Assembly: GCA_016934325.1 (NCBI GenBank)
Contig: JAFGSV010000012.1
Coordinates: 1 to 44,372, forward strand
Direction: 5' to 3'
Length of the DNA: 44,372 nt
Source: Candidatus Aenigmatarchaeota archaeon
GTDB lineage: Archaea; Aenigmatarchaeota; Aenigmatarchaeia; QMZP01; JAFGSV01
How positions within the stretch are numbered: position 1 is the stretch's first letter; every line of letters starts with the position of its first letter. The position numbers were made by a program, and so were the translations under genes. Below the pieces are notes generated by a model, which saw nothing but the letters and a program-made list of their open reading frames with translations, ran no database searches and was not told where the DNA came from. Positions 1 to 44,372 of this stretch are shown here, one piece after another.

Positions 1-3000
1 ACCTGCTCCTTCAGCGGCAACCAGAACTACACCTCCGCCATAGACCAGGACGACTACATCATAAACAGGGCGACCACCCGCCTCGACCTATACCACAACA
101 CAACCCTGTGGACCGCCGCCTACCCCTTCCCCGTCCCCGAGACCGTCGTCACCAACGGCACCATAAACGCCTCCAGCCTGCAGCCCAGCGTCAGCTGCTA
201 CTTCAACGGCTCCCCGTCATCCAACCCCAACACCACCACGTACGCCGCCGCTGTATACCTCAATTGGTCATGCTCCTTCGCCGGGGACGAGAACCACACC
301 TCCTCGTCCAGCCAGCAGTGGCTCGACGGATACACGACCGATTCCACCCCTCCAACGATCACGATCACCTACCCCACCAACAAGACCTACTACAACGTGA
401 CCTGCTTCAACTTCACCGCTTCCGAACCCACCGACGCATGCTGGTACAACCTCAACTCCGGAGGAAACGCGACCTTCGCCTGCGGCAACGCTACCCCGAT
501 CAACACCCTGCCCGACCAGCAGAACAAGCTCGAGGTCTACGCCAACGACTCCTCTAGCAACATAGGAGGCGGCACCGTCTACTACACCACAGACCATACG
601 GCTCCCGACATCGAATTCTTGGACCCGACTCCAGGCAAGTTCAATGTTACTACAGAGAACAACACATACATCAACCTGACTATAACGGAACCGGGGTACT
701 GTCTTCTTGACTGGAATGGCACGAACGAGACCATGACCAACGTGAGCAACATATTCAACGTGAGCAAGACGGACCTATCAAACGGCAACTACTCATACGC
801 TGCTTGGTGCAACGACACCTTGGGAAATTTGAACCATTCAGAGCTTCGCTGGGTTTATATAAATTGGACGGCTCCCGACATCACGGCACCGATGATCTAC
901 ATCTTATCGCCCCAGAACACGAGCTATCCGACCCAGATCGTTTATTTCAACGTTTCACTGAACGAGACAGGTGATTGGTGCGGATATTCCCTTGACGGAG
1001 AAGCCAACGTGACCATGACGGCCAACGCTACTGAAACGGGATTCGGCTCTTTCAACGATAGCATGTCAGAGGGCCAGCACAGCGTGAAGTTCTATTGCAA
1101 TGACACTGCCGGGAACATGAATTCCACCAGCACGGTGTATCTCTTCATCTCCGAAGTATGGATATCGAGCTGCAGAGCCCTTGGCACTTCGGGAGTGACA
1201 TACAAGATGAACCAATCCGTCAATACGTCAGGTTCATGTTTCACGATAATCAATAATAACATAACCTTGGATTGCCAGAACAACAAGATAACATACGGAG
1301 AAACCCCTTCAGATACCTATGAAGGTGTATACTCTGATTATGACGAAACAATAATAAGAAACTGCACAATAACTGGTGGAAAGCAAGGTATGCGATACGG
1401 TATCCTATTATATCAAAATAGCGATAATAATTATATAGAATATATCAATGTGAGCTACAATTCATATGGAATAAGAATTTACGCTTCTGATAACAACACA
1501 TTAACGAACATTACAGCAACTAATAACGATTATGGAATTTATTTATTGGCATCAAAAAACAACGTGTTTAGAAACAACAATATGAGCGGTAACAGCGTTG
1601 CTAATTTTGATTATTATTATTATTTATTTGGCACATCATCAAAAAGCTATTTTAATCAGATAGACACTTCAAACATACTTGACTATTCATACATCCTTTA
1701 TTATAACTATTCCATTTCGGATTACATCTTCGACCAATCAACAGCACCCAACGCAGGATCTGTTTTTTGTATTGAATGCAATAATATTACCGTAAAGGAC
1801 CTAAATCTTAGCCATCATAATGGGTATGGTTTGTTTTTCTATAATGTGAATAATTCTCGGATTGATAACGTGACGGCAAATTCAAATTTCAATGGAATAA
1901 ACATCTCATATTCCAATAATGATACTATCGTTAATACTAGAGCAAATTCAAATGCCAATTCCGGGATCGCATTTATAAAAAGTGAATTTATCAAAGCCGA
2001 AAATATTTCGACAACGTCAAATATTAACAACATCGTATTATTTTATTCAGATAATAACATCATCCGAGATTCACGTTCGAATGCATCGTCTTCTTATGAT
2101 ATTCTTATCAGAAGATGGACACCTGCATCAACCAACAACACGTTCTTGAACGTGAGTTATAATGAAACCAAAGAATATGTTCAAAGCGGTTGCGAATTGA
2201 TCAGAAAATGGTATGTTGATGCCAATATTACCAACGAATCGGGCATTTCTATGCAGGGAATGAATGTGTCATTTTTCAATAAAAACGACACCCTTTCAGA
2301 CTATGACATAACTCAATCCAACGGATTTACAAAAACATTCGGTCTCGTGGAATACATGGTTTACATAACCGGAAAAGAATACTGGACGAATTACACGATA
2401 TACGTCAATGATTCCACGGGAACCTATGAAAATTACTCGAATGCCGCAATCAATTTCAGCGACAATATTCAGATCGACGTAGTTATGCAACCCCCAGAGA
2501 ATATGCCGCCAGACATAGCATTCGTCTCGCCTACGGACATCGACGCCACCGTGACCCGCAACTACACTTACGTCAATGTCACGCTGTCCGAGTCCGGATC
2601 GTGCCTGCTTGAATGGAACGGCACAAACGAGACTATGGCAGGATCCGGCACTAACTATTACCAGAACAAGACCAACCTCACCAATGGGAACTACACGTTC
2701 TTGGCGCACTGCAACGACACCATTGGAAACCTGAACGTCTCCGATACGCTTTGGGTCTATATCAACTGGACGGCTCCCGACATCACGGCACCGATGATCT
2801 ACATCTTATCGCCCCAGAACACGAGCTATCCGACCCAGACCGTATTTTTCAATGTTTCCCTTAACGAGGCAGGGGGCTGGTGCGGATATTCCTTGGATGG
2901 GGCGGCGAACGTGACAATGGCACCGAATGCCACCAACAGAGGCTTCTGGGCCGTCAACTCGACAATGTCCGAGGGGCAGCATGAAGTAATATTCCACTGC

Positions 3001-6000
3001 AACGACACGGCAGGGAACATGAACTCGACCGGCTTGACATATTTCTTCATATCTGAAGTCTGGATATCTAGCTGCCAATCTCCGGGAACTCCGGGAGTCA
3101 AATACAATCTGAACCAGTCAGTGAATTCAACGGGAACCTGTTTCACGTTAACGGCTGACGACATCATTTTAGATTTCTATGGCAACAGCATAACTGGAGA
3201 TGGGGGTTCGATAGGCGTCAATTTGAACAATCATGATAATGTGACTGTAAAAAACGGGATGGTATCGAACTATTCCTACGGGATTCACTTTCAGTATGAT
3301 TCCAATTCAAATTTTATTAATAATATGACGATTTTTGCCAACTCTTATGGGATATTTCTCGAAGAAGGTTACAACAATACGCTGAAGAATAACAACATGA
3401 GCAACAACGCAATGGCCAATTTCTATTTCAAATACGATGACACATATCCGCCGGTCTATAACATTATAGATTCCTCAAACATCATCGACAACTCTTACAT
3501 GCTGTATTTCAATAGCTCCGTTTCCGATTTCGAATACAACCTGGCATCCACCCCATACGCTGGGGCCATCTACTGCCTTTATTGCAATAACATAACCATA
3601 AGGGATCTCGACCTTAGCCACAGGAATTCTCACGGCATATTGCTTTTGAACACAACCGGATCGAAGATCCAGAATGTGACATCGAATCACAATTATTATG
3701 GAATCGCCCTCAACAGCAGTTCGAATGCCACATTGTTCGATGTCAATGCTAACACCAATGAATACGGCATAGATTTGGCCCATAAATCAGATAACAACGC
3801 ATTCGTTAATTTAACGGCAAACTCGAATAAAAACGGAATCTCAATAAAAGCATCGTCCAATAACGTCTTTAGGAATATGGTAATGTCGGATATCGATGGT
3901 ACAAGCGTAAGTATGAGCGCCGGAGTCATGAGCATCAACAATACATTCATCAACTCGACGTACGACAATGAGACTGTCGATTCGAACTCGGAGCTCATCA
4001 GAAAGTGGTACATTTCCGTTAACGTATCGAATACGACCAATGACCCCCTGTCGGGCATGAACGTCTCGTTCTATAATTCAAGCTCAGGGCCCGCCGGTAA
4101 TAACACTACCCAGGCCAATGGATTGACCGAATCGTTCGAGCTCATAGAATACATCAACAAGGGCACTAAGAGCTATTGGACCAATTACACCCTATATGTC
4201 AACGATTCCTCGGGAACATACGATAACCACACGGACACGGGAATCAACTTCACCGGAAACATGCAGATCGACGTCGTGATGCAGCCGCATTCCATCGCCC
4301 CGCCTGACATCGCATTCGTCGCCCCCACTGACATCGACACCACGGTCGACCGCAACTACACCTATGTCAACGTCACCCTTTCCGAGCCAGGCTCGTGCCT
4401 GCTCGAATGGAACGGCACCAACGGGTCTATGTCAGGATCTGGTGTTAATCATTACGAGAACAAGACCAATCTCACCAACGGGAACTACACATACACGGCA
4501 TGGTGTAATGATACGTCAGGAAACCTCAATAAGTCCGGGATTCGATGGGTCTACACTAACTGGACACTGCCGGATAAAACTAAACCGACAATAACAATAA
4601 TATCGCCAATAAATACAACTTATCCAAATCGGACGATGAATTTCAGCGTTTGTTTGAACGAATTCGGCGATTGGTGCGGCTTTAGTTTGGACGGCTCAGG
4701 CAATATAACCATGACTAAGGCGAACGACACATGTTTCTACTATTTCAACTCCAACATGACCAACCTTTCACACAATGTAATTTTCAGCTGCAATGACACG
4801 GCAGGCAATATGAATTCAACCACGCAGACGTATTTCTTCATCAACTCGACAATGAAGATGAACATTGCCACCCCTAATGGAGAGGCCTACGTCAAAGGCC
4901 AAACCGTGAATATAAGCACAAATATCCTTGACTCGCTTGGAAACAGCCTTGATGGAGCTTCGGTTACGATAAAGACCAAGCACGACGAACTCCCCGACCA
5001 ATCATACTTCTGGGACATCTGTACCTCCACCCCACAGGGCACGGGCTGGTACAACTGCAGCCTTCATTCGACTGGGTCCACTTCATCAGGCTATTATGAT
5101 GTGAGAACGGAGGCGTCAAAAGCAAGTTATAGCAGCACGATAATAACCAAGGACAAGGCTTTCTACATAGGCGTGTCCCCCATCCTTCTGAATCCTTCCG
5201 TGAACCCAACAGCCGGAGAATGGTTCGATAAATACGACTTCTTCGTCGAAATAACAGATGGCGACCAGACGAAAAACAACGTCACATTATGGGTCAGCAA
5301 GGACAATATAACCTGGAAGAAAGTTGCGACGAAATATAATGTCATTCCGCTTGCTGCGGAATTTGACGTCAACTTCAATGACATCACTTTTACGGTTGAT
5401 GACAAAGGCGTCAAATATTGCAAGTTCAACACAACCGACTGGCCTTCTCTTTTCACCGATGAAAGCGATATTCTTAATTTCAACTTGAGCATATCCCCGC
5501 CATACATATACATAAACAAGCCTGCCAATGCATCAACCAGCAACGACACATTCAACGTCACCTTCAGCGAAACCGTCAACTGGTCAGCCTATGAACTGGA
5601 TTCAAACGGGACCAATATCACCATTGGGGCAGTTGCAACCTTCCAGAAGGCCTTGGGTGGGCTTTCCGACGGTCCGCATAACATAACGGTGCATGCAAAC
5701 AATTCCGCGGGAAACATGAACTCAACAATAAGATATTGGACAAGGGATACCGTTCCCCCTGACATCACAAACGTGACAAATGGAACCGTCTACGGGTCAC
5801 TGGCATATATCGAATGGTTCACAGACGAGCCTGCGAACTCTACGGTGTTCTACGGGACGAACGGCACTTCTGTGACAGTCAACTCGACCAACACAACAGA
5901 CCTGGCCCAGGATATCGATCACAGCATCTCGCTCTTCTATCTGACAAAGAACACCACCTATTATTACAACGTCACGTCGTGCGACGTCGCCAGCAACTGC

Positions 6001-7491
6001 AACACGAGCGGCACCCTGAACTTCACCACGCCATACTGCACGGCAACGTGGAGCTACGGCTCTTGGTCATCCTGCTCAGGCGGCCAGCAGACTCGCTCCA
6101 AGACCCAGACCAACTACTGCGAATACCCCTGGACGGGCACCGATACCCAGTCATGCGACACGGGAGGAAGCCCCGGCGGGGGCTGGACGCCACCCCCAGC
6201 GCAGAACGTGAGCATGAAGCCCGTGCTCGTCCCAGGCGTGGGGATTATCGACAACATAAAGCTGCAGGCGGCTGTCGAGCATGCGCTGGCGAAGGGGAAC
6301 CTGTCGGAGCCGGCGAAGCAGAACCTGCTGAGGCTCTCGGAGAGCATTAAGCAGGATATCGAGGCGATTAGGGAGATGTTATTCTCGGGCATAAGCACGA
6401 AGCTCAGGACTAGGATTAACTACACCGGAAGCATGAAGGTAAGGAACTTCATGGTATATGAGCAAGTCCCGAAGACCTTCGCCAACGATGCGAAGTACGT
6501 GACAGTGACGGCTCCCGGGGCGAACATCGCGGTCGTGGAGGAGGACCCGTCCTGGCTGATAACATTTACAGAGGTGAATCCGGGAGACGAGCTCTCGATC
6601 ACGTACGAGTCCGCGGGCAAGAAGGGATCTTCCATCCCCTGGCAGGTCGAGACCGAGGTTTATGCGGAATCCCTTGAAGAACCCCCCGTGGTCACGCCTC
6701 CTCCCGTCCAGACGCTGATATGCACACCTGGCTCGACGGCTTGCATCGGTGACAGGCTGCAGAAGTGCTCATCCGACGGCATGGAGTGGAACACCCAGGA
6801 GGTTTGCCAGCACGGATGCAACAAAAACATGCTGAGATGCAACCCCGCGCAGGTGACCGAGCCGCTAAGCCCCGAGTTCGATTACAGGCTGTTCGCGACC
6901 GTAGGGATCGTGGTCATCCTCTTCGCTCTGGTGGTCTCTGGTGGTCTCTACCTGCAGTCCATGCACAAGAGATACAGGAAGCACAAGGAAGCTAGGCAAG
7001 CCATAAAGAAGCATGAAGCAGAAAGTCGTGTGACCAAAAAAAGCGATGACGAAAAGCGGGTCGAGAAGATAGAGAAAGCCCTGCCAGGCCTTGAGGTGGC
7101 CTCCATGAAGATAAAGGAAGTCAGGGAGAGGCTAGAAAGGGAAAGGGCCAAGAGGCCGCCGGCAGAGCAGCCGGCGAAGGAAGTGCCAAAACAGACGGCT
7201 GAAAAGGAGAAGCGCCCGAGTGAAAAGAAGCCCAAGGCGGCCGGCAGGACGGCCGCTGACAAGAAGAGGGACCTGATCATGGCCACGGTCGAGGCCGGCA
7301 AGGAAAAGGAGCCAGTGCGGAAAGCGCCGGGGAAGCCGGAGGGAATTAAGCAAGAAGCGAAAGAATCCGAGATGCTGCAGAAGATCGAGAGCGGATTCGA
7401 CAGGATAATGAAGTCTTTGGATGAAGAGAAGAAGGAGATAGAGAGGGACATGGCGGAGGCTGTCAAGAAGAAGGCAAGAAAGGGAGGCTGA
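1..7491 (+). CDS. Giant surface protein, 5' end outside window
   Basis: The frame is open from base 1, so the start lies outside the window and 2496 residues are visible. The protein alternates Ig-like domains (W-C-N-D-T and A-G-N-M-N-S-T signatures) with NosD-like right-handed beta-helices. Two full units lie at about 600-2490 and 2500-4290, with a partial third unit at 4300-4860. Each helix is followed by an E-L-I-R-K-W-Y motif and an Ig-like domain. Further on are more Ig domains, a thrombospondin-1-like segment (W-S-Y-G-S-W-S-S-C, about 6048-6170), a Cys-rich repeat (about 6718-6840), one membrane helix (about 6890-6955) and a charged, coiled-coil-prone cytoplasmic tail of about 175 residues. 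Sequons N-x-S/T are extremely dense, suggesting N-glycosylation. It is anchored C-terminally, opposite to the other giant in the window. Adhesion or cell-envelope function is inference. Helix regions are AT-richer than the flanks. Confidence 0.9.
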   Translation, partial: TCSFSGNQNYTSAIDQDDYIINRATTRLDLYHNTTLWTAAYPFPVPETVVTNGTINASSLQPSVSCYFNGSPSSNPNTTTYAAAVYLNWSCSFAGDENHTSSSSQQWLDGYTTDSTPPTITITYPTNKTYYNVTCFNFTASEPTDACWYNLNSGGNATFACGNATPINTLPDQQNKLEVYANDSSSNIGGGTVYYTTDHTAPDIEFLDPTPGKFNVTTENNTYINLTITEPGYCLLDWNGTNETMTNVSNIFNVSKTDLSNGNYSYAAWCNDTLGNLNHSELRWVYINWTAPDITAPMIYILSPQNTSYPTQIVYFNVSLNETGDWCGYSLDGEANVTMTANATETGFGSFNDSMSEGQHSVKFYCNDTAGNMNSTSTVYLFISEVWISSCRALGTSGVTYKMNQSVNTSGSCFTIINNNITLDCQNNKITYGETPSDTYEGVYSDYDETIIRNCTITGGKQGMRYGILLYQNSDNNYIEYINVSYNSYGIRIYASDNNTLTNITATNNDYGIYLLASKNNVFRNNNMSGNSVANFDYYYYLFGTSSKSYFNQIDTSNILDYSYILYYNYSISDYIFDQSTAPNAGSVFCIECNNITVKDLNLSHHNGYGLFFYNVNNSRIDNVTANSNFNGINISYSNNDTIVNTRANSNANSGIAFIKSEFIKAENISTTSNINNIVLFYSDNNIIRDSRSNASSSYDILIRRWTPASTNNTFLNVSYNETKEYVQSGCELIRKWYVDANITNESGISMQGMNVSFFNKNDTLSDYDITQSNGFTKTFGLVEYMVYITGKEYWTNYTIYVNDSTGTYENYSNAAINFSDNIQIDVVMQPPENMPPDIAFVSPTDIDATVTRNYTYVNVTLSESGSCLLEWNGTNETMAGSGTNYYQNKTNLTNGNYTFLAHCNDTIGNLNVSDTLWVYINWTAPDITAPMIYILSPQNTSYPTQTVFFNVSLNEAGGWCGYSLDGAANVTMAPNATNRGFWAVNSTMSEGQHEVIFHCNDTAGNMNSTGLTYFFISEVWISSCQSPGTPGVKYNLNQSVNSTGTCFTLTADDIILDFYGNSITGDGGSIGVNLNNHDNVTVKNGMVSNYSYGIHFQYDSNSNFINNMTIFANSYGIFLEEGYNNTLKNNNMSNNAMANFYFKYDDTYPPVYNIIDSSNIIDNSYMLYFNSSVSDFEYNLASTPYAGAIYCLYCNNITIRDLDLSHRNSHGILLLNTTGSKIQNVTSNHNYYGIALNSSSNATLFDVNANTNEYGIDLAHKSDNNAFVNLTANSNKNGISIKASSNNVFRNMVMSDIDGTSVSMSAGVMSINNTFINSTYDNETVDSNSELIRKWYISVNVSNTTNDPLSGMNVSFYNSSSGPAGNNTTQANGLTESFELIEYINKGTKSYWTNYTLYVNDSSGTYDNHTDTGINFTGNMQIDVVMQPHSIAPPDIAFVAPTDIDTTVDRNYTYVNVTLSEPGSCLLEWNGTNGSMSGSGVNHYENKTNLTNGNYTYTAWCNDTSGNLNKSGIRWVYTNWTLPDKTKPTITIISPINTTYPNRTMNFSVCLNEFGDWCGFSLDGSGNITMTKANDTCFYYFNSNMTNLSHNVIFSCNDTAGNMNSTTQTYFFINSTMKMNIATPNGEAYVKGQTVNISTNILDSLGNSLDGASVTIKTKHDELPDQSYFWDICTSTPQGTGWYNCSLHSTGSTSSGYYDVRTEASKASYSSTIITKDKAFYIGVSPILLNPSVNPTAGEWFDKYDFFVEITDGDQTKNNVTLWVSKDNITWKKVATKYNVIPLAAEFDVNFNDITFTVDDKGVKYCKFNTTDWPSLFTDESDILNFNLSISPPYIYINKPANASTSNDTFNVTFSETVNWSAYELDSNGTNITIGAVATFQKALGGLSDGPHNITVHANNSAGNMNSTIRYWTRDTVPPDITNVTNGTVYGSLAYIEWFTDEPANSTVFYGTNGTSVTVNSTNTTDLAQDIDHSISLFYLTKNTTYYYNVTSCDVASNCNTSGTLNFTTPYCTATWSYGSWSSCSGGQQTRSKTQTNYCEYPWTGTDTQSCDTGGSPGGGWTPPPAQNVSMKPVLVPGVGIIDNIKLQAAVEHALAKGNLSEPAKQNLLRLSESIKQDIEAIREMLFSGISTKLRTRINYTGSMKVRNFMVYEQVPKTFANDAKYVTVTAPGANIAVVEEDPSWLITFTEVNPGDELSITYESAGKKGSSIPWQVETEVYAESLEEPPVVTPPPVQTLICTPGSTACIGDRLQKCSSDGMEWNTQEVCQHGCNKNMLRCNPAQVTEPLSPEFDYRLFATVGIVVILFALVVSGGLYLQSMHKRYRKHKEARQAIKKHEAESRVTKKSDDEKRVEKIEKALPGLEVASMKIKEVRERLERERAKRPPAEQPAKEVPKQTAEKEKRPSEKKPKAAGRTAADKKRDLIMATVEAGKEKEPVRKAPGKPEGIKQEAKESEMLQKIESGFDRIMKSLDEEKKEIERDMAEAVKKKARKGG
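865..937 (+). repeat. 73-bp exact direct repeat, copy 1
   Basis: By eye, this stretch matches 2767-2839 base for base. It encodes the junction between two Ig-like domains (W-T-A-P-D-I-T-A-P-M). The flanks have diverged, which suggests recent conversion or duplication of this junction. Confidence 0.85.
2767..2839 (+). repeat. 73-bp exact direct repeat, copy 2
   Basis: Second copy of the block at 865-937, at the equivalent place in the second Ig/beta-helix unit of the same protein. Confidence 0.85.
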
Positions 7492-7524
7492 TCGGTTAAA
7501 ACTTATAAATAATGAAAACATTTA

Positions 7525-7533
7525 CTTTATAAC
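7525..7533 (+). promoter_or_regulatory. TATA-like box for aldolase/phosphatase gene
   Basis: CTTTATAAC lies about 23 bases before the ATG at 7552. No Shine-Dalgarno sequence is visible, which fits a leaderless transcript. A second AT-rich element (about 7502-7511) lies further upstream. Confidence 0.5.
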
Positions 7534-7551
7534 CCAATAAAGTGGTTTGCT

Positions 7552-8643
7552 ATGAAAGTGACGCTTTCGGTCATCAAGGCCGACATAGGCGGCTTCCCTG
7601 GGCATTCCAGCATGCATCCCGCGCTCATGGAGATCGCGAGGCAGGAGCTCGGCAAGCAGAAGGGCAAGCTGCTCATCGATTTCAAGGTTCTTCATTGCGG
7701 CGACGACCTCGAGCTTATCATGACCCACACCAAGGGGGTCGACAACAAGTTGATACACAAGCTGGCCTGGGACGTGTTCGTCAAGGGCACGGCCGAGGCG
7801 AAGAAGCTCAAGCTGTACGGCGCGGGCCAGGACCTGCTCAAGGACACGTTCTCGGGCAACGTCAAGGGCATGGGGCCCGGGGTAGCCGAGATGGAGTTCG
7901 AGGAGAGGAAGTCCGAGCCGGTTATGATATTCATGGCCGACAAGACGGAGCCGGGCGCATGGAACTACGCCCTTTACAAGATGTTCGCTGACCCGTTCAG
8001 CACCGCGGGCCTCGTAATAGACCCGAACATGCATGACGGATTCACCTTCGAGGTCCATGACCTGTTCGAGCACAAGAAGGTCCTGCTGAAGTGCCCCGAA
8101 GAGATATACGACCTGCTGGCGTTCATCGGCCAGCCTGCGAGATACGTAGTCAAGCACGTCTTCAGGAATTCTGACAAGATGATAGCGGCTTCGACATCGA
8201 CGCAGAGGCTGAGCCTGCTCGCCGGGAGGTATGTCGGGAAGGACGACCCGGTCATGATAGTGAGGGCGCAGTCCGGCCTTCCCGCCGTCGGGGAGGTGCT
8301 CGAGCCGTTCTCATTCCCCTATACCGTGGCGGGATGGATGAGGGGCTCGCACCACGGGCCTTTCATGCCGGTCGGATTCGATCAGGCGACCCCGAGCAGG
8401 TTCGACGGTCCACCCAGGGTGATATGCGCCGGCTTCCAGCTCTCGGGGGGAGTGCTTGAGGGACCGTGCGACATGCTCAAGGACGTCTCCTTCGACCGGG
8501 CCAGGAAGATGGCAAACGAGATTGCCGATTATCTCAGGAGGCACGGGCCTTTCGAACCACACAGGCTTAGCGCGGACGAGATGGAATACACCACGCTTCC
8601 CGGGGTCATTAAGAAATTGGAAAAACGGTTCAGGAAGATCTGA
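7552..8643 (+). CDS. fbp: Fructose-1,6-bisphosphate aldolase/phosphatase
   Basis: This is the archaeal bifunctional gluconeogenic enzyme (FBPase class V). It condenses glyceraldehyde-3-phosphate with dihydroxyacetone phosphate and then dephosphorylates fructose-1,6-bisphosphate to fructose-6-phosphate. The 363-residue length is normal for the family. The N-terminus carries the conserved D-I-G-G-F-P-G-H segment (residues 11-18). D-K-T-E-P-G-A-W-N lies at about 130-138. A Y-x-x-K pair, Tyr227 and Lys230, fits the Schiff-base lysine and acid/base tyrosine known in this family. It converges with the phosphohexomutase gene, 13 bases apart. With tpiA and the hexomutase it forms a gluconeogenesis and sugar-supply neighbourhood. 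Confidence 0.96.
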   Translation: MKVTLSVIKADIGGFPGHSSMHPALMEIARQELGKQKGKLLIDFKVLHCGDDLELIMTHTKGVDNKLIHKLAWDVFVKGTAEAKKLKLYGAGQDLLKDTFSGNVKGMGPGVAEMEFEERKSEPVMIFMADKTEPGAWNYALYKMFADPFSTAGLVIDPNMHDGFTFEVHDLFEHKKVLLKCPEEIYDLLAFIGQPARYVVKHVFRNSDKMIAASTSTQRLSLLAGRYVGKDDPVMIVRAQSGLPAVGEVLEPFSFPYTVAGWMRGSHHGPFMPVGFDQATPSRFDGPPRVICAGFQLSGGVLEGPCDMLKDVSFDRARKMANEIADYLRRHGPFEPHRLSADEMEYTTLPGVIKKLEKRFRKI

Positions 8644-8656
8644 CCCTGCCTGCAGT

Positions 8657-10009
8657 TCATATCCCTTCTAACTCTTTTTTCAGTATTCCGAGGAACTCGT
8701 CGCTAAGCTTCTTAATTTTCACCTCATCGACCGCCTCAATGCTGATCCGAATGACAGGGCCCGTGTTGCTTGCCCTGATCAAAGCCCAGCCGTAGTCGAA
8801 ATCCACCCTCACGCCGTCGATGGTGTTCACATGCTCATATCGCGACGCGAGCTTCTTCTTAAGGCTTTCAATCACCTTGAACTTCAAGTCGTCGGCGCAG
8901 TCGACCTTGAGCCTCTTGAAGGGGTAGAGCGGGATCTCGTCGACTATATCCGATAGCCGCTTACCCGTGCCGGAAAGTATCTTGGCCGCGTACAGGCTCA
9001 CGGCAAGCGCATCATCCACGGGTATAATGCTGGGCACGCAGAAGTGGCCGCTCCTCTCTACGCCGAAGCAGGCGCCATGCTCGAAGACGGCCTGGACCAG
9101 GAACGAGTTGCCAACCCTCACCCTGTAGATGTCCCTGCCTTGCTTCTCGGCGATCTCGTCCATGACCTTCAGGCACTCGACGTTGGCGATTATGGGACCT
9201 TTCTCTTCCTTGGTCAGCTGCCTGAGTATGAGATAGGACACGGCCTCGGGCCCCATGATCCGTCCCTTGTCATCAAGCAGCTTGAGCCTGTCTCCGTCGC
9301 CGTCGAAGACTATCCCCATGTCGCTATGCTTCGACTTGTCAATCAATCTGGACAAGTCGCTCTCGTCGATGTCGGGAGGCCTGTTCGGGAAGTTGCCGTC
9401 AACGTCCCCGAAGATGGTTGCGACTTCGAAGCCTGCCTGCTCGAAGAGGTCGGGCGCCACCATGCCGGCGACGCCGTTCCCGCAGTCCATGACGACCCGC
9501 AGGGGCCTGTCAGTTCTACCGACCTTTGACAGAACGAACCTCTTGTAATCTTCGATGGGCTCCGCCTTCTCGACCCTGCCGGGCTTCTTTGCATCATGGC
9601 TTTTGCCGCCAAGCACGCGATTCCTGACCTTGTAGTTGTCGGGCTCGAAAAGCTCTATGCCGTTGGAATAGGCGAACTTTATGCCGTTCCACTCCTTTCC
9701 TAGATGGGAAGCGGTTATATAAGCTGACGGGAGATTCCTTTTCCACGCGAAGAAAAGGTACACGCCCCTGGGCAGCATCCCCACGTCTATCACATCCTTC
9801 CCGGACCGGATCACCCCGTCGATGAGGGCCTTCTTGAGGCCCGGGCTGGACTTCCTGCCGTCCATGCCGACCACTACGGCATCCTTGACGAACAGCGAGG
9901 CGAAGGCGTTCCCGATCCTTTCCATTATACGCTCGTCGAGGTCTTTGCCATACATGCCGCGGATGTCGTATGCCCTGAATATGTTAGGATTGATATCAGA
10001 ACCAGCCAT
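8657..10009 (-). CDS. Phosphomannomutase/phosphoglucomutase family enzyme
   Basis: This 450-residue alpha-D-phosphohexomutase interconverts hexose 6- and 1-phosphates, feeding nucleotide-sugar and glycan synthesis. The phosphoserine loop is T-A-S-H at residues 99-102. The metal loop D-G-D-G-D-R is at 236-241, the sugar-binding loop G-V-E-R-S-G-H at 316-322, and the phosphate-binding R-A-S-N-T-G-P at 412-418. The serine loop reads S-H-L-G-K-E-W-N-G where the usual form is S-H-N-P-x-x-x-N-G, so the N-P pair is replaced. I chose the ATG at 10009. A GTG at 10018 in frame overlaps the stop of the upstream HIT gene and is an alternative. It is the last gene of the tpiA-HIT-hexomutase operon. Substrate preference (mannose or glucose) cannot be read from the sequence. 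Confidence 0.92.
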   Translation of the reverse strand: MAGSDINPNIFRAYDIRGMYGKDLDERIMERIGNAFASLFVKDAVVVGMDGRKSSPGLKKALIDGVIRSGKDVIDVGMLPRGVYLFFAWKRNLPSAYITASHLGKEWNGIKFAYSNGIELFEPDNYKVRNRVLGGKSHDAKKPGRVEKAEPIEDYKRFVLSKVGRTDRPLRVVMDCGNGVAGMVAPDLFEQAGFEVATIFGDVDGNFPNRPPDIDESDLSRLIDKSKHSDMGIVFDGDGDRLKLLDDKGRIMGPEAVSYLILRQLTKEEKGPIIANVECLKVMDEIAEKQGRDIYRVRVGNSFLVQAVFEHGACFGVERSGHFCVPSIIPVDDALAVSLYAAKILSGTGKRLSDIVDEIPLYPFKRLKVDCADDLKFKVIESLKKKLASRYEHVNTIDGVRVDFDYGWALIRASNTGPVIRISIEAVDEVKIKKLSDEFLGILKKELEGI

Positions 10010-10017
10010 AATAACCA

Positions 10018-10512
10018 CTACTCCAACATCTTGACGTGCCGCTTAAGCTTCTTGAACGTGCTACCGACAGGCTCAGGCAGCACCTTCGTCCGCCCGATGA
10101 TGTCGATGAAGCCGAAATCCCTCTTGAATCTTGGCACGATGTGCACGTGCAGATGTTCGACGGACGCGCCGGCGCAATCGCCGCCCTGGTTGAACCCGGT
10201 GTTGAAGCCCATGGGCGACAGCGCCTTGGTCAGCAATAGCTGGCATCTCTTCACCATGATGAACAACCTCGAGAGCTCATTATCGCTCAGGTCCTCCAGC
10301 TTCGTCACATGCCTCACTGGACAGACCTGCAGGTGCCCCGTGTTATAGGGGAAGATGTTCATCACGACCATGAACCCCTTGTCCTTGTACAGGACCATGT
10401 TCGGGACGTTCTTGCCGCCCTTGGATATCTTGCAGAATATGCAGCCGCTTGGCTTCTTCTTCGTCACCCATTCCATCCTCGATGGCGAGCACAGGTGGTG
10501 TTCGTGCATCAT
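10018..10512 (-). CDS. HIT-family nucleotide hydrolase/transferase
   Basis: This 164-residue histidine-triad protein has the H-L-H-V-H-I-V motif at residues 120-126; the middle His is the catalytic residue in this family. A C-I-F-C pair near the N-terminus (24-27) is typical of HIT proteins that bind zinc. The family hydrolyses or transfers nucleotidyl groups, for example on dinucleoside polyphosphates or AMP-amine conjugates. The exact substrate here is unknown. The ATG at 10512 overlaps the tpiA stop as ATGA; the next codon is also ATG (10509). The stop meets the start of the hexomutase gene, so translation is probably coupled through the operon. Confidence 0.9.
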   Translation of the reverse strand: MMHEHHLCSPSRMEWVTKKKPSGCIFCKISKGGKNVPNMVLYKDKGFMVVMNIFPYNTGHLQVCPVRHVTKLEDLSDNELSRLFIMVKRCQLLLTKALSPMGFNTGFNQGGDCAGASVEHLHVHIVPRFKRDFGFIDIIGRTKVLPEPVGSTFKKLKRHVKMLE

Positions 10513-11177
10513 CCGAATCCCCCTATGAGGTCGGCGATCACTTCTTCCGGCCTGGCGGATTTCACTATGGCGGAGGCGACCAGGACGCCTGCGGAACCCA
10601 GCTCGACGGCCTTCGCCACGTCTTCGCCGCAGTGCACTCCCGCCCCGCAGAGAACCTTCACCTTGGGATTGGCCTTCTTGACGGCTTCGACGGTCTTGGT
10701 GATGATTCCCGGATTCGCCTGAGAGACGGAGACATCGCCGCCGATGAGCTCGGGGGGCTCGATCGCTATGTAATCCGGGCCGAATCCCGCTATCTTGCCC
10801 GCGACGGATGGGGTCGCCGCGCAGCAGACCGACACCAAGCCAAGCTCTTTGCACTTACCGATGCATGCCTTTACGCTCTTCATGTCTATGCCGTGCTCGC
10901 TGTGGTTGATCAGGGTCCCTCTCGCTCCGGCCTCCTTCACCGATTGCGGCAGGATCCAGCCCGTGTGGGAGCCTGGTTCCACGGGGTCGATGTGCTGGGC
11001 GAACACGGGAACGGATACCGCCCCGGAGACCCTCTCAATGTCGGCGAACTGCACGGAAAGGACTATGTTGGCTTTGCACTTCTTGGATATCATGTCAGCT
11101 TTCTTGGCGATAGAAAGGGCCTTCTTACCGGTCCCCCGCTCGTACGTCTTGAAATTAATCAGCAGCATGGGTTTCAT
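10509..11177 (-). CDS. tpiA: Triosephosphate isomerase (archaeal type)
   Basis: This 222-residue TIM barrel interconverts dihydroxyacetone phosphate and glyceraldehyde-3-phosphate. Active-site positions are visible: Asn8 and Lys10 in I-N-F-K-T-Y, His92 in N-H-S-E-H, and catalytic Glu140 in A-I-E-P-P-E-L-I-G. The short length of about 220 residues is characteristic of archaeal enzymes. It is first in an operon with the HIT and phosphohexomutase genes. A Shine-Dalgarno-like GAGGTG lies 5 bases before the ATG, and a TATA-like box at about 11220-11228 implies a leader of about 20 bases. Confidence 0.96.
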   Translation of the reverse strand: MKPMLLINFKTYERGTGKKALSIAKKADMISKKCKANIVLSVQFADIERVSGAVSVPVFAQHIDPVEPGSHTGWILPQSVKEAGARGTLINHSEHGIDMKSVKACIGKCKELGLVSVCCAATPSVAGKIAGFGPDYIAIEPPELIGGDVSVSQANPGIITKTVEAVKKANPKVKVLCGAGVHCGEDVAKAVELGSAGVLVASAIVKSARPEEVIADLIGGFG

Positions 11178-11219
11178 GGCAGCACCTCGTGGTTATACAT
11201 ATTTCTTGTCCGTTCGTGC

Positions 11220-11228
11220 TTTAAATAT
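11220..11228 (-). promoter_or_regulatory. TATA-like box for the tpiA operon
   Basis: On the minus strand it reads ATATTTAAA, about 43-51 bases before the tpiA ATG. Together with GAGGTG at 11183-11188 this predicts a short-leadered mRNA, unlike the mostly leaderless genes nearby. Confidence 0.5.
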
Positions 11229-11253
11229 GATAAACAGTCCGATTCTTTAGGAG

Positions 11254-11334
11254 CTAAAGATTGGAAGATAAGGATTTGAAGCACACATTCAGCTCAAAGA
11301 GTATCTCCTTCGCCTCGGCCGGTGTTTTGCCCAC
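11254..11334 (-). pseudogene. Possible short coding remnant
   Basis: The minus strand reads an open frame of 26 codons from a GTG (V-G-K-T-P-A-E-A-K-E-I-L-F-E-L-N-V) to a TAG. Its GC-rich codons resemble the native genes and not the AT-rich module beside it. The frame is open a little further upstream but has no ATG. It could be the tail of a native gene cut by arrival of the endonuclease module, or chance. Confidence 0.2.
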
Positions 11335-11369
11335 CTGTCTATTTCTGCACGAACAAAATACAGACAGGT
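11333..11369. repeat. Inverted repeat abutting TATA box
   Basis: ACCTGTCT (11333-11340) and AGACAGGT (11362-11369) are exact inverted copies about 21 bases apart. Pairing can extend by four more bases across a 2-base bulge. The right arm touches the TATA-like box of the next gene. It could be a factor-binding site, a terminator-like hairpin or an end of the inserted module. Confidence 0.5.
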
Positions 11370-11399
11370 TTAAATAGTATAAAAGTTTAATATTAAACT
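11369..11399 (+). promoter_or_regulatory. Promoter plus 16-bp palindromic operator candidate
   Basis: TTTAAATA at 11369-11376 lies about 28 bases before the ATG at 11400, predicting a leaderless transcript. Between them is a perfect 16-base palindrome, AGTTTAATATTAAACT (11384-11399), ending at the start codon. The first gene encodes a ribbon-helix-helix-like protein. Such proteins bind short palindromes as dimers of dimers, so autorepression is a natural inference. Confidence 0.6.
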
Positions 11400-11537
11400 A
11401 TGAAGAAAATGATGGTGGTTAAAGTTGATGAAGATGTTTGGGAGACCCTTCATCTGATGAAAATTAGGGGCAGAAAGAAAAGCCTCAATGAAATTGTGAA
11501 AGATTTGATTATATGCCACAAAAAACAACCCGAATAA
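11400..11537 (+). CDS. Small ribbon-helix-helix-like DNA-binding protein
   Basis: This 45-residue frame begins M-K-K-M-M-V-V-K-V-D-E-D-V-W-E-T-L. That is the beta-strand then helix pattern of archaeal ribbon-helix-helix/VapB-type antitoxin proteins, followed by K-S-L-N-E-I-V-K-D-L-I as the second helix. It has its own TATA-like box and a palindrome in the promoter. Its last 25 bases overlap the start of the homing endonuclease gene in another frame, so the two are co-transcribed and possibly translationally coupled. It is AT-rich like its partner. A role as repressor of the endonuclease operon is inference. A VapB-type antitoxin is the alternative, but no PIN toxin follows. Confidence 0.7.
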   Translation: MKKMMVVKVDEDVWETLHLMKIRGRKKSLNEIVKDLIICHKKQPE

Positions 11538-12490
11538 AAACAGTAAAACCAACCAAGAAAGAGCCATCTGCTAAAGAACTTGAACAACTTTATTGGAAGC
11601 ATGGATTATCGACACGAAAAATTGCAGCTAACTTTGGTGTTTCCCAAAAGCCTGTTTTACGTTTAATGAAAAATTATGAAATTCCACGCAGAGACCGTAT
11701 TGAAGCTGTGATCAGGGGCTGCCGTAAATATAACAAAAACCCGTTTTCTGGAAATATCAATGAGAAAGCTTACCTTCTTGGACTAGCATTTGCCGATTTA
11801 CGTGTGAGAAAACATGGATACCAAATAGATATTGGTGTAAGCACAACCCACCCTTCTTTTTCATTTCTCTTCAAAAAATTGTTTAGGAAATATGCTCCTA
11901 TTCGTGAAAACCCCTATTATAATAAATGGACAAAGCAACACTGTTGGAGATTGGAGGCACAACTCCATCCCTCGTTCGATTTTCTATTAAGCCCAAAGCT
12001 GGTCCCAAAATGGATTATAGAAAATGAGGTGGCATTTCTCAACTTTCTGGCTGGTTATTCGGATGGTGAAGGAATTATATCGATTTGTAGAAATTCCAAG
12101 AGATGCGTGTCTTTTGTTTTTGCGATATCAAGCGAAGATAGGAACATTTTATTTTCAATTTTTCAAGGCTTGAAGAATCTTGGCTTTCATCCCACCTTCA
12201 GAGTGCTCAGATCGGCTGGTGATATGAATGAATTTCGCGGGAAACAACTTGTCTATAAAAAAGACCATTTGATGGTGAGATTAAAAAGAAGAGCTGACGT
12301 CCTTAGACTGTTGAAGATATTGCCCATAAGGCATCCGGAAAAAATTAAAAAGAGAAAACTGATGTTTGAACTGGGGGATAGGATTTACATAACAGATGTC
12401 ATGGATTCTTGGTTAAAATTGAAAGACGAGATAAAAAGTAATGTCAATCGCTATGTTTCCGAGGCAGCTTTTGAGTTACTTGACCGTTGA
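11513..12490 (+). CDS. LAGLIDADG homing endonuclease with HTH domain
   Basis: This 325-residue protein has two LAGLIDADG-type motifs: Y-L-L-G-L-A-F-A-D at residues 87-95 and F-L-A-G-Y-S-D-G-E-G at 178-187. Both acidic residues (Asp95, Asp184) are kept, so it may be active. An N-terminal helix-turn-helix (about 33-52, S-T-R-K-I-A-A-N-F-G-V-S) precedes them and could add DNA contacts. It is free-standing, not inside an intein or a recognisable intron. Base composition is visibly AT-richer than the neighbours, a sign of transfer. Its 3' end overlaps the 3' end of hmgA by 40 bases on the opposite strand. The start ATG lies inside the upstream small gene. Confidence 0.9.
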   Translation: MPQKTTRIKTVKPTKKEPSAKELEQLYWKHGLSTRKIAANFGVSQKPVLRLMKNYEIPRRDRIEAVIRGCRKYNKNPFSGNINEKAYLLGLAFADLRVRKHGYQIDIGVSTTHPSFSFLFKKLFRKYAPIRENPYYNKWTKQHCWRLEAQLHPSFDFLLSPKLVPKWIIENEVAFLNFLAGYSDGEGIISICRNSKRCVSFVFAISSEDRNILFSIFQGLKNLGFHPTFRVLRSAGDMNEFRGKQLVYKKDHLMVRLKRRADVLRLLKILPIRHPEKIKKRKLMFELGDRIYITDVMDSWLKLKDEIKSNVNRYVSEAAFELLDR

Positions 12491-13761
12491 AATTCTTCTA
12501 ATAGTGTTGATGCTCTGTCATAGCTGATATTGCCTTCCTCTATCATTTCTTTTGCTATCTTATTTATCATATCACCAGACGCTCCAGCCATGACTGCGAA
12601 GTTGGTTGCGTGGAGTTTGAGATGACCTTTCTGTATCCCTTCTGTGGCAAGGGCCCTGAGCGCCGCGAAGTTCTGGGCGAGCCCCACGCTCGCGACGACC
12701 TCGGCAAGCTCCTTTGTGCTCTTGGCCCCTATTATCTTCACAGCGATCTTGGCTATCGGGTGGGTCCTGGTCGCCCCGCCGACGAGGCCCAGCGCCAGCG
12801 GCAGCTCGATCCTGCCGACGAGGTTCCCCTCCTCATCCTTCTCGTACTTGGTGAGGGGCTCGTACTTCCCGTTCCTGGCGGCGTAAGAATGCGCCCCTGC
12901 CTCGATGGCCCGGAAATCGTTAGCGGTGGCGATCACGACGGCGTCTATGCCGTTCATTATCCCCTTGTTGTGCGTCGTGCACCTGTACTGGTCGTTCGCG
13001 GCGAGCTCGTACGCGTCCAGTATCCTCTCGATGGTTTCCTCGCCCAGGACATCCTTGTCCCACACCGCTTTCGACCTCGCGAGCCTCCTGTCGGCCAGGT
13101 TGGTGATGATCCTCAGCCTGACATTCCCGCCCGTGAGCTCCTCGAGGAAGGGGGCGACCCTCTCGGCCATGGTGTTGACGGCATTCGCTCCCATCGCATC
13201 CCGGACGTCGACCACGAGATGGACCACGAGCATCTTGCCCCGCCTTGTGTTAAAATCCTTTATCTCTATGTCCCGAACGCCGCCGCCGAACTTGACGAGG
13301 ATGGAATCGCACTTGTTGGCCATGTCGAATATCTTCTCCTTGTTCAGCATTATCTTCTTCTTGGACTCGTCGATGTTGTCCACGCCGACGAGCTGTATCT
13401 GCCCGATCATAAGGGGGTCGTCGCTGCTTGCCGAGAAGCCGCCCCTGGGCCTGGCCAGCTTCGCGGCATTCGATGCGGCCGCCACGACGCTCGGCTCCTC
13501 AAGGACCATGGGGATGAGATAGTCCCTGCCGTTTATCAGGAAGTTGGTGGCGATGCCCAGCGGCAATTCAGTCGTGCCGATGACGTTCTCTATCATCCTG
13601 CCGGCAGCATCGATATCGAGAGCCCCCGTCTTCTTCAGGAGACTGGTTTCCTCGCTGGTGAGGTTAGAGAACTCCTTGACGACCTGCAGCTTCTGGGCCG
13701 GATTCAGCTTGTGAAAGCCGGTCAGCTTGGACTTCAGCGGCTTGCCGTTACCGTTGACCAT
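12451..13761 (-). CDS. hmgA: HMG-CoA reductase, class II
   Basis: This 436-residue enzyme reduces HMG-CoA to mevalonate, the entry to isoprenoid and archaeal lipid synthesis. Class II features include E-N-V-I-G (catalytic Glu58), E-P-S-V-V-A-A-A-S, S-S-D-D-P-L-M-I-G-Q-I-Q, D-A-M-G-A-N-A-V-N-T, T-H-N-K-G-I-M-N-G (catalytic Lys), A-N-D-F-R-A (catalytic Asp), G-L-V-G-G-A-T-R-T-H-P and G-H-L-K-L-H-A-T-N (catalytic His). Length is normal for the class. The final 60 or so codons are AT-richer than the rest and overlap the homing endonuclease gene by 40 bases. The promoter (about 13789-13796) is divergent from dph2. Confidence 0.96.
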   Translation of the reverse strand: MVNGNGKPLKSKLTGFHKLNPAQKLQVVKEFSNLTSEETSLLKKTGALDIDAAGRMIENVIGTTELPLGIATNFLINGRDYLIPMVLEEPSVVAAASNAAKLARPRGGFSASSDDPLMIGQIQLVGVDNIDESKKKIMLNKEKIFDMANKCDSILVKFGGGVRDIEIKDFNTRRGKMLVVHLVVDVRDAMGANAVNTMAERVAPFLEELTGGNVRLRIITNLADRRLARSKAVWDKDVLGEETIERILDAYELAANDQYRCTTHNKGIMNGIDAVVIATANDFRAIEAGAHSYAARNGKYEPLTKYEKDEEGNLVGRIELPLALGLVGGATRTHPIAKIAVKIIGAKSTKELAEVVASVGLAQNFAALRALATEGIQKGHLKLHATNFAVMAGASGDMINKIAKEMIEEGNISYDRASTLLEEFQRSSNSKAASET

Positions 13762-13788
13762 ATTCTATCTTATCCACCCGCACTGGTT

Positions 13789-13889
13789 TTTAAATGAATT
13801 CGCGGAACAACGTCTATCATCGAAGTGAGCGAGTGAGCGAAGCAATGCGTCAATTAAGCGAGCCATCAATTTTTAAGCGAACCGTCAAT
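13789..13889. promoter_or_regulatory. Divergent hmgA/dph2 promoter region with direct repeats
   Basis: A minus-strand TATA-like TTTAAAAA (about 13789-13796) serves hmgA, and plus-strand TTTTTAAG (about 13870-13877) serves dph2, whose ATG follows about 21-28 bases later. Two 17-base direct repeats lie at 13854-13870 and 13873-13889 (TTAAGCGAGCCATCAAT and TTAAGCGAACCGTCAAT, 15 of 17 equal, 19-base period) and straddle the dph2 TATA box. Confidence 0.45.
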
Positions 13890-13897
13890 ATTAGGTC

Positions 13898-14827
13898 ATG
13901 CTCGATGAAAAGGGTATATTGAGGAAGCTGCGTGGCCTGAAGGCGAAGACGGTCCTCGTCCAGATGCCCGAAGGACTGAAGGCGAGGGCAGCGGGCATAT
14001 CGGATCACCTTTCCAGGAACGGGATCAGGAGCGTCATATCCGTCGAGCCATGCTTCGGCGCTTGTGACCTGAGGGACAAGGAGGCGAAGGATCTGGGATG
14101 CGACGCCGTCCTGCACATAGGGCACAGCGATTTTGGCCTTAAGACGGCCGTTCCGGTGATATTCGACGAGTATCGCGTCGAATTTGACCCCGTCATCCCC
14201 CTGAAGAGGGGCATCAGGAAGCTGCATCCGTTCAGGGCGATAGGGCTGGTTACGACCGTGCAGCATGTCGGTTCATTGGGGAAGGCGGTGGAATATCTTC
14301 GAGCGCAGGGCCATGACGTTCTGACGGGGAAATCCAAGAAGCTAAAGGATGGGCAGGTACTCGGGTGCGATTTCTCGTCTGCCGAATCGATAGCAAGCAA
14401 AGTCGACTGCTTCCTTTACATGGGCACCGGCAGGTTCCACCCGCTGGGGCTGCTCGAAAGGGTCGATAAGCCGGTGTTCTCCCTTGACATCGAAAGCGGC
14501 GAGCTGCATGACATGACGGGGGAGAGGGACAGGCTGCTTGTGAGAAAGCGGATGAGGATAGAGAAGGCGAGGGGGCTGAACAGGTTCGCGGTCTTCATCA
14601 GCACCAAGCAGGGCCAGATGAGCAGGGACAGTGCTTTCCGGATAAGGGAATCGCTGTCCAGCATAGGCAAGGACGCCTTCATAATCAGCGCCGATACGCT
14701 GACGCCTCAGAAGATAATGGGGATGGGAATCGAGGTCCTGGTGAACACCGCCTGCCCGCGCATCTATGACGACCAGAAATCGTTCGGGATCGTCATATTG
14801 AACCCCGATGACATCGATTCGCTGTGA
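13898..14827 (+). CDS. dph2: Dph2, diphthamide synthesis enzyme
   Basis: This 309-residue protein is 2-(3-amino-3-carboxypropyl)histidine synthase. It transfers the aminocarboxypropyl group of S-adenosylmethionine to the target histidine of translation factor aEF2, using a [4Fe-4S] cluster and noncanonical radical chemistry. The three cluster cysteines are visible at Cys56 (G-A-C-D-L-R-D), Cys157 (V-L-G-C-D-F-S) and Cys286 (N-T-A-C-P-R-I-Y-D), close to the positions known in Pyrococcus Dph2. Length is normal for the archaeal homodimeric enzyme. The gene is transcribed divergently from hmgA, probably from a leaderless mRNA. Confidence 0.95.
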   Translation: MLDEKGILRKLRGLKAKTVLVQMPEGLKARAAGISDHLSRNGIRSVISVEPCFGACDLRDKEAKDLGCDAVLHIGHSDFGLKTAVPVIFDEYRVEFDPVIPLKRGIRKLHPFRAIGLVTTVQHVGSLGKAVEYLRAQGHDVLTGKSKKLKDGQVLGCDFSSAESIASKVDCFLYMGTGRFHPLGLLERVDKPVFSLDIESGELHDMTGERDRLLVRKRMRIEKARGLNRFAVFISTKQGQMSRDSAFRIRESLSSIGKDAFIISADTLTPQKIMGMGIEVLVNTACPRIYDDQKSFGIVILNPDDIDSL

Positions 14828-14869
14828 TGCGTGATGCAAGCCTGGGGTCAGGCAAGCCGGGCAATTGAT

Positions 14870-15232
14870 TCAGCCGATGTACGACGTGCCCGTGGCCTCG
14901 GTCTCTTCCTTCGCCTTCTTCCCCGATTTCATCCTCTTCTCGAAGAGGCGGACGTGCTCCGTCATCCATTTGGCGACCGAGGCGAACTGGCTTGGCGACA
15001 TGTGCACCTCGACCTGCAGCTCGCGGTTTATCTTCTCCAGCTCCATGGCTCCCTTGGGCTCGCTCTTGATCTTGGGCATTATCCTGTCAAGGAAGAAGAT
15101 GATCCTGCCGTCGTGCGGATCAAGGCCGCCGAACACCCCGCTCGCGTAGACGGCCCTGTAATCCTGGCTTTGCGATATCTCTAACCTCGCTCCCTTACCT
15201 CTCTTCTCTTTCTTCGCCTTTTTTATGCTCAT
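14870..15232 (-). CDS. Small DUF3467-like protein
   Basis: This 120-residue protein has a Lys-rich N-terminus, then a segment like the DUF3467 pattern: short beta strands (A-R-L-E-I-S-Q-S-Q-D, Y-A-S-G-V-F-G-G) and V-H-M-S-P-S-Q-F followed by a helix (W-M-T-E-H-V-R-L-F-E-K-R-M). Family function is unknown. The start overlaps the 3' end of the upstream membrane protein gene by 38 bases, so the two are likely co-transcribed. No signal peptide or membrane segment is seen. The family assignment is from memory of the pattern only. Confidence 0.7.
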   Translation of the reverse strand: MSIKKAKKEKRGKGARLEISQSQDYRAVYASGVFGGLDPHDGRIIFFLDRIMPKIKSEPKGAMELEKINRELQVEVHMSPSQFASVAKWMTEHVRLFEKRMKSGKKAKEETEATGTSYIG

Positions 15233-15599
15233 CCTTATCCTTTCGTTTCTCTATCATTATTACTTTCTCCACACGCTTGGTCTTCCCCTTCGAGAACGGC
15301 TTCGTGATGAATTCGGCGATCTTGCCTATGCTCACCAATATATGATACACGAAGAATATCTCGAGCCCCGTCATCGCGAACCACAGAACGTTCGACAGCG
15401 TTATGGGTATGCTCATCCCGAGGAACGCGTTGGCGAAGAAGGGGAAGGCCGCGGAGATCGCGGCGACTATCGCCGCCCTCACGAACAGCTTGACGACCTT
15501 GTACGCCACTATGATGAACAGGAAGAAGAGGATGAAGAAGATCCATAGGTTCGGCTGCTGCATCATGCCCTGCAGCCCGCCCAGAATGGAATCCAGCAT
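15195..15599 (-). CDS. Small membrane protein of unknown function
   Basis: This 134-residue protein has about three to four hydrophobic helices: residues about 17-36, about 38-60 and about 66-92. It ends in a strongly charged Lys/Glu/Arg tail of about 35 residues. I do not recognise the family. It is first in a two-gene operon with the DUF3467-like gene and shares a 26-base divergent promoter with the DUF357-like gene. Confidence 0.75.
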   Translation of the reverse strand: MLDSILGGLQGMMQQPNLWIFFILFFLFIIVAYKVVKLFVRAAIVAAISAAFPFFANAFLGMSIPITLSNVLWFAMTGLEIFFVYHILVSIGKIAEFITKPFSKGKTKRVEKVIMIEKRKDKDEHKKGEEREER

Positions 15600-15625
15600 A
15601 TTTTATCTTTATTATGCAAATATAA
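15600..15625. promoter_or_regulatory. Very compact divergent promoter
   Basis: Only 26 bases separate two divergent start codons (15599 minus, 15626 plus). The plus-strand TATA-like ATTTTAT (about 15600-15606) lies beside the minus-strand ATG. The minus-strand TTTATATT (about 15618-15625) lies beside the plus-strand ATG. Both genes would be leaderless, with each TATA box over the other's start site. Confidence 0.5.
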
Positions 15626-15892
15626 ATGATGAAAGAGGTACCGGTTGAGCAGCGCCTTCAGAAAGAGATCGAGAAGTGGTCCGGCAGGATGGGCAGGAAG
15701 CTGGAGGTGACGAAGGCGGGGAACCCAAGGGGCGAGGAATTCCTCGAGAACATACGGGCCTACGCCAAGGATTCCGCCCATTTCCGCGATGAAGGGGACC
15801 TGGTCAGATCCTTCGAGGCCGTCGTATGGGCCTGGGCCTGGCTGGAGATCGGCCTGCAGCTCAATCTGCTGCGTGAACCACCGCGGGAATAA
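15626..15892 (+). CDS. DUF357-like small protein
   Basis: This 88-residue helical protein matches the archaeal DUF357 pattern: N-I-R-A-Y-A-K-D-S-A-H-F then a G-D-L-V-R-S-F-E-A-V segment and W-A-W-L-E-I-G. Family function is unknown; members are small cytoplasmic proteins with a helical-hairpin pattern. Two consecutive ATG codons open the frame (15626 and 15629). It is transcribed divergently from the membrane protein at 15599. Confidence 0.8.
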   Translation: MMKEVPVEQRLQKEIEKWSGRMGRKLEVTKAGNPRGEEFLENIRAYAKDSAHFRDEGDLVRSFEAVVWAWAWLEIGLQLNLLREPPRE

Positions 15893-15924
15893 CAGTTTTT
15901 AATCTTGGCTGCGAATTAATCATC

Positions 15925-16269
15925 ATGCCCTTCTGGGGAAAGGTCACTGGAGAGAGGGAGGTCGTATCGGGCTTCCTGCCGGGAACCCTGATGACGGGCG
16001 GGCTGGCACTGTGGATCATGCCCGACTTCTGGCTTTCGCTGGCGGGCCCGGCGCTGATAATCGTTGGCTTGCTGTCGCTATTGGACGATGTGTTTCCCTA
16101 TGGGAGGCAGCCTTACCTCATGAGCGAGCTGGGTGGCTTCTTCGCCGGGTTCATCGTGGCCGCAATATCGTCCATATTCGTCGCAGGTACCATCCTGTGG
16201 CTGTTGGCTGTCGTTTTCGTCATCACGATAATAAAGATGTCCCTGAGGGTCGCGAAGAAGATTCTATGA
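15925..16269 (+). CDS. Small membrane protein of unknown function
   Basis: This 114-residue protein has hydrophobic segments at about 17-33, 36-53, 69-86 and 88-105, and a basic C-terminus. No family was recognised. The ATG at 15925 is preceded by an AT-rich stretch (about 15895-15910) that can act as a TATA box. The stop codon lies inside an 18-base tandem duplication. Confidence 0.7.
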   Translation: MPFWGKVTGEREVVSGFLPGTLMTGGLALWIMPDFWLSLAGPALIIVGLLSLLDDVFPYGRQPYLMSELGGFFAGFIVAAISSIFVAGTILWLLAVVFVITIIKMSLRVAKKIL

Positions 16270-16295
16270 ATTCCGGCGATTCTATGAATTCCGGC
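16260..16295 (+). repeat. 18-bp perfect tandem duplication
   Basis: GATTCTATGAATTCCGGC occurs twice back to back (16260-16277, 16278-16295). The first copy contains the stop codon of the membrane protein gene, so the duplication lies mostly in the intergenic spacer and leaves the protein unchanged. Confidence 0.9.
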
Positions 16296-16301
16296 CAAAG
16301 C

Positions 16302-16309
16302 ATTTAAAA
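16302..16309 (+). promoter_or_regulatory. TATA-like box for OB-fold/pcn operon
   Basis: ATTTAAAA is centred about 25 bases before the ATG at 16330. It predicts a leaderless mRNA for the OB-fold gene. Confidence 0.5.
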
Positions 16310-16329
16310 CTGAAATGCATTAATTGTTT

Positions 16330-16656
16330 ATGCCAGGTCCACAAAGGATGCCCGCGAAGGAAAGGAAGATATCGGACATCGGCGGGGACGACACGAGGGT
16401 GAGCATAATCGGCACCGTGGTCGGCCTGAACGACAACATGATGGCCGTCGATGACGGGACCGGGAAGATCGACGTGTCGTTCGAGGAGAGGCCCCGGGCG
16501 AAGACCGGCCAGCTGGTGAGGGTGTTCGGCAGGATAATCGCGCTTGAAGGCGGCTATGAGCTGCAGGGAGAAGTATGCCAGGACTTCGCCAACGCCGACC
16601 TGGGGCTGTGGAGGAGGGTCAGCGAGTTGTGGGAGGAATCGCTGAACCGTTTGTGA
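16330..16656 (+). CDS. OB-fold nucleic-acid-binding protein, RPA small-subunit-like
   Basis: This 108-residue protein has the OB-fold pattern of small RPA subunits: V-S-I-I-G-T-V-V-G, then M-A-V-D-D-G-T-G-K-I-D-V, then L-V-R-V-F-G-R-I-I-A, and a C-terminal helix. It probably binds single-stranded DNA or partners a larger RPA subunit. I chose the ATG at 16330 for its distance from the TATA box; a TTG at 16324 is an upstream alternative. The pcn gene follows after 29 bases, giving a small replication operon. Confidence 0.75.
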   Translation: MPGPQRMPAKERKISDIGGDDTRVSIIGTVVGLNDNMMAVDDGTGKIDVSFEERPRAKTGQLVRVFGRIIALEGGYELQGEVCQDFANADLGLWRRVSELWEESLNRL

Positions 16657-16685
16657 TTCAAGGTCATGTTCAGGAGGTGTGATAT

Positions 16686-17432
16686 ATGTTCAGGATGGTG
16701 CTAAGCAACACGGATGTCATAAAGAACAGCATACCCATCATAGCCGAGATTATCGACGAGGGCACATTCAAGATTAACCAGAACGGGCTGTCGTTGCTCT
16801 CCCCGGACAGGACGATGGTCTCCGTTGTGGATTTCAACGTGCCGAGCGCGGCATTCGAGGAGTTCAAGGTGGAAGGCGATGTCGAGCTGGGCATGAACCT
16901 GGCTTCGCTCGTCGATGTCATAAAGAGGATCAAGGGGAGCGACAAGGTAATCATACAGTCGGGCAAGGAGAACAGGGTCAACATAAACATTGAAGGAAAC
17001 GGCAAGAGGAGATTCGAGCTGAGCCTGCTCGACATCAAGACCGAGAAGCCGCCGATCGACCAGCTCAAATTCACGGGAAAGGTGGAGATGAAGTCGGAGA
17101 TACTGGAGGAGGGCATAGCAGACGCGGATATCGTGGCCGATTCCGTGGTCCTGCAGGCGTCACCGGGCCTTTTCAGGATGTCGACGAAGGGGGACATATC
17201 GAGCGTGGAGCTGGAGATGAAGAAGGGGGAGGAAGGCCTGCACAGCATCGAGGCCGAGGGAAATATCAGGGCAAGATACCCCCTGGAATACCTGAAGAAG
17301 ATGATAAAGGCCGCGAAGCTGGCGAAGAAGACCACCCTCGAGTTCGGGTCCGATTACCCCATGAGGCTGGGATTCGTCGACGTGGACAAGGTCAGCCTGA
17401 AATTCATCCTTGCGCCGAGGGTGGAAGATTAG
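16686..17432 (+). CDS. pcn: DNA polymerase sliding clamp PCNA
   Basis: This 248-residue clamp subunit has the two-domain PCNA fold pattern and normal archaeal length. Recognisable segments are the N-terminal F-K-I-N-Q-N-G-L-S-L-L-S-P-D-R, the acidic interdomain region around residues 115-135, and the C-terminal Y-P-L-E-Y-L-K-K-M and I-L-A-P-R-V-E-D. It encircles DNA as a trimer and tethers polymerase, ligase and FEN1 partners. A strong Shine-Dalgarno (AGGAGGTG, about 16672-16679) precedes the ATG, consistent with being an internal operon gene after the OB-fold gene. Confidence 0.96.
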   Translation: MFRMVLSNTDVIKNSIPIIAEIIDEGTFKINQNGLSLLSPDRTMVSVVDFNVPSAAFEEFKVEGDVELGMNLASLVDVIKRIKGSDKVIIQSGKENRVNINIEGNGKRRFELSLLDIKTEKPPIDQLKFTGKVEMKSEILEEGIADADIVADSVVLQASPGLFRMSTKGDISSVELEMKKGEEGLHSIEAEGNIRARYPLEYLKKMIKAAKLAKKTTLEFGSDYPMRLGFVDVDKVSLKFILAPRVED

Positions 17433-17458
17433 AGCCATTGATCCGATCCGGAAAAATG

Positions 17459-17485
17459 TTTTTTTCTGTGTCTGATCGCAGACAC
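17459..17485 (+). terminator. T-run and hairpin after pcn
   Basis: A run of seven T (17459-17465) is a typical archaeal termination signal. It is followed by a perfect 7-base stem with a 4-base loop (GTGTCTG at 17468-17474, CAGACAC at 17479-17485). Confidence 0.5.
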
Positions 17486-17576
17486 CGGCTTGCGAAAAAA
17501 CGGATTATGATGATATCCTTGGGAACCTGAAGAAATCGGTAGCAATATCAATTTTTACATTACATTTCGAGTGGCG

Positions 17577-17627
17577 AGTGTAACGTATATATAGGGTAGA
17601 AAACAATTATATAATAACTGTTACACT
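17577..17627 (+). promoter_or_regulatory. Giant-gene promoter flanked by inverted repeat
   Basis: TTATATAAT (about 17607-17615) is centred about 29 bases before the ATG at 17640, predicting a near-leaderless mRNA. A second TATA-like GTATATATAG lies at 17585-17594. Both are bracketed by an exact inverted repeat, AGTGTAAC (17577-17584) and GTTACACT (17620-17627), a possible binding site for a regulator. Confidence 0.5.
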
Positions 17628-17639
17628 ACAGCGGGTTCT

Positions 17640-20600
17640 ATGGCGTACAAAAGGTACATCAGGAAAAACGGGAAGGTTTACGGCCCATACATATACAAGA
17701 GTATAAGGGACGAGAACGGGAACGTCAGGAACATATACGTCAAGAAGGCGAACAAGGCACAGGCCAGGAACATAGGATTTACATTACAGAAGATAGCGAA
17801 GGACAACTTGGTAATAGTATTGGCGATACTGTTGGTGTCTGGCTCGGCCTTCTTCCTCATGCAGCCGACAGGGATGATAATCAAGGAAGAGTTGACGATA
17901 AACACCCTGGCAATGAAATGGGCAGTAAACGAGTCCGCCGAAAGAACGATAACTCTGTCAGGTCCTCCGAAATCAATCTCAGCATCCGGAGTCATCTTAG
18001 GAAACGGCTCCGTGAGGATTTTCGCCGTGAAGAACGGTGACAGATACCTGGTCTATGAAAGAACCCCTATCGCCGTGGGTTCCCCTTTTACGGGAATGGC
18101 CATTGCGGATAGAGATATTGGGGAGCAACCAGACGAGCAAGCTGGTGCTGAAGAGTCGCAGACCCCCGAAGAGCCCCCGACGACACCCGAGGCTAGAGAG
18201 CTCACTGAGACGGCCACCGAAGATGCAGGGAAAAAAGAAGAGCCAACGAGAGAGCCTTCGCTCGAGGTGACACCATCACAAGAAGATCAGACTGATGCCG
18301 AGGCTCAGACAAGTCCAGCCGAAGAGTTCCCCAGCGAATCGCCTACACCACCGGAAGATGAGCTAAATTCACAACATCCGGAAGAAACGCCAATCGATGA
18401 GGGATTGAAGCAGCCCGAGCAGGAACCCCTGCTAAAACGCCCCGAGCCTTTCCATGAAGAGAACTTGACTGGGGGACCAGAGGAACCTGCTGGCATGATA
18501 CCAAAAGTGACAGTCCCTCGACCGGATGAAAACGCCACGATGCCTGAAGGCGATATAACAGTGCCTAACACAAACGAGACGAGGAACGTCACAGAATCGC
18601 CAGTAAACATAACCATCCCGCCCGAAAACATAACAAACGCAACCATGCCAGAAGACAACGTTACGAACATTTCGGAGCCTCCAGCCAACATAACCTTGCC
18701 CGAAGAAAACATCACGGAAGAGAATATCACGAAAATCACAAACTTGACTGAGCCGATTCCCCCGGCACCGACAGCCTATACAGTGACTTTCACGGACGTG
18801 TGCGTGGAGACATGCACGGTTGCGGGTTTCAACGAGACATTCACCTTGATTGTCGAGGTCGAGCCCGGTGCGCAGCTGTTCATCGAGTCCGTGACATACG
18901 CTGTCGCCGTCCCGATCGAAATCAACGAACCCCCCGAGCTGATAGCAAACATCCCCGACATCAGGCTCTACGAGAATGGCACCACGAAGATCGACCTCGC
19001 CTCCTACTTCAGCGACCCCGACGGAGACGAGCTAGACTATTTCGCCATCCAGCCCTACAATATTACTATATTGACATACGGCTCAAAGGCAGACATAATC
19101 CCCGATTCGGGCTTCACGGGCACGGCGAGCACATTCTTCTATGCAGACGACGGCATCAACGCGACCCCATCAAACCTCGTCGAAATCACGGTGGCCGAGA
19201 ACGTGACCACACCGCAGCTCCAGTTCAACGCCACCAACGTTACCATCGAGCAGACCATACAGTCCGAAGCCGTCGTTGGTCGTCCCGTAATGTGGACAAG
19301 GCACATAACCCTGCCAAACTTCACGGCCAACCTCAGCGTAACCCTGCCCAGGGACGCCGACAACATCACGGTCACCAGAACGGAGAACCAGACCGCCCGG
19401 ATTGTCCCGGCAGATAACATGACCGTTAAGGCGTCCAAGGTCATATCTGTCGGGGACGGGGAATATGAGGAGGAAATCCAGAAAAAGGAAGAGGAAATCA
19501 AGGTAGTCATGTTTGAGAAGGAAGGCGAGCCGGCGAAGCCAAGGTACGTCAGGCCTTCCAGGCTTGTCGTCGATTCATCCCTGAACGAGACGGGGCTCAC
19601 CATAGAGGAGCCGGTCATCGAGCTCGAGTTGACCTACTATACGGACCCGCCCACAAAGACCGAGCAGAACGTATCCAACATCACCAAGCAGATAGTCGTC
19701 TCCAGCGAGACCGGCTACACGGATATAAAGGCCTCCTCCACCCTCCCAACCGAGTCCCCAAGTACATGGGTCCACCTCTTCTGGCTCGTGAACGGCACCA
19801 AGACCGAGGTCCCCTTCAACCTGACAGACACCAACAATAACACCCTTCCCGACTTGATCGAATGGACAGTCCCCCATACCAGCAACCAGACCTACGAGAT
19901 AGAGATAATACCCGTAATCAAGGCCCTGCACCTCGACCAAGACAAGGCCCTCATAGACGACGTCTACGAGCCCGTCCGGGAGCAGGACGACGTCTGGACG
20001 TACCCGATACCCGACGGCAACTACCTCAGGGTAACCTTCGAGCAGGAACTAGACAGCACGAAGGACATAACCATATACGCGAGGGCGAACCGGACCAGCG
20101 AGATCGAGGTCTATACACTAAATGGCACCTACGTGACCGCTTTCACCGGCATCCAGCAGGAGGCTTGGCATCAGGTCCTGCTAACCAACCTTTCGGCGAA
20201 CGAAAGCCATGACACCTTCTACCTCAGGATACTCGGCTACGTGGAGTTCGACTACATAGTCGACCCGCTCATAACCGAGGAGCAGGTGGCGACCGATGCC
20301 AACTTCATCGACGTCGTGGCAGAGACGGGCGATATGCATTATTCGCACCTTAACATCTCGGACACGCCGCCATATGACAACCTCGTCGCATATTGGAGCT
20401 TCGACGGCGACAAGGAGAATTCGCTGGGCTTCACGGCATACGACTTAACGGAGTATGACAACGACGGCGTGGGAAAAAACGACGCTTTCGTCTCTTCGAC
20501 CACGTATTTCGGCAGCCCATGCGTGTTCGGTGACTGTGCCCAGTTCGATGGCGCTGATGACTTTATCAATGTCAGCAATCCCTCACCACTGAATGACATG

Positions 20601-23600
20601 CCCAATTTTTCGGCCTCTGTCTGGTTCAAGTTCCTCAATGGGACCGACGGAGCTGTAGGTTCCTCCAGTAATCAGATGTATATGTATTTCTTCAACAAAG
20701 TGGGTGGGATAGGACGAAATGGCGGATGGCAATTCTATGTTTGGGTGGATGCCATAACCAGTAGTAATTGGCATTACCTTAAAGCGATTGTAGATTATGA
20801 CACGCAGGATGCGGTGTCTCAGCAAGCAATTGGCACCACCATGTATCGAGATACGTGGTATATGGGGACCATCTCATTCAACGGGACATGGATCAGCATG
20901 TATCTGGATGGGCAGGAGATAAATTATCATCTAACAAACTCAAAATCGGCTCAGGGGACGAGGTATAGCGATTCTGACAACTCCTTGCTCATCGGCAATG
21001 AGGCCGTTCTCAATCGTGACATGAATGGCTCTCTGGACGAAATGATGATCTTCAACACCACCCTGACCGATGCACAGGTACTGGCGCTCTACCATAACCA
21101 GAGCTCCAGGTTCAAGACGACGGGCAAGCAGCAGTTCGACAACCAGACCTACCTCAACATATCCTCAGGCAACAACAAGGTCAATGTGACTACCTACTTC
21201 GAGAGCGGCTGGGACAGCACGGTGAACCTCTCGGTCGGCTACTACGACGGCAGCTGGAGTAGCACGGACCCCCAGACCCTGACGTCAGGCGTGAACAGCA
21301 CCTTCGACATCTCCGCCTCGGCGACAAACCTCACATTGAACTACACGCTGATCGCCGGCAACTCGACGTCGAACCCCTTCTACACACCCATCATGTGGAA
21401 CGTAAGCTTCCATGCCTACGGCGAGGCAACAACAGGACCCCAGATAACGCTCTATGCGCCCGAGAACACCACCTACAACTCGATGTTCATAGACCTGAAC
21501 GTCTCCTCTTCAGACACCGTGGACAAGTGGTGGTATCAGTACGACGGCAACGGCACCAACATCACCTTCACACCCAACACGACCTTCGGCGCCGGAGGCG
21601 GGGACGGGGCAAGGCACATCGTGGTATGGGCCAACGATTCGGGGGGGGTCGAGAGCACCGCTGGCGAAAACTTCACTGTCGACACCACCCCGCCGAACGT
21701 GTTCCTCGTGGCCCCCGCCAACAACACCGTCAACGACACGGACCTGACCCCGGACTTCGTCTTCAACACGACCGACAACAGGACCGGAACCATGGACTGC
21801 TTCCTTTGGATGGACAACGGGACCGTGTATGCGTACGGAAGGAACAGCGCCACCGCGAACGCGACCAGCACCAAGCTCGCCGCGAACGTGACCCTCACAG
21901 TCGGCAACTACTGGTGGTGGGTCAACTGCTCTGATGCAGCGGGGAACATGAACACGTCGGTGAAAAGGAACATGAGCGTACGGAACGATCCCCCCTCGGT
22001 GTTCCTCGTGGCCCCCGCCAACAACACGCTGAACACGACGGACTCGACCCCCGACTTCGTTTTCAACGTGACGGACGCCATGTCCGCCACCCTCGACTGC
22101 TTCCTGTGGCTCGACAACGGGACGGTCGCGGCCTACGGTCGGAACAGCGCCACCCCGAAGGACACCGCCACCAAGATCGATGCAAACACCACGCTCGAAA
22201 ACGAGGACTACTGGTGGTGGATAAACTGCTCGGACGGCCCGAACTCGAACGTATCGGAGACGAGGAACATAAGCATACGGGACATGGGCGTCCCCCAGCT
22301 CACGATAGCCAATCCCGAGAACAACACCTACTACACAAATGTGATCGAGTTCGAGATCGTCGGCGACGAGGCACTGAGCTTCTGCCTGTTCACCCTCAGC
22401 GACTGGGCGGTCAACTACACCATGGCACAGTCGGACGCCACGCATTTCACCTACACGAACGAGAGCATGAACTACAAGGTCCACACGGCCGAGTTCTGGT
22501 GCAACGACACCAGCAACAACGTGAACAGCACCGAGAATGTCACCTTCACATTGGAGTTCAGCATCGTGAACAACTGGAACTGCAGCTCTGCCAACGATTT
22601 CGACACTGTAAATTGCTGGACCCGCAACTCCGTCCCGGTCGCGGGGGAGACCGTCATCTTCAATGGGTCCGGCACGGGGGACTGCAACGTGACCAACAAC
22701 ACCATGCCCCAGAACATCACGGTTTTCAGGGTGGACCCGGGCTACACCGGCACGATATCCTTCCATCCGCTGTTCGCAAAGGGCGACTGGACGGGAAACA
22801 ACGACGGCACCCAGCTATGGAACGTCACCAGCGACATCAACATAAGCGGTGGTACCGGCTCCAAGATGCTCATATGGGGGGACGTCAGGCACATCGACTT
22901 CAGGGGAAAGGTCGGCAACATAACGGACGAAGGCCACGGCCAGGAGTGGAGGAGCCTGACAGGGGACATCACGATAGGCCCCTCTACCATCCTGCTGGGG
23001 ACCGATATGGGATTTCAATGTCTAGAGGGGCCGGGCGCTGAGAGTCTGAACTCGGGAGCACATGGCGGATGGAATGGCGCATCATATGGAGCCAAAGTGT
23101 ATGGGAACGCCTCGGCCCCGACCAGCCTGGGAAGCGGCAGCGGGTACTCTTGTGCCAGCGGCAGCGGTTATAAAGGGGCTTCGGCCATCAAACTGCATGC
23201 AGACGCTGGTGACATCACGGTGAACGGCGGCATCGACATGGCCGGTTCCAGTGGCGCATTTCTGTATCCAAGGGGCGCGGGCGGATCAATCTGGCTGCTT
23301 GGTGACGTCATAACGGGAGCGGGATGGCTGAACGCCAGCGGGGGCGGTAACACCAACGACGATGGTGCCGGGGGCGGAAGGATGCGGCTGGAATACGGGA
23401 GCTCCATGAGCTTGACGGGAGTTATTAAGGTGAGCGGGGGGAGGGGATCACAAAAATCTAATTATGGATGCAGCGGAACCCTGACCTTCACCAACAACAC
23501 ATGGCTAGGAGACTGGACACTCACAGGGAACATAGGCCTGCTCGGGGGTGACTTTGGCGACGGCGAGACGATCAACGTACTGGGTGATTTCAATACAAAC

Positions 23601-26600
23601 GGCTTCAACATCACCATCTATGGGGACTGCTTCGGCAACAACGGGAATTACAAGCACTCCATATGCTTCAACACGACAGATGAGGGAAAGGGCGTATGGA
23701 TAAACGCTTCGGGGAACATCACAATAGACGCTGTTACTGAGGTAATTGGTTATAAAGGCGGGTTCCCTACCCTGGTCGGGCCCGGTGCCCATCTTAACCA
23801 TGGGGCAAACCATGGCGGAATAGGCGGTGGAAATACGAGGCCGCTTTACGGGAGCTTCATGCAGCCGAGAAGCCTGGGGAGCGGAGGAGGAACCGCCACC
23901 ACAGGTGTGCTAGGAGGCTCTGCGCTGAAGCTGCAATCCGATTCGGGAACCGTAAGGGTGGACGGGAGTATCGATATGTACGCAATCGGCGGCAGCCCCT
24001 ATGCCAGGGGAGCGGGTGGCTCCATATGGCTCAGCGGGCACAACATAACGGGGACAGGCGTTCTGAACACGTCCGTGGGGAAGAGCACCAATGATGACGG
24101 CGGCGGGGGAGGCAGGATAGCACTGACAGGCGATATCGTTGAATTCAACGGGACAATCCTAAATATGGGCGGCGGGGGCTCAGGTGTTGATGGCTCCGGA
24201 GGCACGGTCTTCATCAACTCATCGGTATCGACGATAACCTCGATGACCATCCTGGCGACCGGCTATGACGGCGGGGTCATAATGTTCAACGACTCATTGC
24301 TGAAATTGTCGGGGACGTACTATGCGACAGGGACCAATTCCGACGGGGACATATACGTCAACTTCACGAAGTGTACGTCCAGGTTCACCGGGACCTTCGA
24401 CCCGGCCTACATATACAACGGGCCCGACCTTTGCGCAGGGATAAACGTATGGAACTGCACCGCCAACTACAGGTTCGACAACGCCAGCTGCTGGACGGCG
24501 AGCGCAGTCCCGGTCCATGGAGACGAGGTGTTCTTCAACGCGACCGGTAATGGTGATTGCAACATAACGAACAACACCATGCCCCAGAACCTGACCTCAT
24601 TCACTGTCGAGCAGGGATACACCGGCACCATTGACTTCCAACCGCTTTTCGCCAAGGGCGACTGGACCGGAAACGGCGACGGCACCCAGCTATGGAACGT
24701 CACCTATGACATCAACGTAAGCGGGGGCTCGGGATCGTCATTGAAGACATGGGGGGACTACCTGCACAACCTGTTCTTCCCCGCCGCTACTGGTAACATA
24801 ACTGATGAGGGGCATGGCCAGGAGTGGAGAAGCCTGCGTGGGGACGTCATAATCGGGCGCCTATCCTTCCTTGACGGCATAGGCCTCGGCTTCGAAGAGG
24901 AAACCGGGCCAGGAGCCCAAAGCTTTGTATCAGGAGAAACAATATGGGCAGGAGCTACGCACGGCGGGTTCGGGGGAAGGAACCAGAAGGACCCCTACGG
25001 GAACGCAACGGCACCCACAAGCCTCGGCTCAGGCGGGGATAACCATAATCCTCAGGTCACGCGGGGAGGCTCATCCATCAAGCTGCATGCATATGACCTG
25101 CTTCAGGTCGACGGGACCATCGACATGGGCGCCCCCGACGCAACCTTAGATGAAGACTCCACGGGAGCGGGAGGCTCTATATGGCTCAATGCAGACAATA
25201 TAACCGGAACCGGCCATCTTTTCGCGGAAGGGGGTGGCCATTGCCCATCCTGCGCCCTGTTAGCGGGAGGCGGCGGCAGGGTAAGGCTCGAGTATGGCTC
25301 CGCCATGAGCTTCACCGGGAACATCTCGATCATTGGCGGGGTCGTCAGCTACGCCAATTATTTCGGAACGGCGGGCACACTGACCTTCACCGGCAACACG
25401 TGGCCGGGGGACTGGAACGTCAACGGGTCGTTCGGGCTATTGGGCGGGGATTATGGAGAAGGGGCCACCCTTAACGTGCTGGGAGACTTCGTCCTGGACG
25501 ACAACCAGGAGATATTCATCTACGGGGACTGCTTCGGCAACAACGGGAGCTCCAAGGCATACGTATGCTACAACACGACGGACGACGGCAGGGGGGTGTG
25601 GTTGAACGCTAGCGGGGACATAACGATAGGCTCGGGCTCAAGGATCGACGGAGAAGGATTCGGTTTCCCGGAATATTTCATCGGCCCGGGAAGCTGCGGC
25701 GCCAATAAAGGATCCGCGCATGGGGGCGCCGGGTCCAGCTGCACCAATACCTACGGCAACGAGCACGCTCCATTGTCCTTGGGTAGCGGAGGCCAATATG
25801 ATTCCACCAGGGACAGGAATGCGGGAGGCTCGGCGATCAAGCTGCAGGCTGATTCTGGGACGATTACGATGGATGGCGAGATAGACATGAGGGCGTTTTG
25901 CGTGGGCAGTGCTGGCTGCCCTTCACCGGGCAGCATCTGGCTCCAGGCCGCCGCAATATCCGGAAGCGGCATCCTGAACGCGTCGGGGGATGACGTCGGG
26001 GTTGCGGCATACAATGCGGGAGGTGGCAGGATAGCACTGACGTCGACGGGCACCGTCGACTTCTCCGGGGTGATAAACAACAAGGGAGGCTCGTACGGGG
26101 CCGGCTCGGCGGGTTACGGCAGCGGCGGCACGGTCTACATAAATGCGTCCAACGAGATCGTTTCCTCGATGAACATATCCGTTATCAGCGGCAACGGATC
26201 CGTCGGCACCGGATACGGAGGGAACATCACTTTCGTCGACCATTACTTCAACCTGTCGGGGACGTACAACGCGACCGGCAAGGACGGCGACGGCGTCATA
26301 ACGATCAACTACACCGACTGCGGCTCCGTCTTCGACGACGCGACCTTCGACCCGGCGGCGACCTATAATTACGAGTGCCTGCAGACGAGGTGCGCAGCCC
26401 TTGACAAGGCCAACACAGTATATACGCAGACAGCGAACATCATACCGGACTGGGATGAGGACCCGTGCATCAACATATCCGCGGATAACATCACATACGA
26501 CGGCAACGGATTCTGGATAAGCAATGCCAGCCAGGCGGGGACGGGGATATACTCCGACAGGATCAATTCCACGATAAAGAACAGCAACGTGACGATGAAC

Positions 26601-28898
26601 GATTCGGCCAGCGGGACCGGGATAGAACTGGTGAGGAGCAACCAATCGAGCGTGTCCGACAGCATCCTGAATTCCCAGTACCATGGCCTGTATCTCAGCC
26701 TCACGAACAACGTGACGGTCGATAACATCACCGCCCTTTATAACGTTTACGGGATCACGCTTTCCTCGAGCTTCAACAGCACGCTCACGAACAGCAACAT
26801 GAGCGGCAACGATTACAATTTCTACGTCTCAGGAACCGCAAACCGGCATTTCGACCACGTGATTGGCTACACCAACAAGGTAGACAATTCCTACAATATC
26901 CATTACAATTACTCCATATCCGACCACACCTTCGACACGACCAAAGCCCCGGACGCGGGGACCGTCGTCTGTGCGGCATGCGACAACGTAACCTATGAGG
27001 ACCTGGACCTGAGCCATCACAACCATGACGGCATCCTTTTCTTCAACACCAACAATTCGAGAATAGATAACATTGTCGCCAGCTATAACGACAACGGTAT
27101 CTCCCTATCCTCGGGCTCGAACAACACAATCACCGGCGTCACCGCAACCTCGAACAACAACGGCATCTCCCTTTCATCGAGCTCTAACAACACGGTCAGC
27201 GGCAGCACGATCTGGAACTGCTCCTCGGGCGGCTCTTACGCATGCGTTTACATCGATGAGTCGGACGGCAACGTCTTCAGCGGCAACAACATCAGCAGGA
27301 GCTCCGGCTACGGCATTTGGATACGCTCTTCCGGTTCCGGGGACCATTCGAGCCACAACGTCTTCAGGGACGCCGAGATGACAGACACCGACGGGACACC
27401 GGTCTTCCTGGACGACGCTTCCGGCTCGGCAAACCTTAACAACACGTTCCTGAACTACACCTACGGCAGCGAAACCGTCGATTCCGCGTCGCAGCTGCTG
27501 CGGAAATGGTACTATAGGGCCTACGTCAACGACACAGGAGGGTCGGACGTCCCGGACGCGTCAGTTCAGGCCTTCAACAGCACCAGCGCCATGATAGCGG
27601 GCCTGACGACGAACAGCACCGGCTGGACAGGAATAGGGCATCTGATTGATTATACCAACAGCGGCGGAGCTAGCCAGTATTATTCCAACTACAGCATCAA
27701 CGCCAGTGCCACGGGCTACCTTAACGGCTCCAACGAGCGCAACATCAGCGTCAGCTTGAACATGCTCGAGGACAACATCGAGCTCACGCCGGCAACTGCG
27801 CCCGTCATAACCGCTATCAACGTCTTCCCCGACAACCCTCTCACCATCCAGCCCCTCAACTGCTCGGTCAAGGCTTACGACGAACATTTCACGACATTAT
27901 ACGCCAACTTCACCTGGTATCAGAATAGCAGCGGAACCGTGGCCGCAGAGACCGACTACGACGTCACCGAGGTCGCCTTCGCCAACGACACGACCACCTA
28001 CACCAGCGTAAACGTCTCGGAATCGGACGAGAACCATACGAAAGACGTCGAGTGGACATGCCAGGTGACTGTCTATAATGCAGCGGGAGTCTACGGGGCG
28101 GACAACGGCACGGAGACCATCAACAACACGCCCCCGGACCAGGTTACCCTGACGACGCCTGCCGACGGCAGCAACACGACCGACGTAAGCCCGATGTTCA
28201 GCTGGGCGGCAGGCAACGACGACGACGGCGATTCCCTCAACTATACGATCAACATCACGTGCGTAAAAGGATGCTCCGATGATAATAGGGAGGGGGTGCT
28301 GATTGACGGCTCCGTGAACTGCAGCGATGGTTATTGCAACTACACGCCTTCGCAGGACTTCGGGTATTTCGGCGACGATAATTTCTACTATAACTGGTCC
28401 GTCAGGGCATTCGACGGCGAGCATTACGGCGCGTGGAGCGACACCTGGAATTTCACCCTGTACACTAACGTCACCATCACGCTTTATGTGAATGTCGTCG
28501 CGTTCGGCTCGATTTTCCCGGGGCTTAGCAATGACACGACCGACGACAGCCCCGTTCCCTTCAAGATCAGGAACGACGGCAACTGCTTCATAGACATCAA
28601 CATCTCGGCAGAAGACTTGCTGTGGGATACGCAGCCGAGCCCGTCAGACTTTTACAAGTACAAGATCGACAACGTCACGGGCGAGCAAGGGTCGCTAAAT
28701 TGGTCAAGCGATAACACTACGAAGACCTGGACCCCGATACCGCTCGTGAACGGATCGGCCATATCGTACCTAAACTACAGCGACGCGTCGGACGAGGCCG
28801 AGATAGAGATCCACATCGAGGTCCCATCGGGAGAAGGCGCTGGAGACAAGAGCTCCACCATATGGTTCACCGCAGGATACAACGAGGGGGGAACATGA
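17640..28898 (+). CDS. 3752-residue N-terminally anchored surface protein
   Basis: Order of parts: a cytoplasmic G-P-Y domain (residues 1-40, Y-G-P-Y-I-Y-K-S); one membrane helix (about 56-75) followed by P-T-G-M-I-I; a Pro/Glu/Thr-rich then sequon-rich stalk (about 150-380); a cadherin-like domain with D-P-D-G-D-E (about 429-520); a LamG-like jellyroll (about 913-1155); two near-identical Ig domains (about 1345-1550); two tandem Gly-rich beta-helix units of about 625 residues (1646-2270, 2271-2912); a NosD-like helix (about 2918-3280) ending in L-L-R-K-W-Y; Ig/FN3-like domains; and a C-terminal beta domain (about 3610-3752) like the small secreted proteins downstream. No C-terminal membrane helix is seen, so the C-terminus is outside. 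The stop overlaps the next start as ATGA. An adhesive or host-contact role is inference. Confidence 0.95.
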   Translation: MAYKRYIRKNGKVYGPYIYKSIRDENGNVRNIYVKKANKAQARNIGFTLQKIAKDNLVIVLAILLVSGSAFFLMQPTGMIIKEELTINTLAMKWAVNESAERTITLSGPPKSISASGVILGNGSVRIFAVKNGDRYLVYERTPIAVGSPFTGMAIADRDIGEQPDEQAGAEESQTPEEPPTTPEARELTETATEDAGKKEEPTREPSLEVTPSQEDQTDAEAQTSPAEEFPSESPTPPEDELNSQHPEETPIDEGLKQPEQEPLLKRPEPFHEENLTGGPEEPAGMIPKVTVPRPDENATMPEGDITVPNTNETRNVTESPVNITIPPENITNATMPEDNVTNISEPPANITLPEENITEENITKITNLTEPIPPAPTAYTVTFTDVCVETCTVAGFNETFTLIVEVEPGAQLFIESVTYAVAVPIEINEPPELIANIPDIRLYENGTTKIDLASYFSDPDGDELDYFAIQPYNITILTYGSKADIIPDSGFTGTASTFFYADDGINATPSNLVEITVAENVTTPQLQFNATNVTIEQTIQSEAVVGRPVMWTRHITLPNFTANLSVTLPRDADNITVTRTENQTARIVPADNMTVKASKVISVGDGEYEEEIQKKEEEIKVVMFEKEGEPAKPRYVRPSRLVVDSSLNETGLTIEEPVIELELTYYTDPPTKTEQNVSNITKQIVVSSETGYTDIKASSTLPTESPSTWVHLFWLVNGTKTEVPFNLTDTNNNTLPDLIEWTVPHTSNQTYEIEIIPVIKALHLDQDKALIDDVYEPVREQDDVWTYPIPDGNYLRVTFEQELDSTKDITIYARANRTSEIEVYTLNGTYVTAFTGIQQEAWHQVLLTNLSANESHDTFYLRILGYVEFDYIVDPLITEEQVATDANFIDVVAETGDMHYSHLNISDTPPYDNLVAYWSFDGDKENSLGFTAYDLTEYDNDGVGKNDAFVSSTTYFGSPCVFGDCAQFDGADDFINVSNPSPLNDMPNFSASVWFKFLNGTDGAVGSSSNQMYMYFFNKVGGIGRNGGWQFYVWVDAITSSNWHYLKAIVDYDTQDAVSQQAIGTTMYRDTWYMGTISFNGTWISMYLDGQEINYHLTNSKSAQGTRYSDSDNSLLIGNEAVLNRDMNGSLDEMMIFNTTLTDAQVLALYHNQSSRFKTTGKQQFDNQTYLNISSGNNKVNVTTYFESGWDSTVNLSVGYYDGSWSSTDPQTLTSGVNSTFDISASATNLTLNYTLIAGNSTSNPFYTPIMWNVSFHAYGEATTGPQITLYAPENTTYNSMFIDLNVSSSDTVDKWWYQYDGNGTNITFTPNTTFGAGGGDGARHIVVWANDSGGVESTAGENFTVDTTPPNVFLVAPANNTVNDTDLTPDFVFNTTDNRTGTMDCFLWMDNGTVYAYGRNSATANATSTKLAANVTLTVGNYWWWVNCSDAAGNMNTSVKRNMSVRNDPPSVFLVAPANNTLNTTDSTPDFVFNVTDAMSATLDCFLWLDNGTVAAYGRNSATPKDTATKIDANTTLENEDYWWWINCSDGPNSNVSETRNISIRDMGVPQLTIANPENNTYYTNVIEFEIVGDEALSFCLFTLSDWAVNYTMAQSDATHFTYTNESMNYKVHTAEFWCNDTSNNVNSTENVTFTLEFSIVNNWNCSSANDFDTVNCWTRNSVPVAGETVIFNGSGTGDCNVTNNTMPQNITVFRVDPGYTGTISFHPLFAKGDWTGNNDGTQLWNVTSDINISGGTGSKMLIWGDVRHIDFRGKVGNITDEGHGQEWRSLTGDITIGPSTILLGTDMGFQCLEGPGAESLNSGAHGGWNGASYGAKVYGNASAPTSLGSGSGYSCASGSGYKGASAIKLHADAGDITVNGGIDMAGSSGAFLYPRGAGGSIWLLGDVITGAGWLNASGGGNTNDDGAGGGRMRLEYGSSMSLTGVIKVSGGRGSQKSNYGCSGTLTFTNNTWLGDWTLTGNIGLLGGDFGDGETINVLGDFNTNGFNITIYGDCFGNNGNYKHSICFNTTDEGKGVWINASGNITIDAVTEVIGYKGGFPTLVGPGAHLNHGANHGGIGGGNTRPLYGSFMQPRSLGSGGGTATTGVLGGSALKLQSDSGTVRVDGSIDMYAIGGSPYARGAGGSIWLSGHNITGTGVLNTSVGKSTNDDGGGGGRIALTGDIVEFNGTILNMGGGGSGVDGSGGTVFINSSVSTITSMTILATGYDGGVIMFNDSLLKLSGTYYATGTNSDGDIYVNFTKCTSRFTGTFDPAYIYNGPDLCAGINVWNCTANYRFDNASCWTASAVPVHGDEVFFNATGNGDCNITNNTMPQNLTSFTVEQGYTGTIDFQPLFAKGDWTGNGDGTQLWNVTYDINVSGGSGSSLKTWGDYLHNLFFPAATGNITDEGHGQEWRSLRGDVIIGRLSFLDGIGLGFEEETGPGAQSFVSGETIWAGATHGGFGGRNQKDPYGNATAPTSLGSGGDNHNPQVTRGGSSIKLHAYDLLQVDGTIDMGAPDATLDEDSTGAGGSIWLNADNITGTGHLFAEGGGHCPSCALLAGGGGRVRLEYGSAMSFTGNISIIGGVVSYANYFGTAGTLTFTGNTWPGDWNVNGSFGLLGGDYGEGATLNVLGDFVLDDNQEIFIYGDCFGNNGSSKAYVCYNTTDDGRGVWLNASGDITIGSGSRIDGEGFGFPEYFIGPGSCGANKGSAHGGAGSSCTNTYGNEHAPLSLGSGGQYDSTRDRNAGGSAIKLQADSGTITMDGEIDMRAFCVGSAGCPSPGSIWLQAAAISGSGILNASGDDVGVAAYNAGGGRIALTSTGTVDFSGVINNKGGSYGAGSAGYGSGGTVYINASNEIVSSMNISVISGNGSVGTGYGGNITFVDHYFNLSGTYNATGKDGDGVITINYTDCGSVFDDATFDPAATYNYECLQTRCAALDKANTVYTQTANIIPDWDEDPCINISADNITYDGNGFWISNASQAGTGIYSDRINSTIKNSNVTMNDSASGTGIELVRSNQSSVSDSILNSQYHGLYLSLTNNVTVDNITALYNVYGITLSSSFNSTLTNSNMSGNDYNFYVSGTANRHFDHVIGYTNKVDNSYNIHYNYSISDHTFDTTKAPDAGTVVCAACDNVTYEDLDLSHHNHDGILFFNTNNSRIDNIVASYNDNGISLSSGSNNTITGVTATSNNNGISLSSSSNNTVSGSTIWNCSSGGSYACVYIDESDGNVFSGNNISRSSGYGIWIRSSGSGDHSSHNVFRDAEMTDTDGTPVFLDDASGSANLNNTFLNYTYGSETVDSASQLLRKWYYRAYVNDTGGSDVPDASVQAFNSTSAMIAGLTTNSTGWTGIGHLIDYTNSGGASQYYSNYSINASATGYLNGSNERNISVSLNMLEDNIELTPATAPVITAINVFPDNPLTIQPLNCSVKAYDEHFTTLYANFTWYQNSSGTVAAETDYDVTEVAFANDTTTYTSVNVSESDENHTKDVEWTCQVTVYNAAGVYGADNGTETINNTPPDQVTLTTPADGSNTTDVSPMFSWAAGNDDDGDSLNYTINITCVKGCSDDNREGVLIDGSVNCSDGYCNYTPSQDFGYFGDDNFYYNWSVRAFDGEHYGAWSDTWNFTLYTNVTITLYVNVVAFGSIFPGLSNDTTDDSPVPFKIRNDGNCFIDINISAEDLLWDTQPSPSDFYKYKIDNVTGEQGSLNWSSDNTTKTWTPIPLVNGSAISYLNYSDASDEAEIEIHIEVPSGEGAGDKSSTIWFTAGYNEGGT
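22575..24449 (+). repeat. Gly-rich beta-helix unit A of giant gene
   Basis: A unit of about 625 codons starts at W-N-C-S-S. It contains two subrepeats with G-D-W-T-G-N, G-D-C-F-G-N-N-G and G-A-G-G-S-I-W-L motifs. It is repeated as unit B with clear protein similarity and short stretches of near-identical DNA. Confidence 0.85.
24450..26375 (+). repeat. Gly-rich beta-helix unit B of giant gene
   Basis: Tandem copy of unit A, starting at W-N-C-T-A and keeping the same motif order and the same closing L-S-G-T-Y segment. The duplication is internal to one reading frame. Confidence 0.85.
27186..27353 (+). repeat. 168-bp dispersed repeat, copy in giant gene
   Basis: Aligned by eye without gaps to 31302-31469, it differs at about 8 of 168 bases, and the last 60 or so are identical. 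It encodes a stretch of NosD-like beta-helix. Confidence 0.85.
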
Positions 28899-29398
28899 AG
28901 AAGCTGATGATAAGCCCAGGGATAGTGATTGCGAACGCGCTGGTCATAGGACTGGCTGCGTTATCGTACCTGAGCCTGTACTACATACAGCCGTTATTCC
29001 CTCTTAACGGCGTGGTGACGGACGACAGGACCCCGACGTTCGCGTGGTCAGGGCAGGGCACAAGCTTTGAGCTGCTGATTGACGACGAGCCAGGCTTCAG
29101 TTCCCCGATGATTTTCGATGTGAAAGGGAACAGATACAGCATGGGCCAGGAGCTCGATTTCGGGACCTACTGGTGGAAGGTCAGGGTGCAGGGAGCGGAG
29201 AGCCGGGCCATGAGATTCGACCTGGTGTCGACTGTGGCCCTGTCGAGGCCCGATCCGGGCATGATCAGTAACACGGGCAACACGGCGCTGCTCGTGCACA
29301 GGGGTGGCCTGTCCGCCATAACGGGAGCGGTGACGCTTGGAGTAAACCAGACGCTGGACATAGGAGATGGAGAGGATGTCAAGGCAGAGCAGAAGTGA
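28895..29398 (+). CDS. Membrane-anchored Ig/FN3-like protein
   Basis: This 167-residue protein has a signal-anchor helix at about 7-30 and one extracellular Ig/FN3-like domain: R-T-P-T-F-A-W-S, F-E-L-L-I-D-D, and F-G-T-Y-W-W-K-V-R-V. A short Gly/Thr-rich tail follows. The ATG at 28895 overlaps the stop of the giant gene as ATGA, so translation is coupled and a partnership with the giant is plausible. No family was recognised. Confidence 0.8.
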   Translation: MKKLMISPGIVIANALVIGLAALSYLSLYYIQPLFPLNGVVTDDRTPTFAWSGQGTSFELLIDDEPGFSSPMIFDVKGNRYSMGQELDFGTYWWKVRVQGAESRAMRFDLVSTVALSRPDPGMISNTGNTALLVHRGGLSAITGAVTLGVNQTLDIGDGEDVKAEQK

Positions 29399-29402
29399 TG
29401 GG

Positions 29403-30617
29403 ATGATGAACGCCAAGCTGATATTGGCAGTCATGCTTGCGTTGCTGGCCTTCTCCGGCAGCGCAGGCCTTGCCAGCGCCCTCGGGGTCACCCCCGGCCG
29501 GACGACCGTAGACTTCGAGCCCGGCCTGGAGAAGAAGCTGAGCTTCACCATAACGAACAACGAGCACAAGAAGTTCGACGCATACATATACATTGAGGGA
29601 GACCTCAGCGAATACATAACGCTGGACCGCGACATACTGAGCTTCGAGGAGACGGACAACTCCAAGGGCGTCGAATACACGGTCAGGCTGCCGGAAAGGA
29701 TCGATACCCCGGGAGACCATTGGGCGAAGATAATAACGCTCGAGCTGCCGAAGGGGTTCTCCGAATCGGAAGGGAACATGCAGGTGACGGGAACCGTGGC
29801 AGTCATACACCAGCTCAGGGTGAAGGTGCCTTATCCGGGCAGGTACGTGCAGCTCGACCTGCTCGTTCAGGACGCCCCGCCGAACGAATCCGTCAGGTTC
29901 TTCGTCAAGCTGTACAACCTCGGCAAGGAGGACATCGCGAGCGCCCGGGCGACGATCCAGATCCTGGGGCCGACCAACGAGGTCATCGACACGATCGAGA
30001 CCGGCTCGACGGCCATCAAGTCGATGGAGAGGGGCGAGCTGACCGCCGCATGGAAGGCAGATGCGAACCCCGGGATGTACCACGCCGCCGTGACCGTCAG
30101 ATACGACGGCGAGATAGGGAAGGTGGAGAAGAACTTCTACGTGGGGAACATGCTCATCGAGGTCCTCGGCGTCTCCGTCAAGGACTTCAGGCTTGGCGGC
30201 GTCGCCAAGTTCGACATCCAGGCGGAGAGCATGTGGAACCAGCCCATCGAGGACGTGTACGCCCAGATGGTCATCAGCGACGCGAGCGACAACAAGGTGG
30301 CCGATTTCAAGTCCGCCTCGACGGACGTCGCGCCTTATGAGAGGACCCATCTGTACGCTTACTGGGATACCGAGGGCGTCAACGAGGGAGACTATGTCGC
30401 CAGGCTGACCCTGAACTACGCTGGCCGCACGGTCGAAAGGGAGCTCAAGACCAAGGTCGGCCTCGAATCCATAATAACCGAGATCGTCGGCGTTAGCGTG
30501 GGAGCCGTCACGGGCGAGGGGAGCGCGACCGATCAGAGCATGATAATGATCCTCGTCGTGGCCCTCATATCTATAAACCTGGCGTGGTTCATGTATTTCA
30601 GGAAGAGGATAAGGTGA
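29403..30617 (+). CDS. Secreted multi-Ig membrane protein, paralogue 1
   Basis: This 404-residue protein has a signal peptide (about 1-26, ending L-A-S-A), then three or more Ig-like beta-sandwich domains and a C-terminal membrane helix (about 377-397) with a short basic tail. The first domain starts L-G-V-T-P-G-R-T-T-V-D-F-E-P-G, a pattern recalling chaperone-like or NEW3-type Ig domains. A conserved P-Y-P-G-R-Y-V marks the second. It is paralogous to the gene at 36258. Two ATG codons (29403, 29406) open the frame. It sits in the giant operon, 4 bases after the previous gene. A role in helping surface proteins fold or assemble is inference. Confidence 0.82.
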   Translation: MMNAKLILAVMLALLAFSGSAGLASALGVTPGRTTVDFEPGLEKKLSFTITNNEHKKFDAYIYIEGDLSEYITLDRDILSFEETDNSKGVEYTVRLPERIDTPGDHWAKIITLELPKGFSESEGNMQVTGTVAVIHQLRVKVPYPGRYVQLDLLVQDAPPNESVRFFVKLYNLGKEDIASARATIQILGPTNEVIDTIETGSTAIKSMERGELTAAWKADANPGMYHAAVTVRYDGEIGKVEKNFYVGNMLIEVLGVSVKDFRLGGVAKFDIQAESMWNQPIEDVYAQMVISDASDNKVADFKSASTDVAPYERTHLYAYWDTEGVNEGDYVARLTLNYAGRTVERELKTKVGLESIITEIVGVSVGAVTGEGSATDQSMIMILVVALISINLAWFMYFRKRIR

Positions 30618-30619
30618 AA

Positions 30620-30790
30620 ATGGCATACGAGAGATACGTCAAGAGGAACGGGAAGAGGTACGGGCCCTACGTATACAGGAGCTGCAGGGACGAGAACGGC
30701 AAGGTGAAGTCCGTGTTCGTGAAGAAAGGGAAACCGGCTGGCCCGAAGAAGGGAAGGCTCCGCTTCCTGGGCAAATTTAATAGCATATAG
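30620..30790 (+). CDS. 56-residue stand-alone G-P-Y domain protein
   Basis: It begins M-A-Y-E-R-Y-V-K-R-N-G-K-R-Y-G-P-Y, nearly the same as the first 40 residues of the giant at 17640. It is basic and has no membrane helix, so it is probably cytoplasmic. The motif recalls the DUF6788-like G-P-Y-Y-Y pattern found in small archaeal and bacterial proteins. The ATG follows the previous stop by 2 bases. It is the last gene of the giant operon. It could interact with the giant's inner end or bind nucleic acid; neither is shown. Confidence 0.75.
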   Translation: MAYERYVKRNGKRYGPYVYRSCRDENGKVKSVFVKKGKPAGPKKGRLRFLGKFNSI

Positions 30791-30809
30791 TATACATATT
30801 AATTAACAT

Positions 30810-33800
30810 ATGCTTACGAAGTCCTGTTTCCTGCTGTTGGCATTCGCTGCCCTCGCCTTGCTTGCCAGTTCAGGCCCCGCCGGGGCCGCCGTCGAGGTTT
30901 CTTCTTGCATGGAGCTCGCTTCGGCGGACACCACCTATATTCTCAACAGGAGCCTCGTTAACGAGAACGTCACGGATGAGGGTGGGTGGTGCATGGGCAT
31001 CACCGCCGGCAACGTGACGCTGGACTGCCAGGGGCACGCCATAGCCAACGGCACCCTCGAGATATCAGGCATCTATTCCAACATGACCGGCACGACCATC
31101 ATGAACTGCAACGTTAGCATGTCCGGCTCTTCGGGAGGGTACGGGATAGAGCTCAGCAGCTCGGACGGTTCATCGATAATCAACAACATGCTGAACGGCC
31201 AGAATTACGGATTGTTGCTGACATCTTCAGACGATACAAGTATAGAGAACAACACGGCAAGCTCTAATACCGGTTACGGGATTATCCTGTCCTCTAGCTC
31301 GAACAACACGGTCACCGGGAACACGATCTGGAACTGCTCCTCGGGCGGCTCTTTCGCCTGCGTTTACATCGACGAGTCGGACGGCAACGTCTTCAGCGGC
31401 AATAACATAAGCAGGAGCTCCGGCTACGGCATTTGGATACGCTCTTCCGGTTCCGGGGACCATTCGAGCAACAACATATTCATGAATACCAACATGACGG
31501 AAATTGGAGGGACAGGAGTGCTCCTGGATGACGATGGCCTCAGCGAGAACGTGAACAATACTTACCTCAACTTCACCTACGGCAACGAGACCGTCGAAAC
31601 CAGATCGCAGCTAATCAGGAGATGGCACTACAGGGCTCTCGTGACGCTTCCAAGCGGGGTCTCGGCCCCCGGCGTGGCCGTGCAAGCCTATAACAGCAGC
31701 GGGGCGCTGATAGAGAACATGACGTCCGGCGTCACCGGATGGACAGCCATCGGCTCGCTGATAGATTACGTCAACAGCGGCGGGAGCAAGTATTCCTACT
31801 CTAACTATACCGTAAACGTGACGCGCCGGGGCTTCATTCCGGGTACCGAGACTTACAACGTTTCGGCGACCTTCAGCAACATTAGCGATGTCATCTCCAT
31901 GGGGAGATTCTATTCCTTCATTGAGAACAGTTCGCTGAGCAGCTCCACGTGGTCGCTGGCGGTCGCCGACCTGGACAACGACGGCTATCTCGATTACATA
32001 GCGGGGAATTTCAACCAGCAGAACAGCATATATATGAACAACGGGCTTGGTTCGTTCACCAATACCGAAAACTCGGATGAGAGCGATGCGACGTACTCGA
32101 TAGCCGCGGCGGACCTCAATAACGACGGATATATTGATTATATCGCTGGCAATTACGGCCAGCCAAACAGGGTATATCTTAACGATGGCAGCGGCAGCTT
32201 CATTCTCCACGAGAACAGCACCGAGAGCAACAACACGCGATCGATTGCCATCGCCGACCTGGACAACGACGGATACGTGGATTACATCGAAGGGAACTCA
32301 AACCAGAAGAACTGCATTTATATAAACAACGGTTCAGGCAACTTCGCTCTGCTCGAAACGAGCGCGGAGAGCGAGGGCACTTTCGCCCTGGCCATCGGGG
32401 ACCTGAACGGTGACGGTTACCCGGATTACATCAGCGGGAACTATAACCAGCAGAACAGGATATACATCAACAACGGGTCCGGGCACTTCACGTCGCTCGA
32501 GACGAGCGCGGAGAGCGACACGACCAGATCCATAGCCATCGCAGACCTGGACAACGACGGCAATCCGGATTACATCGCCGGCAACGAGCCGAGCCCGAAC
32601 GGCCATGACAGGGCCTACATCAACAACGGGAGCGGGCATTTCACCCTCAATTACACCAGCTTGTCGCAGTCCGCGACCTACGGGCTTGCCATACTGGACA
32701 TCAATCACGACGGGCACCTTGATTACATAGCCGCGAGCGTCGGTCCCGCGAAGAACAGGATATACCTGAGCGACGGCCTGTCCAATTTCACCTTGTACGA
32801 GAGTTCGGAGAAGAAGAACTCCACCTACAGCGTTGCCGTTGGCGATTTCGACAGGGATGGCGACCTGGATTACATTGGAGGGAATAGCGGGGAGAACAAC
32901 CTGTACTTCAACAACCGGGACGGCAGCGATTACGTAATAATACTGATCAAGGCGGCAAGCCCGTACATTAACAGGGACGCGATCGGCACGAGGGTCTATG
33001 CCAGCCTCGGGGGCACCCCCGTCGGTTACCGGGATGTCACCGCCGCAGACTCCTCCCGGGACGGGGCTCTGGAGCTGCATTTCGGGCTGGCGAGCGGGAG
33101 CACGTACGACATAAACGCGACCTTCGCCACCGGGAAGATGGTTAGCTGCAGCGTAGCGCCCCCCATCAACTTCACCATGTTCGAGAACGGTACCTCGACG
33201 AACGGCGCGGGCTGCTACGTGGTCGACTTCCCCCCTCAGATTCTGCTCATGGCTCCAAGCGACAATACCGCGACCATGGACATGGACATCAATTTCAGCT
33301 GCGGATTCTCCGACGACAACATGCTCACGAACGTGGCGATTTATGTCTGGAACAGCACGAGCGACGTCTATTACTACGACACGAAGGCCGTCTCCGGCAC
33401 GTCGAACCAGAGCGACTGGACGCTGCTGTCGATGACCCCCGACCTTTACATGTGGAACTGCCTGGTGTCCGATAACGCGTCGAAGGTAAACCAGCAGCCC
33501 GTCAATTACAGCCTCAGAATCGTCATCAAGAACAGCCTCTACCTCAAGCTCGTCCTGAACAACACGGACAGCACGGTATACATACCCGGAGTAGGCGAGC
33601 AGAATTCGAGCACACTCCCCTACCAGTTCTATGGGAGCCCCGAGCACTATTACCTCGCGTCTTACCTCGGCAACGCGCTGTCCGGCCTGGTCTTCAGCAT
33701 GAGGATCCCGAGGGGCATCTCCGTTGGCAGGAACGCGAGCGAAGGGACCCATTACATCGCCGTTGAACAGTACATGGACGACAGCAGGGTGTTCCTGGTC

Positions 33801-34049
33801 CATACGCTGGGGAACTGGAGGGAGATAGAGGGCAGGATAGACATGATCGAGACGGGCCGCTTCCTGACAAATATCCTCCCCAGCTTCTCTTACGGCCTGG
33901 GCAACCGGTACTCCCTGGACCTGGCCCTCGGATATGCCGACATAGACCTGCAGGGGAAGCTGATGCTCAGGAAGGGCACCCACAAGATCGTGCTCGAGAA
34001 CAACGGCACTTCGGGGGGCAAGCCCGTCGTTGTCATAAGCAGGGAATGA
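30810..34049 (+). CDS. Secreted beta-helix/FG-GAP/ASPIC-UnbV-like protein
   Basis: This 1079-residue protein has a cleavable signal peptide (about 1-27). A NosD-like beta-helix (about 30-260) ends in Q-L-I-R-R-W-H-Y (264-271), followed by an Ig-like domain. Seven FG-GAP/VCBS repeats follow (about 376-705), each with a Ca-binding D-L-D-N-D-G-Y-x-D-Y-I-x-G-N-type loop. Then comes a segment like the ASPIC/UnbV domain (N-R-D-A-I-G-T-R-V, about 720-725), an Ig-like domain and an unrecognised C-terminal domain of about 160 residues. No membrane anchor is seen, so it is probably released or held by partners. A TATA-like ATTTAATA (about 30776-30783) suggests its own promoter. Confidence 0.92.
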   Translation: MLTKSCFLLLAFAALALLASSGPAGAAVEVSSCMELASADTTYILNRSLVNENVTDEGGWCMGITAGNVTLDCQGHAIANGTLEISGIYSNMTGTTIMNCNVSMSGSSGGYGIELSSSDGSSIINNMLNGQNYGLLLTSSDDTSIENNTASSNTGYGIILSSSSNNTVTGNTIWNCSSGGSFACVYIDESDGNVFSGNNISRSSGYGIWIRSSGSGDHSSNNIFMNTNMTEIGGTGVLLDDDGLSENVNNTYLNFTYGNETVETRSQLIRRWHYRALVTLPSGVSAPGVAVQAYNSSGALIENMTSGVTGWTAIGSLIDYVNSGGSKYSYSNYTVNVTRRGFIPGTETYNVSATFSNISDVISMGRFYSFIENSSLSSSTWSLAVADLDNDGYLDYIAGNFNQQNSIYMNNGLGSFTNTENSDESDATYSIAAADLNNDGYIDYIAGNYGQPNRVYLNDGSGSFILHENSTESNNTRSIAIADLDNDGYVDYIEGNSNQKNCIYINNGSGNFALLETSAESEGTFALAIGDLNGDGYPDYISGNYNQQNRIYINNGSGHFTSLETSAESDTTRSIAIADLDNDGNPDYIAGNEPSPNGHDRAYINNGSGHFTLNYTSLSQSATYGLAILDINHDGHLDYIAASVGPAKNRIYLSDGLSNFTLYESSEKKNSTYSVAVGDFDRDGDLDYIGGNSGENNLYFNNRDGSDYVIILIKAASPYINRDAIGTRVYASLGGTPVGYRDVTAADSSRDGALELHFGLASGSTYDINATFATGKMVSCSVAPPINFTMFENGTSTNGAGCYVVDFPPQILLMAPSDNTATMDMDINFSCGFSDDNMLTNVAIYVWNSTSDVYYYDTKAVSGTSNQSDWTLLSMTPDLYMWNCLVSDNASKVNQQPVNYSLRIVIKNSLYLKLVLNNTDSTVYIPGVGEQNSSTLPYQFYGSPEHYYLASYLGNALSGLVFSMRIPRGISVGRNASEGTHYIAVEQYMDDSRVFLVHTLGNWREIEGRIDMIETGRFLTNILPSFSYGLGNRYSLDLALGYADIDLQGKLMLRKGTHKIVLENNGTSGGKPVVVISRE
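31302..31469 (+). repeat. 168-bp dispersed repeat, copy in FG-GAP gene
   Basis: Partner of 27186-27353 in the giant gene; the same beta-helix segment in a different protein. Confidence 0.85.
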
Positions 34050-34061
34050 GCGGGTCCGCTC
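34048..34061 (+). terminator. Hairpin at end of FG-GAP gene
   Basis: GAGCGG and CCGCTC form a 6-base stem with a 2-base loop, starting within the stop codon. It lies between convergent genes. No T-run follows, so its role as a terminator is uncertain. Confidence 0.3.
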
Positions 34062-34109
34062 GTATGTCCGACCCCTGGCTCCATGGCCTTCCGCAAAATG
34101 AATTAAGCG

Positions 34110-34544
34110 CTAGACAATGACCTCTTCCTCGCCCTCGGATAGCAGGGCGTCATCGAATAGCAGCCTGACCTTTATTAGGTGCGTGCCGGCGCCGACCTCC
34201 CTGCTGAGGTTGAAATGGGACACAGGAATCATATACATATGGTTGCCTGCATAGCCCGGTCCCCGGTAACCGATCTCGGGCACCTCCCCGCTGACGATCT
34301 CGAACGGGGCTCCCGAGCTCTCAACGAATCTGGAGAAGGGCATCGTGGAAGACCCGCCGCCGAGAACGACCTCCACGGTGGAGTTCACCGGGATGATGAC
34401 GCCCTCGCCGATCGTGACCTTGACGTCCGCATCGATTACGCTCCCGGCCCCGACGGCAAAGCCGGTGATTCCGGGCCTGAGCCAGAACAGCGACAGGATC
34501 GCCAGGCTGATCACGGGGAGCACGACCGAGACGTTCCTTGTCAT
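34110..34544 (-). CDS. Signal-anchored small protein with T-G-F-A motif
   Basis: This 144-residue protein has one N-terminal hydrophobic helix (about 5-22) followed directly by G-I-T-G-F-A-V, then a beta-rich outer domain. I chose the ATG at 34544, nearest the hydrophobic segment; another ATG at 34568 in frame is possible. It is transcribed away from the gene at 34645, with a shared upstream region. No family was recognised. Confidence 0.75.
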   Translation of the reverse strand: MTRNVSVVLPVISLAILSLFWLRPGITGFAVGAGSVIDADVKVTIGEGVIIPVNSTVEVVLGGGSSTMPFSRFVESSGAPFEIVSGEVPEIGYRGPGYAGNHMYMIPVSHFNLSREVGAGTHLIKVRLLFDDALLSEGEEEVIV

Positions 34545-34582
34545 GGGACAGCCGCCATTCCTTGGCATTTCAAGGTTCTTAC

Positions 34583-34623
34583 TTGACTTTGACCGTTGAC
34601 TTTGACCGATATGTTTTTATATT
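34583..34623. promoter_or_regulatory. Divergent promoter with 13-bp tandem repeat
   Basis: TTGACTTTGACCG occurs twice head to tail (34583-34595, 34596-34608), directly before a TATA-like TTTTTATATTTT (about 34613-34624) that serves the plus gene at 34645. The reverse reading offers TATAAAAA to the minus gene. The repeat position suits an activator or repressor site controlling both genes. Confidence 0.5.
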
Positions 34624-34644
34624 TTGATTGGCAGAATATATACT

Positions 34645-34878
34645 ATGACGAGAATTTCGAAGAACATTCTGGCTGCCTTGCTCGTAGTAACCGTCGTCAT
34701 ATCAGTTTTCGGCACCTGGGTAACACTCATGGTGACGACAGGCCAGTTCAAGCTGCCTGTGCCTCCCGAGCCCCCAACGGCGCATGGGAAGGTCAGTGTC
34801 AATGTCTTGTCTGATGTCGTCCTTCCTCCGGCAGAACCCTCAGAGACCGAAGGCAGGGTAGCGGTATTTGTTAAATAA
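34645..34878 (+). CDS. 77-residue signal-anchored peptide
   Basis: One membrane helix (about 8-32, with F-G-T-W-V-T-L) is followed by T-T-G-Q-F and a Pro-rich outer segment. The membrane segment is similar to those of the next two genes (S-L-A-G-T-F-T-T-L, S-L-A-G-T-L-A-S-F). The ATG is about 26 bases after the TATA-like box. A truncated or miniature member of the same anchored family is likely. Confidence 0.7.
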   Translation: MTRISKNILAALLVVTVVISVFGTWVTLMVTTGQFKLPVPPEPPTAHGKVSVNVLSDVVLPPAEPSETEGRVAVFVK

Positions 34879-34890
34879 TTGGAGGATTAA

Positions 34891-35481
34891 ATGACCGAAA
34901 TTAACAATGAAGTGCTTGCAGTCTTGGTGATTGCCGCTATGGCAATCTCTCTTGCAGGGACATTCACCACACTGACGCTTGTGACAGAGCCTGAGATGAT
35001 AACAGGATTTGCGGCGCATACGGGTCTCACCAACGTCTCGATCCCGAGGTATGGGGACATCACCCTTAATGTCGCCTTGGTGAACTTCAATGACATCGCT
35101 ACCGGGCAGTCGAACTCAACGAGCGACTATGACCCGCACCCGTTCGTGCTAGAGAACAACGGATCCACGTTCGTAAACGTCACGGTCGGCGCGGATGCCT
35201 TATGGGTCTATGGTGGCTTCCCCGCTACTACCTACCAGGTGAACGCTTCCGATGACAACGAGACAGGCACGCTGAGCGGCACTGACGGCTATGCAGCGTC
35301 CTTTTTCAACATGCCGGCCAGCGGCGGGAATCTCATCCAGTGCATGAACTACAGCGACACAACCGACGCCATGAACGTCCACATAAGCATAACAGTGCCC
35401 GGCGGCGAGACATCCGGCTACAAGGAATCGACAGTGACTTTCACCGGAAGCGATGCTCTGCAGGGGAACTGCGGAGAATAG
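34891..35481 (+). CDS. Signal-anchored beta-sandwich protein, paralogue A
   Basis: This 196-residue protein has a signal-anchor helix (about 7-30), then M-I-T-G-F-A-A-H and a beta-rich domain with sequons and a C-terminal disulfide candidate (Cys in Q-C-M-N-Y-S and in G-N-C-G-E). It resembles the last 140 residues of the giant at 17640 (F-V-N-V-T-V-G-A-D-A-L-W compared with F-I-D-I-N-I-S-A-E-D-L-L-W). A Shine-Dalgarno GGAGG lies 5 bases before the ATG. It is followed by a tandem paralogue with long identical DNA blocks. It could be a small surface-layer or pilin-like subunit (inference). Confidence 0.88.
   Translation: MTEINNEVLAVLVIAAMAISLAGTFTTLTLVTEPEMITGFAAHTGLTNVSIPRYGDITLNVALVNFNDIATGQSNSTSDYDPHPFVLENNGSTFVNVTVGADALWVYGGFPATTYQVNASDDNETGTLSGTDGYAASFFNMPASGGNLIQCMNYSDTTDAMNVHISITVPGGETSGYKESTVTFTGSDALQGNCGE
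35005..35088 (+). repeat. 84-bp exact repeat, paralogue A
   Basis: Identical by eye to 35645-35728. It encodes the T-G-F-A-A-H segment and the first strands of the outer domain. Sequence just outside has diverged. Confidence 0.9.
35414..35480 (+). repeat. 67-bp exact repeat, paralogue A 3' end
   Basis: Identical by eye to 36060-36126. It covers the last 22 codons, up to the second base of the stop codon. Confidence 0.9.
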
Positions 35482-35536
35482 GCGCAAACACGCGTACTTC
35501 ATTTTTCATTTTTAAATTCGTGCGGAGGACTGGGCA

Positions 35537-36127
35537 ATGGTAGGCAATAGGACGCTCACGGTATTGGTATTGGTTTCTATGTCAGTGTCGTTGGCGGGCA
35601 CCCTTGCTTCCTTCACCCTGATCAGGGAGCCGATCCCGGCAACGGGATTTGCGGCGCATACGGGTCTCACCAACGTCTCGATCCCGAGGTATGGGGACAT
35701 CACCCTTAATGTCGCCTTGGTGAACTTCCATGAGATTGCGGTGGGGGAAAGGAACACCACGAGCGACTATGACCCCCATCCGTTCGTGATCGAGAACAAC
35801 GGTTCGACGTTCGTCAACGTCTCGGTGGAGGCGGAAGACTTGTGGGTCTATTCAGGCAACCCCGGAGTCGATTACCAGATAAACGCCTCGGACGACAACG
35901 AGACCGGCACGCTGAGTCCCATTGATGGATGGGCCGCACAAATGATGAACATGCCGGCCACCGGAGCGGCTCAGGATCTGATCAGGTGCATGAACTACAG
36001 CGACACAACCGACGCCATGAACGTCCACATTAACATATCCGTGCCCGGCGGCGAGACAGCCGGCTACAAGGAATCGACAGTGACTTTCACCGGAAGCGAT
36101 GCTCTGCAGGGGAACTGCGGAGAATAA
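35537..36127 (+). CDS. Signal-anchored beta-sandwich protein, paralogue B
   Basis: This 196-residue protein is the tandem paralogue of the gene at 34891, of identical length. It has a signal-anchor helix (about 5-28), then A-T-G-F-A-A-H and the same beta domain. The membrane helix and the middle of the outer domain have diverged, while the start and end of the outer domain are identical at DNA level. GGAGG lies 8 bases before the ATG, and a T-rich TATA-like TTTTTAAAT (about 35508-35516) could give its own promoter. The pair may be two subunits of one structure (inference). Confidence 0.88.
   Translation: MVGNRTLTVLVLVSMSVSLAGTLASFTLIREPIPATGFAAHTGLTNVSIPRYGDITLNVALVNFHEIAVGERNTTSDYDPHPFVIENNGSTFVNVSVEAEDLWVYSGNPGVDYQINASDDNETGTLSPIDGWAAQMMNMPATGAAQDLIRCMNYSDTTDAMNVHINISVPGGETAGYKESTVTFTGSDALQGNCGE
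35645..35728 (+). repeat. 84-bp exact repeat, paralogue B
   Basis: Partner of 35005-35088. Confidence 0.9.
36060..36126 (+). repeat. 67-bp exact repeat, paralogue B 3' end
   Basis: Partner of 35414-35480. Confidence 0.9.
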
Positions 36128-36257
36128 GACCGGGTATCACAAATCATCTTTTCCATCACCATATCCTTCCCTTGACATTACTTTTCGTGACCATCATCGG
36201 TTGAATAACATCGATAGACATCAAATGTTATTAAGTAAAAAATGTCATAATATTGTT

Positions 36258-37403
36258 ATGTGGGGGCAGGAGCACGCCTTTCTGGTTGTTCTGATCATGG
36301 CGCTTTCATTATTGATATCGCCAGTGAACGGTTCGGCTCTGGGATTGTCCCCAAGTTCCTTCGTACTGGACTTCGAGCCCAATCTGAACAAAACGTTCTT
36401 CATCTCGGTCAGGAGCACGAAGGATTTGGACATATACGTCAAGGGCGACCTGCAGGAATATTTCAAGGTGGAGAAGACGTTCCTCGATTGCCCCTGTAAC
36501 CTCGAGCCGTTCAGGGTCGATATAAACCTGCCTGAGAAGCTGGACAGGCCCGGAATCCATGAAACCAGGGTGGGTGTCATTGAGACTATTCCATCCGAAG
36601 GGGGCACTATAGGCGCCAGGGCGGCTTTCGAGGGCGTCTACATATTCAAGGTGCCTTACCCCGGCCGATACGTGAAGATCGACCTCAAGGCAGATAGCGT
36701 CAAGGTGGGGGATACTGTCAGCTTCCTGGTCACTGCGAACAGCGCCGGAACGGAGAACGTGACGGGGACGCTGAAGCTGGAGATTTTCGATTCCAACGGC
36801 GTCAAGAAGGCGACGCTCTATTCCGATAACAACTTCGTGGAATCAAAGAAGAGCATCGAGATAAGGCTATCGTGGGACACCGAAGGCATGGTGGAGGGAA
36901 TCTACACCGCGAAGGCCACGTTCGAATACGGGGGCGACGAGCCCGCCGTTATGGAGAAAGGCTTCAGGGTAGGCGACATCCTCATAAGGATAATAGATGT
37001 GCTGAACAACGAGACGGTGGAAGACGAGATCGCGAAGTTCGTCGTGAAGGTCGAGAGCTTCTGGAACTCAAGGATTAACGACGTGTATGCCGCCCTGGAC
37101 GTCAGGAAGGACGGCAGGAATGTCGGAGAATCCAAGAGCAGCAACGTCAATGTCGAACCATGGTCCGTGGAGGACATGAACATATACTGGGATACGTCTG
37201 GCATAGAGCCTGGCACTTATGACGCTATCATTACGGTTTATTATCAGAACAAGACGGCGGAGAAGACGATCGAGACCAAGATAGTTCAGAAGCCGCAGTT
37301 CGACATCGTTTCAATTCTGCTGGTAATAATGGCCCTGTCAGTGGCGATTGCCGCCTTCCTGGCTTATCGTTTCAGAAGAAAGAAGAAGGGAAGGGCGCCA
37401 TGA
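36258..37403 (+). CDS. Secreted multi-Ig membrane protein, paralogue 2
   Basis: This 381-residue protein has a signal peptide (about 1-24), Ig-like domains and a C-terminal membrane helix (about 350-372) with a basic tail. It matches the gene at 29403 in architecture and in motifs: L-G-L-S-P-S-S-F-V-L-D-F-E-P, P-Y-P-G-R-Y-V, and an S-F-W-N/S-M-W-N segment before the last domain. I chose the ATG at 36258 because it opens directly into the signal peptide and lies about 28 bases after a TATA-like TTATTAAG. The upstream in-frame extension has no signal character. The stop overlaps the next start as ATGA. Confidence 0.83.
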   Translation: MWGQEHAFLVVLIMALSLLISPVNGSALGLSPSSFVLDFEPNLNKTFFISVRSTKDLDIYVKGDLQEYFKVEKTFLDCPCNLEPFRVDINLPEKLDRPGIHETRVGVIETIPSEGGTIGARAAFEGVYIFKVPYPGRYVKIDLKADSVKVGDTVSFLVTANSAGTENVTGTLKLEIFDSNGVKKATLYSDNNFVESKKSIEIRLSWDTEGMVEGIYTAKATFEYGGDEPAVMEKGFRVGDILIRIIDVLNNETVEDEIAKFVVKVESFWNSRINDVYAALDVRKDGRNVGESKSSNVNVEPWSVEDMNIYWDTSGIEPGTYDAIITVYYQNKTAEKTIETKIVQKPQFDIVSILLVIMALSVAIAAFLAYRFRRKKKGRAP

Positions 37404-37834
37404 CGCGAAAAATCGATGGCAGAAGGGTCGTCCTGCTGCTGGCGCTCGCTGCCGTCCTTTCTTATCTCGTGACGATGCTGGCTTTCTATTTCGTATATAC
37501 CTCGAGCGTGTATGAGACAAGGGAGCTGGGCATGGACGTCTATGTCTTCAAGACCGCCGGATTGAACGTCGATGACGACGCCATCCATTTCGGAAAGATA
37601 CCTCCGGGAGCCTCCGGAAGGCGGAACATCACGATAGACAACGACGCCGTCCCGAACCTCGTCAGCCTGGAAGCGTATGGCGACATCGCGGAATGGGTCT
37701 CCGTCAGCCACAACGATTTCATTATAGACGCGCATGAGAGCAGGAACGTAACCGTTTTCCTGCAGGTCCCTGAGGATGCAGAAGTTCCGGGTTACAGGAG
37801 CGGGACCCTTAGGATAATATTCAGAAAGGTATAG
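37400..37834 (+). CDS. Signal-anchored Ig-like protein
   Basis: This 144-residue protein has one membrane helix (about 8-31) and one outer Ig-like domain with F-G-K-I-P-P-G and R-R-N-I-T-I-D-N-D, ending in a strand typical of NEW3-like folds (R-S-G-T-L-R-I-I-F). The F-G-x-I-x-P-G pattern also occurs in the giant's C-terminal domain (F-G-S-I-F-P-G). It is coupled by ATGA to the multi-Ig gene upstream. No specific function is assignable. Confidence 0.8.
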   Translation: MTRKIDGRRVVLLLALAAVLSYLVTMLAFYFVYTSSVYETRELGMDVYVFKTAGLNVDDDAIHFGKIPPGASGRRNITIDNDAVPNLVSLEAYGDIAEWVSVSHNDFIIDAHESRNVTVFLQVPEDAEVPGYRSGTLRIIFRKV

Positions 37835-37927
37835 AAGGCCTGGGCATGGCATATAACACATGGCATGAATTCCTGCTCATGCGCCCCGATTTTGCGCTTT
37901 CGGTCCCCAACCCCTTACCGTTTACAA

Positions 37928-37935
37928 TTTTATAG
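37928..37935 (+). promoter_or_regulatory. TATA-like box for Cys-rich protein gene
   Basis: TTTTATAG lies about 25 bases before the ATG at 37957 with no Shine-Dalgarno, implying a leaderless mRNA. Confidence 0.5.
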
Positions 37936-37956
37936 ATTTCCCGCCAAATAATAAGT

Positions 37957-39969
37957 ATGCCCCATTTCAGGATAAGCATAGACAACAACATCCTTGCCGC
38001 TCTGGCGATAATCCTGACTATAACATCCATGTTCAACTTCATTATCGCGCTCGGGGTCGTGGAGACTAGGCGTATGGAGGCGGCGGCCTCCGCTTCAGGC
38101 GAAGTCAAGCTCTGCGCCAGCTTCATGCCGAACCTGACCTTTGACGATTACCATCTGATCTCGGAGGAGGTCATGTTCGTCTACGACGTCAACGTATCGG
38201 AGAACGAGACCCTTGTGAATTTCAGCGACACTACGCCCAAGTTCGACATAAACCTCACCTCGGGAATCATCAACTTCACCCCCGACGACGCCGATGTGGG
38301 GGTGTGGAACGTCACCATAATAGCCACCGAGACCGTTTGCTCCCTACAGGATTACAAGGTCATGACGTTCAACGTGACCCCGATGAACGAGTCTCCCGTT
38401 CTGATATCCCTGGTGTTCACCAATGGCAGCAGCAACGGAACCAATGCGACCTATTACTTCCCGGTGAACGTCGCCATCGAGCTCTACGAGGATGTTTGGT
38501 ACAATTTGTCCGTCATCGCATACGATCCCGACCTGCCCAATGACACCCTCACTTACGGGGTCCTATGGTACGATCCGCCGGGGATATTCGTGCTCGACAC
38601 GGCGACGGGGAAGTCCTCCTTCATGCCCGTCCAGTCCGAGGTCGGGGATCACATGGCGAATTTCAACGTCTTCGACCTGAGCTACCTGCTGGATAGTTCC
38701 GATGCCAACTTCACGGTTTTCAACACGAACGACGCCCCAGTGCTCCTTAACAAGACCGTCCTGAGATCCCAGACCGCTTATTCTGGCGAGCCTTACGTCC
38801 TGTACGTGAACGCGAGCGACGAGGACGGGGACACGATGGCCTTCGACGTGCAGTTCATCGACTGCAACCAGACCCTGAGGAACCTGAGCGACCAGAACTG
38901 CAGCATATTCAGGATCAACCACACCCTTACCTTCCCGACCCTGGTGTCAGGCGTGATAACGTTCACACCACTGCTTATTGACGTGGGGAACTACACCGTG
39001 AACTTCACCGTGGCCGACGGCAACGGCGGCGTCGACTGGCAGCTGGGCAACTTCACCGTCGTGGAGTTCATGAACCACGAGCCGAACATAACGGACTGGT
39101 ACCCGAGGAACGCGGGAGCCATCAAGAACGCCACGCATAACGTGACGACATCGGAAGGGCAGTCGCAGCACTTCAACATAACGGTCTACGATCCTGACTG
39201 CGGTTGGGGCTGCGCGAGCTCGAGGTGGTACAGGGACGGCGCGGAGCTCGTGGCCTACCAGAACCAGTACAACTTCACCTGGCTCACCAAGTACTCGGAT
39301 TCCGGGATATACAACATAACCGTGATCGTGAGCGATGGCGAGCTCACGGACTCGGTCGAATGGAAGCTGGTTATCTTGGATGAGGAGCCCCCGAAGCCGC
39401 CGCCAAGCGGAGGCGGAGGCATCCTGGGAGGTATCACGCCATGCCAGCCGAACTGGAGATGCACGGTATGGTCGGTATGCTCCAATGAGGGGGTGCAGAT
39501 CAGGGAGTGCATGGACCTCAGCTCCTGCAACTCGACCCTGGGCATGCCCGAGGTGAGCAGGATATGCACGTATACCCCCTTTCCCGACTGCTACGACAGC
39601 ATCAGGAACTGCCACGATGGGCTGTGCGAGATACTGACTGACTGCGGAGGCCCCTGCCCGCCATGCCCGACATGCAGCGACGGCATCCAGAACTGCCATA
39701 TCATGGGGGAGTGCGAGGAGAAGGTCGACTGCGGAGGCCCCTGCCCGCCATGCCCGACGATACCCCGGGAAGCGGTATGTGGCAACCAGGTCTGCGAGGC
39801 GGGGGAGATCTATGACTGCATGGAGGACTGCCTCGAATTCTGGATAGACATGGCCATATTCGTAGTCATTGTCATACTATTAATAGTAATCTCTGTCTTA
39901 CTTTACGTATACAGGAAGGAAACGGTCCTGCTCTATGTCTACAGGAGGGTAAGGGGAGAACGGGCATGA
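37957..39969 (+). CDS. Surface protein with cadherin-like and Cys-rich domains
   Basis: This 670-residue protein has an N-terminal signal-anchor helix (about 11-35). Several cadherin/He-PIG-like Ig domains follow (about 45-480) with sequons and D-E-D-G-D-T loops. Then come a Pro/Gly hinge, a thrombospondin-1-like segment (C-T-V-W-S-V-C, about 500-505) and two Cys-rich repeats each ending C-G-G-P-C-P-P-C-P-T (about 545-605). A second membrane helix (about 628-650) precedes a short basic tail. Both ends can therefore be membrane-bound, forming a loop outside. The stop overlaps the next start as ATGA, tying it to the scaffold-like protein. Confidence 0.88.
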   Translation: MPHFRISIDNNILAALAIILTITSMFNFIIALGVVETRRMEAAASASGEVKLCASFMPNLTFDDYHLISEEVMFVYDVNVSENETLVNFSDTTPKFDINLTSGIINFTPDDADVGVWNVTIIATETVCSLQDYKVMTFNVTPMNESPVLISLVFTNGSSNGTNATYYFPVNVAIELYEDVWYNLSVIAYDPDLPNDTLTYGVLWYDPPGIFVLDTATGKSSFMPVQSEVGDHMANFNVFDLSYLLDSSDANFTVFNTNDAPVLLNKTVLRSQTAYSGEPYVLYVNASDEDGDTMAFDVQFIDCNQTLRNLSDQNCSIFRINHTLTFPTLVSGVITFTPLLIDVGNYTVNFTVADGNGGVDWQLGNFTVVEFMNHEPNITDWYPRNAGAIKNATHNVTTSEGQSQHFNITVYDPDCGWGCASSRWYRDGAELVAYQNQYNFTWLTKYSDSGIYNITVIVSDGELTDSVEWKLVILDEEPPKPPPSGGGGILGGITPCQPNWRCTVWSVCSNEGVQIRECMDLSSCNSTLGMPEVSRICTYTPFPDCYDSIRNCHDGLCEILTDCGGPCPPCPTCSDGIQNCHIMGECEEKVDCGGPCPPCPTIPREAVCGNQVCEAGEIYDCMEDCLEFWIDMAIFVVIVILLIVISVLLYVYRKETVLLYVYRRVRGERA

Positions 39970-41036
39970 TTATCGAGAGGCTGGTGCTGATAGCCATTGC
40001 AGGCGCTCTTGTCGCGGTCGTTTCTTTCCTCTTTGTTAAATACAGGAAGCTGCACGGGAGGAAGGAAGCCGAGCTTGGAAAGGAGGACGTGATAGGCAGG
40101 CTCTTCCTGAGGAAGCTCATGGGTCTGCAGGCTACGGTAGGCAAGGAGGACCCTGAGCAGATTTTCAAGAGGCTCAACAGGATGCTCAAGAGCTTCTTCA
40201 GCGAGCTGTACGACATAAGATACCAGTTCGACTACCTTGAGCTGAACGAGGAGCTTGGCAAGAAGGGGGTTTCGGAGCAGATCCGGAACGACGTGATAGA
40301 ACTGGCCATGCAGATGTCGCAGACTGAGTACGGCGGAGAGAAGATCACCAACATCACCCTTCATTCCCTCGTAGATAAATCCATCCGGGTCGTGAACAGG
40401 GTCACTGGGCAGCAGCCTGAGCCTTCATACGGCAAGCCGCCCGCTGAGGCGCCGCCTGCCGTGAAAAAGGCGCTTGCAAAGAAGGAGCTTCCTCCAAGAG
40501 AGAAGATGAAGGCCGCGGAGAAGCTTCCGCCAGCCGAGGTTGAGAAGAAAGAGAAGGCGCCGCCCGCTGAGAAACCGCCGGTCCCGGCCGAGGAAGAGAA
40601 GCCCCCAGCCGAGGAGCTGCCGCCTGAGAAGAAAGCGCCTGTCATGGAGCTTCCGCCGCCGGAGAAGGAGGAAGCCGCGCCCGAGAAGAATGTGGAAGCG
40701 GTCCCGGAGAAGAAGAGGGAAGCTGCGCCTAAGGTGAGGGAAGAGAAGGCGGCCTCTGCCGTGAAGATGGTGGAGGAGGCCGGACAGGGGATAGTCATAC
40801 CGGCGGACGAGAAGGGCAAGATCGACAAGATCAGGCGCGGGCTCGTGGAAGCCGAGCAGGAGCTCAGGAGCAAGGACTATGACAATGCGATGGAAAGCTA
40901 CACCGAGCTCAAGGCGCTCTACGACAGCCTCGGTCCGGCCGTCAGGGTGCAAATGTATGATGACATAAAGCGGATAATAAGCATATACAACACCCTGCTG
41001 AAGGAGTACAAGGACACTCTGCTCGGCAGCGAGTGA
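39966..41036 (+). CDS. Membrane-anchored cytoplasmic scaffold-like protein
   Basis: This 356-residue protein has one helix at the N-terminus (about 5-25), then a helical domain (about 30-140). A Pro/Glu/Lys/Ala-rich flexible linker (about 150-275) leads to a C-terminal helical hairpin domain resembling TPR-like folds (about 285-350, Y-D-N-A-M-E-S-Y-T-E-L). Most of it should be inside the cell. It is translationally coupled to the Cys-rich surface protein and converges on the VWA operon. It may link outer structures to the cytoplasm (inference). No family was recognised. Confidence 0.82.
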   Translation: MIIERLVLIAIAGALVAVVSFLFVKYRKLHGRKEAELGKEDVIGRLFLRKLMGLQATVGKEDPEQIFKRLNRMLKSFFSELYDIRYQFDYLELNEELGKKGVSEQIRNDVIELAMQMSQTEYGGEKITNITLHSLVDKSIRVVNRVTGQQPEPSYGKPPAEAPPAVKKALAKKELPPREKMKAAEKLPPAEVEKKEKAPPAEKPPVPAEEEKPPAEELPPEKKAPVMELPPPEKEEAAPEKNVEAVPEKKREAAPKVREEKAASAVKMVEEAGQGIVIPADEKGKIDKIRRGLVEAEQELRSKDYDNAMESYTELKALYDSLGPAVRVQMYDDIKRIISIYNTLLKEYKDTLLGSE

Positions 41037-41058
41037 TTTCTTTCTTAGACGCCATCAA

Positions 41059-41967
41059 TCACGGTATCGTCCTGTATTTGCTGTTTACCAGGACCAGTTC
41101 TGTCAGGAAGAGCGCGACCGCGATGAGCATGAGGTAAGACGAGAGGTCCAGGGACAGCTGCCTGGTGGTCGACACCGCTATGTCCTCGTAAGCCCGGAGC
41201 AGCTCTTCCTCGGTCTCCGCAAGGTAGAACCTCCCGCCGGTCCTCTCGGCTATGAGTTGCAGCGTGCCGCTATCGAGACCCGACACGAAGGTAGTGTTCG
41301 CTACAACGGCGCCCTCCTCCGTCCCGATGCCTATGGTGTGTATGACGATGCCGAAGCCCGACGCGTAATCCAGGGCCTCCTCGACCCCTATCCCGACGTT
41401 GTTCTGGCCGTCCGTCAGCAGCACTATGACCTTTTCCCTGTCGCTCGCGACAAGCATGTTGGCGGAGCTCACTATCGCCTCCCCGATGGCGGTCCCTCCC
41501 GCCAGCTCGATGTCGACGCCGGACACGGCGGCCTTGACGTCATCCATGTCGTAAGTGAGCTCCTGCCTGACGAAGGACGCCCCGGCGAAGCTAATGACCC
41601 CCACCCGGGTATCCGCCGGCAGCGTGTCCACGAAGCTCAATGCGGCATCCTTGGCCGCCTCCACCCTGCTTGGGGGGTAGTCCTGGGCGAGCATGCTGGC
41701 GCTCGCGTCTATCGCGAGGGCATAGTCCGCCACGCCCCCGGCCCCTTCGTAGATTAACACGGTACCCGTCAGGGCGAAAACGAGGAAGATGAGAGTGAGC
41801 ACCCTCAGTATCAGCAGCGGGTAGTTCTTGCTCAGTATCTTCTTGCCGAAGATGCGCTCGAGGGCCTCGTAGTTGGCGAACAGCATGGCCTTCCTCTTGA
41901 TCTTCCTGAGGCTGACGAAATGGATGAGCATGATCACCGGCACTATCAGGAAGAACCACAGGTACAT
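41059..41967 (-). CDS. BatA-like VWA-domain membrane protein
   Basis: The protein has 302 residues from the ATG at 41967. Helices at about 2-19 and 51-72 precede a von Willebrand A domain with an intact MIDAS motif, D-A-S-A-S (87-91). T-D-G-Q-N-N follows later, and a C-terminal helix lies near 275-292. This is the BatA-type layout found in MoxR-DUF58-VWA operons. The frame is open further upstream. A Shine-Dalgarno-like GGAGG lies 8 bases before an in-frame ATT at 41991, while the ATG has no such site, so the true start may be non-ATG. The third gene of the operon; it probably acts in metal-dependent protein binding at the membrane. Confidence 0.88.
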   Translation of the reverse strand: MYLWFFLIVPVIMLIHFVSLRKIKRKAMLFANYEALERIFGKKILSKNYPLLILRVLTLIFLVFALTGTVLIYEGAGGVADYALAIDASASMLAQDYPPSRVEAAKDAALSFVDTLPADTRVGVISFAGASFVRQELTYDMDDVKAAVSGVDIELAGGTAIGEAIVSSANMLVASDREKVIVLLTDGQNNVGIGVEEALDYASGFGIVIHTIGIGTEEGAVVANTTFVSGLDSGTLQLIAERTGGRFYLAETEEELLRAYEDIAVSTTRQLSLDLSSYLMLIAVALFLTELVLVNSKYRTIP

Positions 41968-41981
41968 AGGGCTTACGAACG

Positions 41982-42875
41982 TTATCTGAATAGCAATTCC
42001 CTCCTCTTCAGGAACTTGAGCACGGGTAGTATGAAACCCTCCTTGGTCGATATCTCGAGGCAATCCCACCGCGCGCTGTTGAAGACCTCCTTCAGCCTCC
42101 TCTCCTCTTCGGCCACGTAGCTCTCGAACCCCAGCCTCGCCTTGTCGGCGCAGTCTATCAGCATCTCCTTGGCGGAATAGGGATCGGACACGACCACCCG
42201 GCCCGACTCGGGCGGCAGCCGCTGGTCCCTCGGGTCCCTGACTATGACGGCGACCCCGTCGAACTTGCCGCTGACGTCCTTCACGGTCTTCTCCCAGCCC
42301 CTCTCCATGCCTATGAAATCCGATATGAGGAAGACGAGGCACTTATCGCCCGTCGTTCTCTTCAGGAAATTCAGCGCGGCGCTTATCTTGAAGCCTCCCC
42401 CGTAGAATCTAGGAGTGAGCAGATGCTTGAGCAGGACGTAATGATGGTTCTTGCTCTTCCCGGTTGGCAGGAACTTGACGACCTTGTCCGTGAACAGAAC
42501 CAGCCCTATCTTGTCGCCGCTTCTCAGGACGAAGTGGCTCAGGGCAGCGACGAGCTCCGCCGCGTACTCGTGCTTGAGCTTTTCGGTGGAGCCGAACAGC
42601 ATGCTGTTGCTGACGTCCACCATGAAGAAGACGTCCATGTCCCTCTCCTCCCTGAACTGCCTTATTAGCAGCCGGTTCGCCCTCTTGCTTGCCTTCCAGT
42701 CGATTTCCGAGGCGTCGTCGCTGCTCACGTACTCCCTGAAATCCTCAAAGTCCAGGCCCTTGCCCTTGAATATCTTCCTGAAGCGGCTCACTATGTGGGT
42801 CTCTGTCAGCACGCCCAGCGCAACGTCCAGATCCCTCATGACAGAATTAACGTTTATCCTTAGCTCTGCTACCAT
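41982..42875 (-). CDS. DUF58 / VWA-like protein
   Basis: This 297-residue protein has the DUF58 signature F-K-G-K-G-L-D-F-E-D-F-R-E-Y with D-W-K-A-S-K-R (about 37-65) and a VWA-like MIDAS D-V-S-N-S (87-91). It is soluble, with no clear membrane helix. In known MoxR operons DUF58 proteins act with the AAA+ ATPase, often in assembling or modifying protein complexes. The ATG follows the moxR stop codon with no gap (TAAATG), so translation is probably coupled. Confidence 0.93.
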   Translation of the reverse strand: MVAELRINVNSVMRDLDVALGVLTETHIVSRFRKIFKGKGLDFEDFREYVSSDDASEIDWKASKRANRLLIRQFREERDMDVFFMVDVSNSMLFGSTEKLKHEYAAELVAALSHFVLRSGDKIGLVLFTDKVVKFLPTGKSKNHHYVLLKHLLTPRFYGGGFKISAALNFLKRTTGDKCLVFLISDFIGMERGWEKTVKDVSGKFDGVAVIVRDPRDQRLPPESGRVVVSDPYSAKEMLIDCADKARLGFESYVAEEERRLKEVFNSARWDCLEISTKEGFILPVLKFLKRRELLFR

Positions 42876-43865
42876 TTAGGGCACCGGTACCTTTGAGAGG
42901 ACCTCAGTTATGATCTGGTCAGTGCTCACGTTCTCCGCCAGCCCCTCGTAGTTGAGTATTATCCTGTGCCTGAGGACGTTGTGCGCCACCTCCTTGATGT
43001 GCGCCGGGGTGACGAACGTCTGCCCCTTGATCATGGCGAAGGCCTTGCTTGACATGAAGAGGAATATGGATGCCCTGGGAGAAGCCCCCCACTCGATGTA
43101 TTTGCCCAGTTCGATGCCGTACTTTTTCGGGTCCCTGGTGGATTCGACAAGCTCGACTATGTACTGCTCGACCTCCTTGCTGAGGAATACGCTCTTCGAG
43201 GTCTCCTGCATCTCCATTATCTTCTCCAGGTTCGTCACGGCGTTCAGCGGGTAATCCTCGAAGCGCTTCAGCTGGATGTTCCTCTTGAGAATGTCCTTCT
43301 CCTCATCGAAGGTCGGATAGACCATCCTGATCTTGAACAGGAACCTGTCGATCTGCGCCTCCGGGAGGGGATACGTCCCGCTCGTCTCTATCGGGTTCTC
43401 CGTCGCCAGGACGAAGAAAGGCCTCATCATGGGGAACGTCTCCTTGCCTATGGTCACCTGCCTCTCCGCCATGGCCTCCAGCATGGCCGACTGGACCTTT
43501 GGAGGAGCCCTGTTGATCTCGTCCGCGAGCACGTAGTTGGCGAAGACGGGCCCCTTTATGACATAGAAGCCCTTCTGCTCGTTGTACGCGGTCAGGCCCG
43601 TTATGTCGGTCGGCAGCAGGTCCACGGTGAACTGTATCCTCTGGAAAACCCCTCCCGTCACCTTGGCCAGCGTCCTGATGAGCAGGGTCTTTGCGATGCC
43701 GGGGACGCCTTCCACGAGAATATGGCCGTCCGCGAGCAGGCCGTTCATTATGGTGTCTATGGTGTCCTCCTGGCCCACGACCACCTTCGATACCTCCTTC
43801 TTGATGTCCCGCATTACGCCCTGATATTCCTTTATCTTTGACTTCAGGGCCGCGTCGCCGTCCAT
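42876..43865 (-). CDS. moxR: MoxR-type AAA+ ATPase
   Basis: The protein has 329 residues from the ATG at 43865. Walker A is G-V-P-G-I-A-K-T (53-60) and Walker B is V-L-A-D-E-I-N-R-A (112-120). Further motifs are A-T-E-N-P-I-E, the Q-I-D-R-F-L-F arginine-finger region and the sensor-2-like G-A-S-P-R-A. MoxR ATPases act as chaperone-like machines that mature specific complexes. It is the first gene of a moxR-DUF58-VWA operon facing the surface-protein island. A TTG at 43874 in frame is an alternative start. The TATA-like box (about 43889-43895) favours the ATG with a leaderless mRNA. Confidence 0.95.
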   Translation of the reverse strand: MDGDAALKSKIKEYQGVMRDIKKEVSKVVVGQEDTIDTIMNGLLADGHILVEGVPGIAKTLLIRTLAKVTGGVFQRIQFTVDLLPTDITGLTAYNEQKGFYVIKGPVFANYVLADEINRAPPKVQSAMLEAMAERQVTIGKETFPMMRPFFVLATENPIETSGTYPLPEAQIDRFLFKIRMVYPTFDEEKDILKRNIQLKRFEDYPLNAVTNLEKIMEMQETSKSVFLSKEVEQYIVELVESTRDPKKYGIELGKYIEWGASPRASIFLFMSSKAFAMIKGQTFVTPAHIKEVAHNVLRHRIILNYEGLAENVSTDQIITEVLSKVPVP

Positions 43866-43885
43866 ATAATACAATTGGCCTCGCT

Positions 43886-43897
43886 GGATATAAATTT
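43886..43897 (-). promoter_or_regulatory. TATA-like box for the moxR operon
   Basis: On the minus strand it reads AAATTTATATCC, about 27 bases before the moxR ATG at 43865. This implies leaderless transcription. Confidence 0.5.
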
Positions 43898-44056
43898 GTT
43901 AGAAAAGCGGACGGAGCGAAAGTGGAAAGGAAGAATGGCGCGGCCATGTTCGCGGTTCGGGCGGCTTCTTGCCGATGCATTTTCCCGGCCGCAAGGGTTA
44001 GCGCCCGGGCAGAGGAAGTTATTTAGGTTTTCCAGAACAATTATTATCAGGTGAAT

Positions 44057-44372
44057 ATGGCGGATTTTGCTAGATATGTTGCGATTCTGATGATCGTTCT
44101 TTCCCTAGCCGCAGCCGCCTCTTTAATCAGGGCCGGTATAACAGGATTCTTCGCGTACTCGTCGGGCACGAACTCGAGCCTCGGCATATGGGACCAGACG
44201 GAGAGCAAGGGCGGCGCAATAACGAGGTATACATATCCAACATCATTTGAACAGACCGGTGAATGCTATAAGTCGCAGAGCCTGGCTGACATATTATTTT
44301 TCGCAAACTACAGCAACTCGTCGGACGTTCCCATAAACGCCGGCATGGGGAATTGCCAAATCAGATATGACA
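44057..44372 (+). CDS. Signal-anchored protein, runs off right edge
   Basis: 105 codons are visible without a stop. A hydrophobic helix (about 6-25) is followed by G-I-T-G-F-F-A-Y, then a polar Ser/Thr/Asn-rich outer part with two Cys. It belongs by its N-terminus to the same anchored group as the genes at 34110, 34891 and 35537. AT-rich elements upstream (about 44020-44027 and 44038-44049) may hold the promoter. The 43875-44056 stretch before it shows no convincing gene. Confidence 0.75.
   Translation, partial: MADFARYVAILMIVLSLAAAASLIRAGITGFFAYSSGTNSSLGIWDQTESKGGAITRYTYPTSFEQTGECYKSQSLADILFFANYSNSSDVPINAGMGNCQIRYD

Follow-up and report, generated by a model that had tools for sequence, protein, structure and literature searches.

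In the archaeal genome analysed here, a small set of proteins, mostly encoded in one syntenic surface-protein locus, carries a conserved T-G-[F/M/L/Y] motif in the flexible linker that joins an N-terminal membrane anchor to the outer domain. We tentatively read this short linear motif as a docking strand for a surface fibre of the donor-strand type. The window, that is, the whole stretch of DNA analysed, comprises the first 44,372 bases of a 116-kb contig (C27) from a 1.24-Mb genome estimated to be 79% complete. Among named genomes, the nearest relatives of its HMG-CoA reductase come from two Candidatus Aenigmatarchaeota assemblies (64% and 63% identity), which, for one gene, makes the uncultured host probably an Aenigmatarchaeote.

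The first-pass annotation had listed T-G-[FM] behind a hydrophobic N-terminal helix in five proteins of the window. Reading of the frames finds every quoted string present as written, including the weaker TTGQF in the 34645 gene, and in all five proteins the tripeptide lies in an exposed linker past an N-terminal membrane helix. The number of independent cases is nevertheless four rather than five, because the 34891 and 35537 proteins are tandem paralogues (75% identity).

The largest carrier is a giant anchored surface protein of 3752 aa (17640..28898, + strand). It consists of a cytoplasmic YGPY-type head, a transmembrane helix (about aa 57-73), the motif QPTGMII (PTGMII at aa 76-81; codons 17868-17876) and a large ectodomain with Big_9, Laminin_G_3 and beta-helix regions. 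Its C-terminal domain (28458..28874, + strand) is homologous to the predicted pilin-like domain of the 34891 protein (E 1.0e-18, 35% identity). The cytoplasmic segment with which the protein opens (17640-17800) reads MAYKRYIRKNGKVYGPYIYKSIRDENG, and a free 56-aa copy of it (MAYERYVKRNGKRYGPYVYRSCRDENG) stands alone at 30620-30790, where a Pfam search gives no match. In the relatives L148, L151 and L152, related heads precede the transmembrane helix and are followed by a domain of the 34110 type.

The remaining carriers are smaller or only partly contained in the window. A protein of 144 aa on the minus strand (34110..34544) has a helix, GITGFAV in a disordered linker (codons 34466-34458) and a compact Ig/Fn3-like beta domain. 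The predicted donor-strand-type pilin of 196 aa (34891..35481, + strand) bears MITGFAAH (codons 35002-35010), and its tandem paralogue (35537..36127, + strand) bears ATGFAAH (codons 35642-35650). At the end of the window, the N terminus of a 1433-aa anchored surface protein that continues beyond it (44057..44372, + strand) comprises a helix, GITGFFAY (codons 44141-44149) and a first Ig-like domain. The variant TTGQF belongs to a short protein of 77 aa (34645..34878, + strand) whose helix is related to that of 34891; its counterparts in relatives keep the T/S-G but not the F/M. The outer domains had been described as different, which holds in part. The conserved spot does span unrelated outer domains, although 34891 and 35537 are paralogous and the giant protein ends with the same domain. 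The S-L-A-G-T-like patch noted in several helices is partly real, in that all members of the 34891 family keep a serine in the helix, and 34645 has a helix of similar kind. In a 167-aa protein (28895-29398) and its relatives, the helix is followed by PLNGVV, PYTGAV or PLNGMV, which might be a weakened version of the motif.

AlphaFold models place the motif between the helix and the folded domain. In 34891 the helix spans residues 6-28, residues 30-53 including ITGFAA are disordered, and a beta sandwich begins at residue 57; in 34110 the helix covers residues 9-19, residues 23-33 with the motif are mostly disordered, and a confident domain follows. The motif therefore sits in an exposed link outside any fold. 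A helix C-capping role was set aside, as the motif of the 34891 family lies several residues beyond the helix. Membrane anchoring is the simplest reading of the helix itself and fits each of the docking, processing and inherited-anchor explanations weighed below.

How far the anchors are related differs between families. Profile-profile alignment with hhalign matches the 34110 family to the 44057 family along all 33 residues of the anchor (E 6.7e-6), as in RRAYILGLVSLLFIFSAIINPEITGF beside DRRVYILPIVSVLFVIFSFTNPDLSGY, and both may thus have inherited one anchor module. The 34891 and 44057 families align over no more than seven residues at the ITGF site (E 6e-4), and between the 34891 and 34110 families the match is marginal (E 0.035). 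On this basis one could propose that helix and juxtamembrane TG[FM] form one homologous membrane-exit element, spread by duplication and shuffling, and that it has a structural role at the helix end and in seating the protein at the membrane interface, with no partner involved. The resemblance between the 34645 and 34891 helices would fit as well. We consider this doubtful as a general account: it suits 34110 and 44057 but fits 34891 badly, since the latter family shares just the seven-residue motif with the others and holds it at a variable distance of several residues past the helix. Moreover, the helix drifts within families whereas T and G stay fixed.

The strong case for the motif is its conservation in relatives, as judged from sequence comparison with homologues drawn from 60 further genomes within its family, order and class. 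In the 44057 family both T and G are present in all 13 homologues, against ~25% identity over the remainder of the N-terminal region. The 34891 family keeps the glycine (G39) in 15 of 15 homologues, preceded by T in 11 and by S in 2 (T or S in 13/15), and the five homologues of the 34110 family all have the G and a T or S before it. The spot appears in relatives as ITGM, FTGL, LTGM, ATGM, DISGF, DITGF, DLSGY and GITGM, and further as FTGFF, LTGYY, LTGML and YTGMF. MAFFT alignments may be drawn to TG, but TG is seen in the raw N-termini too. A 29-position profile of helix plus TG gives 91 matches at E<=1, in 64 of 145 class genomes, compared with 42 matches in 32 of 145 for a control profile in which GT replaces TG; the best matches of this control are mostly training proteins aligned on the helix alone. 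Among the proteins matched by an earlier profile are some, apparently unrelated, with SLTGFVAYE, SITGYATVE, AITGFITY or QITGFIVS past an N-terminal helix; having been selected by the profile, they serve as illustration and not as proof. No match to the 34891 protein turned up in named genomes, and in the open-access literature we found no description of a T-G-[FM] motif.

Counting within the genome makes the weak case. Among 1,237 genes called on 1.233 Mb assembled from stretches, 219 encode proteins with an N-terminal helix, and seven of these have TG[FM] past it where 1.7-2.0 are expected (P 0.004, or about 0.05 when each set of paralogues is counted once). Of these seven, C34:14819 and C19:96518 appear to be accidental matches. 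A further genuine carrier, the sixth, is the 2090-aa protein C34:50709, a paralogue of 44057; its four hydrophobic stretches exclude it from the 219. There is no excess in the related genome G005 (1/153 against about 2.7 expected), and none of three genomes shows enrichment of the TG dipeptide behind N-terminal helices. By itself, the tally within this genome would be too weak a basis for the motif. One might accordingly suppose that TG[FM] is an ordinary tripeptide that recurs after several helices by chance and paralogy. Given the invariance in diverged homologues and the roughly halved yield of the GT control, this explanation is largely refuted and we regard it as very improbable.

The carriers are clustered, which is why five were met in a single window. 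Only about six proteins of this genome carry the motif, five of them in one locus, which contains 12 of the 219 N-helix proteins and 5 of the 7 with TG[FM] (P 4e-6). Gene order in this locus is largely kept in G003, G004, G012 and G040, although some genes were not found in some of them. It runs from the C terminus of the giant protein through 28895, 29367, usually an FG-GAP protein and the 34645/34891 group to 36258, 37400, 37957, 39966, the BatA/VWA, DUF58 and MoxR genes, and 44057. In the window, the part of the locus apart from the carriers extends over 28895..43865 and comprises 28895, 29367, the FG-GAP protein at 30810, 36258, 37400, 37957 and 39966, followed by the Pfam-assigned BatA/VWA (41059), DUF58 (41982) and MoxR (42876) genes (41059-43865). 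These last three are divergent from 44057 and belong to the conserved surface locus in relatives. The FG-GAP/NosD protein (30810-34049) has a called start at 30909, and starting at 30810 adds an ordinary signal peptide. Elsewhere in the window, a 325-aa frame with an HTH-like N terminus (11513-12490) was not called as a full gene; judging by its sequence, it may be homing-endonuclease-like or decayed.

The first-pass annotation had proposed a processing, sorting or anchoring signal specific to the lineage. What stands is conservation in membrane-anchored exported proteins across many genera of the class; what falls is a general, lineage-wide signal. An export or sorting motif of that kind is rejected, as TG is unenriched in three genomes and the motif is absent from most of the exported proteins encoded here. 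More specifically, a membrane-bound signal peptidase or rhomboid-type protease might cut at or near the bond between T-G and F/M and so free the outer domain from its anchor. In favour are the shortness of the spot, its exposed and disordered position and its conservation in proteins with unrelated domains; chemically, a cut where small residues meet a bulky one is plausible. However, no enzyme has a distribution that matches the motif, and no partner peptidase of the kind suggested is supported. Sortase (PF04203) is absent from 142 of the 145 class genomes, this one included, and present in three. Archaeosortase/exosortase (PF09721) is present in this genome and also in genomes without motif matches, and was not found in the motif carriers G003, G044, G051 and G063, whose completeness is 90% or more in each case. 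Both are rejected as partners on presence and absence, with the reservation that absence is weaker than it appears because the genomes are incomplete. Rhomboids occur in 138 of 145 class genomes, which accommodates the proposal but, being near-universal, is uninformative on a partner. No peptidase was recognised in the locus, the F, P or Y three residues ahead of a cut between G and F misfits signal peptidase I, and the locus neighbours with ordinary signal peptides (29367 and 36258) show no TG. Type IV prepilin-like cleavage between G and F was set aside, as the motif follows the hydrophobic helix rather than preceding it. Taken together, cleavage at this spot seems to us a doubtful explanation.

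The docking reading starts from the fold predicted for 34891/35537. A single AlphaFold model of mid confidence (mean pLDDT 74, pTM 0.63) resembles donor-strand pilins: Foldseek matches in the PDB are mostly such proteins, among them FimG (E 1e-3, probability 1.00), FimA, CsuA/B, the archaeal thread protein Saci_0406 (7pnb) and the P. calidifontis bundling pilin (7ueg), and represent type 1, P, Csu, Saf, archaeal thread and P. calidifontis bundling pili. The best TM-scores are 0.39-0.53. The resemblance is a lead with moderate support, because no Foldseek match lies below E 0.001 and an hmmsearch of PDB chains with the 34891/35537 sequence profile returned no pilin at E<=1. The protein also has the flexible N-terminal extension of 10-20 residues with a constrained glycine that is a trait of these pilins (residues 30-53, G39). 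A pilin fold for 34110 is not supported, its model being an ordinary complete beta domain, and this speaks against docking.

We propose, tentatively, that the linker, with its obligatory glycine and the bulky hydrophobic residue that follows, would insert as a donor beta-strand into an acceptor groove. The groove would be offered by a pilin-like domain, either that of the 34891/35537 type or its homologue closing the giant 17640 protein, and insertion would join the anchored proteins to a single surface fibre. At one position of the PapA donor strand in the P pilus there is no room for a side chain, and a glycine is needed (PMC4715182); different proteins, TapA and TasA, have similar donor strands (PMC9674648). 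Several observations count for docking: T and G are conserved against a background of 25% identity, the glycine recurs across three unrelated families, and the predicted pilin-like domain closes a giant multi-domain protein in the fashion of a tip adhesin. So do the disordered position of the motif in two families, the seven-residue match of the 34891 and 44057 families, and the clustering of carriers in a locus of conserved gene order. In internal copies of the first domain of 44057, ITHFTNYTSGANSNLTIWD or a similar stretch replaces the ITGFFAYSSGTNSSLGIWD of anchored copies (ITHFTNYTSG versus ITGFFAYSSG) and comes after another domain; by its sequence it looks like the last beta-strand of that preceding domain, that is, beta-strand-like. 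Against docking, some 34891 homologues have IG, EG or SG in place of TG, and in several relatives the giant-protein counterpart has an ordinary signal peptide and no anchored TG motif.

A bolder version of the docking proposal, which we hold to be unlikely, is that the motif is a shared donor-strand 'plug'. Any protein with an anchor and TG[F/M] would then lock into one pilin-type acceptor, giving one uncultured archaeal lineage a modular, membrane-tethered surface fibre with giant adhesins that needs neither chaperone nor usher. How DPANN archaea hold large surface proteins or attach to partners is poorly known. The surface proteins here match few or no curated families, and a search for known sorting-signal and surface-protein families in NCBIfam gave no match over the curated cut-off. 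A searchable motif and one conserved locus, with its pilin-like and giant proteins, would make the attachment apparatus of this group testable by structure prediction and proteomics.

Among known systems, LPXTG/sortase and PGF-CTERM/archaeosortase are similar in that their surface proteins have a short glycine-containing motif next to a membrane helix. Their motifs precede a C-terminal helix, whereas the present one follows an N-terminal helix, and of their enzymes sortase is missing from most genomes and the presence of archaeosortase does not follow the motif. Chaperone-usher pilins (FimG, FimA, PapA) resemble the 34891 model in predicted fold and are like 34891 in the required glycine of the N-terminal extension, and tip adhesins such as FimH parallel the giant protein, which has its predicted pilin-like domain at the C terminus of a large multi-domain chain. 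Unlike these systems, the present one has no proven chaperone, and no usher is known, as would be expected of a presumably single-membraned archaeon. Known donor-strand pilins also lose their membrane helix, whereas the proteins described here may keep an apparent anchor, which weighs against docking. The closest parallels are the S. acidocaldarius threads (Saci_0406), the bundling pili of P. calidifontis (AbpA) and bacterial TasA/TapA, which like the predicted 34891 structure combine an N-terminal helix, a flexible segment and an Ig-like beta sandwich, as judged by fold match. Archaeal threads are joined by donor strands once the signal peptide has been removed (PMC9715654). The locus resembles the TapA/TasA pair in that more than one of its proteins has a similar N-terminal segment. 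It differs from all three in that 34891 has no detectable sequence similarity to them, that no conventional cleavage site is recognised before the segment, and that the motif also occurs in giant and non-pilin anchored proteins. If the docking model is true, donor-strand assembly would extend to membrane-anchored proteins that are not pilins.
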